Positions 1 to 64,000 of a DNA stretch of 64,000 bases are shown in pieces (the stretch's first letter is position 1; each line of letters starts with the position of its first letter). Source of the stretch: Fibrobacter sp. (lineage in GTDB: Bacteria > Fibrobacterota > Fibrobacteria > Fibrobacterales > Fibrobacteraceae); contig JAAYJH010000030.1 of assembly GCA_012523035.1 (NCBI GenBank), positions 1 to 64,000 of the forward strand. The letters are read 5' to 3'. The position numbers and the translations under genes were made by a program. The notes beneath the pieces are model-generated. The model saw only the letters and a program-made list of their open reading frames with translations. It was not told where the DNA came from and did no database searches.

Positions 1-548
1 ATAAAAAAGGAGTCCACCATTCGACTCCACTCGGCTGGAAGTAAAGAGGATAAAACTTTTGCACCATCTAAGGGGTAAATAGGCAACAAGTTAAAAGCAC
101 TGAGGGCTATATTCACTCGAATAAAAACATTTAGAAAGTCCACAATTAAAGCTTCTATGACAAAAGGAACGGAAAAATTTGAGAACAAAAAAGCTTGGAC
201 TAAGATTAAAACTTGAAAAGCTAGCAAGGCCATTAATAAATTAGATAAAGGGCCAGCCAAAGCCACAAGACCTATCATTCGATTTTTGCGAAGGGCATAA
301 GTGTCCACCGGGACCGGCTTTGCCCAGCCAATCCCCATCCCTTGAAAAGCTAAAATAGCAAGCATCACAGTTCCAAAAGGATCTAAATGAGCTAAAGGAT
401 TCAAAGTCAATCGCCCCCTTTCTTTTGCCGTAGAGTCTCCGCAAAAGAGTGCCACCAAAGCGTGAAAAAACTCATGCACACTCAAAGACACCACTAAAGC
501 CACAAAAAACAAGCTTCCCAAACGCAAGGGTTCGTTTTGACTCAACAT
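1..548 (-). CDS. Site-2 protease family (M50) membrane metalloprotease, 3' end cut by window
   Basis: Translating the minus strand from an ATG at 548 gives an open frame that runs off the window start. It shows VHEFFHALVA (the HExxH zinc motif) near residue 25, then NPLAHLDPFGT about 25 residues later, and PLDG near the end of the visible part. These are the three signatures of M50 intramembrane metalloproteases. The segments between are strongly hydrophobic. A GAGG ribosome site sits 6 bases before the ATG and an in-frame stop lies just upstream, so the start is secure. The protein is probably a small S2P of the type without a PDZ domain; its substrate is unknown. It is divergent from the aminotransferase at 697. 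Confidence 0.85.
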   Translation of the reverse strand, partial: MLSQNEPLRLGSLFFVALVVSLSVHEFFHALVALFCGDSTAKERGRLTLNPLAHLDPFGTVMLAILAFQGMGIGWAKPVPVDTYALRKNRMIGLVALAGPLSNLLMALLAFQVLILVQAFLFSNFSVPFVIEALIVDFLNVFIRVNIALSAFNLLPIYPLDGAKVLSSLLPAEWSRMVDSFF

Positions 549-696
549 AAAACCTCGATTATAAGACCTAATAAAGATAACCACATTAAAATTCAAATGC
601 AACTCCAATAAAATAACAAGACACAATCTTTCTATAAAGAAAAATAAAACAGCACAAACTAGATTAATGGATGTTTTTTTTATAAATTACAAGTCT

Positions 697-1782
697 ATGA
701 AAGCCTTTATCGATTTAGCGAGTTCTTATCAAAAACACCAAAAAGAAATGGAAGAAAGCATCCAAAAAGTACTCCTATCTGGAGAATATATTGGGGGTTC
801 TATGGTACAAAGTTTAGAAAAGGAACTTTCTAGTTACACTCAATCTCCTTATGTTGTCACTTGTGGCAGTGGAACAGACGCTCTAATGCTTGCCCTCAAG
901 GCTTTTGGATTAAAACCAGGAGACCAAGTGATAGTGCCGGATTTTTCTTTTATTGCACCTGCCGAAACGGTCCGTTTTTTGGGGGGAGAACCCATTTTTT
1001 GTGATATTGACGAATACTTTTTAATAGACACTCACAGCCTTGAATCTTGGATTGGCCCCAAGACAAAAGGAATTATAGCGGTGAATCTATTTGGTCAGTG
1101 TGCTGACTACGAGGCTCTCTCTTTGATTGCAGAAAAACATGGACTTTGGATGATTGAAGATGCCGCTCAAAGTTTTGGAGCTCAACAAAGAAACATTTAT
1201 TCTTGCAATTTAGCTTCTATCTCCATTACCAGTTTTTACCCAACCAAAACACTATCCATTTATGGCGATGGAGGTGCAGTTTTTTGTAAATCGAAGTTCC
1301 ATGCTGATTTTATACGAGCTATGGCAAATCATGGTTCTACTGAACGCTACAAACACAAATACATTGGAATAAACAGTCGCCTAGATAGTTTACAAGCGGC
1401 TATTTTGCAAGTTAAACTTCAATACTTTCAAGAAGAACTTTTACTCAGAAAAAGCAAGGTCGAGCACTACAATCAATTTTTTAAAGACTATGATTTTATC
1501 ACCGCTCCAGCGATCAAAGAATACAACACTTCTAGCTACGCTCAATACACACTACGAGTTTCTAGTCGAGATCAATTTATAAAAGTCCTAGAAAAAGCAG
1601 AAATCCCCTATCAAATTTATTACCCTATTGCTTTGAGTCATCAAGCTTGCTTTAGTGATCTCCTCCAAAATCCCGAAAACAAAAACACACTCCAAGCATG
1701 CCAAGAAGTCCTCAGTTTGCCATTGTGTGCTTATACTAATGTAGAAGCTATCACAGAAAAACTTAAAAAGGCATTAGCATAA
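697..1782 (+). CDS. DegT/DnrJ/EryC1/StrS family PLP-dependent aminotransferase
   Basis: This 361-residue protein has the DegT sugar-aminotransferase layout. It shows GSGTDALML (about residues 57-65), VPDFSFIAPAE, EDAAQS (about 154-159) and SFYPTK followed by YGDGGA, with the PLP-binding lysine near residue 184. Family members transaminate nucleotide-linked keto-sugars for surface polysaccharides. An in-frame ATG at 667 would add ten residues, but MKAFIDLASSYQ at 697 aligns with the usual family N-terminus (PFIDL..QY), so I chose 697. Neither start has a good ribosome site. It ends four bases from folC, which is convergent. The exact sugar substrate cannot be told from sequence, and no other sugar-pathway genes lie beside it. 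Confidence 0.9.
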   Translation: MKAFIDLASSYQKHQKEMEESIQKVLLSGEYIGGSMVQSLEKELSSYTQSPYVVTCGSGTDALMLALKAFGLKPGDQVIVPDFSFIAPAETVRFLGGEPIFCDIDEYFLIDTHSLESWIGPKTKGIIAVNLFGQCADYEALSLIAEKHGLWMIEDAAQSFGAQQRNIYSCNLASISITSFYPTKTLSIYGDGGAVFCKSKFHADFIRAMANHGSTERYKHKYIGINSRLDSLQAAILQVKLQYFQEELLLRKSKVEHYNQFFKDYDFITAPAIKEYNTSSYAQYTLRVSSRDQFIKVLEKAEIPYQIYYPIALSHQACFSDLLQNPENKNTLQACQEVLSLPLCAYTNVEAITEKLKKALA

Positions 1783-1786
1783 AAGT

Positions 1787-3043
1787 TTATCGAGTTTCAT
1801 TTGAAAAAGCCTCTAGATTTTTCAGAGGCAAAAGGGATTCGTAATCGTCTTTTAAAAGGTTCAAAACAGCCCCAACCAAATAAAGAGAACCCACCACTAA
1901 AATAGGTTTATCTTGTGACAAATTTTGACAATCTTCTAAAAACTCTTTAGAAAGCTCACCACTTAAAGAAGCTTTTAATTCTTGAGTTTCTAGAATATCT
2001 TTTAAATTTTCTATCTCAATGAATCGATTGTAATCTGTTTTTGTTAAAAACCAATCAGAAACAAAAGCCTTTAATTCCACAAACATGGATTGTACATCTT
2101 TATCTTGAACTGCAGCGAAAAGGCATGGAAATTTTTGATGGGGAAAATTCTCTTGAAGGCTTTGAATTAATCGATGGAGAGCCGCGGGATTATGGGCTCC
2201 ATCTAAAATAAAACAGAGTTTTTTTTCTTTGTTTTTTAGCACTTGCATACGCCCCAGCCAAGCAGATTGAGATAAAGATTTTAAAGCCAGTGAATGTGAG
2301 TATTCATTTTCAAGTAAAATTTTTGCCATCGCCAAAGATAGACTTGCATTTTCTTGATAATGTTTGCCTAGATTTTCTAATTTCAGTGTAGTATCTGTCA
2401 AAACGATCTGAGTATTAAAACCAAAAGAAGTCTCTATAACTTTTGCATGGTTTTCTAATGAAGTCCCCAAATTGTGCCTCACTAGCACCGATCCCTTTTT
2501 GCCAATAGCGAGCTTTTCTTTGAGTATCTGCTCTTTAGAATTTCCTAGAATTTCTGTATGGTCTAGCCCCACACTCGTCAAAATCAAATGGGCCCCTTTG
2601 GCGATAGCAGTGCTATCCAAACGCCCTCCAAGCCCCGCCTCAAGCACGGCATACTCCACTTTTTGATCTCTAAAATACAGCAAAGTGAGCATGCTTAGAA
2701 TCTCAAAAAAAGTAGGCGAAATCTTTTCTATTTTAGAAGCTTGCTGGATTTTTTTTAAATAAAACTCTAAATCTTCCTTTGAAATAAATACCCCACTCAC
2801 TCGAATTCGTTCTTGCAAACTCACCAAATGAGGGCTAGAGAAAAAGCCCGTTTTTTTGCCATGCGCTTCTAAAACTTCACTCAAATAAAAAGCCGTAGAA
2901 CCTTTGCCATTGGTGCCAATCACATGAATACTTTTAAAACTTTGCTCTGGATTTCCAAAGTGAGTGCACAATTTTTTCATGTTTTCTAGACCGGGTTTCA
3001 TTCCAAAAACCAAAGCATCTTGTAAAAAACGAATTCCTTGCAT
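1787..3043 (-). CDS. folC: Bifunctional folylpolyglutamate synthase / dihydrofolate synthase
   Basis: FolC adds glutamate to dihydropteroate and to folates in the cytoplasm. The protein carries HVIGTNGKGST (P-loop, about residues 40-50), FFSSPHLVSLQERIRV, the Mur-ligase-like EAGLGGRLDSTA block, and DGAHNPAA in the C-terminal domain. Length (418 residues) is normal for the family. An upstream TTG at 3067 is possible, but the ATG at 3043 has a GAGG ribosome site five bases before it, so I prefer it. It is convergent with the aminotransferase and divergent from the aldo-keto reductase. Confidence 0.93.
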   Translation of the reverse strand: MQGIRFLQDALVFGMKPGLENMKKLCTHFGNPEQSFKSIHVIGTNGKGSTAFYLSEVLEAHGKKTGFFSSPHLVSLQERIRVSGVFISKEDLEFYLKKIQQASKIEKISPTFFEILSMLTLLYFRDQKVEYAVLEAGLGGRLDSTAIAKGAHLILTSVGLDHTEILGNSKEQILKEKLAIGKKGSVLVRHNLGTSLENHAKVIETSFGFNTQIVLTDTTLKLENLGKHYQENASLSLAMAKILLENEYSHSLALKSLSQSAWLGRMQVLKNKEKKLCFILDGAHNPAALHRLIQSLQENFPHQKFPCLFAAVQDKDVQSMFVELKAFVSDWFLTKTDYNRFIEIENLKDILETQELKASLSGELSKEFLEDCQNLSQDKPILVVGSLYLVGAVLNLLKDDYESLLPLKNLEAFSNETR

Positions 3044-3122
3044 AAATTCCTCGAGCTGAACCTTCAAAATTTAGCAATTAAACAAGTTCAAACACATCCA
3101 TCGCTGGATATTTTTAATTTTT

Positions 3123-3146
3123 ATGAAGTCTCACACACGCCTGGCT
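3123..3146. repeat. Dispersed repeat, copy 1 (24 bp)
   Basis: These 24 bases, lying between the divergent folC and aldo-keto reductase genes, recur exactly and in the same orientation at 44450-44473. A shorter shared string, ACACATCCATC, occurs near 3092 and again near 44747. The flanks otherwise differ. A 24-base exact match between intergenic regions 41 kb apart is very unlikely by chance, so this is probably one copy of a genome-wide repeat family. Confidence 0.7.
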
Positions 3147-3251
3147 AAAATAAACTCAAAGATAAGTCCTTCGCTTGGCTTGAATTCTTTTATTTTTTAA
3201 ATTCTTCTGCATCAATTTTATAAATTTATAAAAGCAAACCAAAGAGGCCCT

Positions 3252-4241
3252 GTGATTTATTCTCCAAACCCTGATCGATACAACACCATGCTCTACCGCC
3301 GAGTCGGAAACAGTGGGCTAAAACTCCCCGCCATCTCTCTTGGATTTTGGCATAATTTTGGTGCAAAAGAAAGCCTCGAAAGCTCCAAAGAAAAAACGCT
3401 CTATGCCTTTGATCATGGAATTTGCCATTTTGATTTAGCCAACAACTATGGGCCTCCTCCTGGCAGTGCCGAAAGTGTATTTGGAGAGATTTTAAAAAAA
3501 GACCTGCTCCCCTTTAGAGACGAAATCACCATCGCCACTAAAGCAGGCTGGCAAATGTGGCCTGGCCCTTATGGAGACTTTGGGAGTCGAAAGTATTTAA
3601 TCGCTAGTCTGGACCAAAGTTTAAAGCGAATGGGTTTAGAATATGTGGATATTTTTTATCACCACCGCCGAGACCCAGAAACTCCATTAGAAGAAACTAT
3701 GCAAGCTTTGGACTATATTGTCCGTAGTGGGCGTGCCCTGTATGTAGGGATTTCTAGCTATGACGCTCCTAGCACTCAACAAGCATATGACTTGTTAAAA
3801 TCCATGGGGACTCCCTGCCTTATACACCAACCGCAATACAACATGTTCAATCGATCCTTAGAAGGAGAGTTACACCGTGTTTTAATCCAAAATAAAATAG
3901 GCTGTATCACATTTTCTCCTTTGGCACAGGGCTTGTTAACGGATCGTTATTTGAATGGAATCCCCAAAGATTCTCGAGTAAAAAAAAGCATCTTTTTAAC
4001 AGAAAATCAAGTTGAAGAGTCCATGCAAAAAGTGACTCAACTCCATCAAATAGCCAAAAATCGAAATCAAAAACTCTCTCAAATGGCTCTCGCTTTTAAT
4101 TTACGATTAGACGCAGTCAGTTCTGTATTGATTGGAGCCAGCCATGTGTCTCAAATCCAAGACGCTATAGGGAGCCTTCAAAACCTAGACTTTTCTGCAG
4201 AAGAACTTCAAGCCATTGATCGTATTTTAAATCCATCATAA
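3252..4241 (+). CDS. gpr: Aldo/keto reductase, YghZ/L-glyceraldehyde-3-phosphate reductase type
   Basis: The 329-residue protein matches the E. coli YghZ pattern closely. It has NPDRY...M.YRR.GNSGL at the N-terminus, SLGFWHNFG, HFDLANNYGPPPGSAE (catalytic Asp and Tyr), TKAGWQMWPGPYG, SRKYL.ASLDQSLKRM, and the NADPH-site block SPLAQGLLT. YghZ enzymes reduce L-glyceraldehyde 3-phosphate and methylglyoxal. The start is a GTG preceded by GAGG; translation from it reproduces the YghZ N-terminus, whereas the first ATG at 3288 would remove conserved residues. The physiological role here is inferred. Confidence 0.88.
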   Translation: MIYSPNPDRYNTMLYRRVGNSGLKLPAISLGFWHNFGAKESLESSKEKTLYAFDHGICHFDLANNYGPPPGSAESVFGEILKKDLLPFRDEITIATKAGWQMWPGPYGDFGSRKYLIASLDQSLKRMGLEYVDIFYHHRRDPETPLEETMQALDYIVRSGRALYVGISSYDAPSTQQAYDLLKSMGTPCLIHQPQYNMFNRSLEGELHRVLIQNKIGCITFSPLAQGLLTDRYLNGIPKDSRVKKSIFLTENQVEESMQKVTQLHQIAKNRNQKLSQMALAFNLRLDAVSSVLIGASHVSQIQDAIGSLQNLDFSAEELQAIDRILNPS

Positions 4242-4303
4242 ACAACTTGCCACCTTTCTAAACCATTCACTCTATTTTTCATTTTTACATTTTATAGATT
4301 CAT

Positions 4304-5071
4304 ATGATTAATAAATTTAAGACGATTGCATCAAAACGAATCACAGTCCTATTTGTCTTTATAGTCTTTGTGACGCTTTTACTTTTGAATAGTCCTATTT
4401 TGGCTCAAAACACAAAGCACTACAACTATAGAGGGGCATCTAGGCAAATGGAAAAAATATACCATGGAGAACTGAGAGAGACCATTTATTGTGGCTGCGA
4501 GTATTTCGACAAAAAACATATTAATTTTGAGTCCTGTGACTTTAAACCCAGAAACAACCCTCGTCGCAAAAGCTTTGTAAGAGCCAACCGTATTGAATGG
4601 GAGCATATCGTCACTGCTCATAATATGGGGCACTTCTTAGAGTGTTGGCGAGAAGGCGGGCGAAAAAACTGTTCTAATAAAGACGAAAAATTTGATCTAA
4701 TGGAAGGAGACTTGCACAATTTATACCCTGCCATCGGTGAAATAAATGGCGATAGAGGGAACTTTATGTTTTCACAATGGAGCAATGAACCTACTCTAAT
4801 GTATGGCTCTTGCGAAACGGTGGTTGATTTTAAATTAAAAAAAATACAACCCAGAAAAGAAGTTCGAGGCCTTATAGCTCGAGTGCACTTTTACATGGAA
4901 AAAACATATGGAATACGACTATCCAATCAAGACCGTCGATTGTTTGAAGCATGGGATAAAATGTATCCAGTCACAGCTAAAGAATGCCTTCGAGACGAAC
5001 GAATTTTTCAAATCCAAGGGGATAGAAACCCTTTTGTAGAAAAACAATGTTTAGAAAATAATTTATATTGA
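4304..5071 (+). CDS. endA: Secreted endonuclease I family DNase
   Basis: The protein has a basic start and a hydrophobic segment (about residues 12-32) like a signal peptide. The endonuclease I signature follows: RIEWEHIVTAHNMG, then DLHNLYPAIGEINGDRGNF, the His-Me finger site with the catalytic histidine in EWEH. At 255 residues the size fits the periplasmic or extracellular DNase family (EndA, Vibrio Dns). Several cysteines (for example GCEYF, ESCDF and MYGSCE) could form disulfides. Such enzymes degrade extracellular DNA. Here it lies about 6 kb from a ComEA-like gene, but the two are not in an operon. No clear ribosome site precedes the ATG. Confidence 0.88.
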   Translation: MINKFKTIASKRITVLFVFIVFVTLLLLNSPILAQNTKHYNYRGASRQMEKIYHGELRETIYCGCEYFDKKHINFESCDFKPRNNPRRKSFVRANRIEWEHIVTAHNMGHFLECWREGGRKNCSNKDEKFDLMEGDLHNLYPAIGEINGDRGNFMFSQWSNEPTLMYGSCETVVDFKLKKIQPRKEVRGLIARVHFYMEKTYGIRLSNQDRRLFEAWDKMYPVTAKECLRDERIFQIQGDRNPFVEKQCLENNLY

Positions 5072-5084
5072 TATAGGATTTCAA

Positions 5085-5228
5085 ATGCAAAACAAAGAAA
5101 CTTATAGAGAATTAGAAATCGGTGAATTGCCTTGCCCAGTAGAAAACTGCAAAGGCATTCTAGTGGTCAATCCAGACAATAGCTATCGATGGACCTGCGA
5201 ATTATGCGGTCACATAAAGGAGTCCTAA
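5085..5228 (+). CDS. Small zinc-ribbon protein, 47 residues
   Basis: A short frame runs from an ATG with AGGA six bases upstream to a TAA that overlaps the next gene's ATG (TAATG at 5226-5230). The product has CPVENC at residues 17-22 and CELC at 38-41, so four cysteines in a C-x4-C...C-x2-C layout typical of a zinc ribbon. The one-base overlap suggests translational coupling with the radical SAM gene. The function is unknown. It could help the partner enzyme bind RNA or protein, or be a stand-alone zinc-binding factor. Confidence 0.7.
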   Translation: MQNKETYRELEIGELPCPVENCKGILVVNPDNSYRWTCELCGHIKES

Positions 5229-6097
5229 TGGAAGATTCAAAACCTTTAAAAGACGCTTGGAGCGATCACTCCAGACTCTGGGAAAATAACATTTGGGTCT
5301 ATCCAGTCATTAGCAGGCGAGCCGAAGGCTTATCTATTGGAATCAACCTGAATTTAGATAAGATATGCTCTTTTGATTGCGTCTATTGCCAAGTGGATAG
5401 AAAAATTCCTGGCCCTCCACAAAGAGTCGATATCGCCGCTATTCAAAAAGAACTGAAACTCATCATCGGTGAATATGAAAGCAATGGACTGGCTTCGTTC
5501 ACAAACTTCTCTCAAATCGATGCCTCTAAAAGACAAATCAAAGATATAGCCCTCTCTGGTGACGGTGAACCTACCATGATAAAAGAGTTCACAGCCGTCT
5601 GTAAAATGCTTTTAGAAGTACAAGAAAACTATAGTCAATACAATCTAAAATTAACCCTCATCACAAACTCCACGCTTTTAAACCAAAAAAGAGTTCAAGA
5701 AGGGCTTCGCTATTTAACTCAAAAAAATGGAGAGATTTGGGCCAAATTAGATGCAGGATCAGAAGAATGGTTCCAAAAAATCAACATTAGCCCCTACCAC
5801 TTAAAACACATACAAAAAAACATCGAAGAAGCTATCCTTCAATTTCCCATAAGAATACAAAGCATGTGGTGTTCTTACAACGGAGAGCTTCCATCTTCTA
5901 CAGAAATCGATCTCTACATCAACAGAGTCCAAAACATTTACTTTAAAAACCCCAAAAACTTTTTAGGAGTGCAACTCTATACCGTCGTCAGGCAAACCGC
6001 AAGGCCCAATGTCTTATCTGTACCCAAAGAATTTATGGAGCACATAGCCCAACTCATCCAAAAAGAAATCCCTGTAAATGTAAAGATTTACGAATAA
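5228..6097 (+). CDS. Radical SAM family protein of unknown substrate
   Basis: The 289-residue protein has the radical SAM cluster motif CSFDCVYC (Cys 47, 51 and 54) and a downstream LSGDGEPT that fits the SAM-binding GGEP region. This combination resembles stand-alone radical SAM enzymes sometimes annotated Fe-S oxidoreductase or Wyosine-like. An in-frame ATG at 5189 exists, but the ATG at 5228 has AAAGGAG just upstream and forms a TAATG junction with the zinc-ribbon gene, so 5228 is the better start. No auxiliary Fe-S domain is obvious. A candidate terminator follows at 6249. Confidence 0.85.
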   Translation: MEDSKPLKDAWSDHSRLWENNIWVYPVISRRAEGLSIGINLNLDKICSFDCVYCQVDRKIPGPPQRVDIAAIQKELKLIIGEYESNGLASFTNFSQIDASKRQIKDIALSGDGEPTMIKEFTAVCKMLLEVQENYSQYNLKLTLITNSTLLNQKRVQEGLRYLTQKNGEIWAKLDAGSEEWFQKINISPYHLKHIQKNIEEAILQFPIRIQSMWCSYNGELPSSTEIDLYINRVQNIYFKNPKNFLGVQLYTVVRQTARPNVLSVPKEFMEHIAQLIQKEIPVNVKIYE

Positions 6098-6248
6098 AAT
6101 TCAATCCCGAGAGGTATAAAAAAAGATATAATAATTAAAAAATAAGTGAAATGTTTTGGAGCCATCATTTCGCAAAGCTTATACAGAGAATAAACGAAAC
6201 ATTGAAAGCTATTGTGTTCTATACATCATTGAGCTTTGAATGCTTCGT

Positions 6249-6279
6249 GAAATCTCATCTACAAGAGATTTCTTTTTTT
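6249..6279 (+). terminator. Candidate intrinsic terminator for the plus-strand genes ending at 6097
   Basis: GAAATCTC (6249-6256) pairs with GAGATTTC (6265-6272) across an 8-base loop, followed by seven T. The hairpin overlaps the last codons of the convergent PfkB gene, so that coding sequence also forms part of the stem. The position, 150 bases after the radical SAM stop, is plausible but not proof. Confidence 0.5.
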
Positions 6280-7226
6280 AGTTTCTCCCAAGTGTCTTCT
6301 GAGATTTGTGGCCCCATCACTTGCACCACTTCTGCTGCCACTCGACTCCCCCATTCTCCGCAAGTCAGGAGAGGCTTTTCGCAAAGGTAAGCCAAAAGGA
6401 ATCCAGCTGCCCAAAAATCCCCTGCTCCAGTGGTGTCTATGGCTTTGACTTGCAACGCACTGGCTTTTTGAAAATCTGTTTTTGAGGCAATGAGTGAGCC
6501 TTGGCTACCAAGTTTCACCACCGCTATTTCATTGACTTTATCCCTTAAAACATGAAGTGCTTCTATTTCTTTTTTTTGAGTATAAGCATAGGCTTCTTCT
6601 TCATTTGCCAAGATAATATCAATTAAATTTTCAGAAAACAAATTATCAAATAAAGATCGACACGCATGGATGACTTCAAACGATCCAAAATCCACCACTG
6701 TTTTGAGTCCAGCATTTTTTGCTAAAAGCAAAGATTTTTTAAACACATCGGCATTAAAAGCCCTATAACCTTCTACATAAAACACCGAAAAACCCTTAAA
6801 TAATTCGGGCTTTAAATCGGCTTTGTCTATTTCATCTGAAGCACCCAAATAAGTAAACATGGTGCGCTCTGCATCGGGACTCACCGCAACTACCACAGCA
6901 CCTGTTGGAGTTTCTGAATTTAAAAGTTTAGATTCTACCCCTGATTTTTTTAAATGATCTTGAAACATTGTCCCTAAATCATCTTTGCCCACCTTAGAAA
7001 AAAAAGAAGACGAGACTCCCAACCTAGAAAGAGCAGCTATAGTATTACAAGCAGAACCTCCGGGCACATATTCTGGAGTGTCTAGCATAGCTTGTAAAGA
7101 CTTGCTTTTTTCTGCGTCTACTAGCGTCATTCCCCCTTTGAGGCTTCCCGATTGTTCTACCCAGCTATCATCCACCAAAGAAAGGATGTCCACTAAAGCG
7201 GCTCCAAAACCTAAAACTTTTTTCAT
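6255..7226 (-). CDS. PfkB family sugar/nucleoside kinase (adenosine-kinase-like)
   Basis: The protein is 323 residues with both PfkB signatures. The N-terminal glycine-rich block GGSACNTIAALSRLG is followed by FFSKVGKDDLG, and the C-terminal DTTGAGDFWAAGF contains the catalytic Asp. The N-terminus (GFGAALVDIL) and the overall block order resemble the adenosine kinase subgroup more than fructokinase, but substrate cannot be fixed by eye. The ribosome site AGAGG lies 6 bases before the ATG. It follows the rhomboid gene by nine bases and is likely cotranscribed with coaD and rsmD. Confidence 0.88.
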   Translation of the reverse strand: MKKVLGFGAALVDILSLVDDSWVEQSGSLKGGMTLVDAEKSKSLQAMLDTPEYVPGGSACNTIAALSRLGVSSSFFSKVGKDDLGTMFQDHLKKSGVESKLLNSETPTGAVVVAVSPDAERTMFTYLGASDEIDKADLKPELFKGFSVFYVEGYRAFNADVFKKSLLLAKNAGLKTVVDFGSFEVIHACRSLFDNLFSENLIDIILANEEEAYAYTQKKEIEALHVLRDKVNEIAVVKLGSQGSLIASKTDFQKASALQVKAIDTTGAGDFWAAGFLLAYLCEKPLLTCGEWGSRVAAEVVQVMGPQISEDTWEKLKKEISCR

Positions 7227-7235
7227 TTTTACCTC

Positions 7236-8048
7236 TTATAGTCCTCGACGACGACGAGCCCTTTTCCCTGCTTTTAGTAAGTATTCTTTTTCTGCTTCTG
7301 TCAAAGCATTCAAACCTTCTCTACTGACTTTAGATAAAATAGCATCCATTTGTTTATCGGCATCCATATAAGCTACTTCGCCTTCTAAAACTTTAGGCGA
7401 AGAACTTTTCGGAGAGCGGGGACGAAATTTCAAACCCAAACGAAAGTCCTTTTCATACAAATACATGTAAATAAAACCCGCTAAAACACCACCCAAATGA
7501 GTAAAATGAGCCACAGAGTCACCTGATCTTGAGAACAAAATATCAATAGCTACAAGCAACCAGATCGCATGTTTTATTTTGATAGGGATCACCATAAACA
7601 AAAAAATCGTCCTTTCGGGGAAAAATTTATAATAAGCCACAAAAATTCCCATTAAAGCACCAGACGCACCTATAATACTTGCATATGGCGATAGTGCCCC
7701 AGACAAATAAAAGGGCACACTAAAAACACCCGCAAAAACTCCTGAAAACAAATAAAGTTGTAAAAATCGTTTATTTCCCATTTGGGTGGCGACTTCATCT
7801 CCAAACATCCAAAGCATTAGCATATTAAACAAAAAGTGAAAAAACTGAATGTGGATAAAATTATAGGTCAAAAACCGCCAAGCCTGTTCAAAGTATAGCG
7901 GAACAAGCGCACCGTAACCTACGATAAGATTATTCAAAGGAATTCTAAATAGACTGGCAAACAAAACAAGACCAAAAACACCTGCATTGATTTGTATTAA
8001 GATTTGCACAGGCTTAGGGAGGTATCGAAATGGTTTTAAACCTAACAT
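7236..8048 (-). CDS. Rhomboid intramembrane serine protease
   Basis: Six or more hydrophobic segments surround the active site: IIGASGALMG contains the catalytic serine (about residue 129), and AHFTHLGG the catalytic histidine (about 184). HFLFNMLMLWMFG matches the conserved H...N segment. A soluble C-terminal tail ends in a basic RARRRR stretch, as in bacterial rhomboids with the short C-terminal extension. I chose the ATG at 8048, which has GGAG nine bases upstream; the ATG at 8063 would add five residues and lacks a ribosome site. It overlaps the end of coaD by seven bases. Substrates are unknown. Confidence 0.9.
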   Translation of the reverse strand: MLGLKPFRYLPKPVQILIQINAGVFGLVLFASLFRIPLNNLIVGYGALVPLYFEQAWRFLTYNFIHIQFFHFLFNMLMLWMFGDEVATQMGNKRFLQLYLFSGVFAGVFSVPFYLSGALSPYASIIGASGALMGIFVAYYKFFPERTIFLFMVIPIKIKHAIWLLVAIDILFSRSGDSVAHFTHLGGVLAGFIYMYLYEKDFRLGLKFRPRSPKSSSPKVLEGEVAYMDADKQMDAILSKVSREGLNALTEAEKEYLLKAGKRARRRRGL

Positions 8049-8542
8049 TTTAAAAGACTCCATTCTAAATCAAAAGCTTTTTGCATGGATTTAGGGATAT
8101 AAGAATACACAGGGTGTCGATAAGAAAGCAGCTCTCGCACCAGGCTACTAGACACAGCTAAATGTTCGGGAGCACTCATCAAAAAAAATGTATCGATTTC
8201 TGGGTTTATACTTTTATTGTTCCAAGATAAATGCTGCTCTTTTTCTAAATCACCCACAGAACGAATCCCTCTCAATAAAAATTGAATTTGGTGATTTTTT
8301 AAGTAATCGACAGTAAGAGAATCATAAGTGTCTATACGAATATTGGTTTGCTGGCCAAAAACAGCTTGGAGCATACGAATACGAGCTTCTATAGAAAACA
8401 GCGATTTTTTAGAGTGATTTGGAAGGACTAAAAGTATCAGCTCATCAAACAAATGAAGAGCCCTTTTCACTATATCGTGATGCCCAACGGTAAAAGGGTC
8501 AAAAGAACCCGCATACACTGCTTTTTTAATCGATTTACTCAT
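8042..8542 (-). CDS. coaD: Phosphopantetheine adenylyltransferase
   Basis: CoaD joins ATP and 4'-phosphopantetheine to make dephospho-CoA, the fourth step of CoA synthesis. At 166 residues it has the family's usual size. It shows YAGSFDPFTVGHHDIVKRA (nucleotidyltransferase motif with the TxGH box), LLRGIRSVGDLEKE and the C-terminal SSSLVREL (ISSTxxR-like) nucleotide-binding motif. It lies 11 bases downstream of rsmD; rsmD-coaD adjacency is common in bacteria and supports both calls. Confidence 0.95.
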   Translation of the reverse strand: MSKSIKKAVYAGSFDPFTVGHHDIVKRALHLFDELILLVLPNHSKKSLFSIEARIRMLQAVFGQQTNIRIDTYDSLTVDYLKNHQIQFLLRGIRSVGDLEKEQHLSWNNKSINPEIDTFFLMSAPEHLAVSSSLVRELLSYRHPVYSYIPKSMQKAFDLEWSLLKC

Positions 8543-8553
8543 GCAATTACAAA

Positions 8554-9078
8554 TTACAAAGTTTTACTTAAAAATAAAAGGGTGGATTCTCCATAACGCT
8601 TTTGTTTTAAGGATTTACCCCATGGTGGAATCGACCTCGATGGACATTCTAACACAAGGCTACCTCTGTCACTCAAGTGTTTTTGTAAAAAGCTCAAATC
8701 TGGATAATCTTTTGTAAAAGGCGGATCTGCATAAATTAAATCAAAGTTTTCTTTTAAGCTTTCTGTATAAACAAGCACATTAGACTTTAGGGCTTTGCAA
8801 GATTCGTGGATCCCTAAATTTTGATAAGCTTGAGAAATTAAAGAAATTTGTTTGGCATCATTTTCTATGGCCGTTAATTTGGTGGCACCTCGACTCACAG
8901 CCTCTATGCCTATAATACCACTGCCTGCATACAAATCTAAAACAGAAAAGCCTTCTACACTATACAGTATATTAAACAAAGCTTCTCGAAGCATAGACGA
9001 AGATGGTCTAGTGCTATTGTTAAAAGGAGACTCTATATAACGGCCTTTGAATCGACCGCCTGTAATTCGAATGGACAT
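8554..9078 (-). CDS. rsmD: 16S rRNA (guanine-966-N2) methyltransferase
   Basis: The 174-residue protein has ITGGRFKGR and RP..S.LREALFNIL at the N-terminus, the SAM-binding VLDLYAGSGIIGIEAVSRGA, and the catalytic DPPF in LIYADPPF. This is the RsmD pattern; the enzyme methylates G966 of 16S rRNA in the 30S subunit. The ATG shares one base with the stop of the upstream PilN-like gene (TAATG), so the two are probably translated together although their functions differ. Confidence 0.95.
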   Translation of the reverse strand: MSIRITGGRFKGRYIESPFNNSTRPSSSMLREALFNILYSVEGFSVLDLYAGSGIIGIEAVSRGATKLTAIENDAKQISLISQAYQNLGIHESCKALKSNVLVYTESLKENFDLIYADPPFTKDYPDLSFLQKHLSDRGSLVLECPSRSIPPWGKSLKQKRYGESTLLFLSKTL

Positions 9079-10076
9079 TAAGAGGCTACATACATCACTA
9101 ATTGCATTTTAGCAACTAAATTTCTTTGACTCGCTTCTATTTTTAGTTTTTGAATACCTACACGAAGCTCTGATTTTTGAAGTTCGGCAATAAAACTCAT
9201 AAAAGCAGCATAATCTGTATTTAATGTGACATCAAAGCTATGCTTTTTGTAAATTCCAAACTCTTCTATTATTCCCTTATCTAAACCTTTGAATTTTAAA
9301 GATTTTTGTTTGTCCAAAGCTAAAAAAGTTTTAAGCTCTTCTTGAACTTCTGTGGGCAATACAAATTTTTTCAAATGCTCTATATTAACATTGTTCACAT
9401 TGTATTCTCCGAATATTGATATATCCGTAACAGGAGCATTTTCTGCATGAGGAGGAGTTTTAACTGCTTTACTTACAGATTTTAATCGATCCACAAAACT
9501 CCTTTGTGTAGCTGGTGTTTCTGCAATACCCCGTATATAATAATAATTAGGAGCTTCAAAAACTAAATCAGAAAAACTAATGTTATCTGGAGTAGCCGTA
9601 TTAATAAAAACCAAAAACTGAGCAATAGCTTCTTTTTGATAAGCAATTTGTTCTAAGGGAAGGAAGCTAAAATAATTATTTGACTTAGCTTTATTAAAAA
9701 GACTGGGATTTAAATCCGTTATCACTGTTTCTAAACTCAAAGCTTTTTGTGCTGCTTCAACTGCTTTTTCGGATTCTAATTGTTTGTCTAACAGATTTAT
9801 CTTTCCTTTAGCTGACATGTTGAACACATCTTGTGCAGGATCTTGTACTCCAACAATAGCCAGAACTTTTGTAGGAATCACTCCATGCAATGGTTTTGGA
9901 ACTCCTAAAATTTTAACTAAGCCTATGCTAAATACCAAAAACGCCGCCAGAACAGAGAATCTTAACATCCACTTAGTGTTAGATTTTTTTGTTTTCACTG
10001 CAACACGAGGCGTTCTCACTTTTTTTTCAGAATCAATGGTTTTTGAAGCAGCTTCAATTAAATTCAATTGGATCAT
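9078..10076 (-). CDS. PilN/GspL-like single-span inner-membrane protein (second pilMN-type pair)
   Basis: The 332-residue protein has a basic N-terminal stretch, one hydrophobic segment (about residues 34-52) and a long periplasmic region with helical heptads and a C-terminal ferredoxin-like-sized domain. This resembles PilN/PilO or GspM-type assembly-platform subunits. No family motif is strong enough alone. The call rests on topology and on the 4-base ATGA overlap with the upstream actin-like PilM relative. Canonical pilN and pilO lie elsewhere in the window (24283-25488), so this would be a paralogous set. Its partner pilus or secretion system is not identified. Confidence 0.55.
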   Translation of the reverse strand: MIQLNLIEAASKTIDSEKKVRTPRVAVKTKKSNTKWMLRFSVLAAFLVFSIGLVKILGVPKPLHGVIPTKVLAIVGVQDPAQDVFNMSAKGKINLLDKQLESEKAVEAAQKALSLETVITDLNPSLFNKAKSNNYFSFLPLEQIAYQKEAIAQFLVFINTATPDNISFSDLVFEAPNYYYIRGIAETPATQRSFVDRLKSVSKAVKTPPHAENAPVTDISIFGEYNVNNVNIEHLKKFVLPTEVQEELKTFLALDKQKSLKFKGLDKGIIEEFGIYKKHSFDVTLNTDYAAFMSFIAELQKSELRVGIQKLKIEASQRNLVAKMQLVMYVAS

Positions 10077-10993
10077 GATGCACCTCCACTGGAACGAAGC
10101 GAAGCCCCAATTGCCCCAACACAGCTTAATATACTAGAAACACTTTCTTCGTCCACAGGCAAACGAATATTATTAAAAAAGTCTAAAAGTTTCAATTCAT
10201 AGGAGTCAAACTTTGATTTAAAAATTTCAAAAAAACTTGGATCGTTTAACAACTCTCCGCACAAAGTCAATGTTTTTACATGGGCTCCATTTTCAGAGGC
10301 AGCTAAGTTTACTTGCTCTAAAATTCGTTGCGATAACAAGTTAAATGCATCGTCTTTTGATTTACCAACCAATTCCAATGTAGAAACACTGCGAATGGCC
10401 TTGATATCGTCTTGAGAGAAAAACATCAGCACCACGCCTGCTACATCCACTTTGATAACAGCTTGTACTTCATCCTCTATAAAGACACCATCTTGTTTTA
10501 AAAGATTAAATATCGAAACAACATCTAACTCAAAAATCTGAGGGCTTATTTTCTTACTTCTAAAACCTTTTCGAACAGCATCGACCCAAACTCGACGAAC
10601 CGCAATTAAAACAACCGTGAAGCCAACAATTTTGTCACCTCGCAAAACATGATAATCAAAATAAAAAGTATCTGGCTTTAGACCTGTTAGTAAGTTCAAC
10701 TTCCAAGTTAAATATTCTTTTATGTTAGAAGAGGCTTCTGGTGGTATATAAATTTGACGGAAGACCCCTCGAAAAACAGATAGAGTCAATGTGATGGTGT
10801 CTATAGAATCATATCCGTGTTGATCTAGCCACGCTTGTAAAACGGATTCAAAAGTATAGATATCATCCAAAGGACTAACCTCTGTAGCCAAGTATGCCGT
10901 ATTCAAAACCTTTTTTGCCTCGGGGTCAAATAAGGCTAACTTTAAGGCGGCATCACCTATTTCTATGCCTAACTGTAATTTCATATCGCTCAT
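10073..10993 (-). CDS. PilM-like actin-fold ATPase (second copy)
   Basis: The 306-residue protein starts MKLQLGIEIGDAALKLALFD, matching the phosphate-1 region of PilM/FtsA/GspL actin-like proteins. It also has a TLCGELL segment and a final CVGAIGASL block, as in PilM (LSGG..., A.GLALR). It is about 60 residues shorter and clearly diverged from the pilM at 25488. It overlaps the PilN-like gene by four bases. I infer it recruits that membrane partner to a pilus-like or secretion platform. An internal ATG at residue 4 is an alternative start; no clear ribosome site marks either. Confidence 0.65.
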   Translation of the reverse strand: MSDMKLQLGIEIGDAALKLALFDPEAKKVLNTAYLATEVSPLDDIYTFESVLQAWLDQHGYDSIDTITLTLSVFRGVFRQIYIPPEASSNIKEYLTWKLNLLTGLKPDTFYFDYHVLRGDKIVGFTVVLIAVRRVWVDAVRKGFRSKKISPQIFELDVVSIFNLLKQDGVFIEDEVQAVIKVDVAGVVLMFFSQDDIKAIRSVSTLELVGKSKDDAFNLLSQRILEQVNLAASENGAHVKTLTLCGELLNDPSFFEIFKSKFDSYELKLLDFFNNIRLPVDEESVSSILSCVGAIGASLRSSGGAS

Positions 10994-11040
10994 ACATTCA
11001 ACAACTTATAAGGATTTATTAAAGAACTTCTTCACTAAAA

Positions 11041-11475
11041 CTAATCAAAATTTATGTCAAGTAACATACTTTTTACTTTTTTCTCACCAATTCCTTTCAC
11101 TTTTTTCAAATCAGACTCATTTTTAATGCTTCCAACAGTTTCTCTATAAGAAATTATCGCTTCTGCAAGTTTTGGACCTACTCCTTTTAAATGACACAAT
11201 TCCTCTAAACTAGCTTTATTTATGTGAATAGGTAAAATAATTTTTGCTTTTTTCACTGTTTTACTTTTTTTTGACTTATTCTTTGTCGGCTTTTTTTTAG
11301 TAGTAAGCTCTTTATTTAGAGAAGGCTTCGCTTCCCAGTTCGAAAACTCCATTTGTTCTTCTACAGGGAACTCATCCATCACTGGAACGGGCTTGTCTGG
11401 TAAAAAACGAATCACACTCCCTATACCAAGAAAAATAAGGATAAGAAAAAACACTTTTTTTTCAGCTTTGTTCAT
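11041..11475 (-). CDS. comEA: ComEA-like helix-hairpin-helix protein with N-terminal membrane anchor
   Basis: The protein has 144 residues: a hydrophobic anchor (about 8-24), a Lys/Thr/Ser-rich linker (about 58-78), then a ComEA-type double helix-hairpin-helix. The domain reads INKASLEELCHLKGVGPKLAEAIISYRE...F/SL..VKGIGEKKV. ComEA proteins bind incoming double-stranded DNA outside the inner membrane during transformation; short HhH proteins of this type also occur where competence is unproven. Its start overlaps the end of pyrG by 14 bases. Nearby pilus genes and a secreted endonuclease make a DNA-uptake role reasonable but inferred. Confidence 0.8.
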   Translation of the reverse strand: MNKAEKKVFFLILIFLGIGSVIRFLPDKPVPVMDEFPVEEQMEFSNWEAKPSLNKELTTKKKPTKNKSKKSKTVKKAKIILPIHINKASLEELCHLKGVGPKLAEAIISYRETVGSIKNESDLKKVKGIGEKKVKSMLLDINFD

Positions 11476-13087
11476 CAGCGGCCTTTAGTAAACCTAAAAA
11501 AAGAGGTGCTGGATTTAAAAGCGAAGACTTTAATTCTGGATGGAATTGACATGCTAAAAAATAAGGATGCTTTTTTAACTCTATTAGCTGAGGGGTGGAT
11601 GGCTCAAAAGAGTGTCCAGAAAACACAAGGCCAGCCGATTCCAATTGCTCTTTATAATCTAAATTCACATCGAAACAATGACGGAATCGTTCTCGAACAA
11701 ACTCTTGTTGATACAAAGATACAGCTTTAGAATCTTCTTTTAGACGAACATCGTGTCCTCCTAGCCGCATAGAAGTGCTACAAGACCCTATAATAATCGG
11801 GTGTTCAATATGCGTTTCTTCTGACTCTGTAGTATGAGCCCCTGTCAAACCACATACATGTCGGGCAAACTCTACCACCGCTAGTTGCATTCCAGAGCAA
11901 ATACCTAAAAATGGTATGTTCTTTTCTCTAGCATATCGGACAAGTAAAATTTTCCCTTCCATTCCTTTTTTCCCTGAAGAGCCGGGTACAATCACTGCAT
12001 TGACACCTTTTAGGATCTTCTCTATGCTGTTGGGTCGTTTCTCCATTTTTTCTACATCAACCCAGCGAATTTCTACTTTTAGATCCAAGTGCGCAGAAGC
12101 ATGATTCAAAGATTCAATCACACTTGCATAAGAGTCTTCTAAACTAAGATCTCTACCACACAAAGCCACTGTGATTACTTTTCGGGGATGCACTTGATTT
12201 TTATTTAATGAATCCACCAAGCAAGCCCATGTGTCTAGCTTAGGTGGTGCATAAATTCTTAATTTTTTTAATAAAATACCAGGAATACCTTCTTTATCGT
12301 AAACCAAAGGCACCTCATACACATGCTTTACATCTACGCCAGATATCACATTGGAGGCAGGTAAATTGCAAAAAAGCCCTATTTTTTCTTTGATATGAGG
12401 TTTTATAAATTCTTCACAACGGCCAATAATAATATCTGGATAAATTCCCAATTCATTTAAATCCCTCACCGACATCTGAGTGGGTTTAGATTTTTGCTCA
12501 TTCACTCCTGGAGGGATTGGGATATAGGTCAAGTGTACAAAAACACAATTTTCTTGACCCACCTCGTGAGAGAGTTGACGCACAGCTTCTATATAAAACT
12601 GATTTTCTAAGTCTCCTACTGTACCGCCTATTTCTACAAGTAAAATATCTGCATCTTCTTTGTTGGCTATAGAGAATAAATTTTCTTTGATCACATTGGT
12701 GACATGAGGTATAAACTGCACTGTATGCCCCAAATAATCCCCTTGCTTTTCTTTGTCTAAGATGGTCTTAAAAATCCGTCCCATCGTTAGGCTCCATTCT
12801 TTTTTAGCCACCACATTTAGAAATCGTTCATAGTGCCCAAAATCCATATCTACTTCTCCGCCGTCGTCTAACACATAAACTTCGCCGTGTTCCGTAGGAT
12901 TCATGGTGCCAGGGTCTGTATTCAAATAACCATCACATTTGACTGGTACTACTTTTAATTTATCCGAAAGGAGTGCTCCTATAGAAGCAGCTGCAACTCC
13001 CTTGCCTAAACCAGAAATAACACCCCCTGTGACAACGATGAATTTGGTTTTTCCATTATATATTTGAGATAAATTTTGTTTATTCAC
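11462..13087 (-). CDS. pyrG: CTP synthase
   Basis: PyrG aminates UTP to CTP using glutamine. The 541-residue protein starts its synthetase domain with KFIVVTGGVISGLGKGVAAASIG and shows LNTDPGTMNP.EHGEVYVLDDGGEVDMDFGHYERF. The C-terminal glutaminase domain has the nucleophile region LGICSGMQLAVVEFAR and the His-Glu pair in FHPE. Length and motifs are complete. It overlaps kdsB by four bases, so CTP production is coupled to a CTP-using enzyme, an arrangement seen in many Gram-negative bacteria. Confidence 0.97.
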   Translation of the reverse strand: MNKQNLSQIYNGKTKFIVVTGGVISGLGKGVAAASIGALLSDKLKVVPVKCDGYLNTDPGTMNPTEHGEVYVLDDGGEVDMDFGHYERFLNVVAKKEWSLTMGRIFKTILDKEKQGDYLGHTVQFIPHVTNVIKENLFSIANKEDADILLVEIGGTVGDLENQFYIEAVRQLSHEVGQENCVFVHLTYIPIPPGVNEQKSKPTQMSVRDLNELGIYPDIIIGRCEEFIKPHIKEKIGLFCNLPASNVISGVDVKHVYEVPLVYDKEGIPGILLKKLRIYAPPKLDTWACLVDSLNKNQVHPRKVITVALCGRDLSLEDSYASVIESLNHASAHLDLKVEIRWVDVEKMEKRPNSIEKILKGVNAVIVPGSSGKKGMEGKILLVRYAREKNIPFLGICSGMQLAVVEFARHVCGLTGAHTTESEETHIEHPIIIGSCSTSMRLGGHDVRLKEDSKAVSLYQQEFVRERFRHCFDVNLDYKEQLESAGLVFSGHSFEPSTPQLIELKKHPYFLACQFHPELKSSLLNPAPLFLGLLKAADEQS

Positions 13088-13803
13088 TGTAATACCATCT
13101 TGTGTTTAGATTTTTTTAAAACATTTTCTACTAATAATAAATCGGTGGGAGTGTCCACCGCCATCGAAGTGCTCGGACTAAAAATCACTTTAATTGGTCG
13201 TTTTCCCAAAACACGCAAAGGCTCAATAGAACGCAACAACTCATCTTTTGTTTGAGGGCTGTGTGAAAACTCTTGCATAGCTACCGATGAATAAGCATAA
13301 ATACCACGATGCTCTAACCAAGATTTTGTTGGATTGGAAGAAATTTGCCTTTTGAAGTCCTGTGCATAATTATTTTGAACTTGGATTTTCACTACATTAG
13401 TGTTGTTATAATCCTCTCTTAAAAGAGGAGTAGCCGCAGTAATCCAAGATGTTGGCTCTAATTGAATGTTTTTGGCAACAGCCCTCAATAGATCTAGATC
13501 TATAAGTGGTTCATCTCCTTGTAAATTTACCACTAAGTCTAGGTTTAGTTTTTGTGCGGCTTCTATCACTCGATCTGTTCCAGTAGGGTGATCACGAGTG
13601 AGTATCGCTTCAAATCCATGTTTTTGAACCACAGAATATATCTCTTCGGAGTTTGTAGCACAAACAATTAAATCAAAACAAGAAGCTAACGCTGCTCGCT
13701 CTAAAGTATGTAAAACCATTTCTTTGCCATCAATCTTTGCCAAAGGCTTGTTTGGAAATCGCGTGGACTCCATTCGTGCAGGTATTACACAAGCAACTGA
13801 CAC
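13084..13803 (-). CDS. kdsB: 3-deoxy-manno-octulosonate cytidylyltransferase
   Basis: KdsB activates Kdo with CTP for lipopolysaccharide inner-core synthesis. The protein shows IPARMESTRFPNKPLAKIDGKEMV, then LTRDHPTGTDRV, and VNLQGDEPLID, all typical. The start is not ATG: candidates are TTG 13815, GTG 13812 and GTG 13803. I chose 13803 because translation from it gives the usual length before IPAR; it then begins one base after the gatC stop. The gene implies an outer membrane with Kdo-containing lipopolysaccharide. Confidence 0.92.
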   Translation of the reverse strand: MSVACVIPARMESTRFPNKPLAKIDGKEMVLHTLERAALASCFDLIVCATNSEEIYSVVQKHGFEAILTRDHPTGTDRVIEAAQKLNLDLVVNLQGDEPLIDLDLLRAVAKNIQLEPTSWITAATPLLREDYNNTNVVKIQVQNNYAQDFKRQISSNPTKSWLEHRGIYAYSSVAMQEFSHSPQTKDELLRSIEPLRVLGKRPIKVIFSPSTSMAVDTPTDLLLVENVLKKSKHKMVLQ

Positions 13804-13804
13804 T

Positions 13805-14092
13805 CTAGCCACCAATCACTTTGGGAATAGCAAAATGATCGCTTTCTACTTGAGGAGCATTTTTAAATACTTGAGCTTTAACAAATGAACCTTTGGGGCT
13901 ATCTTGACGCAATACCGGCGGTGCTTTTTCTATGCCTATCGTAGGTCTTATTGCAGTCAAATCTAAGGCACGCAAAGACTCTAGTTGAGCCAAACTGTGG
14001 TTTAAGTAGTCTTTTGCTTTCTGTATTTCTGCTGTTGACATTTCTATTTTAGAAGATTTTGCTAAGAGCTCTACTTCTTCTGTTTTTAACAT
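13805..14092 (-). CDS. gatC: Asp-tRNA(Asn)/Glu-tRNA(Gln) amidotransferase subunit C
   Basis: The 95-residue protein matches GatC: EEVELLAKSSKIEMS at the N-terminus, a central LNHSLAQLESLRALDL, then LRQDSP...APQ and the C-terminal DHFAIPKVI (FxVPKVI-like). GatC stabilises GatA/GatB in the transamidation route to Gln-tRNA or Asn-tRNA. The ribosome site GGAGG is five bases before the ATG. gatA and gatB are not in the window. Confidence 0.92.
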   Translation of the reverse strand: MLKTEEVELLAKSSKIEMSTAEIQKAKDYLNHSLAQLESLRALDLTAIRPTIGIEKAPPVLRQDSPKGSFVKAQVFKNAPQVESDHFAIPKVIGG

Positions 14093-14143
14093 AAAACCTC
14101 CGTAAACAATGATATAAAGATAAAAAAATATCTCTATTTGGCA

Positions 14144-16594
14144 TTATTGGATTAATTCTAAACTTGCAAATTTTAAAATAAGTGTACGAACCACTCCATC
14201 TTGAAAACGAACTTCTACCCTAGCATTTTCTCCTTGTCCAGAATTTTTTAAAATAACACCCGTTTTAAATCGAGAATGAAAAACTTTGACTCCAGGCTTA
14301 AAAGGCATTTCACTGTATTCATCATAGACAAGTCTTGGCTCATCTGGACTAGGTTTACTTACTTTTATTGGGTTTTTATAAACAATCCTTTGGGTGTCAT
14401 TTTTCTTTTTACTAAAAGAATCAGGGCGTTTATAAGAAAAAGACCTTTGAAAAGAGGGTGTTTTTTTTGAAGATGAAAATGCCTTAGGATTTCTATCAAA
14501 AGTTTTAGAGTTTGAATTTCCATATTTTTTTTCAAAAGAATTTTCAAATGAAAAACCTGATGAATTTTCTAACTCAACATGAACAACAGTGGGGTCCATC
14601 TCTTCGAGGAAGCGAGAAGGGGCAAAATTTCTAAAGGAGCCTTGCCAGAAACGGCGTTCTGTATGGTACAAAAACAATTTTTTTTCTGCTCTTGTGCAGC
14701 CCACATAAAACAAACGCCTTTCTTCTTCTATTTGCTTTAGTTCTTCTTTTGGGTTCATCATTGTAGAAACACGAATTAAAGGAAAAAGCTCTTCGTCGCA
14801 ACCTGCGATATGGACCGTATGAAACTCTAAGCCTTTTGCCATATGCATTGTCATAAGGGTCACCTTTTCAGTAGCCTCTTCTACCTTTTTATCTGCATCT
14901 GTGAGTAAAGAAATGTCTTGCAAAAAAGCATCTAATGAAGCATCGGGGTTTTCTTCATCAAACTCACGAATCGCATTAACCATTTCATCTAAGTTTAGCT
15001 CTCTTTCGTCCGAAGTAGCATCGTCTTCTTTTTTTAAAAAGCTTTTGTAATTTATATCTTCAATAATATGCTCTACCAGTATTGGCAAAGGGGTCTCAGC
15101 TTCTTCTATCATTTGAAACCATTTATTCACTAAATCACTGAAACTTTTAAATTTTGAAGAGGCCGGCCCTAAATCTATCATGGGTGAACTCAAAGTCTCC
15201 CATAAAGACAGACCCACTTCTTCTGCACTATTTAATAGACGGCTAATGCTCGCTGCTCCAATTTGTCTTGGGGGCACATTCACAATTCTAAGCAGTGCTG
15301 CATCATCTTTAGGGTTGGAAAGTACACGCAAATACGCTAAAATATCTTTGATCTCTTTTCTATCCCAAAAACGAGTCCCACCATAAATCACACAAGGAAT
15401 TCTATAGTCATTCAAAGCTTTTTCTATGGCTCTTGACTGTGCATTTGTTCTATAAAAAATCGCTGTTTTTGAATACATAGAAGTTCCTGCACCAAAAATT
15501 GTACTAGCAATGCGTTCCGCTTCACCCCTATCTTCGTCAAGGTGTATCACTTGAATCAAGTCTCCTTTTTCTTGCTTTGAAAACACCACTTTCTTCATTT
15601 CTTGAGGTCGTTCGTTGTTGGCTATAACCGAACCAGCTCCTTGCACAATATTTGAGGTAGATCTATAGTTTTCTTCAAGTTTCACAATCTTGACAGGGCT
15701 AAAATCCCTATGAAAATTTCGAATGATTTCGATATTGGCACCACGCCATCCATAAATACTTTGGTCGTCATCACCAACCACGGTCACATTTTTTTCTGGA
15801 TTCATTAATAGTTTTAACAGCTCATACTGAACATCATTGGTGTCTTGGTACTCATCGACCACCACATACTTAAAACGACGAGCAAATTGTTCGGCTATAG
15901 GAGGTATTTTTTGTAAAATGTCTGTGGTATGAAACAATAAGTCATCGAAATCCATGGCATTCGATTCTGCTAATTTTTTTTGGTATGCTTTATAGTAAGA
16001 AGCTATTTTTTTAGCATCTCCGTATTCTGCATTTTGTTCCACCACTGCAGGGCTTTGTAACACCACTTTATAAGAATCTACACCGTATTCTTTCTGAACC
16101 GAGTTTTTAAACTTTGAAATCAATGCACGAACTTTTCGAAGTTCACTTGCATCATACAAATCACCCATATCTTCTTTGAGTATTTGCCTTATCACTCTTT
16201 TTTGATCATCATCATCGTATATAGAAAACTGAGCTGTAAAAGGAGTTCGAATCGAATTTCTAATGCCTGGGTTGCCTAAACATGTCCTTAAAATCCGTAC
16301 ACAAATAGAGTGAAAAGTTCCCATCCATTGGAGTTCTACTCGTTCTCCTAAAATTTGATGGATTCTTTCTCTCATTTCTCTGGCCGCCTTATTGGTGAAT
16401 GTCACCGCCAAAATAGAATTCGAGGGTACTCTATGAGCCGAAATCAAATGAGCCATTTTATAAGTAATCGTTCGAGTTTTTCCAGAACCTGCTCCCGCTA
16501 TTATTAACATTGGGCCCTGAGTTTGAAGGGCAGCGGCTGATTGTTCTTTGTTTAACTCTTTATTTAATACACTTGAATCTAATACAAAAGACAT
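14144..16594 (-). CDS. pcrA: UvrD/PcrA family superfamily-1 DNA helicase
   Basis: This is a complete 3'-5' SF1 helicase of 816 residues. It has LNKEQSAA (Q motif), AGAGSGKT (Walker A, 33-40), TFHSICVRILR, VVDEYQDTN (Walker B), VVGDDDQSIYGWRGA, LEENYRST, VIYGGTRFWDRKEIKD, TMHMAKGLEF and the C-terminal VGCTRAEKKL. The YGG..F..R.EIKD block is typical of UvrD/PcrA. The start at 16594 forms TGATG with the pilB stop and has AAGGA upstream; a longer frame to 16693 is read-through inside pilB. A Ser/Lys/Phe-rich linker precedes a short Tudor-like C-terminal domain (GVKVFHSRFKTGVIL). The choice between PcrA and UvrD names is conventional. Confidence 0.93.
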   Translation of the reverse strand: MSFVLDSSVLNKELNKEQSAAALQTQGPMLIIAGAGSGKTRTITYKMAHLISAHRVPSNSILAVTFTNKAAREMRERIHQILGERVELQWMGTFHSICVRILRTCLGNPGIRNSIRTPFTAQFSIYDDDDQKRVIRQILKEDMGDLYDASELRKVRALISKFKNSVQKEYGVDSYKVVLQSPAVVEQNAEYGDAKKIASYYKAYQKKLAESNAMDFDDLLFHTTDILQKIPPIAEQFARRFKYVVVDEYQDTNDVQYELLKLLMNPEKNVTVVGDDDQSIYGWRGANIEIIRNFHRDFSPVKIVKLEENYRSTSNIVQGAGSVIANNERPQEMKKVVFSKQEKGDLIQVIHLDEDRGEAERIASTIFGAGTSMYSKTAIFYRTNAQSRAIEKALNDYRIPCVIYGGTRFWDRKEIKDILAYLRVLSNPKDDAALLRIVNVPPRQIGAASISRLLNSAEEVGLSLWETLSSPMIDLGPASSKFKSFSDLVNKWFQMIEEAETPLPILVEHIIEDINYKSFLKKEDDATSDERELNLDEMVNAIREFDEENPDASLDAFLQDISLLTDADKKVEEATEKVTLMTMHMAKGLEFHTVHIAGCDEELFPLIRVSTMMNPKEELKQIEEERRLFYVGCTRAEKKLFLYHTERRFWQGSFRNFAPSRFLEEMDPTVVHVELENSSGFSFENSFEKKYGNSNSKTFDRNPKAFSSSKKTPSFQRSFSYKRPDSFSKKKNDTQRIVYKNPIKVSKPSPDEPRLVYDEYSEMPFKPGVKVFHSRFKTGVILKNSGQGENARVEVRFQDGVVRTLILKFASLELIQ

Positions 16595-18504
16595 CACTCG
16601 TCCTTTGTAGAAGCAGCTAAAGCTTGCTCCAATGTGGTTAAGCCATCTAAAGCTTTTTGAATGCCATCCATTCGAAGTGTGATTAGATCGCATTCTTTAA
16701 GTGCAGCCCTTTTAATCTCATCTCCAGAAGATCTTTTGATAATCAAATCTCTCACTGTTTCATTAGGTACTAAATATTCATAAATACCCAAACGACCTTT
16801 GTAGCCCGAGCCATCGCACTTAGAACAACCCTTACCATGATAAAACTGCATATCGGGACTGAGTTTAAGGTCTTCTCGAAGTTCTTCTGAAATATCAACA
16901 GGTTCTTTGCATTCTTTACAAATTCGTCGCACAAGGCGTTGAGCAAGTACCCCTTTAATAGCCGTTGAGACTAAAAAGGGCTCTAACCCCATCTCTAACA
17001 AACGAGGAAAAGCTCCAGCGGCATCATTGGTGTGAAGCGTACTAAAAACCAAGTGACCTGTCAAAGCAGACTCAATGGCCATTGAAGCGGTTTCTTTGTC
17101 ACGCATCTCACCAATCATAATCACATCGGGGTCTTGACGGAGCAAAGCCCTAATTCCTGCAGCAAAAGTAAAACCTGCAGCTACATTAATTTGCCCTTGA
17201 TTGACTCCATCAATATTAAGCTCCACAGGATCTTCCATAGTCGAAATATTGGTGGTTGAATCTAAAATCTCGCGAATAGACGCATAAAGAGTGGTAGATT
17301 TACCAGAACCAGTAGGACCTGTCACCAAAACAATACCATTAGGTAAATTAATAGACTCCAAAAATTGTTTATAAACTCTGGGGTCAAAGCCCATATCCTT
17401 TAAGGGAAACTGCCCTGAATTGGGGTCTAAAATACGCATCACTATTTTTTCTGTAACACCTCGTTTACGCAAAGAGACCGGAAACGAACTCACACGAAGG
17501 TCCACTTCATTCCCTCTGTATCGAACTGTGAACCGGCCATCTAGTGGTTTTCGTTTTTCTGCAATATCCATTTTAGCTAACAGCTTAATCCTAGACAAGA
17601 TTTGAGCCATCAATCTCGCTGGAATTGGAGGCTGAACTTGCAAATCTCCATCGATACGATAACGCATTTTCAAGTAAGTTTCTTGTGGTTCCAAATGAAT
17701 ATCAGAGGCTCCCCTAGCAATAGCTTCGTGCACTAGAGTGGTTACAATTTTAACCACTTGTTGGCCTTCTTCGTCAGTGAGTTCTGGTTCTTGATTGTAA
17801 GAATCTCTTTCTACTGTTTCTAGCTCTGAATCGTCATCGGACGCACTCAACAAAGTGGATAAGCTTTCATCGGACTCAGAAGCATCTATATACAAAGACT
17901 CAATGGCATTTATCACATCTTTTTCGGATGCCATCACAATATTCACCGCCATTTGAGACTTAAATTTAATAATGTCTATGACCCTCATGTTAGTAGGGTC
18001 TGACATGGCAATGGTTAAAACTTTTTCTGTCTTATTCACAAAAAGTGGAATGACTGTATAGCTTCGACAAATATCTTCGGATAGATAATTCACAATATCG
18101 GGATCAAAGCTAAAATTTTTTAAAGAAACATAGGGTAATTCGAACTGCAAAGAAAGAATTTCAATTAATTTTTCTTCGGGCATGTAACCCAAAGAAACTA
18201 AAGTTTTCCCCAGCCTTTGCCCTGTGACTTTTTGTTGTTCTAGTGCTTTTTCTAGTTGAGTTTCATTGATATAACCCTGAGCAATCAACATTTCACCTAT
18301 GCGCATCTTATTGGTGGACTGCATTTGGACACCCAAAACATTGGTCAAAACATCTTCAGGAACCATGCCCAAGCGAACCAGTATTTTACTAAGCATTATT
18401 CCTGTTCGTTTGTGTTCACTTATGGCATGATTTAGTTGATCTTCGTCAATGATCCCTTGACGATACAATAATTCACCTATATTCACTTTTGAGTTTTTAT
18501 TCAT
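16594..18504 (-). CDS. pilB: Type IV pilus assembly ATPase PilB / GspE family
   Basis: This 636-residue hexameric ATPase drives pilin polymerisation from the cytoplasm. Two tandem N-terminal MshEN-type repeats (IGELLYRQGIID..., IGEMLIAQGYIN...) occupy about residues 8-110; such domains can bind c-di-GMP in related ATPases. The core has Walker A GPTGSGKST (396-404), the Asp box TMEDPVE, Walker B VIMIGEMRD (about 462-470), the His box STLHTNDAAGAFPRLLEMG, and a tetracysteine zinc site (Cys 529, 532, 560 and 563). The ATG at 18504 overlaps the thiL stop as ATGA, so a TTG four codons upstream is unlikely. Confidence 0.94.
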   Translation of the reverse strand: MNKNSKVNIGELLYRQGIIDEDQLNHAISEHKRTGIMLSKILVRLGMVPEDVLTNVLGVQMQSTNKMRIGEMLIAQGYINETQLEKALEQQKVTGQRLGKTLVSLGYMPEEKLIEILSLQFELPYVSLKNFSFDPDIVNYLSEDICRSYTVIPLFVNKTEKVLTIAMSDPTNMRVIDIIKFKSQMAVNIVMASEKDVINAIESLYIDASESDESLSTLLSASDDDSELETVERDSYNQEPELTDEEGQQVVKIVTTLVHEAIARGASDIHLEPQETYLKMRYRIDGDLQVQPPIPARLMAQILSRIKLLAKMDIAEKRKPLDGRFTVRYRGNEVDLRVSSFPVSLRKRGVTEKIVMRILDPNSGQFPLKDMGFDPRVYKQFLESINLPNGIVLVTGPTGSGKSTTLYASIREILDSTTNISTMEDPVELNIDGVNQGQINVAAGFTFAAGIRALLRQDPDVIMIGEMRDKETASMAIESALTGHLVFSTLHTNDAAGAFPRLLEMGLEPFLVSTAIKGVLAQRLVRRICKECKEPVDISEELREDLKLSPDMQFYHGKGCSKCDGSGYKGRLGIYEYLVPNETVRDLIIKRSSGDEIKRAALKECDLITLRMDGIQKALDGLTTLEQALAASTKDE

Positions 18505-19496
18505 AAATGTGACCAAGCTTGAGCTTTAATTGGAACACCCAATCCTTTAGAATTAATCATGGTTACACCCTGGCCTTTTTTCACCCAACCTATATGAGTG
18601 GTAAGACCGGGTAATTCTTTATATAATATACTATTTGAAGTGCTACTTGTAAAAAGAATTTGATATTCCTCACCCCCATTTAAGGCAAAATCCAGAGGAG
18701 AAAGTCCATAAAATGCTGACAAAGCTAAAACTTCTGGATCTATAGGTAAAAAATCCCTATGAATGGATATAGATACACCAGAAGCTAAAGCAATATGATG
18801 CAATTCAGAACTCAAGCCATCACTGATATCAATAGTGGCGTGGATTCCTAGATTTTGCGATAAAAGGGCTCCAATGTTTTCGTGAATTTGTGGTTTTAAA
18901 TGATAATCCACTAATTTACGCCATTTTTCTATGTCTTGAGGGGCATTTAAAAGAACCCAAAGCCCCGCCGCCGACTTTCCTAGTGTTCCCTGTACAAAAA
19001 CACCATCTCCAAGTTGAGCTTTAGATCTTTGTAACGGTTCTTTTAGTTCTGTGTTTCCTAAAAGAGTGGTCGAAAAAAAACCTAAATCACTCACCACGGT
19101 GTCTCCTCCCAAAAGGCATATCCCTCTGGAGCTAAAAGCTTGTTGAAAGGCCCTTGCGATTTCTTTATTTTGATTTTTAGTCCAAGATCGATTGAGCGAT
19201 AGCGTTAAAAATGCAATTTTTGCAATTCCACCCATAGATGCAATATCTGATATGTTGGAGATTACATGTTTTTCTACAGCTTGTTCAATACTTGAAAAAC
19301 TAAAATCAAAATGTGTTTTTTCTACAGAGACATCATTGCTAATCAACCAACCATCTATAGCCGCGGCATCGTCTCCTACATCTAGCCAAAAACGATGTGA
19401 AGGGGCTTTTTCATTTAAACTAATACGAGTGGATAGGAGTTCATTTATATAGCGAAACTCCTCTAAATCTATTTTATTTGCTTTGTTTTCGCTCAT
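18501..19496 (-). CDS. thiL: Thiamine-monophosphate kinase
   Basis: ThiL phosphorylates thiamine monophosphate to the diphosphate cofactor. The 331-residue protein has DVGDDAAAID, LISNDVSVEKTHFD, HVISNISDIASMGG (DnxDxxAmGg-like metal site), LLGGDTV, TATIDISDGLSSELHH and GGEEYQILF. The ATG at 19496 (MSENKANKIDLEEF) gives the normal length; a longer frame to 19634 would add 46 atypical residues. pilB follows with a 4-base overlap, which places a vitamin gene in a pilus/repair transcript. Confidence 0.93.
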   Translation of the reverse strand: MSENKANKIDLEEFRYINELLSTRISLNEKAPSHRFWLDVGDDAAAIDGWLISNDVSVEKTHFDFSFSSIEQAVEKHVISNISDIASMGGIAKIAFLTLSLNRSWTKNQNKEIARAFQQAFSSRGICLLGGDTVVSDLGFFSTTLLGNTELKEPLQRSKAQLGDGVFVQGTLGKSAAGLWVLLNAPQDIEKWRKLVDYHLKPQIHENIGALLSQNLGIHATIDISDGLSSELHHIALASGVSISIHRDFLPIDPEVLALSAFYGLSPLDFALNGGEEYQILFTSSTSNSILYKELPGLTTHIGWVKKGQGVTMINSKGLGVPIKAQAWSHL

Positions 19497-19574
19497 GCAT
19501 TTAAATTTAGTGAAAATAAAAGATAAAAGCCATTTATTCATCTCTTTTAAAAATAAAAAACTAATTTTACTAGA

Positions 19575-20006
19575 ATGGGACACATATTTTTTATTAGCAC
19601 CGACTCCAGTAGTAACATTGACGAAATTGCACAATGGACTCTTTTTTGGCTTTTAGATAATGACAGGGCTTTAGACACTTCTTTTTACACCTGTAGCGGC
19701 ATAGAACAAGCATACAAAGCCTTAGAACAACCTCTTAAAAACGGAAACTCTCCTTCTCTTATTGTCATTGACCACCCAGTAAAGCCAAGCCCAAGCATGA
19801 TCCAATTTGCAGAACAACTGCACAACGCTATTCCAGAAACTTGGATTGTCGAATTTATTTCTCCTAATATGCCTATCCCCTCTAAAAAAAACTCCCAGCA
19901 CTTATTCTGGATGACCAAGCCCATTTCTCAAGAAAATTGGATCGAATCTTTGAACTATGTTTTGCTAGAATCTATTAGTCCTCAATGGTCTAAATCTATA
20001 ACTTAA
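19575..20006 (+). CDS. Hypothetical protein, possibly a degenerate receiver-like domain
   Basis: I do not recognise this 143-residue protein. Its strand pattern resembles a response-regulator receiver: a first beta strand IFFIST, SLIVIDHP where the phospho-acceptor Asp would be, TWIVEFIS, and FWMTKPIS with a Lys in the conserved last-strand position. The usual acidic pair after strand one is reduced to a single Asp. It could be a pseudo-receiver or unrelated. It is 20 bases upstream of the TIM-barrel-like gene and probably cotranscribed with it. No ribosome site is clear. Confidence 0.55.
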   Translation: MGHIFFISTDSSSNIDEIAQWTLFWLLDNDRALDTSFYTCSGIEQAYKALEQPLKNGNSPSLIVIDHPVKPSPSMIQFAEQLHNAIPETWIVEFISPNMPIPSKKNSQHLFWMTKPISQENWIESLNYVLLESISPQWSKSIT

Positions 20007-20026
20007 CTATTACGATAGGGGCTCCA

Positions 20027-21010
20027 ATGAAAAAAGGTGTCAGTTATTTTGGTGTTCGCAATCCTAAATGGGTTTTAGAAGACATGAAAGAAATCCTAGC
20101 TTGTGGATATACTCATGTACTACACACTTATTCAGAAACCGATTTTTCTTACTATCAAGAAACAATGGAAAAAATAATCCAAGATTCTGTGGATTTAGGC
20201 TTAAAAGTATATGTGAACCCTTGGGGAATCGGGCGAGTTTTTGGAGGAGAAGCCTTTTCCGAACTGGTAGGAAAAACTCCTTCTATGGCTCAAAAAACGG
20301 TAGATGGGGCTCATAAAATAGCTGCTTGTCCCAATCAAAAAGCTTTTAGAGATTATATGCACCAATGGATTGAAGTAGTGTGTAAAACTTCAATAGAAAC
20401 TGTATTTTGGGATGAGCCTCACTTTTACTTCGAAAAAGGAAATCTTGAAAACTGGGCTTGCCGTTGTGAATTGTGCCAAAGTTTATTTGAGAAACAATAC
20501 GGTTATACAATGCCTCAAAATTTAAGCCATGAAGTTTTAGAGTTTAGAGAAAACTCCCTGCTTGATTTTTTAAAAGAAATGACATACAGTGTTTGCCAAA
20601 AAGGCAAGCGAAATTCGGTGTGCTTGCTCCCCTATTGGTTTCCTGCTGGAATTGAAAATTGGGATAAAATCGCACAAATCCCCTATGTCGATGAAATTAG
20701 CTCTGATCCCTACTGGGAAAAAACGAGTAGTTCTGAAGATGCCATAAAAAATTATCAATACACCTCTAATAAACTTTTCGATTTATGCCAAAAATACCAA
20801 AAAGAAGCCCAAATTTGGATCAAGAATTATCACATTGTGGCCGGTAAAGAAAATGACATTGTAAATGCAACAAAAGAAGCCTATTTAGCTGGCATTCGAA
20901 ATATTTTTGCTTGGTCTTTTAGAGGCTCCGAATACTTATCTTGGCTCCGTTCAGACAATCCCGAACTCGTCTGGAAAACTCAATGTGAAGCTCTCCAGAA
21001 TCTAAAGTAA
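20027..21010 (+). CDS. Conserved hypothetical, probable TIM-barrel (glycosidase-like) protein
   Basis: The 327-residue protein has no signal peptide and reads as alternating strands and helices. Notable blocks are HVLHTYSETDF, VYVNPWGIGRVFGG, TVFWDEPHFY, CRCELCQ, DEISSDPYW and NIFAWSFRG. Acidic residues at strand ends (WDEPH, SSDPYW) recall glycoside-hydrolase-like barrels, but I cannot assign a family. The three close cysteines in CRCELC could bind a metal. A strong AGGGG ribosome site precedes the ATG. Confidence 0.7.
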   Translation: MKKGVSYFGVRNPKWVLEDMKEILACGYTHVLHTYSETDFSYYQETMEKIIQDSVDLGLKVYVNPWGIGRVFGGEAFSELVGKTPSMAQKTVDGAHKIAACPNQKAFRDYMHQWIEVVCKTSIETVFWDEPHFYFEKGNLENWACRCELCQSLFEKQYGYTMPQNLSHEVLEFRENSLLDFLKEMTYSVCQKGKRNSVCLLPYWFPAGIENWDKIAQIPYVDEISSDPYWEKTSSSEDAIKNYQYTSNKLFDLCQKYQKEAQIWIKNYHIVAGKENDIVNATKEAYLAGIRNIFAWSFRGSEYLSWLRSDNPELVWKTQCEALQNLK

Positions 21011-21017
21011 ATAATTA

Positions 21018-22490
21018 TTACTCTTCGTATTCGGAGTCTTCGTACTCATCTTCGTGTTCATCGTCAAAATCATCTTCGTAGTTTTCTTCACTTTCTACAG
21101 CTTGGCCTGTAGCAGGAGAAAGTTTTTGCTTTACAGGAGCTGCGTTTTGTCCAGAAACTTCGAGTGCTGGTTCAGAAGTTTGTACATTCCCAATATAATT
21201 TCTAATAATTCTGGGGGTCACAAAAATGACCAAGTCTTTTTTAATTTGTGACTTTTTGGTGTGTTTGAACAAATAGCCTAAAATAGGGATGTCTTTTAAA
21301 AATGGAACTCCTGTTTCAGATTCTACATTTTCATTTCGAGTCAAACCCCCAATCACCACCGTTTCACCGTCGGCGACTACCACCTTTGTGATGGCTTCTT
21401 GAGTGCTAATTACTATTTCACCTTTAGTGTCATAATCATAGGAGTTATTTTCAGGGTGTAAATCCAATAGAATTCGATTGTCTCCAGAAACATGTGGAGT
21501 CACAGTCAGCTTGATTCCTGTTTCCACTAATTGCGTAGAAGACTCTCCAGAATCATCAATGACTCGAATAGAGATTTTGTCTCCCATAAAAACAACCGCT
21601 TCTGTATTATCAAGAGTAGAAACTTGAGGACTAGCTAAAACTTCTGTAGAAGCATCTCCCATAATATTATTCAATGCAATTTGCATATTATTGTCTAAAA
21701 TACTCGCACTAATAGAAGTGGTTGCTCCTGCTACTCCAGAAACTCCATTATTTGGAAAAGATTGAATAGCACCACTCACTCTTGTCCCAGAGTTTGCACC
21801 AGAAGGAGTCGATGCAACGCCTGGTGTTAAAGATGTAGAGCCCATGGCTGTAGTCCAATCAATCCCTAATTCTCTAGCTAAGTTGCTATTGACCACAACA
21901 AGCTTTGCTGTGATCATAATTTGTAATGTTTCTATATCTAACTCTTCTAAAGCGTTTGCCATCTGCTCTATACGAGCTTCGGTATCATAAACTATAATAG
22001 AATTGCTTCTTTCTACAACAGTTGTTTTTCCCCTTGGTGATTTCATGTTATCCAATACATTTAATAGCTCCGAGGCTTTGGCATGTCTAATAGGGAAGTT
22101 TTTACGAACTAAAGGTGCACTTTTTTCGAGTTGTTCTTCTTCTTCTGTGATTTTCTTTTGCTTTGCTTGGTATGTGGCAGACCTTAAAATAGTGATGTAT
22201 TTATCTTGAATGAGCCATGTTAAGTCATGGAGTTCACATATAATGTCCAGTGCTTCTTGCCAAGTTTTTTGAGTGATTTTTAAATTCAATCGACCTTTTA
22301 CTTCTGGTGTTAAAAGGATGTCAATACCCGACGCCATAGACAAAGAATTAAAGGCTGCTGCAAACTCCATATCTATAAAATTAAAGTCATATAATTTATT
22401 GTTGGGTTTAAGCACTTTGTTAGACGAATTGGCTAACAAAAAAGTGGAAAATAAAGCTACAATGCTTATCATTTTAATAAATGTTTTCAT
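21018..22490 (-). CDS. pilQ: Type IV pilus secretin PilQ
   Basis: PilQ forms the outer-membrane ring through which the pilus passes. The protein has a signal peptide (about 1-20), an STN/N0 domain (about 35-95; IDILLTPEVKGRLNLKI), an N1/NolW-like domain (about 128-195) and the secretin beta domain. The last shows VVVADGETVVIGGLTRNE and VPFLKDIPILGYLFKH, then LVIFVTPRII. An unusual feature is the C-terminal tail of about 25 residues made almost wholly of Glu, Asp and Tyr. At 490 residues it is shorter than proteobacterial PilQ because the AMIN-like region seems to sit in the upstream PilP fusion. It overlaps that gene by four bases. Confidence 0.94.
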   Translation of the reverse strand: MKTFIKMISIVALFSTFLLANSSNKVLKPNNKLYDFNFIDMEFAAAFNSLSMASGIDILLTPEVKGRLNLKITQKTWQEALDIICELHDLTWLIQDKYITILRSATYQAKQKKITEEEEQLEKSAPLVRKNFPIRHAKASELLNVLDNMKSPRGKTTVVERSNSIIVYDTEARIEQMANALEELDIETLQIMITAKLVVVNSNLARELGIDWTTAMGSTSLTPGVASTPSGANSGTRVSGAIQSFPNNGVSGVAGATTSISASILDNNMQIALNNIMGDASTEVLASPQVSTLDNTEAVVFMGDKISIRVIDDSGESSTQLVETGIKLTVTPHVSGDNRILLDLHPENNSYDYDTKGEIVISTQEAITKVVVADGETVVIGGLTRNENVESETGVPFLKDIPILGYLFKHTKKSQIKKDLVIFVTPRIIRNYIGNVQTSEPALEVSGQNAAPVKQKLSPATGQAVESEENYEDDFDDEHEDEYEDSEYEE

Positions 22491-24286
22491 TTTAAACTCC
22501 CATATTTATCGGGCAATGCCATGGAATACCTACGACTGACACCAAACTCTTGAATTAAAAAAAGTATATCATTAGGATTAATTTTAAGGACTTTTCCATT
22601 TAATATTTTGTCTCCTTCTTTAACAGTATAAGAGACTGTTGGATTTTTAGATTCAGCTAAAATAGCAATGGGTTCCTCGGCTTCCCAAATAATACCCACC
22701 AATTCCACTTGATCAATGTTAATCCCTTCTTCTACTAAACCTTTCACTTCTAAAAAAGGATCTCTGCGACCAAAAGAACTATAAGACACTCTGTCCTCGA
22801 TGAAATCTCTAAACTGTGCATTAATAGAATCTAAATCGCCACCTTTTTCAAATGCCAATTGTTTTAATCGTTCTAATTGAATACTCGATAGTTCATCTCT
22901 ATAAGACACAGCTCTTTTATAAACATAGCCTACTTTATTTTCAAGTTCAACTTTTTGAAAAAGTCCAGAGCTTTCTAAATTCACCAGTCTATCTCCAAAA
23001 ACTAATCGTTGCAAGACTTGTGCTTTGTCGCTTGGTTTTGCATAAAACTCTACTTCATCAGAAACCACGATAAGCTCTCTAGCCATGGGACGCAAGTAAA
23101 AAGTTTGAGCTTGAGAAATGATCTTCTTCTCGGTTTCTTCATGTTTTTCTGTAAAGGAATCAAAAGAAAGGGATTTTGAATTTGGACTAAGCCACTTTCT
23201 CTCGTAAATTCCAGTGGGTTTCGCTTCCCAATAAGCTATTCCTTCTATTTTTTTAGCCGTATTTGTTTGTAAAGTTAAGACTCCCTTCCTTACCAAAATT
23301 GAAACTTCCACATTGGGGTGTAGTTCTAGGTTCAAACCATAAGGTCCCCAATAGACCGATTTTACAATACTACCATAGTTTAGGTTAAAAACAGGAGATT
23401 TAGTGGGGCCAGCAAGTCCAATGGTAATAATTTTATTTTTGATAGGGCTTATATTAGAAAGCAATATAGATTCATCAGTTAAAATTTGAAACTGCTCTAA
23501 GCCAAAACTAGAAAGCACGAGCATTTTTTGCACACCCTCTATTAACGCAGAAACTTCCTTGCTTTTTTCTTGATCTTTTGATTTAGGAACAGAAGATGAA
23601 GTGATTGATGCCTTGTCATTTGACGCTACACTAGATTTATTATCTTTGGCACTCTCATTATTTGTCAATTTTGAATTGCTTTTTTCTTGAATTTTATTTT
23701 TTTCATTTTCTGTTTTTTCCTGTGCTTCTTTGTTTAAAGTTTTTGACTTTTCTATAGGAATTTCTGCAGTGCTTTTGGAGTCTTTTTGAATGTCCTTCTG
23801 GTTGTTTTCTTTTGCGACTTGTTGAGACCGTTTGTCTTTGACTAGCTTAGACAATGCCCAAGGTTTTTCTGTGGACTTAGGAAGCACAATACTAAAACTA
23901 GTAGGGGTGCTTAACTCCACTTTATTTTTATCATCCTGAATTAAATCTCCTGTCACAAACTCAAATTTCAATAATTTCATTTGTTTTTTGTGTTCTTGAA
24001 AAACTCTCACTTTTTTTAAGAGAGAGGAGGATAAATTTAAGTCTATATACTCCGAACCCAAACTTAAAGCATTTATTTTTAAATCTGTTTGAGAGAAAGC
24101 CACGGTCAAAGTTTTTGATGAGGCATTGTATTGCTGATAAAAACTCGGCAAATTTTTATCGGAATCAAATTGAAAACTCAACTTGCACAAGGCGTTGGTA
24201 CAGTTTAAGCGAAGTTCCTGAATTTGAGTAGAAAAAACGCTTGTAAACAAAAACAAAGTAAAAAGAAGGGTTTTTAGGTGTTTCAT
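22487..24286 (-). CDS. pilP: PilP-type lipoprotein-domain fusion with AMIN-like and SH3-like regions
   Basis: The 599-residue protein begins with a signal peptide (about 1-19). An AMIN-like beta region follows (about 20-135), then a low-complexity Lys/Ser/Glu linker (about 145-245), a second beta region (about 250-350), an SH3-like segment (about 402-465) and a PilP-like end (about 505-595). The PilP part is recognised by RRDPFLEV, VELVGIIW, YTVKEGDKILNGKVLKI and the final beta strands. Normal PilP is a lipoprotein of under 200 residues; no lipobox is seen here. Position between pilO and pilQ, with 4-base overlaps on both sides, supports a bridge between inner-membrane platform and secretin. 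The domain limits are by eye. Confidence 0.75.
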   Translation of the reverse strand: MKHLKTLLFTLFLFTSVFSTQIQELRLNCTNALCKLSFQFDSDKNLPSFYQQYNASSKTLTVAFSQTDLKINALSLGSEYIDLNLSSSLLKKVRVFQEHKKQMKLLKFEFVTGDLIQDDKNKVELSTPTSFSIVLPKSTEKPWALSKLVKDKRSQQVAKENNQKDIQKDSKSTAEIPIEKSKTLNKEAQEKTENEKNKIQEKSNSKLTNNESAKDNKSSVASNDKASITSSSVPKSKDQEKSKEVSALIEGVQKMLVLSSFGLEQFQILTDESILLSNISPIKNKIITIGLAGPTKSPVFNLNYGSIVKSVYWGPYGLNLELHPNVEVSILVRKGVLTLQTNTAKKIEGIAYWEAKPTGIYERKWLSPNSKSLSFDSFTEKHEETEKKIISQAQTFYLRPMARELIVVSDEVEFYAKPSDKAQVLQRLVFGDRLVNLESSGLFQKVELENKVGYVYKRAVSYRDELSSIQLERLKQLAFEKGGDLDSINAQFRDFIEDRVSYSSFGRRDPFLEVKGLVEEGINIDQVELVGIIWEAEEPIAILAESKNPTVSYTVKEGDKILNGKVLKINPNDILFLIQEFGVSRRYSMALPDKYGSLK

Positions 24287-24882
24287 TGGGCTACCTTCTT
24301 TGAAGTATAAGTAGTCAATTTAAACGATACTGAAATAGTGATGGGTGTCCAACCATGTGATTCAGCTTTTTCTAATTCACTTGCAATTCCAGAATAACGA
24401 TTGAGGCGAAGCTCTGTGATTGATGTTGGATAATTAAAGTTGGCTATTTCTGAAAAGAGGTAACCAAGCATGTGATATCCCGAATTGACGACTATAGAAT
24501 ATTTGTTTTCTATGTAATACTCTTTTGTAGTACGACCTTCTGGATTAAACTTTTGGATTTGAACTCCCGAACTTCTAAGGACTGCATACAAGTCCTGTAA
24601 TCGTAAGGGAACTTTTTCTTCTTCTGGAAACATTTCCTTTAGCCGTTCAAACTCGTTTTCTGCTTTGGCGAGCTGCAAACTCAATTCAGCTATTCTATTT
24701 TTTTGAATATTTATTTTTGCTAAATCATCTTCTGCTTCTTTTAACTCTATTTCTAGCTTGGCTTTTTTTGCTTCAAACTCTAACCAATACATTTCATAAA
24801 AAGCAAAGCCCAAACCACCAATTGCCAAAATCATCACAATCACAAAAATATTTTTTTTATCTTTCCAATCAAAATTTCCCAT
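24283..24882 (-). CDS. pilO: Type IV pilus inner-membrane protein PilO
   Basis: The 199-residue protein has one membrane span (about 11-28), a long charged coiled coil (about 32-80), then a compact alpha/beta domain. This is PilO topology. LRDLYAVLRSSGVQIQKFNPEG and the HMLGYLFSEIANF block match the PilO ferredoxin-like domain. With PilN it forms the periplasmic dimer that aligns the motor with the secretin. It begins three bases after the pilN stop. Confidence 0.9.
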   Translation of the reverse strand: MGNFDWKDKKNIFVIVMILAIGGLGFAFYEMYWLEFEAKKAKLEIELKEAEDDLAKINIQKNRIAELSLQLAKAENEFERLKEMFPEEEKVPLRLQDLYAVLRSSGVQIQKFNPEGRTTKEYYIENKYSIVVNSGYHMLGYLFSEIANFNYPTSITELRLNRYSGIASELEKAESHGWTPITISVSFKLTTYTSKKVAQ

Positions 24883-24885
24883 ATT

Positions 24886-25488
24886 CTAATCAGCTCCTTC
24901 AAGACCAAGATCCTTCTTAATACTAGCTTTAATAGTAAAGCTATAAGAATCTTCTCCACCGGTCTTTGTTGTTGCAATAGTAATTAGAGATACCGCACTA
25001 ATACTGACTTGTTTTTCTAACTTCACCATATATTCGGCAACTTCAGAAAAATCATAAGTAAAACCTTTGAGTTCCATTTCGTTAGCACTCAGTTGATTCA
25101 AGTTCACCAACCACATATTAGGAGGTAGTACAGAAGAAATGTTTTCAAAAAGAATTACCCATCTTTTTTTGCTCACTTGAATGGATTTCAAAGCAGTGTT
25201 TTTCTGAGCAATGGCTAATAGCTTTTTATCTAACTCGCCTATTTTTTGCAATAAGGGTTTTTCTTTTTCTACCTCTGCTTGAGTGGATTTTATTTTGATT
25301 TCTAGTGTGCTTATGGTATCATTCATTTGTAGCAGGGCCATAAATAAACCAACTAATAAAACCAAAAGTGCCACCATTGGCCACACAATGCGTCGATCAA
25401 AAACCCATGATAAATCTCTTTTAGCTTTACGGTATTCTGGAGGGAGTAAATTTATTTCTACCGATAATTTATTCTTTTTTCTTGCCAT
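24886..25488 (-). CDS. pilN: Type IV pilus inner-membrane protein PilN
   Basis: The 200-residue protein starts with KLSVEINLLPPEYRKAKRD, the PilN cytoplasmic motif (INLLP.) that docks into PilM. A membrane span (about 35-52), a coiled coil and a periplasmic domain with the typical NMWLVNLNQ and MELKGFTYDFSEVAEYM blocks follow. Its start shares one base with the pilM stop (TAATG). Confidence 0.93.
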   Translation of the reverse strand: MARKKNKLSVEINLLPPEYRKAKRDLSWVFDRRIVWPMVALLVLLVGLFMALLQMNDTISTLEIKIKSTQAEVEKEKPLLQKIGELDKKLLAIAQKNTALKSIQVSKKRWVILFENISSVLPPNMWLVNLNQLSANEMELKGFTYDFSEVAEYMVKLEKQVSISAVSLITIATTKTGGEDSYSFTIKASIKKDLGLEGAD

Positions 25489-26582
25489 TAGAACTTCCTC
25501 ATGGCATACCCAAGAGCGGGTGCGTAAATATTAGACAATGCCTTTGACAAGTCTCCTTCATTGACAACATTTATATCTACGGGGACCTTATCAAAAGGAT
25601 TCAAGTATTCGGTTTCATATCCTGTCCGTTCTTTTATATAATCTACCAAACCTGGTAAGCTAGCACCTCCACCACTCAATAAAACCTTAGATGGTTTTTC
25701 ATCGGACTCTGAATTTGAAAAATAACGAAGCCCAAACTCAAAAGCACCAAGAATTTCTTCGTATGCTAAGTGAAATACGGATTCGATATCCGCTTCAGAA
25801 AAGCCCTCGACTTGAAAACTTTCACCTTTTTCAAATAATTCATGACACTGTGCTGAATCTAAACCCAAATGACGCATCAAAACAGCAATGACTGATTCAA
25901 CAGAAACAGCCGTTAATGCTCTAGTGGAGTGAAAACCTCCATCCATTAAAAACACTAAACTGGAATACTTTTCTCCTATGTTAAACAAAGCAACCGTATC
26001 TTTCTTAGTTTCGGGTTCTACAAAAGCCATATAAACATTAGCCAGTGCAAAGACATCCACATCAATGGCGGTGAGTTGTACATCGACATCTTTATATAGC
26101 TCGGCCCAAGAATCCAAGATAACACTTTTTGCGGCCACCAGATTAACTTTGACCTCTCCGTCTTTTCGATCATAAACCTGAAATTCTAAAATATTATCTT
26201 TGTCGTCAAAAGGTGGACGAGACTCTGCGGTTTTAATGATAATATCACTTTCATTACTAGACTTTGCCACTTTCACAGTCAATTTATCAATCAGTACACC
26301 CGAGGCGCTGTTTATGCCGACTACAAAATCAAGTGCGTCTCTGTCATCTATTTGCCTCGCTAAAATTTTATTCAACGCCTCTCTTAAATTATCCATGTTT
26401 TTAATTTCACCGTCTTCGATTGTGTTTTCGGGCAAAACTTCTATATCTACAGCAGTCACTCGTATTTTACCTGTGTGATGATGAAACACACGAACTAACT
26501 TGATACTGTAATGACCAATATCAATACCAACGGTTTGTCTATCGCCACGAATTCTTGAAATAAAATCAAAAGACAAATTCAT
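25488..26582 (-). CDS. pilM: Type IV pilus actin-like ATPase PilM
   Basis: This cytoplasmic actin-fold protein of about 364 residues shows VGIDIGHYSIKLV (phosphate-1), LTAIDVDVFALANVY, VALFNIGEKYSSLV (phosphate-2) and VLLSGGGASLPGL (adenosine motif). It binds the PilN N-terminus and helps couple PilB/PilT to the platform. The start is uncertain: the ATG at 26582 has GGAG only one base away, and a TTG at 26591 is the alternative. The gene opens the pilMNOPQ operon, with a promoter at 26609-26637. Confidence 0.93.
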   Translation of the reverse strand: MNLSFDFISRIRGDRQTVGIDIGHYSIKLVRVFHHHTGKIRVTAVDIEVLPENTIEDGEIKNMDNLREALNKILARQIDDRDALDFVVGINSASGVLIDKLTVKVAKSSNESDIIIKTAESRPPFDDKDNILEFQVYDRKDGEVKVNLVAAKSVILDSWAELYKDVDVQLTAIDVDVFALANVYMAFVEPETKKDTVALFNIGEKYSSLVFLMDGGFHSTRALTAVSVESVIAVLMRHLGLDSAQCHELFEKGESFQVEGFSEADIESVFHLAYEEILGAFEFGLRYFSNSESDEKPSKVLLSGGGASLPGLVDYIKERTGYETEYLNPFDKVPVDINVVNEGDLSKALSNIYAPALGYAMRKF

Positions 26583-26608
26583 CTCCAACAAGAAAGGTTA
26601 TCATCTCA

Positions 26609-26637
26609 ATTCTACCTTTAGAAAGTAGAAATGTCAA
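26609..26637 (-). promoter_or_regulatory. Sigma-70-type promoter of the pilMNOPQ operon
   Basis: On the minus strand, TTGACA (26637-26632) is followed by a 17-base spacer and TAGAAT (26614-26609), a near-consensus promoter. The predicted start of transcription leaves a leader of only about 20 bases before pilM. The spacer holds an inverted repeat with arms TTCTAC and GTAGAA that could be an operator. The promoter separates pilM-Q from the PilZ and pyr genes upstream. Confidence 0.7.
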
Positions 26638-26667
26638 TAGAAAAATGCATAACTCATTAAAAAACAA

Positions 26668-27687
26668 CTACTTAGGGGTATTTTCTTCTCTATTTTTCTG
26701 TTTTTTTTGGTTTTTATGGACTTCGAAAAGATATTGCAACACTCTTTCTTGTATCCTTCCAAATTCTCCAGAAAAAACAGCCGTGTATAAATATAAATCA
26801 GAATATTCCTCTTTTTTCTTACTCAAATTAGATAAGATCTCTATTTTCACTCTTTCTACACCAAAATTGGGCAATTCAAACTGTATTTCAAATTCATTGA
26901 ATAATAATTCATAAGTAGGTAAGCCTAGCAATACACCACCTGCAGAAAGATCAAAAAGCATTCCCTCTAATTTATAAGTTTCTGTAATAAATGCCTCTAA
27001 TGGAAAAAGGACGGGTTCACGAAGCCAACGACGCAATTGAACCTTTTCAAAATCCACCAAATGACTGAGCTCTAATTTATCTGGAAAAGCTTTTAAGACC
27101 TTGATGTCACCATAATACACTGCATCTTCAGGTCTGGTCCATCGTACATTGATGGATGCTCCAACCAAGGATTGATAATTGGGAGTCCAATGTCCAGAAT
27201 ACGCCACAGTCCAGCTATATTCATTAAGCTCTAAAATTTCTGTTTGCTCTTTTATAATAGATTCAAACAGTAAATTCACGCGTTCCTTAGGCACTAATTG
27301 TCTAGTGCTAGTAAAAGGAACTCCTTTTGTATCTACATAAAATCCGAGTTTTTGCCTTAAGACCCTGATAATATCTAGTGTCTCTTTACGGATAAGAGAC
27401 ACCCCTTTTAAGGTATAAAAATTATTCACTGCTTCTTCAAATAAAAGTGCTGAATTGAATAAAGCATCTTTATTAGAAAATGAAGAATGCCTGACTAATT
27501 TTTCTAAAATGCTGGCTTCTTTATCATCTAAATTATAAAAACTTTTTTTTTCTTCAAATGCCTCGAATCCAAACATTTCAGCGTCTTTTCGTTGCTTTAT
27601 GTTTTTTAATAATTCCCACCCCAATAGTAGCAGAAGAAAGCTTACTACCAATGCAGAAATCCAAATTAAAACAAAATTAGAAAGCAT
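26668..27687 (-). CDS. Membrane-anchored PilZ domain protein (c-di-GMP receptor candidate)
   Basis: The protein (339 residues from the ATG at 27687) has one N-terminal membrane span (about 4-24), a helical/beta middle region and a C-terminal PilZ domain. The c-di-GMP motifs are present: RRWLR (RxxxR) near residue 215, and FDLSAGGVLLGLP (D/NxSxxG) about 30 residues later, as in YcgR-like receptors. TTG 27705 is an alternative start inside pyrC'. The gene follows pyrC' by two bases and lies just upstream of the pilM promoter, so a role in controlling the pilus is plausible but unproven. Confidence 0.8.
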   Translation of the reverse strand: MLSNFVLIWISALVVSFLLLLLGWELLKNIKQRKDAEMFGFEAFEEKKSFYNLDDKEASILEKLVRHSSFSNKDALFNSALLFEEAVNNFYTLKGVSLIRKETLDIIRVLRQKLGFYVDTKGVPFTSTRQLVPKERVNLLFESIIKEQTEILELNEYSWTVAYSGHWTPNYQSLVGASINVRWTRPEDAVYYGDIKVLKAFPDKLELSHLVDFEKVQLRRWLREPVLFPLEAFITETYKLEGMLFDLSAGGVLLGLPTYELLFNEFEIQFELPNFGVERVKIEILSNLSKKKEEYSDLYLYTAVFSGEFGRIQERVLQYLFEVHKNQKKQKNREENTPK

Positions 27688-27689
27688 AA

Positions 27690-28937
27690 CTAAACTTGAG
27701 TCCAAGCTCCATATAAATAAGAAGCTTCTATAGCTGCAGGAAGCTCTGCACCCAATAGAGGAGAATTTTGAACTGCTCCTGCAAAATGACTGGCTTGAAC
27801 CAAAGTCTTTTTTTCTGGATGGAGTATCACTAAATTAGCAGGTGAACCCAAAGATAATTTTTGTGGAGTAGCCAAAGCAATTTTTGCTGGATTCATAGAA
27901 AGAAGTTCTATAGCTCTTGACTCGCCAACAGCGGACACCAAAGGCTTCCATATCGCTGGAAGGGCCACTTCTAAAGAAAGAGCTCCTGGTGTGGCATCTT
28001 CAAAATTGACTTGTTTTTCTTGAGTTAAAACTGGTTTGTGATTACAACTGATAGCATCAATTAAACCGTTTTTAATACCATTCCAAAGGGCTTCTTTATC
28101 TGCTTTAGAGCGAAGAGGTGGGATCAAATAAAAGTGAGAGTGTAAGTCTAACAAGTTTTCATCGTCAAAAAGCAAGTGATATAAACTAACATCACAAGTA
28201 ACATCTAAACCTCTTTGCCTTGCAATTTCAATCAACTTGAGTGATTCTGCACAAGTGATTTGCTTTAAATGCACACTTTGGCCCAAGAACAAAGCAGTTT
28301 CTAAAATAGTGTGCACCACAATGGTCTCTGCAATTCTAGGTATCCCTTTCATGCCCAACATGTCCGAAACAGCTCCTTCGTGTACACTCCCCGCACACCG
28401 GAGCGATAAATCTAAAGGCAAGAAGAAAAATCGCTTGCCAGTCATAGAACCATATTCCATGGATAGTCTTAAAAATCGTGTCGTTGCATTTAATAGATTG
28501 CCATCACCAAAACCAACCACCCCATATCGTGAAAGTTCTAACATTTCAGAAAGCTGAGAACACTTATAATTTTTACTGAAAGACGCTAAAATTTTCATTT
28601 CAAGAGGACTTGCAGAAAACGCTTGCTTTAGAGCACTCAGTCGCTGAATATCATCTATAGGATTTGCACTGCTTTCGTAGAGAGCCCCATAAAACCCACC
28701 CAAATGCATTGCTTTAAAACCTTTTTCAAAGGTGTAAACATCGTCTCTCATTGGTTCTTGAAAGTCCACTCCAAGTGCAAAAAGAGCAGGAATAGCCAGA
28801 GCTCCATTAGCATCAAAAACAGGCGCGTCTTGAGGTGCTTCAGCCACCCAATTTCCATTAACAAGAGCCATTGAACACAAACCGTCAAACCGTCCATTGA
28901 CAAAAGGCCGTACATTTTGAATGACAAGACTATCCAT
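27690..28937 (-). CDS. pyrC': Dihydroorotase-like PyrC', probably non-catalytic
   Basis: The 415-residue protein aligns with dihydroorotase over its length (AMHLGGF, VTCDVSLYHLLF, PPLRSKADKEALW, GLIDAISCNHKP, ATPGALSLEVALP). The metal ligands are altered: the canonical D-x-H-x-H-x-R-E-P is replaced by a segment ending GVDFQEP (about 56-62), and the catalytic TDHAPH region reads CNHKPV. This matches the inactive PyrC' subunits that stabilise aspartate transcarbamoylase in Pseudomonas-type complexes. Its ATG has a GGAGG site and overlaps the pyrB stop by eight bases. A working dihydroorotase must be elsewhere if the pathway is complete. Confidence 0.88.
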   Translation of the reverse strand: MDSLVIQNVRPFVNGRFDGLCSMALVNGNWVAEAPQDAPVFDANGALAIPALFALGVDFQEPMRDDVYTFEKGFKAMHLGGFYGALYESSANPIDDIQRLSALKQAFSASPLEMKILASFSKNYKCSQLSEMLELSRYGVVGFGDGNLLNATTRFLRLSMEYGSMTGKRFFFLPLDLSLRCAGSVHEGAVSDMLGMKGIPRIAETIVVHTILETALFLGQSVHLKQITCAESLKLIEIARQRGLDVTCDVSLYHLLFDDENLLDLHSHFYLIPPLRSKADKEALWNGIKNGLIDAISCNHKPVLTQEKQVNFEDATPGALSLEVALPAIWKPLVSAVGESRAIELLSMNPAKIALATPQKLSLGSPANLVILHPEKKTLVQASHFAGAVQNSPLLGAELPAAIEASYLYGAWTQV

Positions 28938-29862
28938 GCCTTCCTCCGCTCAATAAAAAAAGAACCGCCATACGCACAGCGACTCCATTAGTAACCTGCT
29001 CTAGTATTACCGAATGCTTGCTATCAGCCATTTCTGAATCCAACTCCACCCCACGATTAATGGGACCAGGATGCATGATCAACGCAGAAGGATTAGCATG
29101 CTCCAAAAGCTCCCCAGTGATTCCAAAATAATTTCGATATTCTCGCATACTAGGCAATAAAGAGTCCTCCATTCTTTCTTTTTGCAAGCGAAGAGACATC
29201 ACCACATCGGCATCTGTGACTGCTTTTCGAAGATTCGTTTCCCAAAAAGCCCCTTCAAAAAACTGAGTGTTTCTAGGGGTTAAAGTGCTTGGAGAACACA
29301 GTGTCACTTTGGCTCCCATAGTAGTGAGTCCCCATAAATTAGAACGAGCCACACGACTATGCCTGATATCGCCAATAATAGTGACTCTTTTGTTTTTTAA
29401 AGAGCCTAAGTGTTGTTGAATGGTGAGCATATCTAATAAAGCTTGGGTGGGATGTTCATTGGCACCATCCCCAGCATTGACGATAATAGCTTTACTATTT
29501 TTAGCTAAAAAACGAGGCACTCCTGTGCCTTGGTGTCTCACCACTACAAGGTCAATTTTCATGGCTTCAATGTTTTGTAAAGTATCTAAAAGCGACTCTC
29601 CTTTTTTGACACTGGAAGCAGAGGAGCTAAAATTCACAGTATCTGCAGAAAGCCTTTTTTCTGCTAGTTCAAAACTGGTTCTGGTTCGTGTGCTATTTTC
29701 AAAAAACAAATTAACAACAGTTAAACCTCTGAGCGAAGGGACTTTTTTCACCGGCCTTTCTAAAACCTGTCGAAATTCAGAGGCAGTGTCCAAAATAGTG
29801 GAAATATCCGATTTAGAAACTCCTCTTAAGCCAAATAAGTGTTTGATTTCTAATGCACTCAT
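28930..29862 (-). CDS. pyrB: Aspartate carbamoyltransferase catalytic chain
   Basis: PyrB makes carbamoyl-aspartate, the committed step of pyrimidine synthesis. The protein (310 residues) carries FFENSTRTRTSFELAEKRL (carbamoyl phosphate site), SVKKGESLLDTL, VVRHQGTG, HPTQALLDMLTI, and MHPGPINRGVEL. No pyrI regulatory subunit lies beside it; instead pyrC' follows, as in class A aspartate transcarbamoylases. It overlaps pyrR by four bases (ATGA). Confidence 0.96.
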   Translation of the reverse strand: MSALEIKHLFGLRGVSKSDISTILDTASEFRQVLERPVKKVPSLRGLTVVNLFFENSTRTRTSFELAEKRLSADTVNFSSSASSVKKGESLLDTLQNIEAMKIDLVVVRHQGTGVPRFLAKNSKAIIVNAGDGANEHPTQALLDMLTIQQHLGSLKNKRVTIIGDIRHSRVARSNLWGLTTMGAKVTLCSPSTLTPRNTQFFEGAFWETNLRKAVTDADVVMSLRLQKERMEDSLLPSMREYRNYFGITGELLEHANPSALIMHPGPINRGVELDSEMADSKHSVILEQVTNGVAVRMAVLFLLSGGRHG

Positions 29863-30425
29863 TTATTTGCCTCCACTTCAACCAGATACACTGCATTTTC
29901 ATCGTCCATAGGCTCTATAAAAACTCGTACTTCTTGATTTTGCATGGTTTCAACACTCAAACCTACATAATCAGGAGCAATAGGGAGCTCTCGATTGCCC
30001 CTATCCACCAACACACACAAACGCACTGCAGCGGGTCGTCCCAAATCTAAAACAGCCTGAATAGCTGCCCGAACAGAACGACCTGTATAAAGCACATCAT
30101 CGACTAAGATAATTTCTTTATTTTCTACCGAAGCGGGCATAGTTTTAATACGCATCTCTGTATTTTGGATACGATCTCTATAGTGAAAATCATCTCTATA
30201 AAAGGTGGCATCGATGCTCCCTAAGGGAATTTCAAAATCGTATTTTTGAGTTAATTTTTCGGCAAGTCTTTGGCCCAAGGGAATCCCTCTAGTCGCCATC
30301 CCTAGCACAATTAAGTTTTTTGGCGAAGGATGAGTCTTGGCAATTTTTGCTGCCATCTCATCTAATGCCCACTCCATAGCTTTTGCATCTAACAAAAGAC
30401 GAATTGGTTTATAAGTATCTTTCAA
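29859..30425 (-). CDS. pyrR: Bifunctional pyr regulator / uracil phosphoribosyltransferase PyrR
   Basis: The 188-residue protein has the PRPP-binding loop IILVDDVLYTGRSVRAA and the PyrR pattern LIVLGMATRG and LVDRGNRELPIAPDYVG. In Gram-positive bacteria PyrR attenuates pyr transcripts in response to UMP; homologues in Gram-negatives are less studied. The likely start is TTG at 30425, since no in-frame ATG lies upstream and the family N-terminus begins here. GGGG about six bases upstream could act as ribosome site. A 12-codon frame ends across this TTG. Confidence 0.9.
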   Translation of the reverse strand: MKDTYKPIRLLLDAKAMEWALDEMAAKIAKTHPSPKNLIVLGMATRGIPLGQRLAEKLTQKYDFEIPLGSIDATFYRDDFHYRDRIQNTEMRIKTMPASVENKEIILVDDVLYTGRSVRAAIQAVLDLGRPAAVRLCVLVDRGNRELPIAPDYVGLSVETMQNQEVRVFIEPMDDENAVYLVEVEANK

Positions 30426-30460
30426 AAAAAGCCCCTTTTTTGGTGTAGAACTTTTCGCAT
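30422..30460 (-). CDS. Possible 12-residue leader peptide overlapping pyrR start
   Basis: An ATG at 30460 opens a 12-codon frame rich in basic and aromatic residues (MRKVLHQKRGFF). Its TGA overlaps the pyrR TTG start as TTGA. The 3' half contains AAAAAAG and CTTTTTT arms around GGG that could fold over the pyrR ribosome site. No strong ribosome site precedes the ATG. It may be chance; coupling of leader and pyrR translation is an inference. Confidence 0.25.
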   Translation of the reverse strand: MRKVLHQKRGFF

Positions 30461-30636
30461 ATTTCTTTAAATTTAGTTTTTTTTTAGAAAGAGACCTCTT
30501 TTTTTATAAAAAACTTAAAAAAACACTAAAGAAGCCTCTAAATTTCTTTTTTTTATTAAATAGACTTTAAAAGTTCATTTAAAATTTTAACTTCTGTTTT
30601 AATATATTGTAGATTTTTGTGCTTTCTAGTTAAATA

Positions 30637-30658
30637 GAATCTAGAACGGTCTAGATTC
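30637..30658. promoter_or_regulatory. Perfect 9-bp inverted repeat in the pyrR-cyclophilin intergenic region
   Basis: Arms GAATCTAGA (30637-30645) and TCTAGATTC (30650-30658) flank ACGG. The element lies 64 bases before the cyclophilin gene and 212 bases before pyrR in a divergent, otherwise AT-rich region. It may be an operator for one or both genes or the stem of a 5' leader hairpin. A possible minus-strand promoter (TTAACT, 16 bases, TACAAT) lies just beyond it toward pyrR. Confidence 0.5.
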
Positions 30659-30721
30659 GTAGATGTTACCCTATAGCTAAACCGTGCACTGAAACTACAG
30701 CATTATTCAATTGGAGACCTT

Positions 30722-31270
30722 ATGTTTAATCAATTAGATGCCCCCAAAACCGGCGAAACAATCGCCACCATCAAAACCACTCTCGGCGTAATGCAAGCTA
30801 GATTATTTCCAGAAATTGTAGGTGAAGCCGCCGAAAATTTTATAGAACTTGCTAAACAAGGAAAATACGAGGGAGTTCCTTTTCATCGTGTCATTATAGA
30901 CTTTATGATTCAGGGTGGCGATTTCACCAATCGAAATGGAACGGGCGGTCACTCTGCAAAAGGACCAGGCACCAATATTGGCGACAAATACGATGTAAGA
31001 CTCACTCACCTTAGGGGAGCTCTTAGTTGGGCAAAAACTTCTAGTCCTAATTCTATTGGAAGCCAGTTTTTTATTGTACACCCAGAAAGCGGGACCCACT
31101 TCTTAGACCATCCTGCGAATGGAGGTCCAGCTGATGGATACTCTGTGTTCGGACAACTTTACAATGGATTTGATGTTCTAGACGCTATAGCCAACACAAA
31201 GACCGATTCGAGTGATAGACCACGCGAAGATATTTTAATCGAATCTATAAGCATTGAGACTTTTGCTTAA
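30722..31270 (+). CDS. Cyclophilin-type peptidyl-prolyl cis-trans isomerase
   Basis: The 182-residue protein is a bare cyclophilin domain with no signal peptide. It shows the active-site arginine in PFHRVIIDFMIQGGDFTNRNGTGG, SNSIGSQFFI-like SPNSIGSQFFIVH, and the FGQLYNGFDVLDAIA end block. It catalyses proline isomerisation in the cytoplasm. The ribosome site GGAG precedes the ATG, and an intrinsic terminator follows at 31284. Confidence 0.94.
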   Translation: MFNQLDAPKTGETIATIKTTLGVMQARLFPEIVGEAAENFIELAKQGKYEGVPFHRVIIDFMIQGGDFTNRNGTGGHSAKGPGTNIGDKYDVRLTHLRGALSWAKTSSPNSIGSQFFIVHPESGTHFLDHPANGGPADGYSVFGQLYNGFDVLDAIANTKTDSSDRPREDILIESISIETFA

Positions 31271-31283
31271 CAAAAATAAAAAG

Positions 31284-31308
31284 AACCCTTGCAAAAGGGT
31301 TTTCTTTT
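31284..31308 (+). terminator. Intrinsic terminator after the cyclophilin gene
   Basis: AACCCTT (31284-31290) pairs with AAGGGTT (31295-31301) over a 4-base loop, followed by TTCTTTT. It lies 14 bases after the cyclophilin stop and 22 bases before tRNA-Ala. Confidence 0.75.
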
Positions 31309-31330
31309 GCTTATATTTGATTTCAAATTC

Positions 31331-31403
31331 GGGGTTATAGCTCAGTTGGTAGAGCATCACACTGGCAGTGTGAGGGTCTGCGGTTCGACTCCGCATAACT
31401 CCA
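31331..31403 (+). tRNA. tRNA-Ala(GGC)
   Basis: The 73-base gene folds as a full cloverleaf. The acceptor arm GGGGTTA pairs with TAACTCC and includes the G3:U70 wobble that identifies alanine tRNAs. The anticodon loop CTGGCAG carries GGC (31364-31366), the T arm contains GGTTCGACTCC, and the discriminator is A. CCA is not encoded. A strong terminator follows. Confidence 0.96.
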
Positions 31404-31406
31404 TTC

Positions 31407-31430
31407 AAGGACTATTCAAGTCCTTTTTTT
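31407..31430 (+). terminator. Intrinsic terminator of tRNA-Ala
   Basis: AAGGACT (31407-31413) pairs with AGTCCTT (31419-31425) around ATTCA, and the T run extends to 31430. It starts four bases after the tRNA end. Confidence 0.85.
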
Positions 31431-31455
31431 ATTTTAAAGGCATTTTTTATTCTGA

Positions 31456-31485
31456 TTGCTTTTTTTCTTAATATATTACTATAAT
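31456..31485 (+). promoter_or_regulatory. Candidate promoter for the M23 peptidase gene
   Basis: TTGCTT (31456-31461), an 18-base spacer and TATAAT (31480-31485) lie about 40 bases before the start codon, downstream of the tRNA terminator. The region is very AT-rich, so the -10 match alone carries little weight. Confidence 0.45.
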
Positions 31486-31525
31486 AAGTATAATATTATA
31501 AACTAAAGAAACTCAGGATTTAGCA

Positions 31526-33319
31526 ATGATTCTAAAAAAAATATTTTTATTTGTTTTTATTTCTATTCCTTTACTTTTTGCTTCTGACTACAATCCTTTT
31601 CAAAAAGAAGCTTATTTGACTTCGTCTTTTGGTGAAAGTCGTGGTAGCCGCTATCATGCTGGAATTGATTATTCTACCAATATGGAGGAGGGGTGGACCA
31701 TTTTTGCACCCGAAAAAGGTGATATAGAGGATATTAAAATTTCTCCTTTTGGTTATGGAAAAGTTATTTATTTTAAAGGAGAAAGCGGAAAAACTTGGGT
31801 TTTTGCTCATTTGCAATCCTTTCAAAAAGAAATTGAAGAACTGGTGCAAAAAAGACAAAAACATGAACGAAAAAATGATGTCTCCATAGCCCTTCCCTCT
31901 TTGCCATCTTTTAAAAAAGGGGATACTTTGGCCTTTAGTGGAAGCACAGGCATTGGAAACCCTCATTTGCATTTAGAATTGAGACTGGATAGAAACAGCT
32001 TGATTTCACCCTGTCAAAATGGTGTTAAATGCTTTGACACCATTCCTCCCATGATACTAGAAGCTGCTGCTTGGAGAAAAAATAAGATCCATTTTACTGA
32101 TCAAGATAATTTGGATAAGGGGTGTTTAGAGGTTCCCAACGAAGATGCACCTTTACGATTAGCCTTTAAAATAGTGGATTATAGTCGCACTCCTCTAGAG
32201 AACCCTATGTCTGTTTATCGAATAGAGCTTAAAGCAGGGAATCATAGCTTATTTAAAAGGACTCAAGACACACTAGCATACACTAAAATGCTCGATATTC
32301 GAAACGAATTGCTTTGGTCAGAAAAAACAAATGAACGCGGTGATTGGCATTTAATTTTAGGCTCTATCCCAGAAGAACGATTATTGCGTTTAGAAGTAGA
32401 AGATTTCTCAAACAATGTATCTTTCAAAGAATTTCATATAAAAAATTCTTGTGAGCAAAAGTGGACACCTACTTTATTTCAAAATCAAGATTCGATTTTA
32501 TTTAGCTCCCTTTCCAGAGCATTTTTAAACCTGAGTCTATGCCCTCAAAAAGGGTTTAAACTAAAAGACAGCCAAAACAAAACCATAGCTTCTAACCTAT
32601 GCCAATTATACCCCAAAAAAGAAACACCTATTTCTATTTTCTTTGAAAAATTCCCAGATGCAGCAAAAATTTTGGTTACAAATTCAAGTCATGCAGTAGA
32701 AAGAGAAATTTTATTATTCCCATTAAAAAACAAAAAAAGCTTCAAGGCAAAACTAGAAGATCCTTACTATTTTGACTTTGAAATTAAAGGCTTGAAAAAT
32801 CCCTATATTGAATCCATATTAGCCATTCAAAAAGTGAAAAAAGACTCTTTAGAATCCATTGAATTTCACCCTAAAGGTTTGCAATTCACCCAAAACCTTA
32901 AAGTCTGTTTTGAGAAGAAACACACCCCTAATCCTATTTATTGGTTGGGCGAAACAAGTCAAAAATGGTTTTTATTTCATAACCAAAAAAGTGATCGAAA
33001 TAAAACATGCATACAAGTCAACGAGCTCAGAGACTTAAGCTCTATACTAGATACAATTCCACCTAAACCAGGTGTGCCTTACTTTAAAGAAAAACAACTT
33101 CGAATCCCAATCCTAGAAGGGCCCGCAGGAATATTAAACGGCAACTCCATTAAAGTCACTTCCACCAAAAACGAATGGATTATTTCTGAATATGATTCTG
33201 ATCCTCAAGAATTAGTCATAAAAAAAGAAGCTATTCCACTCAACGACACTTTAAAAGTGTTTATGGAAGATGCACTTGGAAATTCCGATTCTTATTTTAT
33301 TCTAAAACCCAAAAATTAA
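31526..33319 (+). CDS. Secreted M23 (LytM) metallopeptidase domain protein
   Basis: The 597-residue protein has a signal peptide (about 1-19) and then an M23 domain in its first 155 residues. The zinc ligands and catalytic histidines are all present: HAGID (His 44, Asp 48), FAHLQ (His 95) and HLHLE (His 147 and 149). Such enzymes cleave peptidoglycan peptides, or activate amidases when degenerate; this one looks catalytically complete. The remaining 440 residues are beta-rich and unassigned, with paired cysteines, perhaps Ig-like domains. The convergent deacetylase stop overlaps its own (TTAA). Confidence 0.87.
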   Translation: MILKKIFLFVFISIPLLFASDYNPFQKEAYLTSSFGESRGSRYHAGIDYSTNMEEGWTIFAPEKGDIEDIKISPFGYGKVIYFKGESGKTWVFAHLQSFQKEIEELVQKRQKHERKNDVSIALPSLPSFKKGDTLAFSGSTGIGNPHLHLELRLDRNSLISPCQNGVKCFDTIPPMILEAAAWRKNKIHFTDQDNLDKGCLEVPNEDAPLRLAFKIVDYSRTPLENPMSVYRIELKAGNHSLFKRTQDTLAYTKMLDIRNELLWSEKTNERGDWHLILGSIPEERLLRLEVEDFSNNVSFKEFHIKNSCEQKWTPTLFQNQDSILFSSLSRAFLNLSLCPQKGFKLKDSQNKTIASNLCQLYPKKETPISIFFEKFPDAAKILVTNSSHAVEREILLFPLKNKKSFKAKLEDPYYFDFEIKGLKNPYIESILAIQKVKKDSLESIEFHPKGLQFTQNLKVCFEKKHTPNPIYWLGETSQKWFLFHNQKSDRNKTCIQVNELRDLSSILDTIPPKPGVPYFKEKQLRIPILEGPAGILNGNSIKVTSTKNEWIISEYDSDPQELVIKKEAIPLNDTLKVFMEDALGNSDSYFILKPKN

Positions 33320-34047
33320 AAAGTATTGTCTTTATACCAGTCTAGATAACTTTTAAAAGCCCTTCGTTTTTTGGAATGCCCTATTAAATTCCAGATTGAT
33401 GATCTAAATAAAGGAAAATCACTTGGGTGCAAGGCGATTCTTATATTACGAATAGGGCTACGAATCAAAAGCATAGAAAAAGAAAAAATGAGTTTAGAAA
33501 ATAGAACCGGTAAACCTGCAAAACTAATAGGAAAAGAAAAAAACTTAAAGGAATTTGATTTTATAAAAAATCGAGACTCATAAGTCATATTTAAAGATAA
33601 AACCTGCTTTTTAAGGGCAGTACTCCCATACCAGGCCGGTGGCACAAAAACTTTAGGACTTTTCAAGCCTAAATTTCTCCATGCTTCGATACTTTTTTTT
33701 AATTTTTCTGCTGATTCTTTGGCAGGTAAAGCACTAAATTCTGCTTCTCCATTGGTTAAATAATGACTGAATCTGGCTTTCCAAGATTTTTTGTTTGCAG
33801 CACTAATTTGATGCGTGTAACCGTGCAAGAGCAATTCATAAGAAGCAGCCTCCCACACTTTCAATTGATTTATGAATTTTTCTATTTGAATTTTAGAGGC
33901 ATTGCTCGTGTCAGGAATAATTAAAAGAGCAAATGCTTTCCCTGTAAACTCTTCCAATTCTTTGATAATTGGAGTGAGTCTTTCAAAGTTTTCTACAGAA
34001 ACATCGTGGAAACTTAAAAGCATTGTTTTATTTAAAGTAGGCAGCAT
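33316..34047 (-). CDS. Polysaccharide-deacetylase-like (DUF2334-type) protein
   Basis: The 243-residue protein begins LLSFHDVS, with the metal-binding Asp of the deacetylase motif 1. It then shows LLLHGYTHQ, the H-x3-H motif 2, and FVPPAWYGS, motif 3 (R/P-P-x-W). This matches the DUF2334 branch of NodB-like deacetylases; the substrate is unknown. An alternative ATG lies at 34023. Only 26 bases separate its start from miaB, so the two divergent promoters must overlap or lie within coding sequence. Confidence 0.75.
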   Translation of the reverse strand: MLPTLNKTMLLSFHDVSVENFERLTPIIKELEEFTGKAFALLIIPDTSNASKIQIEKFINQLKVWEAASYELLLHGYTHQISAANKKSWKARFSHYLTNGEAEFSALPAKESAEKLKKSIEAWRNLGLKSPKVFVPPAWYGSTALKKQVLSLNMTYESRFFIKSNSFKFFSFPISFAGLPVLFSKLIFSFSMLLIRSPIRNIRIALHPSDFPLFRSSIWNLIGHSKKRRAFKSYLDWYKDNTF

Positions 34048-34073
34048 TCAAAAAAAATACTAAATTTTAAAAT

Positions 34074-35372
34074 ATGAAATACCATATTGTCACATTTGGA
34101 TGTCAAATGAATGAATATGACTCTGCTTTAATCGCCGGGTTATTAGAAGGGGCAGGCTTACGCATCTCTAAAAACATTGAAGAAGCTGATTTTTTGTTTT
34201 ATAATACATGTTCTGTTCGAGAAAAAGCAGAAGAAACTGCAATTGCTAAAATTTCTCAATCCAGACCTCTAAAGCAAAAAAACAAAAAGCTCAAAGTGAT
34301 TGTGCTCGGGTGTATGGCAAAAAACAAAGGTGAGCAACTCTTTGAAAAACTACCCTTTATAGACCATGTGATCGGGACAGACCACTACAGACAAATTCCA
34401 GAAATTGTCCTGGGTGCCAAAGCCAATGAAAGAGTGTTTACCGATTTTGATGAAAAAGAAAACTATGACGGCACTTACGCCCAAATACAAAATCCTTTTA
34501 GTACTTCGATCACTATTCAACGAGGTTGCAATAAAAGGTGTAGTTATTGTATTGTACCTTATGTTCGAGGGAATGAAAAAAACAAAGATCCTTTAGATAT
34601 TTTGGCTGAAGTCCAGATGAGTGTAGAAAAAGGTATTTCTGAAATCACTTTGCTTGGGCAAACTGTAAATGCCTACAAAAAAGATGGCGAAACCTTTGCT
34701 TCATTGCTTGAAAAAATTTCTGAAATAAATGGAGTGAAACGAATTCGATTTGTAAGTCCACACCCTAGGCATTATGATGATGAACTGATTTCTGTGTTGC
34801 AAAGTAACTCTAAAATTTGCCACCATGTACACTTGCCTCTACAAAGTGGAAGTGATACTATTTTAAAAAAAATGAGAAGACAATACACTGCAGAACACTT
34901 TTTGTCGCTCATCGAAGCTTTGAGAAGCAAAGACCCATTTTATGCGGTGACTACAGATATTATCAGTGGATTTGTTGGCGAAACAGACAGCGATTTTGAA
35001 AAAACCCTTGAGGTGGTAAAACAAGCTCAATTTGATAATGCTTTTATGTTTATTTATAGCCCTCGTATTGGCACAGAGTCTTACTTAGAAAAAGAAATTT
35101 TATCACAAGAACAAAAACTCCTTAGACACCAGCAACTTGTCGAAATCCAAAATCAAATCACTTCTAATCGAAGTCAAAATATGTTAGGTAGAGTAGAGGA
35201 AATCTTGGTAGAACGACCTTCTAGTAAAGATCCTAGGGAATGGATGGGCAAAACAGATAATTTTAAAAAAGTCATTTTTAAACCCACAAGTACAGTCAGT
35301 CCTGGCGATTATTTGACATGTAAAATCAATGAAATCCGCGGCTGGACTCTTCGTGGAGAAGTTTTAAGTTAA
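34074..35372 (+). CDS. miaB: tRNA-2-methylthio-N6-dimethylallyladenosine synthase
   Basis: MiaB adds a methylthio group to i6A37 of tRNAs reading UNN codons. The N-terminal UPF0004 domain begins VTFGCQMNEYDS, with cluster ligands Cys 10, 46 and 80. The radical SAM motif is CNKRCSYC (Cys 152, 156 and 159) followed by IVPYVRG. The C-terminal TRAM domain spans about 365-430. The QMNE.DS motif distinguishes MiaB from RimO and MtaB. Its length is 432 residues. Confidence 0.95.
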   Translation: MKYHIVTFGCQMNEYDSALIAGLLEGAGLRISKNIEEADFLFYNTCSVREKAEETAIAKISQSRPLKQKNKKLKVIVLGCMAKNKGEQLFEKLPFIDHVIGTDHYRQIPEIVLGAKANERVFTDFDEKENYDGTYAQIQNPFSTSITIQRGCNKRCSYCIVPYVRGNEKNKDPLDILAEVQMSVEKGISEITLLGQTVNAYKKDGETFASLLEKISEINGVKRIRFVSPHPRHYDDELISVLQSNSKICHHVHLPLQSGSDTILKKMRRQYTAEHFLSLIEALRSKDPFYAVTTDIISGFVGETDSDFEKTLEVVKQAQFDNAFMFIYSPRIGTESYLEKEILSQEQKLLRHQQLVEIQNQITSNRSQNMLGRVEEILVERPSSKDPREWMGKTDNFKKVIFKPTSTVSPGDYLTCKINEIRGWTLRGEVLS

Positions 35373-35390
35373 AAACGCTTAGAGTAAAAC

Positions 35391-36170
35391 ATGAAACACC
35401 TTTTTAAAGTCATAATTTTTATAGCTATTACCCAGTCCTATGCTCAAAACACAACACTCGCAAAAGCACAAAAAGCCTACTTGGATTCTGACTGGATCAC
35501 GGCTGCCAAACTTTTTGAACAAGCCTGTCCTCAATTAGACTTGAAAGATAGGGGTGAATGCATATTATGGAATGCACTTGCCTTAAGTCAAACAGGGAAT
35601 ATCAAAGATTTTACACTTGCTTTAAAAAAAATAGAAGCCCTTATCCAAACTGCTTCACCTAAAGATCCAATATACAGTGACTTGTATATGACCAAAGCTC
35701 AATTTGAAACCTACCTAAACAAACATGAGGCTGCTATTCAAAGTCTAAAAAAAGCATACCTTTCTAACACAAAAAAACAGCAAAACTCTCTTTTAAAAGT
35801 CTGTGAAAGCATTCAAAAAGCTTATCCTAAGCAAATAACCATCGAATTGTGTGACGAAATAAGGGGGGAAAAACTTGCTAACTCCAATATAGACATGCAA
35901 AAAAAACCTACAGAAAAGGAGACAAACACTTCAAAAGAAGAGTGGTTTATACAATTAGGTGCTTTTGGAGTACGAAGCAATGCGGTTTTATTGGTGCAAT
36001 CATTAAAAAGTCAAAATATCTATGTTCAAATTAAAGAAAAAAAGAATTCGGAAAAAACTCTTTATTTAGTACACTCTAAAGCTTTTAATCATCAAAAAGA
36101 AGCCTTTGAATACGCCGAAACTGTTTTTAAACCATTAAATATGGAGTTTAGTGTACTCAAACAAGAATAA
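35391..36170 (+). CDS. Secreted protein with TPR-like helices and C-terminal SPOR domain
   Basis: The protein has a signal peptide (about 1-18), helical repeats with TPR spacing (about 22-155; AKLFEQACPQLD, AAIQSLKKAYL), a charged linker, and a SPOR domain (about 182-258; WFIQLGAFGVRSNAVLLVQSL). SPOR domains bind denuded septal peptidoglycan, so this protein probably acts at division sites in the periplasm. It starts 18 bases after miaB and is likely in the same transcript. Confidence 0.85.
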   Translation: MKHLFKVIIFIAITQSYAQNTTLAKAQKAYLDSDWITAAKLFEQACPQLDLKDRGECILWNALALSQTGNIKDFTLALKKIEALIQTASPKDPIYSDLYMTKAQFETYLNKHEAAIQSLKKAYLSNTKKQQNSLLKVCESIQKAYPKQITIELCDEIRGEKLANSNIDMQKKPTEKETNTSKEEWFIQLGAFGVRSNAVLLVQSLKSQNIYVQIKEKKNSEKTLYLVHSKAFNHQKEAFEYAETVFKPLNMEFSVLKQE

Positions 36171-36220
36171 TTAATTTTTCTTTACATTAAAAAACTAAAT
36201 TTTACAACAAAAAGGTGAAA

Positions 36221-36239
36221 ACTGTACTATATTTACAGT
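36221..36239. promoter_or_regulatory. Inverted repeat upstream of tRNA-Leu
   Basis: ACTGTA (36221-36226) and TACAGT (36234-36239) form a perfect 6-bp inverted repeat around a 7-base AT spacer. It lies between the SPOR gene and tRNA-Leu and could be an operator. Function unknown. Confidence 0.3.
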
Positions 36240-36269
36240 AGATAATTGAAATAAGGAGTTTTGTAAAAC

Positions 36270-36300
36270 CTTGTGTGTGAGCAAACACAAGTTCTATTTT
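36270..36300 (+). terminator. Hairpin, possible terminator between the SPOR gene and tRNA-Leu
   Basis: CTTGTGT (36270-36276) pairs with ACACAAG (36285-36291) across eight bases, followed by TTCTATTTTT. It is 100 bases after the SPOR stop. The tail is interrupted, so termination may be weak. A TATAAT lies at 36317-36322, too close to the tRNA to start it at the usual distance. Confidence 0.4.
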
Positions 36301-36327
36301 TGAAATCAAAATTGCTTATAATATCTA

Positions 36328-36411
36328 GCCGAGGTGGTGAAACTGGTAGACGCGCTGGACTCAAAATCCAGTAGAGGCAACTCTGTGAGGGTTCAAGTCC
36401 CTCCCTCGGTA
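36328..36411 (+). tRNA. tRNA-Leu(CAA)
   Basis: The 84-base class II tRNA has acceptor arm GCCGAGG pairing with CCTCGGT (G1:U72 wobble), D loop GGTGAAACTGGTAGAC, anticodon stem CTGGA/TCCAG with loop CTCAAAA (anticodon CAA at 36362-36364), a long variable arm, T loop GGTTCAAGTCC and discriminator A. CCA is not encoded. No terminator separates it from the gene at 36442. Confidence 0.95.
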
Positions 36412-36441
36412 TTAAAAATGTTTATAAATCATGAGGATCAA

Positions 36442-37242
36442 ATGACCCGTTGGTTACAAATTATTTCCATTATTTTTCTAGCTAGTGCATTCTCTTTTGC
36501 ACAGTTTGGTTTTGATGACGACAGTGGTAATTTAGATTCATCAGAATTTGGTTATGAAGATGATGGAGACTCATTTTCAGGGGCATCAACGAGCAGTTTT
36601 GATGACGATGATTTTGATACACCTCAAGAAAGTTCTGAAACAGGCCTTACCACAGCTACGGGTAATGAATGGGATTCTTTTTCCGTCGAAGAGATGGGGC
36701 TTACTCAATGGGAGTTTCAACAAGCTAAAGAAGCCGGTTTAACTAGAGACAAACTCACTAAATTAGTCGAATTGGGGATTCGTCCTACTGAATATCTTCA
36801 AAAACCTTGGGAGCAATTAGGTGTCAGTGAAGAAGATTGGCTTGAACAAAGGACACAGGGCTTGGAAGACAGTGAAATAGACCGTTCCTATCGAAATAAA
36901 AAAGGCCAACAAGGCACGGCTTATCTTTCTATTCTAGTCCCCAGTCTATATCAATGGAAAACGAATAATGTCACCAAAGCTGTCTTTATGGACGCACTAT
37001 GGGTAGCTGGAGTAGGAGCTACCACTTATTTAGCTCTTTCTGGTGAAAGCACTTGGGTTTGGGCTATGGCAGCTGTTGCAGCCGTTCACATTTGGTCTTT
37101 TGCAGATGCATTTTTAAGCACACAATGGGAAAATAATCCTGATGCCAATCGATTTTCTTTTGGAATTATACCTACTTTTGACAAAGGCATGTCAAAAAGT
37201 CTCGACAAGGGCGTAGCAGGCTTTATGTTCATGCAATTCTAA
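36442..37242 (+). CDS. Secreted/membrane protein with acidic region, unknown function
   Basis: The ATG at 36442 has GAGG about six bases before it and starts a signal peptide (1-19). The open frame extends back into tRNA-Leu, but that part is not coding. The mature protein begins with an Asp/Ser/Gly-rich stretch (about 22-62), then a helical segment with repeated acidic/aromatic motifs ([31 protein letters not shown]; about 80-150). Two hydrophobic spans (about 182-199 and 205-222) precede a conserved-looking end. I do not recognise the family. Confidence 0.75.
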
Positions 37243-37247
37243 TTAAA

Positions 37248-37604
37248 ATGCAAATTGAATTATTAAAAACGAAAATCCACAGAGCTACGGTTACAGAAGC
37301 TAATCTAAATTACGAAGGCTCTATTACAATAGATAAATCTTTAATGAATGCTGCAGGTCTGCTGCCATACGAAAAGGTGAGTATTTTAGATGTGAATAAT
37401 GGGGCTCGTTTCGACACTTATGTGATCGAAGGAGAAGCCGATTCTGGAATTATTTGTCTAAATGGTGCCGCAGCTCGTTTAGTTCAGGTACAAGACATAA
37501 TCATTATTGTTGCTTATGCTTCTTTCACTCCTTCTGAGGCTAAAGATTGGCAGCCAACCCTGGTTCGAGTGAACAGTCGCAATCAAATCATTTCAAATCA
37601 CTAG
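37248..37604 (+). CDS. panD: Aspartate 1-decarboxylase
   Basis: PanD converts aspartate to beta-alanine for pantothenate synthesis. The 118-residue proenzyme has the YEGSITID self-cleavage site, with Gly24-Ser25; Ser25 becomes the pyruvoyl group. It also shows [14 protein letters not shown] and [10 protein letters not shown]. It begins five bases after the upstream gene. coaD, also in the CoA pathway, is 29 kb away. Confidence 0.96.
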
Positions 37605-37617
37605 CAAAACTCAAACA

Positions 37618-38007
37618 ATGAAACCTTTGTTTTATTTTTTTAGTTTCTTTTCTATACTCTTCTTCATTGCTTGTAAAGAAGATTCTGTTGCAACACCTAA
37701 AAAAAGAAAATATGCTGGTTCTGTTGAACTATACAACAGTTGCGGAACAACTAACGCAGCAGCTAAAATGACTAGCTTTTTAAGAAAAAATGGATTTGAT
37801 GTGGTTTCTACTAAAAATGACCTTTTACAAAACTATAAAGAAACTATAATTGCTATAAGAAATCCCCAATGGGAAGGAGCTGAGGCCTTAGCTAAGCTTT
37901 TACAAACCGAGAACATACTCCAATTAAAAAACGAGTTGTCTTTAATAGATGTTACTGTTTATATTGGAAAAGACTTTAACAAAATCATCGAGCAGGAACT
38001 CCCATGA
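37618..38007 (+). CDS. Lipoprotein with LytR C-terminal (LytR_C)-like domain
   Basis: The 129-residue protein has a hydrophobic start ending in a lipobox-like FFIAC (Cys 19). The rest reads like LytR_C: VELYNSCGTTNAAAKMTSFLRKNGFDVVSTKN, then a final VTVYIGKDFN. LytR_C domains occur with cell-wall proteins and alone as lipoproteins. Its stop overlaps the rsfS start by four bases, an unusual coupling of envelope and ribosome genes that is nevertheless recurrent in bacteria. Confidence 0.78.
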   Translation: MKPLFYFFSFFSILFFIACKEDSVATPKKRKYAGSVELYNSCGTTNAAAKMTSFLRKNGFDVVSTKNDLLQNYKETIIAIRNPQWEGAEALAKLLQTENILQLKNELSLIDVTVYIGKDFNKIIEQELP

Positions 38008-38432
38008 GCAAAAAAAACAACACCATCAATAAATACTCTAAAGTGGTAGAGATTGGTGCAAGCACATTATTTCAACTCCGTGCTGAAAACATACAATTAT
38101 TAGATCTAAAGCATATTAATAATGCCGCAGACTATTTTTTAATGGCGACATGCACCAGTGAAGCACAAATGCAAGCCATTTTAAACGAACTCCGTAAAGA
38201 GTTCAAAAATCAAAAAATTAAAACCAAAGGTGTTGAATACAAAAGTGGAGTCCAATGGGCGGTTTTTGATGTTGGTTTTGAGTTGATGGTGCATTTATTT
38301 GAAGAGTCTAAAAGAGCGGAAATTGAATTGGAACGCCTCTACAATGATAGCCCAATTCATAATTTAGTGGAGTCTGATTTTGTAAAAACAGATGAAATAA
38401 AGACAAAAGGTTCAGAAGATGAATTCATTTGA
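38004..38432 (+). CDS. rsfS: Ribosomal silencing factor
   Basis: RsfS binds uL14 and blocks subunit joining when nutrients fall. The 142-residue protein has the RsfS pattern ENIQLLDL, NNAADYFLMATCTSEAQMQAI, GVEYKSGVQWAVFDVGFELMVHLFEE, and AEIELERLYND. It overlaps its upstream lipoprotein gene by four bases and argS by 14. Confidence 0.93.
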   Translation: MSKKNNTINKYSKVVEIGASTLFQLRAENIQLLDLKHINNAADYFLMATCTSEAQMQAILNELRKEFKNQKIKTKGVEYKSGVQWAVFDVGFELMVHLFEESKRAEIELERLYNDSPIHNLVESDFVKTDEIKTKGSEDEFI

Positions 38433-40134
38433 GTCTTTAATTGCCGGTCTCATCGCTGACAAAGCTCCTATCACTATAGAAGATGCTCGTCAGCTTTTAG
38501 TGGTGCCTCAAGACTCGTCTCATGGTAACTTTAGTTTTCCATGTTTCTCTTTGGCCAAGCTTCTAAAGAAAAATCCTAAACTCATTGCCGAGGAGCTAGC
38601 AGATCAAATTATTTTACCTGTTGGACTAGCCAAAGTAGAAGCTCTAAATGGTTATTTAAACTTTTATATGGATAGGGCGTTTTTAGCCTCTAAAGTCCTT
38701 TTAGAGATTGAAGAAAAAAAACTAAATTACGGTCATGCTCCGCAAAATAACAAAAGTGTTGTGATTGACTTTAGTTCGCCTAACATGGGAAAAGAGCTTG
38801 CATTTCACCACTTGCGTTCTACCATGATCGGAAATAGTTTATCAAAAATCTATGAAGCCAATGGCTATAAAGTGGAGCGAGTGAACCATCTAGGGGATTG
38901 GGGTACCGCTTTTGGAAAGCTTATAGTCATGTATCTAAAGGAAAATCTACCTTTAGAGGATCAAGAGCTTGAAAAACTAAGTGTTAAAGAGTTAAACCTT
39001 TTGTACGCCTCTTTTGCCAATGAAGCTAAATCCAACCCAGAAATAGAAGAAGAAGCAAGAAAAGCCTTTACTCGTTTAGAGCAAGGAGATGCCTTGTATC
39101 GCAAATTATGGGCTGCTTTTAAAGAGGCTACTTTAAAAGAACTTCGTCGTCTCTATCAAATATTAGGAGTTTCTTTTGACCATTATGTAGGAGAATCTTT
39201 TTTTGAAGATAAAATCCCTGCTGTCATAGAAAATTTACAACAAAAAAAGCTATTAATAAAAAGCCAAGACTTAGATGTTGTGATGCTCGAAGATAAAAAA
39301 CTCCCTCCCTGCTTGATTAGAAAAAGTGATGGGAGCACCTTGTATGCGACTCGAGATTTGGCTGCGGCTATTTATAGAAAAGAAACTTTCGATTTTGAAA
39401 AATGCCTTTATGTTGTAGATTTAGGGCAGTCTCTTCATTTTAAGCAAGTCTTTGAAGTATTAAAGCAAATGGACTATGCTTGGAGTCAAGATTTACTTCA
39501 CATTCCTTTTGGGCTTATTTTGCAGCAAAACGAAGAAGGAAAATGGGAAAAAGGTAAAACTAGGACTGGGACTGCAAGCTTACTACGAGATGTTATAGAG
39601 GCGGCCACTCAAAAGATCTTAGACTTTATTGAAGAAAAAAATCCTAACTTAGCAGATAAAAAAACTGTAGCCACTCAAATTGGTGTGAGTGCACTAGTCT
39701 TTAATGATTTAAAAAACAAAAGATTGATGGATGTGAAATTTGATTGGGATGCAGCTCTTAGTTTTGAAGGAGCTACAGGCCCTTATGTTCAAAATGCACT
39801 CGTACGATTGTATAGTATTATGCGAAAAGCTGCTTATACAGTGGATAAAAATGATGTCCAATGGGATCAAATAATAGATGATACTGCCTATGAACTCATT
39901 AAAACATTAGGGCGAAAAGAAGAAAACATTCGTAAGGCTTGCGAGGCCAACGAACCTAGTATCTTGGCTCAATACGCACTAGATATTGCAGAAGCTGCTC
40001 ATCGATTTATCCATCACAATCGAGTACTTGGAAGCACCGAAGAACAATCCAGACTCTTTTTGGTTCAACAAGCACAGACAGTTTTAGAGAATACGATAGA
40101 ATTGTTGGGCTTATACCCTATCCAACAAATGTAA
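38419..40134 (+). CDS. argS: Arginyl-tRNA synthetase
   Basis: This class I synthetase of 571 residues has the ArgS pattern. It shows VIDFSSPNMGKELAFHHLRSTMIGN (HIGH-region equivalent FHHLRS), VNHLGDWGTAFGKLI, DGSTLYATRDLAAAIYR, and the KMSK-region equivalent KGKTRTGTASLLRDVI. The C-terminal DALR anticodon domain spans about 455-571. A hairpin begins at its stop codon. Confidence 0.96.
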   Translation: MNSFESLIAGLIADKAPITIEDARQLLVVPQDSSHGNFSFPCFSLAKLLKKNPKLIAEELADQIILPVGLAKVEALNGYLNFYMDRAFLASKVLLEIEEKKLNYGHAPQNNKSVVIDFSSPNMGKELAFHHLRSTMIGNSLSKIYEANGYKVERVNHLGDWGTAFGKLIVMYLKENLPLEDQELEKLSVKELNLLYASFANEAKSNPEIEEEARKAFTRLEQGDALYRKLWAAFKEATLKELRRLYQILGVSFDHYVGESFFEDKIPAVIENLQQKKLLIKSQDLDVVMLEDKKLPPCLIRKSDGSTLYATRDLAAAIYRKETFDFEKCLYVVDLGQSLHFKQVFEVLKQMDYAWSQDLLHIPFGLILQQNEEGKWEKGKTRTGTASLLRDVIEAATQKILDFIEEKNPNLADKKTVATQIGVSALVFNDLKNKRLMDVKFDWDAALSFEGATGPYVQNALVRLYSIMRKAAYTVDKNDVQWDQIIDDTAYELIKTLGRKEENIRKACEANEPSILAQYALDIAEAAHRFIHHNRVLGSTEEQSRLFLVQQAQTVLENTIELLGLYPIQQM

Positions 40135-40164
40135 AAAGAGGCTCTTTTCAAGAGAGTCTCTTTT
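40134..40164. terminator. Terminator hairpin between convergent argS and the GerW-like gene
   Basis: AAAAGAG (40134-40140) pairs with CTCTTTT (40158-40164), and inside it CTCTT pairs with AAGAG around TTC. The stem starts at the last base of the argS stop and ends 15 bases before the convergent stop, so it may serve both directions. Confidence 0.6.
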
Positions 40165-40179
40165 GTAATACCTCAATTT

Positions 40180-40512
40180 TTAGCCTTTTTTAAAGGTATG
40201 AATAAGGTCGGGCACCAAATCTACCACTTTGGATAGCATAGAGTTGTCTCGAGTGACGGGAACTACTCGTACATCTTCTCCAGATAATATCAAAAAAGCC
40301 ACTGGTTCTACCGAAGCACCGCCTCCGGAGCCGGTCAAAACAGCTTTTTTGGAATCATCTTCTTTACCGCCTAAACCAAATCCTAAAGAAACACGACTCA
40401 CAGGAATAATGGTGGTGTCGCCGGATTGAATAGGTTTTCCTATCACAGTTTCTGCTTGTGAAATAAATCGAAGCTTTTCAAGTAAAACATCTGCAAATTT
40501 TTCTATAGACAT
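40180..40512 (-). CDS. GerW/YtfJ family protein
   Basis: The 110-residue protein has the GerW pattern: VIGKPIQSGDTTIIPVSRVSLGFGLGG, a GSGGGASVEPVAFLIL block and a VPDLIHTF end. The family is named from Bacillus spore germination, but close relatives occur in many non-spore-formers, where the role is unknown. The ATG at 40512 fits the family N-terminus; a longer frame to 40593 overlaps the next gene. No good ribosome site is visible. Confidence 0.85.
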   Translation of the reverse strand: MSIEKFADVLLEKLRFISQAETVIGKPIQSGDTTIIPVSRVSLGFGLGGKEDDSKKAVLTGSGGGASVEPVAFLILSGEDVRVVPVTRDNSMLSKVVDLVPDLIHTFKKG

Positions 40513-40571
40513 AAGGATAATATAACATTTTTTTAGTTGAAAAAGTCTAAACTTTGCTGTTTTTATTGAAG

Positions 40572-41387
40572 CTAAACCTCTGCATAAGGACAATCCCTAT
40601 AAAGAGGGCATGCTTTACAAGAGCCTTGAAGCTCTTGACAAAAAAACTTTTTGTGTCCTTTTTCTAAAAAAAAGGACAAAGCATGCGCGCTCATCTCTGG
40701 ACAGTCTGGTGACAAGTATCGAAAAAGAGCGTTAGTTTCTTTTATTTTTTTTTCTGTACTCCACTTAGAAAAAGGAATCGTAGAAGTAGGTCCCATAAAA
40801 CCCATAAAACGCCTAGCTCCCATAGGGAGGGCTAAATCATCTTTTTTTGATAAAAACACACGATGAACACCTAGCCCCAAAGGTGCTTTTGCCTGAAATC
40901 TCTGAAAACATGCCAAAACTTTTGGGTGAGGGGCCTTTTTACCCATATAATAAATTTGAATTAAGGAATGGATCAATTCATTTTGTGGTTTCAAAATCCA
41001 CTCTGTCAAAGGAAAGTTTTTTCTCACAAAATCACCCACACTCCAAAAAATACCCGGAGCATAATCTAAGTTTGGCCAAGCAGCTCCTATAGCCTTGGTG
41101 ATAGTGGTCCTGATTTCTATAGATTTAGGAACGGGCGTATACCAAAGCCTATCTCCGGGAAACTCGTGATTTAATGCAAATAAAAGTTTTTTTAATTCTA
41201 AAAGGCCTAAATATTGATTTAAAACACAGCCTAAAATAACCCAAGCTATTTGAGCATTAGGGTCCGGGTGTAAAGAAGCCACCTGAACAATAGGGTCGGG
41301 GACAGTTTTAAGTTTTTGAATAAAGGCTTGGCTCCCTTTAATTATATGGGGAGATTCATTTGCAAAACTTATAATACTAGAGGACAT
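40572..41387 (-). CDS. Divergent HhH-GPD/endonuclease-III-like protein with [4Fe-4S] motif
   Basis: I do not recognise a named family for the whole 271-residue protein. Its last 20 residues hold four cysteines spaced C-x6-C-x2-C-x5-C (starting CQELQGSCKAC), exactly the iron-sulfur loop of endonuclease III and MutY. Upstream, GLGVHRVFL resembles the active-site strand region (VDTHVxRV), but the catalytic Asp is not obvious. The first 150 residues are helical and unlike standard EndoIII. It may be a DNA-lesion glycosylase relative or a DNA-binding protein. It overlaps psd by 19 bases. Confidence 0.6.
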   Translation of the reverse strand: MSSSIISFANESPHIIKGSQAFIQKLKTVPDPIVQVASLHPDPNAQIAWVILGCVLNQYLGLLELKKLLFALNHEFPGDRLWYTPVPKSIEIRTTITKAIGAAWPNLDYAPGIFWSVGDFVRKNFPLTEWILKPQNELIHSLIQIYYMGKKAPHPKVLACFQRFQAKAPLGLGVHRVFLSKKDDLALPMGARRFMGFMGPTSTIPFSKWSTEKKIKETNALFRYLSPDCPEMSAHALSFFLEKGHKKFFCQELQGSCKACPLYRDCPYAEV

Positions 41388-42238
41388 AAAGACTGGCCAA
41401 GCAAAAGGTCTTTATCTAGATAATCCTTAAAAAGTTCTGGATTTTGAGACCTTAGTGCTTTATTTGCCACTAAAATCACCGTGCTTCCCATCTCAAAGCG
41501 AGCGATCTCTTGACCTTTTTCAAAAGAAATTGCTTCTGAAGGCTCCCAATCCAATCTTGAAGAAGACCTTGCCAAAGAAGTAGAATTAGAAATCCAATCC
41601 TCTTTATAACTAAGAACAATACGCCCCACATTAGTAGCTCCAACCTTTACCACTAAAATCTCTGCCCCATTTTCCATAGCAATCCTAGACACGATTCGTT
41701 CATTGATGGCAAATAAACCTTCTATTCTATTCACGCTTCCCTTGTTTACAGGCCATAAAGTCCCTGGAATATAGTGTGCAGAAACTAAGGAACCTGTCAC
41801 GGGTGAATGAATACGATGATAATTAAAAGGAGCTAAATAGATAGTGGCCCACGCTCCACCTTCAAAACTTTTTGCCAGCTTTTCATCTCGAATCAAACTA
41901 GCCAAAGTATAATTCTTTGATTTTGCCTGGATCATTTCTGTAGAATTTTCTTCGAAACACCCAGTCTGAGAAAGCTTTCCATCTACAGGGCTCACCACAC
42001 TGGCCTTTGCTATAGGGCGTTCTCCCTCTTTTAAATGACGAATAAAGAGAGAAGCTATATTAGGGTAATCTTGGAGTGGAAGCTCTGCTTCGTCCATATT
42101 CAATTGATAATAACGAGCAAACCAATCTCTAGCTTTAGCACTGATAAAAGGAATTTTCAATCGAGTAAAAACACCAAAAACTTGAGAAAAACAGTTTTTG
42201 GGGAGGACACGCATCAAAACATAAAAAGGGGTATTCAT
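41369..42238 (-). CDS. psd: Phosphatidylserine decarboxylase
   Basis: Psd makes phosphatidylethanolamine at the inner membrane. The 289-residue proenzyme shows SPVDGKLSQTG, NYHRIHSPVTGSLVSAHYIPGTLWPVN and the self-cleavage site MGSTVIL near residue 253, whose serine becomes the pyruvoyl group. The usual LGST is MGST here. pssA is not in the window. Confidence 0.94.
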   Translation of the reverse strand: MNTPFYVLMRVLPKNCFSQVFGVFTRLKIPFISAKARDWFARYYQLNMDEAELPLQDYPNIASLFIRHLKEGERPIAKASVVSPVDGKLSQTGCFEENSTEMIQAKSKNYTLASLIRDEKLAKSFEGGAWATIYLAPFNYHRIHSPVTGSLVSAHYIPGTLWPVNKGSVNRIEGLFAINERIVSRIAMENGAEILVVKVGATNVGRIVLSYKEDWISNSTSLARSSSRLDWEPSEAISFEKGQEIARFEMGSTVILVANKALRSQNPELFKDYLDKDLLLGQSLCPLVL

Positions 42239-42277
42239 AATTTAAATATAACTCCATTCTTTACAAAAATAAGATTC

Positions 42278-43114
42278 TCAATGATTTTCAATGGTAGAAG
42301 GATCTGTATTTAACATTCTCCACAAAAAAGCAGCAAAAGGCTCTGCCCAATATCGATCTGGGGGGACTCTTGTCTTGGTTTCTGCCATTAAATCTACGAA
42401 TGTCAAAAAAACAAGTTTTGCATACCGAGCATCCCAAAAAGTCCATAAAGTTTTCCAAGAATAGCCGCCTTTTTTCCCTTTTTTAGGAAATACCTCTACC
42501 TCTATAAGCAGAGGGATAGAAAGGTAACGAATATGATAACGCAAAGAAAGTTCTTGTAAAAGTGTAGCCAGATCCATGGGAAGCACCCTATCTAAAGTCT
42601 GTTCAAGGCCTACCCTATCTTGCCATGGAGACAAACTCGACACAGACTCCCCTTCTATCCATGGAGTACTGAGTAATTTCGATTTCCAGTCTCTAAACCA
42701 AATAGAATCTGCTTCGGGGATACGAGCTCCAAGGAATAAAAGCTCTCTTTGCATATTTGGAAATTTTTGAGCAAAAAGAGAATCTTCCACACGAGCCAAA
42801 TCAAAGTCCAAAGCATCTTCACTAAATGTATGACAAAAATTACATTTTGAAGGGGCAATTCCTGTTATTTTTTGTGCAGGCAAGACTCCAAGGACGGCGT
42901 TAGAATCTAGACGATCAAAAGAAATAGGATTCCATTCTCTATAAAAAGAAATCGAATGCACTTTTAAATCTATATCGCCTCTTTTACCACAATCCTCACA
43001 AGGTGCAGACTCTTGAGCACTAAGCTGTTTAGAAGGGCTGGCACAAGAGACAAAAAACAAAGAAACCCAAATAAAAAACATTTGAAATAAAAAGCTATGG
43101 ATTAAATTTTTCAT
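42278..43114 (-). CDS. Lipoprotein of unknown function with two cysteine pairs
   Basis: The ATG at 43114 has AGAG upstream and opens a lipoprotein signal ending FFVSC (about Cys 24); a TTG five codons earlier is less likely. The mature part has CEDCG soon after the anchor and CNFCH about 55 residues later. The second is a CxxCH string, but a single copy is weak evidence for haem. The C-terminal half is aromatic-rich and unassigned. It is divergent from ychF. Confidence 0.7.
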   Translation of the reverse strand: MKNLIHSFLFQMFFIWVSLFFVSCASPSKQLSAQESAPCEDCGKRGDIDLKVHSISFYREWNPISFDRLDSNAVLGVLPAQKITGIAPSKCNFCHTFSEDALDFDLARVEDSLFAQKFPNMQRELLFLGARIPEADSIWFRDWKSKLLSTPWIEGESVSSLSPWQDRVGLEQTLDRVLPMDLATLLQELSLRYHIRYLSIPLLIEVEVFPKKGKKGGYSWKTLWTFWDARYAKLVFLTFVDLMAETKTRVPPDRYWAEPFAAFLWRMLNTDPSTIENH

Positions 43115-43322
43115 TAAAGATCTCTGCAAAAGGTGACACTAGTCTAAACAAAAGCGACAAATACTATATACTCCAGTCAAAAACTTAAACTTCAATAAAA
43201 GCTCTTTAATAAAATACAAATAAAACGAATGTCTGTCTTTTGAAAAGAAGAAAAGTTTTTCACCTTTGTTTTTCAATAAAAAAAACTAAATTTGAAGCTT
43301 CATCATCATAGTTGGAGGACTT

Positions 43323-44420
43323 ATGGGTTTCAAATGTGGTATTGTTGGGCTTCCAAATGTAGGCAAAAGCACCATTTTTAATGCTATCACAAATGCAGGA
43401 GCAGAAGCTGCGAACTACCCTTTTTGCACTATAGATCCTAATGTGGGTGTAGTGAGCGTCCCAGACATTAGAATGGAAAAAATCGTGGCTAGCTATAAAC
43501 CTCGAGCCATTATCCCAACGGTCACACATTTTGTAGATATTGCAGGGCTTGTCAAAGGAGCCAGTCAAGGAGAAGGCCTAGGCAACCAGTTTTTGACTCA
43601 TATTCGTGAGTGTGAAGCCATAATGCAAGTGGTCCGATGCTTTGAAGACGACAACATTGTACATGTACACAACACAGTCGATCCTTTACGAGATGTAGAA
43701 ATCATAGAAACTGAACTCTTATTAAAAGACCTTGATTCTGTAGAAAAAAAACTAATCGTAGAAGCAAAAAACGCAAGAGTGGGCACACCTGCCGCCAAAT
43801 TAAAATTAAATGCTTGTGAAACCCTAAAAGAAGAAATCACCAAAGGCATTTCGGCTCGCGATTTGATTGGCAAAGATGAGTATATCGACGAACTGATCCA
43901 AGACCTAGCTTTATTGACTGCAAAACCTATTTTTTATTGTGCCAATGTAAACGAAGACGATGTGTTAACTGGCAACTCCTATGTGGAACAACTTCAAGCC
44001 CATGCTCAAAAAACGGGTAGTGAAGTCTTAGTCCTTTGTGGCAAAATCGAAGAAGAACTCTCTGCCCTAGAACCCGAAGAAAAACAAGAATTTCTAAACG
44101 AGCTGGGACTCCTCTCCTCTGGATTAGATGCCGTCATTCAAAAAGGATACTCACTTTTGGGGCTTCGCACCTATTTCACCGCAGGCGAAAAAGAAGTTCG
44201 TGCCTGGACATTTGAAGCAGGCTGGAAAGCCCCTGCTTGTGCGGGCGTTATCCACTCAGACTTTGAACGAGGCTTTATCCGTGCCGAAACCCTCTCTTTT
44301 GCAGACTTTGAAAAAGCAGGCTCATGGAACGCCGCCAAAGAATTGGGGCTTGTACGCACCGAAGGCAAGGAATACGAAGTCCAAGACGGAGACATTTTAT
44401 ACTTTTTATTTAATGTTTAA
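43323..44420 (+). CDS. ychF: Redox-regulated ribosome-binding ATPase YchF
   Basis: The 365-residue OBG-family protein has GLPNVGKSTIFNAIT (P-loop), NYPFCTIDPNVG, VDIAGLVKGASQGEGLGNQFL, and a C-terminal TGS domain with YFTAGEKEVRAWT. The N-x-x-E change of the G4 motif (FYCANVNEDD) fits ATP preference. A strong GGAGG site precedes the ATG. The repeat-rich block starts just after the stop. Confidence 0.96.
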   Translation: MGFKCGIVGLPNVGKSTIFNAITNAGAEAANYPFCTIDPNVGVVSVPDIRMEKIVASYKPRAIIPTVTHFVDIAGLVKGASQGEGLGNQFLTHIRECEAIMQVVRCFEDDNIVHVHNTVDPLRDVEIIETELLLKDLDSVEKKLIVEAKNARVGTPAAKLKLNACETLKEEITKGISARDLIGKDEYIDELIQDLALLTAKPIFYCANVNEDDVLTGNSYVEQLQAHAQKTGSEVLVLCGKIEEELSALEPEEKQEFLNELGLLSSGLDAVIQKGYSLLGLRTYFTAGEKEVRAWTFEAGWKAPACAGVIHSDFERGFIRAETLSFADFEKAGSWNAAKELGLVRTEGKEYEVQDGDILYFLFNV

Positions 44421-44928
44421 AAGCCCTTAAAAAACTTTTCTAAAGGGTAATGAAGTCTCACACACGCCTGGCTTTTTTGCTCACGCACTTCGACAGGCTC
44501 AGTGTAACACATTCCGCAATACATTTCGGGCACGCATCCCAGCATCCTAAGCAATCCCCCTCGTTAATGTAGCATTCCATACGAGCTGTGCAAGTAAAGT
44601 GAGAAGTATTCAAAGATTCTCTGCATTTTTAAGCAATGCGTTTCGCATGGACTGCCACGGGCAAAGCCCTCGCCATGACGAATTGTGCTTAGCATCCCTT
44701 TTAAAACATAGATTCTCTTTTAATTGCTGGCATTATTTTTGCAACACATCCATCCCGATTTTCAAAGCTGCATCCCACCATTTTTCGACAGGATCCATAC
44801 ACTGCATTTTTGAGCCACGCGTTTCATTTTTACTGTGTTTGAAGGTTTTCAAACGAGTTCAAGTTTGTTTTGAAATGCATGCCTGCGATGTGCTTAGGGT
44901 TTAACCGGTAAGACACATGATAAAGACT
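44421..44928. repeat. 508-bp non-coding block of dispersed-repeat-like sequence
   Basis: This interval has no convincing gene and is visibly richer in G and C than its surroundings. It contains, in order, the second copy of the 24-bp repeat (44450-44473); CACTTCGACAGGCTCAGTG (44486-44504), of a type scattered in many bacterial genomes; and an imperfect stem-loop (44646-44677) with arms CATGG/CCATG and inner arms GGGC/GCCC. The latter resembles the TGCCACGGGC...GCCATGACG repeats common in intergenic DNA. A 101-codon open frame (44599-44904) translates these repeats and is not a gene. It looks like several small REP-like or decayed mobile units inserted between ychF and the next gene. Confidence 0.65.
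44450..44473. repeat. Dispersed repeat, copy 2 (24 bp)
   Basis: Exact match, same orientation, to 3123-3146. It begins 30 bases after the ychF stop. Flanking bases differ immediately on both sides, so the match ends at these limits. Confidence 0.7.
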
Positions 44929-45450
44929 TTACTTTTTTGCTTTTAAAGGAGGGGTGTATCGTATGAGAAAAGCGATGCTCATGGCTATGCCCATGATTAA
45001 GAAAAAACTTACACTGTATGCCCCTATGTGAGGTTTTATTTGCAAGACTCCTGTGGCGATTTGGTGGATATGCGTGATTTGCTTGTACAATATAAACCAC
45101 AAGGTGATCAAAGAGGCCACACCTAAGGCGAGTGAACCTATGGGGCTGAGTAGTGCGAAGAGAGCAGCGAGAAGAATAGCTGCGAAAAGCCCGTAAAAAA
45201 CAGGATAGGCGATGAGCTTGGTGTCGTTTTGTAATAAGCTGGACTCTGCTTTTTGATTGATGGCGAGAGCTATTTTTTGTTCTTCTTCATTAAAGTGTTT
45301 ATTTAAGTCTAAACCCATGGCTAATTCGTAAGCATTGGGTTCTATTATGGTTTTTTCTGAACAAGACAGAGTGAATAATGGGAATAAAAAACTGACTAAG
45401 GCTAGTAAAAATGGGAGAGGGATAAATTTTTGAAATAACTGAAGATTCAC
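44929..45450 (-). CDS. Four-span membrane protein of unknown function
   Basis: The 173-residue protein has an N-terminal hydrophobic segment followed by a periplasmic-sized loop (about 32-78), then three closely spaced spans (about 80-102, 105-122 and 140-163). No motif is recognisable. Its start overlaps the stop of the SUMF1-domain gene by four bases (ATGA), so the two are probably made together and may interact. Confidence 0.75.
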   Translation of the reverse strand: MNLQLFQKFIPLPFLLALVSFLFPLFTLSCSEKTIIEPNAYELAMGLDLNKHFNEEEQKIALAINQKAESSLLQNDTKLIAYPVFYGLFAAILLAALFALLSPIGSLALGVASLITLWFILYKQITHIHQIATGVLQIKPHIGAYSVSFFLIMGIAMSIAFLIRYTPPLKAKK

Positions 45451-47696
45451 TTTTTAGTTTGTCCTTTTGTTTCTGGTTTAAATACACATCTGAAACCTAA
45501 ATCATCACTCCAATAACGAGGGTCGTCGTAATCTCTTTTGATGAGGTGGAGTTTTTTTTCTTTAGATTTCCAGGAGCCCCCTTTGATAATTCTTGACCAT
45601 CCAAATAAAGCCCCTTTAGGATTAATTTTAGAGATTATTTCTGGGAAATAAGAGTAACGGTCTAAAGTCCATTCAGCTACATTACCCGCTATGTCATAAA
45701 TACCAAAAAGATTCGGTTTTTTAGTTTTTACTTTTTGAGGTCCATACAGAGAGTCCCCTTTTTTTATGTTTTGATTTTTATGATGGTAAATAGCATAATC
45801 CGATGCGGTTGGGACACTGTCTCCATCCCATAAATATTCGATATTATGATTCCCTCGAGATGCGTATTCCCACTCGGCTTCTGTGGGGAGTGAGCCACCA
45901 ATTATTTCACAGAACTGTTTGGATTGCTGCCAAGAAATATTGTGCATTGGTTTTTGAGGGTCTTTGAAGCTCAATTTTACTAGGATTTTTTCACTTGGCT
46001 TTTTGGTTTTCATGATCCGTTCAAAATGTTCTTGAGTGATTTCTGTGGTGTTTATGAAAAAAGGAGAAAGAGAAACTTGTTTGTTTTTAAATGTGAAAAC
46101 CGCTGAATCTAAAAAGACCACTTCTCCTTTAATAGAGTCTAAATCGGGTTCTTCTTGCTTTAAAGTGTCTTCTAAAACTGGTTCTTGAATTTTTACCTCT
46201 TCTACAAAAGGCGTGGGCCTTAATTCTTCTTTTTTGAGAGGTAAAACTTTTGTTTGACTGGCTAACCACTCTTGTACTTCTGTAGTAGAGGCTATGTAAG
46301 AAGGTAAAATAAAGATTCCTTCGCCCAAAAAGGGAGCCCCTTTATAAGAAAATTCAATGGATTTATAACGGTAATGATGACGACTTTTGACTAAACCTCC
46401 TTCTGAAATCCAAACGGGTTTGTTTTGTGATAAGTTCAAGTGGACTTTAAGGTCTGGATTTTTTTGATTGAAAAATCGGACCAATGAATCCTCATTAAAA
46501 GATGGAATGTTACCACGCCATATAAAATCATAGCGAGATTTGGAGTCTTTGAACACTAACTCTACTTCTCTTTTGCTTTGTAAATTTGTAGACTTCTCAT
46601 TCGAATTTGAGTCTGCTTCTTGAATTTTGGTGGGTTTGGGTATCAATACAAAACGAAGAGAATCTGGCTTGATTTGAACTCGTAGTGGTAAAGCTTCTAA
46701 ACTGTCTTTTTTGGAAATAATGGATTGATAAAAATTTTGAAAATTTTGAAGTTTAGCGTTTCGCCATATATTTTCTTCTTCTAGCTTCACTGCATCAAAC
46801 TCTTCTAAGTATTTTGAAAATTCTGCAGTGTCTCGATATAAAAAATTATAAGAAACAGGGCGCGGGTAAAAAGATTGAAAGGCTTCTTCTGAAATGCTGT
46901 CAGTCCATGTAGATAGCTCCAAAGCAAAAGCATCGTATATGTCTTCAAGTTCTTGAATTGTGGTGATAGACGATAATTTGGAGGTGTCTAATTGAATGGA
47001 ATATGGCTGTGATAGAGAATCTTTGGCTAACCATTCGCTTTGAATAATGGATTCTTTGCCCGATACAATCGCTGTTGCAGTAACAGTTGAAAAGTAACCC
47101 GGCGCACTGAGTTTGGCGTAAAACAAACCTATGGGTAAAGGAGATATAACCCGAATGGAAGGATATTCTACACCGTTTTTTGTTAAGGTATAATCTTCGA
47201 GTTCGGAGTTTATTTTGACAAAACCTGGCAATGAATCTCGTTCTAATTTTAAGAAGTCTTCGTCTTTTTTATAATAGAGAGTAGAAATCCTTTTTGAATA
47301 AATATATTTGGAATCAAAAAAGACTTCGGCTTCGTCTTGGTAAGGCTTGAGCAATGGACTGGAATAAAAACGAATAAAGGGCACTTCGTCGGGATTTAGA
47401 TTGTTTTTTTGAATGTCAAAAGCATTGAATTTTTGATAGCAATTGATTTGAGGCTCTCCAAATATCCACTGGTATTCGTTGGAGGTGTTTTTTTCTCTTA
47501 AATACAATTGGTTTGCTTCTAAAGGGAGTTGAGGGGCTTTAGATATAGACATGCCCCCTTTTGTGCCCAAACAAAAGCCTTCTTGGATTAAAACCGGCTG
47601 CTCTTGAAATGATGTATTAGAGATAAAGTAGCTTGAGTCTGTCTTTGCAAAACTAAGACAAATAAATAAAAGAATAAAAAACACACTTAGTTTCAT
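45447..47696 (-). CDS. Secreted SUMF1 (formylglycine-generating-enzyme-like) domain protein
   Basis: The 749-residue protein has a signal peptide (about 1-17), a possible PEGA-like beta segment (about 185-212), a coiled or linker region and a C-terminal SUMF1 domain (about 547-742). The last is clear from TTEITQEHFERIM, PMHNISWQQSKQFCE, GGSLPTEAEWEYASRG, GIYDIAGNVAEWTLDRY, IKGGSW and LGFRCVF. The active-site cysteine pair of true formylglycine enzymes is absent around GGSW, so this is likely a structural or binding member. Similar domains occur in gliding/type IX secretion lipoproteins (GldJ/GldK), but no lipobox is seen here. The ribosome site GGGAGG is strong. Confidence 0.85.
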   Translation of the reverse strand: MKLSVFFILLFICLSFAKTDSSYFISNTSFQEQPVLIQEGFCLGTKGGMSISKAPQLPLEANQLYLREKNTSNEYQWIFGEPQINCYQKFNAFDIQKNNLNPDEVPFIRFYSSPLLKPYQDEAEVFFDSKYIYSKRISTLYYKKDEDFLKLERDSLPGFVKINSELEDYTLTKNGVEYPSIRVISPLPIGLFYAKLSAPGYFSTVTATAIVSGKESIIQSEWLAKDSLSQPYSIQLDTSKLSSITTIQELEDIYDAFALELSTWTDSISEEAFQSFYPRPVSYNFLYRDTAEFSKYLEEFDAVKLEEENIWRNAKLQNFQNFYQSIISKKDSLEALPLRVQIKPDSLRFVLIPKPTKIQEADSNSNEKSTNLQSKREVELVFKDSKSRYDFIWRGNIPSFNEDSLVRFFNQKNPDLKVHLNLSQNKPVWISEGGLVKSRHHYRYKSIEFSYKGAPFLGEGIFILPSYIASTTEVQEWLASQTKVLPLKKEELRPTPFVEEVKIQEPVLEDTLKQEEPDLDSIKGEVVFLDSAVFTFKNKQVSLSPFFINTTEITQEHFERIMKTKKPSEKILVKLSFKDPQKPMHNISWQQSKQFCEIIGGSLPTEAEWEYASRGNHNIEYLWDGDSVPTASDYAIYHHKNQNIKKGDSLYGPQKVKTKKPNLFGIYDIAGNVAEWTLDRYSYFPEIISKINPKGALFGWSRIIKGGSWKSKEKKLHLIKRDYDDPRYWSDDLGFRCVFKPETKGQTKK

Positions 47697-47730
47697 TTTA
47701 ACCTCCCAAAATGAACACCCTTTTCACTTT

Positions 47731-47750
47731 AGATAAAATCATCTTTATCT
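47731..47750. promoter_or_regulatory. AT-rich inverted repeat between uvrA and the SUMF1 gene
   Basis: AGATAAA (47731-47737) and TTTATCT (47744-47750) form a 7-bp inverted repeat. It lies 19 bases after the uvrA stop-side boundary region and upstream of the SUMF1 gene start. With no T run, it is not a standard terminator and may be an operator or chance in AT-rich DNA. Confidence 0.25.
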
Positions 47751-47789
47751 CTAGCTTATAAAAATACTTTTTTTTATGGAAAGAAAATA

Positions 47790-50700
47790 TTAAATCCCTT
47801 CTTTTATTAAAAATCCGCCTAAATTTCCTCCTTCTGGGCCTAATTCTATCTTCCAATCAGCTAAACGGATGATGTCTGGGTGGTGTTCAACGATGACTAC
47901 CGTGTGTCCATTATCAGAAAGTCGTCTAAACATATTCCATAATACCTGGATATCTTTGAGGTGTAAACCCGTGGTAGGCTCGTCGAAGAGATAAACAGTT
48001 TCTGTTTTAGAGGCTTTACTGAGTTCTCCTGCTAGTTTTACTCGTTGAGCTTCTCCTCCAGAAAGAGTCGTGACGGATTGGCCAAGGCGTAAATAAGAGA
48101 GCCCCACCTCACAAAGTGGGGTCAAAAGCCTAAGGATTTTAGGCTGATCTTTAAAAAACTCACAAGCTTCATCTATACGAAGAGCTAAAACATCTGCAAT
48201 GTTTTTTCCTTTAAAATAAACCGAGAGCGTTTCTTCGTTGTAGCGTTTCCCTTGACAAGCCTCGCAAGGCTCCCACACATCTGATAAAAAGTGCATTGCC
48301 ACCGAGATATAGGCTCTCCCTTCACATACAGAGCATCGACCTCGAGCCACATTGTAGCTAAATCTCCCCATATCAAAGCCTTTGATTTTGGATTGCTCCA
48401 TTTGAGCAAAAAGCCTGCGAATGGGGTCCAGTGCTTTGGTGTAACTTGCAGGGGTAGAACGAGGTGTTCCAGATAAAGGGGATTGATCTACCACCAATAC
48501 ATTTGATTTAGATGCTTTAGAAGGACTAAATTGTTTTTCTAAAATAGGTAAAATACTTTCTAAAACTAAAGAGCTTTTTCCCGAACCAGATACTCCAGAA
48601 ACCACTGTGATTTTAGATTTAGGGATACGAACGGATATGTTTTTCAAATTATTTTTATTAAGATTTTTGAATTCATAAAAATGCAATTTTGAAGTATCTA
48701 ATTTTTTGGTAGTATTTGTATCTACAATGGACTCTGTTTTAGATAAAAAGGGTATGGTTGCACTTTTTGGAAATGTTTTTAAGGCTTTTTTTTGTGTGAG
48801 TAGCTTTGGACTTCCTAATGCGACTATTTCACCCCCATATTCTCCAGCTCCTGGACCTAAATCCACTAGGTGATCTGCAGCAGAGATCAATTCTAAATCG
48901 TGTTCAACTACCACCAAAGTGTTCCCTAAATCCCTTAGTTTATACAGGGTAGATATTAATTTCTGTGTGTCTTGCTGATGGAGCCCAACGGTAGGTTCGT
49001 CTAAAACATAAAGTACCCCTTCTAAACCACTTCCTATTTGACCAGACAAGCGAATCCTTTGGGCTTCTCCTCCCGAAAGCGTGTCTCCAGTTCTAGAAAG
49101 CCCTAAATAACCTAGTCCTACACTTTGTAAAAAAGAAAGTCGTCCTATAATTTCTCGCAGCAAAGGAACCGACACCTTGGATTGATCTTCAGAAAATTGA
49201 AGTCCAGAAAACCATGCAATCGCTTCGTCAATATGCAGAGTGCTAATATCAGAGATGTTTTTAGAATTGATTTGGACCGCTAAATATTCTTTTTTAAGTC
49301 TTTTTCCATGGCAAGAATCACAAGTTTTTTGATTTTCTAATTCTCCCAAGCCATAGCATTTTTCACATGCTCCCCAATGAGTGTTAAAACTAAAATGCTT
49401 GGGCTCCAATTTATGCTCTAGATGAAAGCCACAAGTACTGCAACTATCTAAAAGTGAAAATAAATAATGTTTTTTGAACTCTGTTTCTACAATGAATTTG
49501 CCTTCACCTTCTTTATATGCCCTTTCTACAGCTTCACTCAATCGTTTTTTGTTTTTTTCTAAAATCTCAAATCTGTCTAACTGTATTTGCTTTTTTGAAC
49601 GATTTAGTTTATAGCCCATTTCTAAGAGAGCTTCTTTTTTATGTTCTGATAAACCCAAAGGCAAAAGCACTTCTATCACTTTTCCTTTGAGATTAGATAA
49701 AATAAAGTGAGTGGCTTCTGCTATACTATAAGATTCCAAAGGAGTGTGACAATGAACACAATGAGCTTGTCCTAAACGAGCCCAAAAAATTCTAAAATAA
49801 TCATAGATTTCGGTGAGTGTCGCCACAGTGCTTCTAGGGCTGCGACTGGCACTTCCTTGGTCAATGGCTATGGCTGGAGCTAAACCCGTAATAGAATCCA
49901 CATGTCCTCGATCTAAACGACCCAAAAAACGCCTAGCATAAGCACTTAAAGTTTCTACAAAACGCCTTTGACCTTCGGCAAATAGCGTATGAAAAGCAAG
50001 ACTGGATTTGCCAGACCCCGACACCCCTGTAATAACCGTTAATTGGTGTCTAGGAATAGTCAAATCAAAATTTTTTAGGTTGTGTTTTCTAGCTCCTTTG
50101 ATTTGTATGTCTAGAGAAAAATGATCTTCGAAGACAGAGGAACGCTCCATTTTTTGTGGTGCAGAGCTTTGCCCTTTTAATATGGGGCTTAAAAAACTTC
50201 CTGTGATTGAAGATTTATTTTGAATAATATCTTCGGGACTCCCCACAGCCACCAGATTTCCACCTGCATTTCCAGCTCCTGGCCCTAAGTCAATCACCCA
50301 ATCTGCCTGCTTGATAACATCTAGATTATGCTCGATCACCACCAAGGTGTTCCCTAAATGTCTCAACCTGTTCAAGCAATCCAATAAGCGTTGAATATCT
50401 TCGAAATGAAGCCCTGTGGTAGGTTCATCTAATAAATAAAGAGTTTTTCCTGTACCTGGTCGCCTCAGTTCTGAACTGATTTTGATCCGTTGAGCTTCTC
50501 CACCTGAAAGGGTTGTAGAAGGCTGCCCCAATTTTAAATAACCTAGCCCAATATCTTCTAAAAGTTGCAAAGGTTCTATAATTTTTGGGATATTTTTAAA
50601 AAACTCACACGCTTCAGAAACACTCAAATCTAACACATCATAGATATTAAGACCTTTATAATAAACCTCTAGTGTAGCCTCATTAAACCGTTTAGCCTCA

Positions 50701-52946
50701 CAAAATTCGCATGGAATATCAACACTAGGCATGATTTGCATATCCACGGTTTTTACTCCCGAGCCCTCACACATTTCACAACGCCCTCCCGGTACATTAA
50801 AACTAAATCGACTTTTGGTATAGCCGCGTACTTTGCTTTCTTCTAAAGAGGCAAATAATTCTCGGATGGTGTCAAATATTTTAGTGTAAGTGACAGGATT
50901 GGAGCGAGGTGTTCTTCCTATAGGATTTTGATCTATTTCTATGACTTTGTCTATGTGCTCCAAGCCCTCTATTTTATCGAATAGTCCTGGTTCTTCGGTG
51001 GATCCATGAAAATGTCTGGCCAGCTCTTTTCGTATGATTTGATTGAGTAAAGTGCTTTTTCCAGAACCTGAAACTCCTGTAAAAACGGTGAAAATCCCTC
51101 CTAGAGGTATGGAAACATCTATGTTTTTTAAGTTGTTTTCTTTGGCTCCAAATACTTTTAAGAATGGTGTGTCTTTTGTGATTTTTTTTCGATCTTGAGG
51201 CACTTCAATTTTCTTTTTTCCACTCAAATATAAACCGGTTAAAGATTTAGGATTCTTCTCTAAATCGGAGGCACTTCCTGTTGCAATCACTTGGCCGCCT
51301 TTTACCCCTGCTCCAGGACCAATATCAATCACACAGTCTGCACGGCGAATGGTTTCTTCGTCGTGTTCGACTACAATTAAGCTATTCCCCTGAGCTCTCA
51401 AATATTCTAAAATATCTAAAAGCTGTTCATTGTCTTTGGGGTGCAAACCAATACTTGGTTCATCTAAAACATATAAAACACCTTGCAGCCCCGCACCCAC
51501 AGCTCCAGCCAAACGAATCCTTTGGGCTTCTCCACCCGAAAGTGTCGCAGAACTTCTAGAAATATTTAAATAACCTAAGCCCACGGCCTGTAAAAAAGAC
51601 AATCGGTTGAAAATTTCTTTAAATATTTCTTTGCCTATTCGTTTCTCTTTTTCGGTGTAATCAAGACTATTAAAAAAACTCAAAGAATCTGCCACAGACC
51701 ACTGGCTAATGTGATGCAAAGACTCGCCATGAAAAAGGACCGCATTGGCAACAGAGTTTAGCCTAGAACCCTTGCATGCAGAACACACACTATCTCTCAT
51801 ATATTTTTTAAAATGATGGATATGCCAGCGATCCCACAGCTCTTGCATTACAGGAATTACTCCCAAAAGGTTTTTGGATTTTACTCCATATAACACAGCG
51901 TTTTGATTTGTTTTAGAAAGTTTTTTCCAGGGTGTTTTTAGAGAAAAACCCATTGTGTTTGCAATATCATGAAGTTCATTCCATCCATAATCTGAAAAAA
52001 TAATGTCTCCATCTTTTTTTTGAACTGCAAAAGCTCCTTTTTCGATGGATAAATCTGAATTAGGTACCACTAAATCGACATCAAACTCATAATTTCGCCC
52101 TAGGCCCTTGCACGCGCTGCACTGCCCCAAAGGGTCATTAAAAGAAAACAAACGAGGCTCTAATTCGGGTATAGAGACCGCACAAGAAGCACAGGCCAAC
52201 TCGGTGCTTTGAATAAAATACTCAGTGTTGTTGAATAAAAATGAAACCATTTTCCCGCTGGTCAATCGAAGAGCTCCTTCAATGGCCTCTCTGATTCTAG
52301 AGATGTGCTTTTTTTGAATGTCTAAACGATCTATTATCACTTCGATAGTGTGTTTTTCGTATCTTTTTAGTAAAGGTATTTCTTCTAATCGATAAATAAG
52401 CCCATTGACTCGAGCTCGTGAATAGCCCTTTAACTTTAAATCTTCGATTTCTTTACGATATTCACCCTTTCTTTCTTGAACAATGGGTGCCATGACAATG
52501 AGACTCTGCGAGTCTTTTTCTGCAAACAGATAATCGACTATTTGATCGATGGACTGGGCTTCTATTTTTTTGCCACACTGAGGACAATGTGGATCTGCAA
52601 GTCGAGCAAACAACAAGCGGTAATAGTCCATAATTTCTACCACTGTGCCTACCGTAGAACGAGGATTTCTATTGATGGTTTTTTGATCGATAGAAATAGT
52701 AGGTGAAATACCTCGCACACTTTCGACATCGGGTCTTTTTAAATTCCCAATAAACTGCCTTGCATAAGCCGAAAGGGAATCTAAAAACCTCCTTTGACCT
52801 TCTTGAAAAATAGTGTCAAAAGCAAGACTCGACTTGCCCGAACCCGATACTCCCGTAATCACCACAATAGAATCTCTAGGGATGTTCACATTGACATGAC
52901 GCAAATTATGTTCATTCGCATCACGAACAATGACAGATTGTGTCAT
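47790..52946 (-). CDS. uvrA: Double-length (tandem fused) UvrA excinuclease subunit
   Basis: UvrA is the damage-recognition ATPase of nucleotide excision repair and normally acts as a dimer of about 940-residue chains. This single 1718-residue chain contains two complete UvrA units, joined near residue 930. There are four intact P-loops of the form GVSGSGKS (about residues 31, 625, 972 and 1452) and four LSGGEAQR signatures (about 475, 818, 1290 and 1633). Each unit keeps its CxxC zinc sites (for example CPQCG, CEMCEG, CVHCH, CSVCEG). The ATG at 52946 has GGAGAG upstream and fits the family start. Chlamydiae also have double-length UvrA. A promoter lies at 53012-53040. Confidence 0.93.
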   Translation of the reverse strand: MTQSVIVRDANEHNLRHVNVNIPRDSIVVITGVSGSGKSSLAFDTIFQEGQRRFLDSLSAYARQFIGNLKRPDVESVRGISPTISIDQKTINRNPRSTVGTVVEIMDYYRLLFARLADPHCPQCGKKIEAQSIDQIVDYLFAEKDSQSLIVMAPIVQERKGEYRKEIEDLKLKGYSRARVNGLIYRLEEIPLLKRYEKHTIEVIIDRLDIQKKHISRIREAIEGALRLTSGKMVSFLFNNTEYFIQSTELACASCAVSIPELEPRLFSFNDPLGQCSACKGLGRNYEFDVDLVVPNSDLSIEKGAFAVQKKDGDIIFSDYGWNELHDIANTMGFSLKTPWKKLSKTNQNAVLYGVKSKNLLGVIPVMQELWDRWHIHHFKKYMRDSVCSACKGSRLNSVANAVLFHGESLHHISQWSVADSLSFFNSLDYTEKEKRIGKEIFKEIFNRLSFLQAVGLGYLNISRSSATLSGGEAQRIRLAGAVGAGLQGVLYVLDEPSIGLHPKDNEQLLDILEYLRAQGNSLIVVEHDEETIRRADCVIDIGPGAGVKGGQVIATGSASDLEKNPKSLTGLYLSGKKKIEVPQDRKKITKDTPFLKVFGAKENNLKNIDVSIPLGGIFTVFTGVSGSGKSTLLNQIIRKELARHFHGSTEEPGLFDKIEGLEHIDKVIEIDQNPIGRTPRSNPVTYTKIFDTIRELFASLEESKVRGYTKSRFSFNVPGGRCEMCEGSGVKTVDMQIMPSVDIPCEFCEAKRFNEATLEVYYKGLNIYDVLDLSVSEACEFFKNIPKIIEPLQLLEDIGLGYLKLGQPSTTLSGGEAQRIKISSELRRPGTGKTLYLLDEPTTGLHFEDIQRLLDCLNRLRHLGNTLVVIEHNLDVIKQADWVIDLGPGAGNAGGNLVAVGSPEDIIQNKSSITGSFLSPILKGQSSAPQKMERSSVFEDHFSLDIQIKGARKHNLKNFDLTIPRHQLTVITGVSGSGKSSLAFHTLFAEGQRRFVETLSAYARRFLGRLDRGHVDSITGLAPAIAIDQGSASRSPRSTVATLTEIYDYFRIFWARLGQAHCVHCHTPLESYSIAEATHFILSNLKGKVIEVLLPLGLSEHKKEALLEMGYKLNRSKKQIQLDRFEILEKNKKRLSEAVERAYKEGEGKFIVETEFKKHYLFSLLDSCSTCGFHLEHKLEPKHFSFNTHWGACEKCYGLGELENQKTCDSCHGKRLKKEYLAVQINSKNISDISTLHIDEAIAWFSGLQFSEDQSKVSVPLLREIIGRLSFLQSVGLGYLGLSRTGDTLSGGEAQRIRLSGQIGSGLEGVLYVLDEPTVGLHQQDTQKLISTLYKLRDLGNTLVVVEHDLELISAADHLVDLGPGAGEYGGEIVALGSPKLLTQKKALKTFPKSATIPFLSKTESIVDTNTTKKLDTSKLHFYEFKNLNKNNLKNISVRIPKSKITVVSGVSGSGKSSLVLESILPILEKQFSPSKASKSNVLVVDQSPLSGTPRSTPASYTKALDPIRRLFAQMEQSKIKGFDMGRFSYNVARGRCSVCEGRAYISVAMHFLSDVWEPCEACQGKRYNEETLSVYFKGKNIADVLALRIDEACEFFKDQPKILRLLTPLCEVGLSYLRLGQSVTTLSGGEAQRVKLAGELSKASKTETVYLFDEPTTGLHLKDIQVLWNMFRRLSDNGHTVVIVEHHPDIIRLADWKIELGPEGGNLGGFLIKEGI

Positions 52947-53262
52947 AAAACTCTCCAAATCATAGGACTAAGCGGGAGGTAAAACCACAAAAAAGTCCTT
53001 TATTTGCGTATAATATAGTGAACAAATGAACAAGAGTCAAGTAAAATCACCAAGCTTCACAACACCATAGCCAATGAATAAATCATTGAAACAGTAAAAG
53101 ATTTTATTAGATTAAAAAAAACAAAAAATGGAGCTCAAGAGCTAAGAGCCTCATAGTCTTTTATCGTTTAAAAGTTTTTATAGATAGAGTCCTTTTTTAT
53201 TGTATGGTCCCTTAAACTCAAGATCCAGTAAAAAGATATTTAGTCTTGTTTTTTTTGGACGC
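52947..53262. other. Intergenic region upstream of uvrA
   Basis: About 316 bases separate the uvrA start from the stop of the M50-like gene. Apart from the uvrA promoter and a 59-base leader I see no open frame above 20 codons with a ribosome site, no tRNA-like fold and no clear terminator. Bases 53041-53262 are plain AT-rich sequence. Confidence 0.5.
53012..53040 (-). promoter_or_regulatory. uvrA promoter with direct repeats in the spacer
   Basis: On the minus strand TTGACT (53040-53035), a 17-base spacer and TATATT (53017-53012) make a good sigma-70-type promoter. The spacer contains two direct repeats of TTGTTCA-like sequence (GTTC-N4-GTTC). A repressor binding there would block the promoter. 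The spacing is not that of the known alphaproteobacterial LexA box (N7), so SOS control is only a possibility. Confidence 0.6.
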
Positions 53263-53928
53263 TCATATGATTTTAAAAATCAGGCTCTTGATAAACTCTA
53301 TATTCTTGGGAATTTCTAAAATTGATTTTTGAAGGTACAAAAAGGCTTCATTGTAACTTTGAATAGCAACTAAAAAAATCCATGAGCCAAGACTAATATT
53401 CATAAAAAGCACAAATGCCAAAGAGAAAATAAAGCCATATTCCTTTAAATCGGATTGATAAGGCCGAAACTCTATAAAAAGTGAGTGCCAATGAAAAATT
53501 AAAAAAAAGAAAATTAAAATCTGTAATGGAAAAACTAAAGTGGAAATCAATATTCCACGAAACAAAAGGACAAAAAGAGCAAATAAAGGTACACTATAAG
53601 GGGCAAGGGCAATGAATAAATTGCCTTTTCCTTCAAAAGAAACTCGTCCACCTCGTTTCGAAAAAACTTGAAAACTATTCATTTTTTTGAAAAACAAAAG
53701 TCCAAAAACTGCATGATTTAATTCATGAGAGAATGTTTGAAAAAAGCACAAGTCTTGTTTCACTATTTTCAAGAAAACAAAAAAGAGTATATAAAAACCA
53801 AGTCCCCAAAATAAAGGAATAAACTGATCTAAAGGAATAGCTGAAAAAGTGTTTTTTGCTGTTAAAGAAAAAGAAAAACTCAAAAAAAATAAAAATCCTA
53901 TGATAGGAATTCTAAGTAAAATCATCAA
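53263..53928 (-). CDS. Putative M50-like membrane metalloprotease
   Basis: The 221-residue protein has five or six hydrophobic segments and a HExxH zinc motif in QTFSHELNHAVFGLLF (about residues 66-81). LAPYSVPLFAL, about 40 residues later, recalls an M50-type APY/P block. A third ligand such as the NP.DG motif is not evident. It overlaps the upstream small lipoprotein gene by four bases. Activity and substrate are unknown. Confidence 0.6.
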   Translation of the reverse strand: MMILLRIPIIGFLFFLSFSFSLTAKNTFSAIPLDQFIPLFWGLGFYILFFVFLKIVKQDLCFFQTFSHELNHAVFGLLFFKKMNSFQVFSKRGGRVSFEGKGNLFIALAPYSVPLFALFVLLFRGILISTLVFPLQILIFFFLIFHWHSLFIEFRPYQSDLKEYGFIFSLAFVLFMNISLGSWIFLVAIQSYNEAFLYLQKSILEIPKNIEFIKSLIFKII

Positions 53929-54125
53929 GGACTCATATCTAAAGAATCTAACTTTTGCTTAATGACACTGTTTTTTTTCTCGAAAGCCTCCAAAGAATCC
54001 TTAGTTTTTTGTATTAGAGATTCCAAAGCATGAACTTCTTTTTCTAAAACTTCTATTTCAGCCTTTTTTTCTGGATTAGAGCACGCCGCCAAAAAAAACA
54101 CAGCAAGAACAATAAAATACTTCAT
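53925..54125 (-). CDS. Small coiled-coil lipoprotein
   Basis: The 66-residue protein starts MKYFIVLAVFFLAACSNPE, with the lipobox LAAC, so lipidation at Cys 15 is likely. The rest is a single amphipathic coiled coil of Lys, Glu and Leu (EIEVLEKEVHALESLIQKTK and onward), reminiscent of Lpp-like spacers. A longer frame to 54161 would place 12 residues before the signal peptide and is unlikely. It is coupled to the M50-like gene. Confidence 0.75.
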   Translation of the reverse strand: MKYFIVLAVFFLAACSNPEKKAEIEVLEKEVHALESLIQKTKDSLEAFEKKNSVIKQKLDSLDMSP

Positions 54126-54229
54126 AAAACAAATATATAAATATAATCCATCAAAAAACAAAAAAAGATAATATCAAAGTATTTATTGACTCTAACACTA
54201 CCCCACTTATTGTATTGAAAAGACCCATA

Positions 54230-54245
54230 TTGAAGCACGCTTCAA
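54230..54245. repeat. Perfect 7-bp palindrome with an extra GCGCTTCA copy
   Basis: TTGAAGC (54230-54236) and GCTTCAA (54239-54245) are separated by two bases, and a further GCGCTTCA follows within ten bases, giving two alternative stems. It lies between the patatin-like gene's stop and the small lipoprotein gene's start. There is no T run on either strand, so it is not a standard terminator. Confidence 0.35.
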
Positions 54246-54349
54246 AGCGCTTCATAAAGAAAAAATCTTTGAAATTTTGAAATCAAATCACTACTGATAT
54301 AAAAAAATGAAATGTAAAAACACAATTAATTATGGATGGCTTCTAAGCG

Positions 54350-56755
54350 TTAAAATTGATAATTACCTATTTGGATAAAATAACGATAATCTTTAAACTT
54401 TCTTAATTGCAATATATTTTGATGATCCACTAAACGACTCAAACCAACCCTCACATCCAAAGAATTATAAGCAAAACGAAGGGTAGGCTCTAATAAAAAG
54501 CGATGGTCTCTTATAAATACGCTTGGATTTTCTTCAAAATCTTTTATATACGAAGCAAAAACCCAAAAACCAAAGTAATGTTTATGGAGTCCGATTTGTG
54601 TTCGAAGCAAAGCATAATGATAAGAACTTAATTCTGCAAAGTACCATTCTGTGCTCCATGGACTTGCTGGAATTTGAAATCGATAAACATTATCTATAGG
54701 ATTATAACCCAGTAATTCGGGATACACATAACCATACCCCTCTTTATGATAAAGGCTAAGAGCTCCAATTGCAGCAAGGCCTAAGTTCAAAAAAGGAGTT
54801 GGAGAATGTTTAAACTCAAAATTCACTTGACTTCGATAGTGCATGGGAACAAAGTCATAAATACCAGCATAAATAGATCGCATAGAAAGGCTAGCTTTTA
54901 TACGATATCCATCACCTCCAAACCACTCTTCAAAATTTGGAGTAGAATACTCATAACTAAAAAATGGTTCGACGGGTTTACTCTTTATGTTTAGAATTTC
55001 TTTACCATAATAAAACTGATGCTCTCTAGATGCAAAAGACACTCTAAAATCCAATCGAGTCCAATCACTCACTTGATAAACAAAACCCGTGTTAAAATCT
55101 TTCTTTGACTCCACTAAAAGAGCATTCCATAAAAATTCATTTTGAAGGTAATTTTTAAGAACTTCTATTTTCGTATAATCCACATTAATAAAAAAGCTTC
55201 CTTTTCCATCTAAAAGCCTTGACAATCGAATTTCTGGACGAACACCATAAGAATTTAAGCCATAAAAAGCATCGAGTAAAAACAAATATTCAAACTGATT
55301 AATATATTGCATGTCTATTTTTGAATAAGCATTCACACCTCGAATATTAGATCCAAAGCCTCCCAAATAAATATCGAGAATGCTAGGTGTTTTCGCATCC
55401 ACATAAAGCTCCCCATTTTCTTGCAATTCCAATTTTATATCTTGATAAAGACCAGATTCATAAAGGCTTTTCAAAAAATTTTTGGGGGCTTCTATACCGG
55501 TATCTTTGGGGTTCCAATGTGTTTTAATCTGTGCTTGGATCTCTGCACTTAATGCGTCGTAAGAAGGTTTAAATTGAAACCAAGGAATAATAGAATCCGT
55601 AGATCGAAGGGAAGATTTTTTAGTTAAATTTTTTGCTATCACACCAAGCTTTTTCTCAAAGGCAGTAAAACCTGCTTGAATATAAGCCTCTCGTGTGTTT
55701 TCTGAAATCCGATGAGGACGGAGTAATATGACATTTTTTGGCAAATCCTCTAATGATTCTAAACTTTGTTTCCATATAGTTCTTTTCCAAGGATTTGTGA
55801 CTGTGTCTGTATAGCGTATTGGAATTGGAGTGGATACAATAGAAAGTTCTAAAGAATCCGTTATGGAGGGAATAAGCACTAAAGATGCCCACTCTCCTGA
55901 ATGCCTGTGACCTCGTAAAGGAAGACTTTGATAGATTGTCTTTAAGTTTTTACCCGTTGAAAACTCTGGAGAAATGCTTAAAAAAGCTTTGTTAGGGTGT
56001 ATGGGCTTTCGAGAAAGGCTTTCTTGTATTCTAAATTCAAACCAGTTACGCTGATATTCCAAAGACTCGCGTCCTAAAATTTGCCTTTGAACTTTAAGTT
56101 TCCCTAAAGAATCTCCTTCTATAGAATAACGCCATTGCAAAGTAGGTAGTCCTTTTTTTGCAATAGGTAAAAAGGGAATAAAGTCTTTTGAATCATTAGA
56201 ACCTTGTTCCTTCCCAACAAAATCTTTCAAGTCTTCTTCTAAAAACAAACTTTGAATTTGATCTGGACTAAAACCCGAAACCCATAAAGCAGCCACCCAA
56301 GCCCCCCAGGAAGTGGCTACAATGGAATCTATAGGAATTTGGTACTCCTCAATAGCATACAAAACGCCCAAATGAAACCACGGAGAATGCTCTCCACCCC
56401 CTAAATACAAAACTTTTTTTGGATCTTTTACAGTACGCTTATTAGCAATTGAACTGTTTTTTGACTGCGAAATGACTGGGTCCGTTTTTTTTACAGTGTC
56501 CAGTGTTTTTATAGAATCTGAATCTAATAACACACTCTCAAGAGGAGGACTGGATTCCCCTATGCGTTCATTTTTTCTTTCTTCGTCTGCAGATTTTTTT
56601 TCTGTCATAGACTTTGATTTTTCTTCTTGAAAAGCTTCTACCCTCTCTACTGTATTTTCCTTTAAATGTTGGTCTTTAAATAAAAGTGTCGAATCAGGAT
56701 TTTTTCCCCAAGCAAAGAAACAAAATAAGATGAGTATAAACTTTAGTGCCTTCAT
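54350..56755 (-). CDS. Patatin-like / BamA-like outer-membrane protein with altered active site
   Basis: The ATG at 56755 (AAGGGATC upstream) opens a signal peptide (about 1-17), then a low-complexity charged region (about 25-105) and a patatin-like domain. It shows YLGGGEHSPWFHLGVLYAIEE (about 118-138) and VATSWGAWVAALWVSGFSPDQI (about 147-168). After a POTRA-sized region, about 300 residues form strand-rich, aromatic-ended repeats typical of a 16-strand barrel. This is the PlpD layout. Compared with active patatins, GGGxRG reads GGGEHS, GxSxG reads ATSWG, and no DGG/DGA is seen, so hydrolysis is doubtful. It is the last gene of the ABC/PilT-like unit. Confidence 0.78.
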   Translation of the reverse strand: MKALKFILILFCFFAWGKNPDSTLLFKDQHLKENTVERVEAFQEEKSKSMTEKKSADEERKNERIGESSPPLESVLLDSDSIKTLDTVKKTDPVISQSKNSSIANKRTVKDPKKVLYLGGGEHSPWFHLGVLYAIEEYQIPIDSIVATSWGAWVAALWVSGFSPDQIQSLFLEEDLKDFVGKEQGSNDSKDFIPFLPIAKKGLPTLQWRYSIEGDSLGKLKVQRQILGRESLEYQRNWFEFRIQESLSRKPIHPNKAFLSISPEFSTGKNLKTIYQSLPLRGHRHSGEWASLVLIPSITDSLELSIVSTPIPIRYTDTVTNPWKRTIWKQSLESLEDLPKNVILLRPHRISENTREAYIQAGFTAFEKKLGVIAKNLTKKSSLRSTDSIIPWFQFKPSYDALSAEIQAQIKTHWNPKDTGIEAPKNFLKSLYESGLYQDIKLELQENGELYVDAKTPSILDIYLGGFGSNIRGVNAYSKIDMQYINQFEYLFLLDAFYGLNSYGVRPEIRLSRLLDGKGSFFINVDYTKIEVLKNYLQNEFLWNALLVESKKDFNTGFVYQVSDWTRLDFRVSFASREHQFYYGKEILNIKSKPVEPFFSYEYSTPNFEEWFGGDGYRIKASLSMRSIYAGIYDFVPMHYRSQVNFEFKHSPTPFLNLGLAAIGALSLYHKEGYGYVYPELLGYNPIDNVYRFQIPASPWSTEWYFAELSSYHYALLRTQIGLHKHYFGFWVFASYIKDFEENPSVFIRDHRFLLEPTLRFAYNSLDVRVGLSRLVDHQNILQLRKFKDYRYFIQIGNYQF

Positions 56756-56765
56756 AATAGATCCC

Positions 56766-57770
56766 TTAAGGTATTTTAGAGGGATCAAATGCTAATTTTA
56801 GTGCATTTTCTTTGGTGATATATTGAGATTCCACTAATTCTTTTAACGACATATCTATAGATAGCATTCCCTCGGCACTCGCAGAAGCAATCAAAGAAGG
56901 CAACTTAAAGTGTTCACCACTACGGATAAAAGAAGAGATATTTTGAGTGTTATATATAAGCTCCCATGCAGCAAACATTTGAGAAAAATCTATTGCAGGA
57001 ATCAAATGTTGCATGACGATAGCTTTTAAATTGGTGCTCAACAAAGACCTTGCCATCTGCATATCACTTACAGATTCAAAAGAAACAAGAGCGTCTAAAA
57101 CTCCCATCGAATTACCCGCAGTAAAAGTAGCCACTACTATAGCTCCCGCTCCTGCTGCACGCAAGGCGTCTATAATGTTTTCTTGTTTTAAATCACCTAG
57201 CCAAAATAAATCAGTCCCCGCCAATAAACCTTGCTTGAGTGTTTTAGAAATATCTTCACTTTTAGCTTGCATTAACAATGTATCTCCAGTTGGAATTTCC
57301 ATTTCGCCAACAGGATCCAAAAATATTGCTCTTAAAACTCTATTTTTACAAAGAGCACTCACATAAGAAGAGGCCGAAGTTGTTTTTCCCGAACAAGGAG
57401 TGCCCGCAAATAAGATCAATCCAGAACTCACCTCTAAAAGCGAAGTCAGTGCTTGCGGAGCCCCTAACTCTTCAAATGAAGGACACTTAGAAAGAATAGG
57501 TCTAAAGCTTGCTTGTTTTCCAAATGCTCCTCTAGAATACCGTACCCGCCAATAAACATCGTCCCACGGTCCAGCAGTAAACACACCTGACTCTGCGTCT
57601 AGTTTTTTTAAAAAAGCATCTAAAGTTCCAAAATAAATTATAGGAGCATCTTCAATTAAACGCACTTCGTCAAATAATCGAACAGCTGGAGTAAAGCCTT
57701 CGACAATAATTAACTCACTCGCACCTGCTTCAAGAGTATAACTTAAACATTTTTCTATGGGTGATTTCAT
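56766..57770 (-). CDS. Divergent PilT-like ATPase
   Basis: The 334-residue protein aligns with PilT/PilU over its length. Walker A is intact (GTPCSGKTT, 123-131; Lys 129). Other motifs are altered: the Asp box is LDPVGEME; Walker B is LFWLGDLKQ (about 188-196), with Asp in place of the catalytic GE of IGEMRD; and the His box reads ATFTAGNS without histidine. The C-terminal part keeps LLSTNLKAIVMQHLIP, the PilT LL..LKavvsQ.Ll element. ATP binding is likely; hydrolysis is uncertain. It overlaps the other PilT-like gene by four bases. Confidence 0.78.
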   Translation of the reverse strand: MKSPIEKCLSYTLEAGASELIIVEGFTPAVRLFDEVRLIEDAPIIYFGTLDAFLKKLDAESGVFTAGPWDDVYWRVRYSRGAFGKQASFRPILSKCPSFEELGAPQALTSLLEVSSGLILFAGTPCSGKTTSASSYVSALCKNRVLRAIFLDPVGEMEIPTGDTLLMQAKSEDISKTLKQGLLAGTDLFWLGDLKQENIIDALRAAGAGAIVVATFTAGNSMGVLDALVSFESVSDMQMARSLLSTNLKAIVMQHLIPAIDFSQMFAAWELIYNTQNISSFIRSGEHFKLPSLIASASAEGMLSIDMSLKELVESQYITKENALKLAFDPSKIP

Positions 57771-59437
57771 ATTTCAACCTTTTTTGAGGGCTTATACGCC
57801 ATAAAGCGACGCACATCAAAAGCTCGTTTCCATGCTTCGGAGCCTTCAATATACCCCAAATCCACCAAGTTTTGCAAAGAATCGTCTAAAGTTTGTGCAG
57901 TCGATTTCATGGAAGCTAAAGTCGATGGAATTTGCATGAATTCCATTTTTCTAATTAAACTGGCTATTGTTGTAGATACCTTAAGAGCTTCTACAGCCAA
58001 AACCTCTCCCTGCTTATCTACAATAGGTATTAAATGCTGCACAATGACTCCTTTGAGCTGCTCCGCTAAAGATTGAGCTAATGGTTGTCTTTGCATTTCT
58101 GATACAGAATCCAAGAATCGAGTTAAAATACCCAAAATATTTTTCCCAGAAGTGACCGCAAAAACTAATACCCCTGCATTAGCAGCTTGAAGCAAAAGTC
58201 CTAATTCTTCTATGTTTTCGATGTGATCAAAAAGAATCAAATCAGCCCCATCATTGATAGCGGTTCGAGTAGCCTGTGCTCCAGTAGAAGCGTGTAAACC
58301 TATTTCTTTTTGGGCTATAATTCCGTTTGGATTTTGCAATAATCGTTCTATGGGTTTTTCTATTGTTTGAATATAAACACCTTTTTGAGAAGCAATTGTT
58401 TCTGCAAAAGTAGCCATCGTTGTGGAACGACCACTAGACGCTTCTCCTGCAATGATGACTAAACCACTTTCTAAACTCAAAAAGTCTTTGCAAAACGCGG
58501 GTAAATTCAAATCTTCTAATGCAATACTTTGTAAAGGAATCAATCGAATGGCTAAATATGGAGTCACCCCTAACCATGTCACTGAAAGTCGTGCTCTACC
58601 AGCACCTTTTAAAGCAAAAGTTTTACTAAAGTTTCTACCCATTGTAAATTCTTTACTATCCACAAAACCACGCGAGGCTTCACTTAACCACTGCATCAAC
58701 TGATTAGAATCGATTTTAGTTTCACTCACATAATGCAGAGATCCCGATTGATACACTGCAATAGGAGAATCTAAGTGCAAATAAACATCGGTAGAGTTAA
58801 ACTGTCTTGCATAAGATAAAATTTGAAGCAAAGACATCGAGGGGTCTATAACGCGTGGCACCTCTATTTCTAAGTCTCCTAAACCCGAATTAATAGCAAA
58901 TTGATCTGGTAAAGACTGTTTTTCTTTTGTGAGGTCATCTGTTTCTTCGCGCTTTAATTGAACCCGAGCGATATTGGTGGATTCTAACCCAGCAACAGCT
59001 TCGACTTGTATAGGTGGTGTCCCAGAAGTATCTGCATAAGGGTTATTTCCCTCTATTTGAAGTTCTGTTTTTGCTGTATTTTTTATGATAGTATTAGCCG
59101 TAACAGGGTTGAGCGTCTCTTTTTTAGAGACTCCCAAAGATTCTTTAGTTGGAGTGGGCTTCACCGCTACAGATGCTCTACTAAAAGTGTTTGAGGTTTT
59201 AGAATCAGAGATTTTATTGGACTCTGTGTTAGTGCTCGAGTCTTTGGATTTTTTAAGTTCTAGTTTTTTAACATATTCTAAAACTTGTTTGTACATTGCA
59301 GGCTTTAAAAGTCCTGCTTCTACCAAAATAACACCGATATCTTTTGCTTGGGTAATTTGAGGCCAATATTTTTTTATTTGTTCATTGGTTGCCAAGCGAT
59401 TAGAAAACAAAACTTTTGCGATATATTGATTTCTCAT
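57767..59437 (-). CDS. PilT-like protein with N-terminal MshEN-like domain, Walker A lysine replaced
   Basis: The 556-residue protein has an N-terminal helical segment resembling GspE/PilB N-terminal domains (about 1-60; LFSNRLATNEQIKKYW, GVILVEAGLLKPAMYKQVL) and a Ser/Thr/Lys-rich linker (about 62-190). A PilT-like core follows (about 195-540; FNSTDVYLHLDSP). Walker A reads GEASSGRS (331-338), with Arg 337 in place of the lysine. Walker B reads LILFDHIENIEEL without GE, and the His box reads VFAVTSG. LAEQLKGVIVQHLIP is conserved. It probably does not hydrolyse ATP and may partner the neighbouring PilT-like protein. It overlaps the ABC permease gene by four bases. Confidence 0.78.
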   Translation of the reverse strand: MRNQYIAKVLFSNRLATNEQIKKYWPQITQAKDIGVILVEAGLLKPAMYKQVLEYVKKLELKKSKDSSTNTESNKISDSKTSNTFSRASVAVKPTPTKESLGVSKKETLNPVTANTIIKNTAKTELQIEGNNPYADTSGTPPIQVEAVAGLESTNIARVQLKREETDDLTKEKQSLPDQFAINSGLGDLEIEVPRVIDPSMSLLQILSYARQFNSTDVYLHLDSPIAVYQSGSLHYVSETKIDSNQLMQWLSEASRGFVDSKEFTMGRNFSKTFALKGAGRARLSVTWLGVTPYLAIRLIPLQSIALEDLNLPAFCKDFLSLESGLVIIAGEASSGRSTTMATFAETIASQKGVYIQTIEKPIERLLQNPNGIIAQKEIGLHASTGAQATRTAINDGADLILFDHIENIEELGLLLQAANAGVLVFAVTSGKNILGILTRFLDSVSEMQRQPLAQSLAEQLKGVIVQHLIPIVDKQGEVLAVEALKVSTTIASLIRKMEFMQIPSTLASMKSTAQTLDDSLQNLVDLGYIEGSEAWKRAFDVRRFMAYKPSKKVEI

Positions 59438-60237
59438 AAAAAATCTCTCCGACTAAACCACCAAGAAGCAATTCCCAAAAACACCCCAATATAGCCCAAT
59501 GCATAAATACTCTGCCAGACTAAATAAGATTTAGAAACTGTAATATCATGAACCACAAAAGAACTAATATTATATCGATAAAGACCTGGAAAAATTGCAT
59601 GTATCCAGACTGCCAAACGCTCTAATACGACGCTACCAAAACCTTCGATTTCGCCCATTTTTTTTACAAATTGTACTTGTTCTAACAACTGATTAGACAA
59701 ATGCCCCGCAAAATAAACCCCCAAAGTAAAAAGTGTGCTTAAAACTGCAGTGCTAAAGCTAGAAAACAATAAAGCCACTGCGACAACAATAGCCATTTCA
59801 CAAAATATCAAATAAATAGCACTAAGCAAAGACCATGTTGGATTTGAGTGAGTGAAAAATAAAATCAAATAATAAAGCAAAGACAAAAAGATCAAATGAA
59901 CCGCTAAAACTCCTAACAGGCCAAAATATTTCCCTACAATAAAACTCACTCGACTGATAGGTTTTGAAAGCAAGGTTAATACGGTACGACGCTGGATCTC
60001 TTTTTGAACTAGACTGATTCCCACAAAAACAGCAATCAAAAGCCCTGATAAAGACATAATCGAAAGGGTTGTCGATTTAATAACATGTGCCCGATCAAAA
60101 ACAGACCATTCTCCGAGCATGATGCTAAAAAAAACCAAAGCAATGGCTAAAAAGAATAAATTATAAAGAATTTTATCACGAATGGACTCGCGAAAGGTGT
60201 TTAAAGCTATAACCACAATATGCTTAAGACTCTGCAC
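59434..60237 (-). CDS. ABC-2 type transporter permease
   Basis: The protein (about 267 residues) has six hydrophobic segments and the ABC-2 start pattern (ALNTFRESIRDKILYNLFFLAIAL). VQKEIQRRTVLTLLSKPISRVSFIVGKY is the conserved cytoplasmic segment of the NosY/GldF-type permeases. The GTG at 60237 has AGGAG seven bases upstream; TTG at 60243 is too close to it. It overlaps the ATPase gene by 14 bases. Substrate unknown. Confidence 0.85.
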   Translation of the reverse strand: MQSLKHIVVIALNTFRESIRDKILYNLFFLAIALVFFSIMLGEWSVFDRAHVIKSTTLSIMSLSGLLIAVFVGISLVQKEIQRRTVLTLLSKPISRVSFIVGKYFGLLGVLAVHLIFLSLLYYLILFFTHSNPTWSLLSAIYLIFCEMAIVVAVALLFSSFSTAVLSTLFTLGVYFAGHLSNQLLEQVQFVKKMGEIEGFGSVVLERLAVWIHAIFPGLYRYNISSFVVHDITVSKSYLVWQSIYALGYIGVFLGIASWWFSRRDFL

Positions 60238-61141
60238 GAGCAATCTCCTCTGTCAAAACATCTTCTAAACTGGGCCTTTGTATATCTATTTTTTGAATAG
60301 AAAGGTTGTTGTCGACACAAAATCGTAAAAACTCATCTTTAACTTGAGAAGATTTGCACAACCATTCTCCGGATTGCACTCCCTTTTTGACGCCTCTGAT
60401 TGGAGCCTCTTGAAGTTCTGGACCTTGAATAAAAACATGATACTCAGCTGAATGAGAATCGGTAATGCTATGAATCTTTCCTTCTCGAACGACTCGACCA
60501 TCTACAATCATCCCCACCCTATCACTAATGGACTCTACATCAGATAATAAATGGCTAGAATAAAACACTGTCACTCCCTCTTGATTGAGAGATAAAATGG
60601 CATTTCGAACATCTCTTCTACCCATTGGGTCTAAGCCACTCATGGGCTCGTCTAAAATCAAAAGCTTTGGCTTAGAAAGAATCGCTTGAGCAATGCCTAT
60701 GCGTTGGACCATTCCTTTGGAATAAGTGCGTAAACGACGATCTGCCCAATCTTTATTGGCATGCACTAATTCTAGAGCCCAATCTATTCGCTTCTGCAAT
60801 TCAAGCCCAGAAAGCCCCACTAAATGCCCATAAAAAACCATTAATTCCCGAGCCGTTAGGTAATCATAAAAATAAGGGTGTTCTGGAGAATAACCCACAA
60901 GGCGACGAATTTCAATACCTCTTGCTGAAGCTCCCGAAATCTCTACACGCCCAGAATCATAAGTCAAAAGCCCTGTTAATATTTTAATAGTCGTGGATTT
61001 TCCTGCCCCATTTGGACCTATAAATCCATAAATGGAGCCTTTGGGCACTGAAAGACTCACATCGGTCAAAGCCTTTTTGGCTTGCATTAAAAATCCCGTT
61101 CGATAAGTTTTATTTAAAGCTTCTATTTCTATCATTTGCAT
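60224..61141 (-). CDS. ABC transporter ATP-binding protein
   Basis: The 305-residue protein has Walker A GPNGAGKST (about 44-52), Q-loop VGYSPEHPYFY, signature YSKGMVQRIGIAQAIL, Walker B LLILDEPMSGLDP and the H-loop FYSSHLLSDVE. It ends in a C-terminal domain common to ABC-2 exporter ATPases (such as GldA and NatA types). It begins one base after the small membrane protein's stop and shares its transcript with the permease. Confidence 0.92.
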   Translation of the reverse strand: MQMIEIEALNKTYRTGFLMQAKKALTDVSLSVPKGSIYGFIGPNGAGKSTTIKILTGLLTYDSGRVEISGASARGIEIRRLVGYSPEHPYFYDYLTARELMVFYGHLVGLSGLELQKRIDWALELVHANKDWADRRLRTYSKGMVQRIGIAQAILSKPKLLILDEPMSGLDPMGRRDVRNAILSLNQEGVTVFYSSHLLSDVESISDRVGMIVDGRVVREGKIHSITDSHSAEYHVFIQGPELQEAPIRGVKKGVQSGEWLCKSSQVKDEFLRFCVDNNLSIQKIDIQRPSLEDVLTEEIARAES

Positions 61142-61142
61142 T

Positions 61143-61352
61143 TCATCGTTTTTGTTGTTTTTTGTGAATCACATAATAAACTATAGATCCTAACACATAA
61201 AAAGCAATGCCCAAATAAAACACTGGATTTAAATTAAATCCTTCTAATGCAGGAAACAAATTATACAATGTGGAGCCGCCAAAAAAATAAATCAATACGA
61301 GTATTGTTCCTAAAACACGAAGCACATAAGTTGTAATCACCAGTTTGCTCAT
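61143..61352 (-). CDS. Small two-span membrane protein
   Basis: The 69-residue protein starts MSKLVITTYVL at an ATG with GGAG six bases before it. A longer frame begins at TTG 61403 but that start lacks support. Two hydrophobic segments (about 3-22 and 43-62) surround a short loop, ending in basic KKQQKR. It resembles no family I know. It opens the six-gene unit and may be a transporter accessory subunit. Confidence 0.65.
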   Translation of the reverse strand: MSKLVITTYVLRVLGTILVLIYFFGGSTLYNLFPALEGFNLNPVFYLGIAFYVLGSIVYYVIHKKQQKR

Positions 61353-61412
61353 CAGTAACTCCATACAAAAATAGGTAAAATCATAAAAATAAAGATCCTC
61401 CAAAAAGTCTCT

Positions 61413-61433
61413 TATAAAAAGTACCTTTTTATA
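61413..61433. promoter_or_regulatory. Perfect 9-bp inverted repeat upstream of the ABC/PilT-like unit
   Basis: TATAAAAAG (61413-61421) and CTTTTTATA (61425-61433) flank TAC. It lies about 60 bases before the first gene of the unit and after the GGGP-synthase gene. It may be an operator at the unit's promoter or a weak terminator. AT-rich composition makes chance more likely than for a GC-rich palindrome. Confidence 0.4.
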
Positions 61434-61493
61434 GCCAATAAAAGTAAAGAATTTAGAAAAAACAAAAAAAAGCGATGTTTAATTTCTCACTTA

Positions 61494-62246
61494 TTACTTT
61501 TGATGGATAGCAGAAGCAAATTCTTGCATTAAAGTGCTTGAATTATTAATTTCTAACACTGTCCCAATCACCACAATTTGGGCTCCTGCTAAAACCCTTT
61601 GTTGGGCCACTTCAGGAGAACGAATTCCTCCCCCTACGATGATTTTTAAATCGGTTGATTTTTTAGTATATACTATATGTTCAAGAGGGACAGGTTCTTC
61701 TGCTCCACTCCCCGCCTCTAAATAGACATAACGCATCCCCATCAGCTCTGCAGCCACAGAATGTGCCATAGAGAGTTTTGGTTTATTAGCAGGTACAGGA
61801 AAAGTACCACTAATAAATTCTACAGCGGTGCGTTTATCACTATTGATGAGCTGATAGGCCGTAGGGATTGCCTCCATTTTTAAGGAGCGCACCAAAACAC
61901 CACCCCGCACTTGCTCATCAATTAAATAATGAGGATTACGACCACTCACCAAAGTCATAAATAACATTGCATCAAAACCAGGGACCACTTGACTAGCTCC
62001 ACCAGGAAAAAGTATAACAGGAATATCCACTTTTTCTTTTAAGGCTTGAATCTGCTCAAGCATGTTAAAATTCCCCATAAAAGAACCACCCACCAAAAGT
62101 AGATCTGCTCCATTTTTAAAAGCTCGAATCCCCGCTTGAATAAAGCTAGAATCATGAGCTGTATCGGGGTCTAAAAGCACAGCAAACAAAGCCCCTTTTT
62201 GCTCCATTCCGTTATTTAATCGTGTCTCTATGGGTCCTAATTTCAT
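61494..62246 (-). CDS. Geranylgeranylglyceryl/heptaprenylglyceryl phosphate synthase family protein
   Basis: The 250-residue TIM-barrel protein matches GGGPS group II: LFAVLLDPDTAHDSSF, ADLLLVGGSFM, PVILFPGGASQVVPGFDAMLFMTLVSGRNPHYLI, VYLEAGSGAEEPV and IIVGGGIRSPEVAQQ. The family joins a polyprenyl diphosphate to sn-glycerol 1-phosphate, the first ether-lipid step in archaea; bacterial homologues occur in Firmicutes and the Bacteroidetes side of FCB. Product and chain length here are unknown. It overlaps alaS by four bases. Confidence 0.9.
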   Translation of the reverse strand: MKLGPIETRLNNGMEQKGALFAVLLDPDTAHDSSFIQAGIRAFKNGADLLLVGGSFMGNFNMLEQIQALKEKVDIPVILFPGGASQVVPGFDAMLFMTLVSGRNPHYLIDEQVRGGVLVRSLKMEAIPTAYQLINSDKRTAVEFISGTFPVPANKPKLSMAHSVAAELMGMRYVYLEAGSGAEEPVPLEHIVYTKKSTDLKIIVGGGIRSPEVAQQRVLAGAQIVVIGTVLEINNSSTLMQEFASAIHQK

Positions 62247-64000
62247 TTGTTTAACACTTCCTTTAGCAATTGTTCTGCTCTTTCAAAAACAGACTGCATA
62301 TTCGTTAAGTCTTTGGTGCCAGCTTGTGCACGATCAGGCCTTCCGCCCCCTCGTCCACCTAAAAGTTCAGCAAAGATTTTTACAATCTCTCCTGCTTTTA
62401 AATCTTTTTCTTGAGCTTTTTTGCCAGAAAGTACTGCAACACTCCCCGTTCCATTATCTTCATTAAATAATACAATTAAATCATTTGGATTTAAACAAGA
62501 TTGCACTCCATCTAAAAGATTTTTAAATGAAGCGTCGAGCATATTTAATTTTTTGATAAATAAAGATAAATTTTGAATTTGTATAGGTGAAACTAATAAC
62601 GATTTTGCTTGCTGAACGGACAACTCTAATTTAGCTGCCTTCCATTTTTTTTCGAAATCCTTTTCTTTTTCAAAGAGCTCCTCTATTCGCTCTAAAATCT
62701 TTTCTGTTTTTGTTTTAAATTGATCTCGAAGAGAAGATACAATCATGGAGTTTTCTTGCATTTGAGTCAGAGAGTTTAAGCCTGTTATTGCCTCGATACG
62801 CCGTACTCCAGCACTCACACTCGACTCTGAAATGATTTTAAATAGCCCTATTTCTCCAGAATTTTGAACATGGAGTCCTCCACATAATTCTTTAGAAAAA
62901 CCCTCTAAATCTACAACTCGAACCATATCTTCGTACTTTTCGCCAAAAGCAGCTATAGCTCCAGAAGCTTTTGCAGCCTCCAAATCCATCATCACCGTCT
63001 CTACTGGAATGCAAGCCAAAACTTGTTCATTCACTAGTCTCTCTATTTGCTCTATTTCATTTGGACTCAACGCACTAAAATGATTAAAATCAAAACGCAA
63101 AGACTCAGGAGCCACTCGACTACCCTGTTGTGTGACATGAGAGCCCAAAACCTGTTTTAAAGCAGAGTGTAACAAATGAGTCGCTGTGTGATTTCGACGC
63201 AAATGATTACGAAGATTTGTATCTACTTTTGCCGTAAAAACAGCCCCCATATTCTCTTGAGATAACGTGCCTTTGCTAAGCTTTCCTTTGTGAATAATAG
63301 TGTCATTGACTTTGATGGTGTCTAAAATTTGAATTTCTAAATCGGAGTTGAATAAAAGACCTTTGTCTCCCACTTGCCCTCCCATTTCTGCATAAAAAGG
63401 CGTGTTTTCTAACACAATAGCTAAGATGCCTTTTTCCTCTTTATATCGAAGGACACTAGTCTCTGCAACATCTAAATCATAACCTACAAATCGAGTCGAT
63501 TCATCGGAATAAATAACCCAACCTTCGGTTCCTACGGCATTAAAGGACTCTTTTTGAGCAGCCCGTGCACGAGTTTTTTGAGCCTCCATCGCTTCGTTAA
63601 AACCCACTTCATCTATTTTTAAAGACTTTTCTTCGGCTAAAATTCGTGTTAAATCGGGTGGAAATCCATAAGTATCGTACAACAAAAAGACTCGGTCTCC
63701 TGGAATCACAGAATCCCCACGGAGCTCTTGGACTATTTTATCAAATCGATCCAAACCAGCATCTAATGTTCGAATAAATCGTTCTTCTTCGGCACGAATC
63801 ACTTCGGAGACAAAATCTGCTCGCTCCTGGATTTCTGGAAAAGCATCGCCCATGGTTTCGACAAGCACAGGCACTAATTTATATATAAAAGCTTCTTTAG
63901 ACCCAAGTAACCGAGCAAAACGACTGGCTCTACGAAGTATTCTCCTCAAGACATAACCTCGACCTTCGTTGCTAGGTAAAGCCCCATCTGCAATAGCAAA
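62243..64000 (-). CDS. alaS: Alanyl-tRNA synthetase, N-terminal part outside the window
   Basis: The open frame continues past the window edge; the visible part begins FAIADGALPSNEGRGYVLRR, the AlaS class II core near its end. The editing domain zinc site is present (HTATHLLHSALKQVLGSHV and LCGGLHVQNSGEIG). The C-terminal C-Ala domain ends GRGGGRPDRAQAG. About 585 residues are seen of roughly 870 expected. The TTG at 63949 is an internal Leu codon, not a start. A downstream 4-base overlap joins it to the GGGPS gene. Confidence 0.96.
   Translation of the reverse strand, partial: FAIADGALPSNEGRGYVLRRILRRASRFARLLGSKEAFIYKLVPVLVETMGDAFPEIQERADFVSEVIRAEEERFIRTLDAGLDRFDKIVQELRGDSVIPGDRVFLLYDTYGFPPDLTRILAEEKSLKIDEVGFNEAMEAQKTRARAAQKESFNAVGTEGWVIYSDESTRFVGYDLDVAETSVLRYKEEKGILAIVLENTPFYAEMGGQVGDKGLLFNSDLEIQILDTIKVNDTIIHKGKLSKGTLSQENMGAVFTAKVDTNLRNHLRRNHTATHLLHSALKQVLGSHVTQQGSRVAPESLRFDFNHFSALSPNEIEQIERLVNEQVLACIPVETVMMDLEAAKASGAIAAFGEKYEDMVRVVDLEGFSKELCGGLHVQNSGEIGLFKIISESSVSAGVRRIEAITGLNSLTQMQENSMIVSSLRDQFKTKTEKILERIEELFEKEKDFEKKWKAAKLELSVQQAKSLLVSPIQIQNLSLFIKKLNMLDASFKNLLDGVQSCLNPNDLIVLFNEDNGTGSVAVLSGKKAQEKDLKAGEIVKIFAELLGGRGGGRPDRAQAGTKDLTNMQSVFERAEQLLKEVLNK

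Follow-up and report, generated by a model that had tools for sequence, protein, structure and literature searches.

Organization of the locus

The DNA analysed here, hereafter the window, is a 64,000-nucleotide stretch of a Fibrobacter sp. contig (GenBank assembly GCA_012523035.1, JAAYJH010000030.1, positions 1 to 64,000). Six open reading frames (ORFs), all of them present as earlier outlined, occupy its minus strand from position 61352 down to 54350 (Table 1). The preliminary description had presented them as a tightly packed series running in a single direction, and this was borne out: neighbouring ORFs are separated by gaps of 1–10 bases or overlap by 4–20 bases. A single base lies between the small gene and the ATPase gene, whereas the ATPase and permease genes overlap by 14–20 bases, depending on whether the permease starts at the TTG at 60243 or at the codon at 60237. 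The permease gene overlaps pilT1 by 4 bases, as does pilT1 with pilT2, and a gap of 10 bases precedes the last gene when its start is placed at the ATG at 56755. For the small gene, whose longer ORF reaches 61403, we took the ATG at 61352, which is preceded by GGAG. Its product had no Pfam or NCBIfam match. Promoter and terminator scans gave no more matches than were obtained in shuffled sequences.

Table 1. Genes of the six-gene unit and other features of the window
Feature	Coordinates	Strand	Description
Small membrane protein	61143..61352	-	Two likely TM segments, read from sequence
ABC ATPase	60224..61141	-	PilH-like by context; PF00005 (ABC_tran), E 4e-29
ABC-2 permease	59434..60243	-	PilI-like by context; PF12679 (ABC2_membrane_2), E 8e-9
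PilT1	57767..59437	-	556 aa; T2SSE/PilT family; helical N-terminal domain (1-68), disordered linker, PilT core
PilT2	56766..57770	-	334 aa; T2SSE/PilT family; Walker A kept, Walker-B Glu replaced by Asp, His box lost
PlpD-like Omp85 protein	54350..56755	-	Patatin PF01734, E 4e-10; ORF opens at 56788
PcrB/GGGP-synthase family gene	61494..62246	-	Outside the unit; upstream neighbour; adjacency lost in several related genomes
Type IV pilus (T4P) genes	16594..26591	-	Away from the unit and non-contiguous: PilB 16594-18516, secretin 21018-22490, PilO/PilN/PilM 24283-26591

Upstream of the unit, alaS and the PcrB/GGGP-synthase gene overlap by 4 bases (61494-64000, minus strand), and the alaS–pcrB–unit neighbourhood is kept in several genera and disrupted by insertions or rearrangement in others. 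On the other side, a single minus-strand ORF of 1722 aa (47790-52958) apparently consists of two tandem UvrA copies, that is, a fused double UvrA.

Conservation of the unit in Fibrobacteraceae

A search of 61 genomes revealed PilT1 orthologues in most genera of Fibrobacteraceae, in neighbourhoods with the same six-gene order. When a profile of the permease was run against GTDB species genomes, 80 named loci were obtained. All six genes were found in the same order and orientation in 62 of the 62 Fibrobacteraceae loci that were not cut by contig ends; a further 6 loci from this family run off a contig end and lie outside that count. By contrast, 11 loci from Candidatus Fibrimonadales contained the exporter part only (small gene–ATPase–permease, or the remnant left by a contig end); a single locus from Acidobacteria (L153) contained ATPase and permease genes. 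Fibrobacter intestinalis ATCC 43854, a cultured strain, has the six-gene unit as well (locus L127). The six-gene unit is specific to Fibrobacteraceae. Scattering of these genes in relatives, which the preliminary description had named as grounds for giving up the idea of a single unit, was looked for and did not occur within this family; its view of the genes as one unit with an unusual combination of members was upheld.

The order is also retained in two very divergent genera (L060 and L067), where PilT1 identity falls to 29% and 24% and where, in L060, the small gene could not be recognised by sequence. The members of the unit differ in how fast they change. Permease identity is 70-80% across most of Fibrobacteraceae and 62-64% in these two genera; in the family without them, PilT1 is about 43-66% identical and the outer-membrane protein 31-53%. 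The 4-base overlap between the permease gene and pilT1 recurs in most genomes. We found no earlier description of the six-gene unit in the part of the open-access literature that was searched, and it seems not to have been described before.

PilT1 and PilT2 are predicted to be non-motor proteins

The preliminary description had called the two PilT-like proteins relatives of pilus-retraction ATPases, the first with a Lys-to-Arg replacement in its Walker A motif. Their relationship to PilT holds and the replacement was confirmed, but both proteins lack the catalytic Glu and the His boxes, so that they are predicted not to be motors. In PilT1, the Walker-A residue is Arg in 64 of 66 members and Lys in one, and the Walker-B catalytic Glu is absent from all 66. 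Among 65 PilT2 members, 63 retain the Walker-A Lys, whereas 64 have lost the Walker-B Glu, in most cases to Asp. No PilT1 or PilT2 member has the first His of the His box. Walker and His-box motifs have been reported as necessary for function (PMC6762196). Both proteins fall below the cut-off of the TIGR01420 model (319 bits), with scores of 185.6 for PilT1 and 124.9 for PilT2, while two ordinary PilTs encoded elsewhere in this genome reach 485 and 451 bits. These sequence features suggest that PilT1 and PilT2 have lost ATP hydrolysis. Both genes are nevertheless under strong purifying selection, like the exporter genes: across ten close pairs, omega was 0.024-0.056 for PilT1 and 0.004-0.062 for PilT2.

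In the AF2 model of PilT1, an N-terminal domain of four helices, predicted with confidence, is joined to the PilT core by a disordered linker. The best fold match of the model is PilT4 (6ojy; E 1e-30, TM 0.88 of target), and PilU (9n32) is also among the best PDB matches; PilT2 was assigned the PilT fold by sequence only. Part of the AIRNLIRE-type motif, which matters for retraction in PilT, is retained in both proteins. From the fold and this partial motif, we infer that they may be non-motor rings or adaptors. The pair thus resembles the PilT/PilU retraction ATPases in fold, in tandem arrangement and in part of this motif, but differs from them in the missing catalytic residues and in the helical domain added to PilT1. 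The possibility that this domain is a c-di-GMP-binding MshEN domain was considered; it had no Pfam match and its similarity to the PilB N-terminus was weak, and we do not claim this identity.

A tandem PilT pair with intact Walker A and B motifs occurs in a sister family (f3), unlinked and elsewhere in the genome. One His-box position of its PilT1 is occupied by Asn. The first member of this pair has the same N-terminal domain as PilT1 of Fibrobacteraceae in 5 of 5 loci, and this shared domain is the one feature that points to a derivation of the Fibrobacteraceae pair from a catalytic pair of the f3 type; in the tree, each Fibrobacteraceae PilT group is coherent, and the branch linking the pairs of the two families is without resolution. 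It is likely that such a pair was recruited between the permease gene and the outer-membrane protein gene and that catalysis was lost later. The neighbours of the catalytic f3 pair were uninformative across genomes. At one locus (L065, 9027-14669), the Walker-intact pair is divergent from genes for a histidine kinase and a sigma-54 response regulator, an arrangement like that of PilS/PilR.

The outer-membrane protein

The product of the last gene consists of a signal peptide, a disordered linker, a patatin-like domain, a POTRA domain and an Omp85 barrel of the 16-strand type. The patatin-like domain matched PlpD (5fqu) with an E value of 3e-10, and the AF2 model of the protein (mean pLDDT 81) had Omp85 fold matches. 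The earlier proposal of a PlpD-like outer-membrane protein is supported by its patatin domain, POTRA and 16-strand barrel. The active-site Ser is present in 63 of 65 members; the first Gly of the GxSxG motif is often Ala, the oxyanion motif is altered and the region of the Asp could not be aligned. Like PlpD/FplA-type (type Vd) proteins, it combines a signal peptide, a patatin-like domain, one POTRA and an Omp85-type barrel, but it differs from them in these altered motifs, in its unrecognisable catalytic Asp, in the length of its disordered linker and in being encoded in a putative operon with exporter and PilT-like genes. The patatin domain of PlpD was found to remain in the periplasm (PMC11116518), a location that would suit a link between the two membranes.

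In the sister family, a gene for an Omp85-patatin homologue lies near the exporter genes without a PilT gene; a gene on the opposite strand intervenes. The association of exporter and outer-membrane protein therefore probably predates the insertion of the PilT genes.

The exporter across Fibrobacterota

The permease was present in 130 of 151 Fibrobacterota genomes, nearly always as a single strong match: the exporter is older than the six-gene unit and is single-copy across most of the phylum. To compare its distribution with that of PilM, we counted PilM as true above 70 bits, because actin-like relatives score about 60, and read the genera by hand. Outside Fibrobacteraceae, 19 genera had both permease and PilM, 7 had neither, 3 had PilM only and none clearly had the exporter only (Fisher p 8e-5, or 4e-4 with the unclear genus g12 counted against the association; these values are a guide only, as genera are non-independent and some genomes incomplete).

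In deep families, the exporter genes are followed by a gene for a TPR-like, membrane-anchored protein. Type IV pilin genes are its direct or close neighbours in f3 (6 of 6 genomes), f4, f9 and f13; the last two families have the exporter genes, this gene and a pilin gene in one stretch. As the gene make-up of f9 and f13 is that of pilA–pilG–pilH–pilI of M. xanthus, we call the gene PilG-like and the exporter PilHI-type, names that rest on context and make-up and not on sequence orthology to M. xanthus PilG, PilH or PilI. In that organism, pilGHI is needed for S motility and EPS (PMC5544727), and the PilGHI proteins have been described as required for pilin translocation (PMC3724824). A PilG-like match was found in 134 of 151 Fibrobacterota genomes, although some of the weakest matches may be other TPR proteins, and the genomes that lack it largely overlap with those that lack the permease. 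In the genome studied here, the match (G000:C72:18429-18908) is unlinked to the unit. In Fibrobacteraceae, the exporter and PilG-like genes are unlinked, and no pilin gene was found beside either the unit or the PilG-like gene.

The pilus link put forward in the preliminary description gains support from genomic context, namely the PilGHI-like neighbours of this phylum-wide exporter and its co-occurrence with PilM. Within the scope of this comparison (Fibrobacterota and the Acidobacteria locus L153), the exporter resembles Myxococcus xanthus PilGHI in comprising an ABC ATPase, an ABC-2 permease and a third protein, in adjoining a pilin gene in f9 and f13, and in tracking pilM. By contrast with PilGHI, the PilG-like gene of Fibrobacteraceae lies elsewhere, and two apparently disabled PilT proteins and an Omp85-patatin protein have been added.

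Discussion

Fibrobacter needs close contact with cellulose. Fibrobacteraceae are without flagella, and their attachment to cellulose is helped by pilins (PMC4704652; PMC3079729). We consider that there is about an even chance that the unit is a Fibrobacteraceae form of a PilHI-type T4P accessory exporter, equipped with non-motor PilT proteins and an outer-membrane partner and probably serving pilus-based attachment, its tie to T4P being suggested by gene context. The ATPase and permease would form the exporter, with the small two-TM protein probably an inner-membrane partner and the PilG-like gene located apart from the unit. The PilT pair, recruited next to an older PlpD-like partner and presumably without ATP hydrolysis, although PilT2 possibly still binds ATP, might dock at the pilus platform or at the exporter and tune pilus assembly or retraction. 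With its patatin-like domain in the periplasm, the Omp85 protein would bridge the inner-membrane part and the outer membrane, and the likely outcome would be control of the pili used in attachment to cellulose. It counts against such an accessory role that in Fibrobacteraceae neither the unit nor the PilG-like gene lies beside pilin genes, that three genera have PilM without the exporter and that Candidatus Fibrimonadales retain the exporter without the six-gene unit. A bolder version, which we regard as improbable, is that disabled PilT hexameric rings act as a non-hydrolysing clutch on the ABC-2 permease or the pilus platform; an exporter that ends in an Omp85 protein would then have taken over pilus-motor rings as structural or regulatory components, and the whole would be a trans-envelope machine of a new type.

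As the main alternative, the exporter may have left the pilus system. The ABC-2 pair would then transport a lipid, glycan or lipoprotein, the disabled PilT rings would serve the permease as a scaffold in the cytosol, and the Omp85 protein would form the end at the outer membrane. The unit is closed in 62 loci and includes inner- and outer-membrane parts, the exporter and patatin-barrel genes are near each other in f3 without PilT, no pilin lies nearby in Fibrobacteraceae, and the permease is far better conserved than the PilT-like proteins. However, the presence of the exporter tracks that of PilM across the phylum, its relatives are found together with PilG-like and pilin genes, and two PilT-family proteins would be an odd choice of scaffold; we therefore judge a self-contained exporter to be a real but doubtful possibility. 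The exact gene order, held at very high divergence, and overlaps of the type associated with translational coupling speak against mere transcriptional bundling, in which exporter, PilT-like pair and outer-membrane protein would be co-expressed surface genes with no shared complex, and the upstream alaS–pcrB neighbours have, by contrast, been lost in several genomes. Such bundling seems unlikely to us, even though conserved operons do not require complexes, the members change at strongly different rates and an opposite-strand gene separates exporter and patatin-barrel genes in f3. The preliminary description had also likened the exporter to GldA/GldF, which would suggest a gliding-type surface motility machine. 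This likeness found no support as a specific relation: with 182 bits against a curated GldA cut-off of 402.6 (TIGR03522), the ATPase scores below even its match to the generic DrrA model, and what it shares with GldA/GldFG exporters is the general ABC-2 architecture. F. succinogenes, moreover, has not been shown to be motile (PMC3079729), and a gliding machine is very improbable.

The unit supplies candidates for the control of attachment in Fibrobacter, and its conserved, apparently non-catalytic PilT proteins would mean that a motor family can be converted into non-motor parts. A phylum-wide PilGHI-like set, together with the fixed association, in one family, of the exporter with seemingly disabled PilTs and an outer-membrane protein, also offers natural variants with which to ask what the exporter does for pili. 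The job of PilGHI is unsettled, and the literature first held this set to be special to Myxococcus; the PilG-like genes that neighbour type IV pilin genes in f3, f4, f9 and f13 (L178, L179, L182-L188) represent a pilGHI-like set outside Myxococcota. The Acidobacteria MAG locus L153 carries an ATPase–permease–PilG-like trio with no pilin gene nearby. In Candidatus Fibrimonadales (L145, L152 and L143), the same exporter has other partners: its genes are followed by a lipoprotein-like gene of 264 aa and by a gene whose 800-aa product has multiple TM segments and an NPCBM domain.
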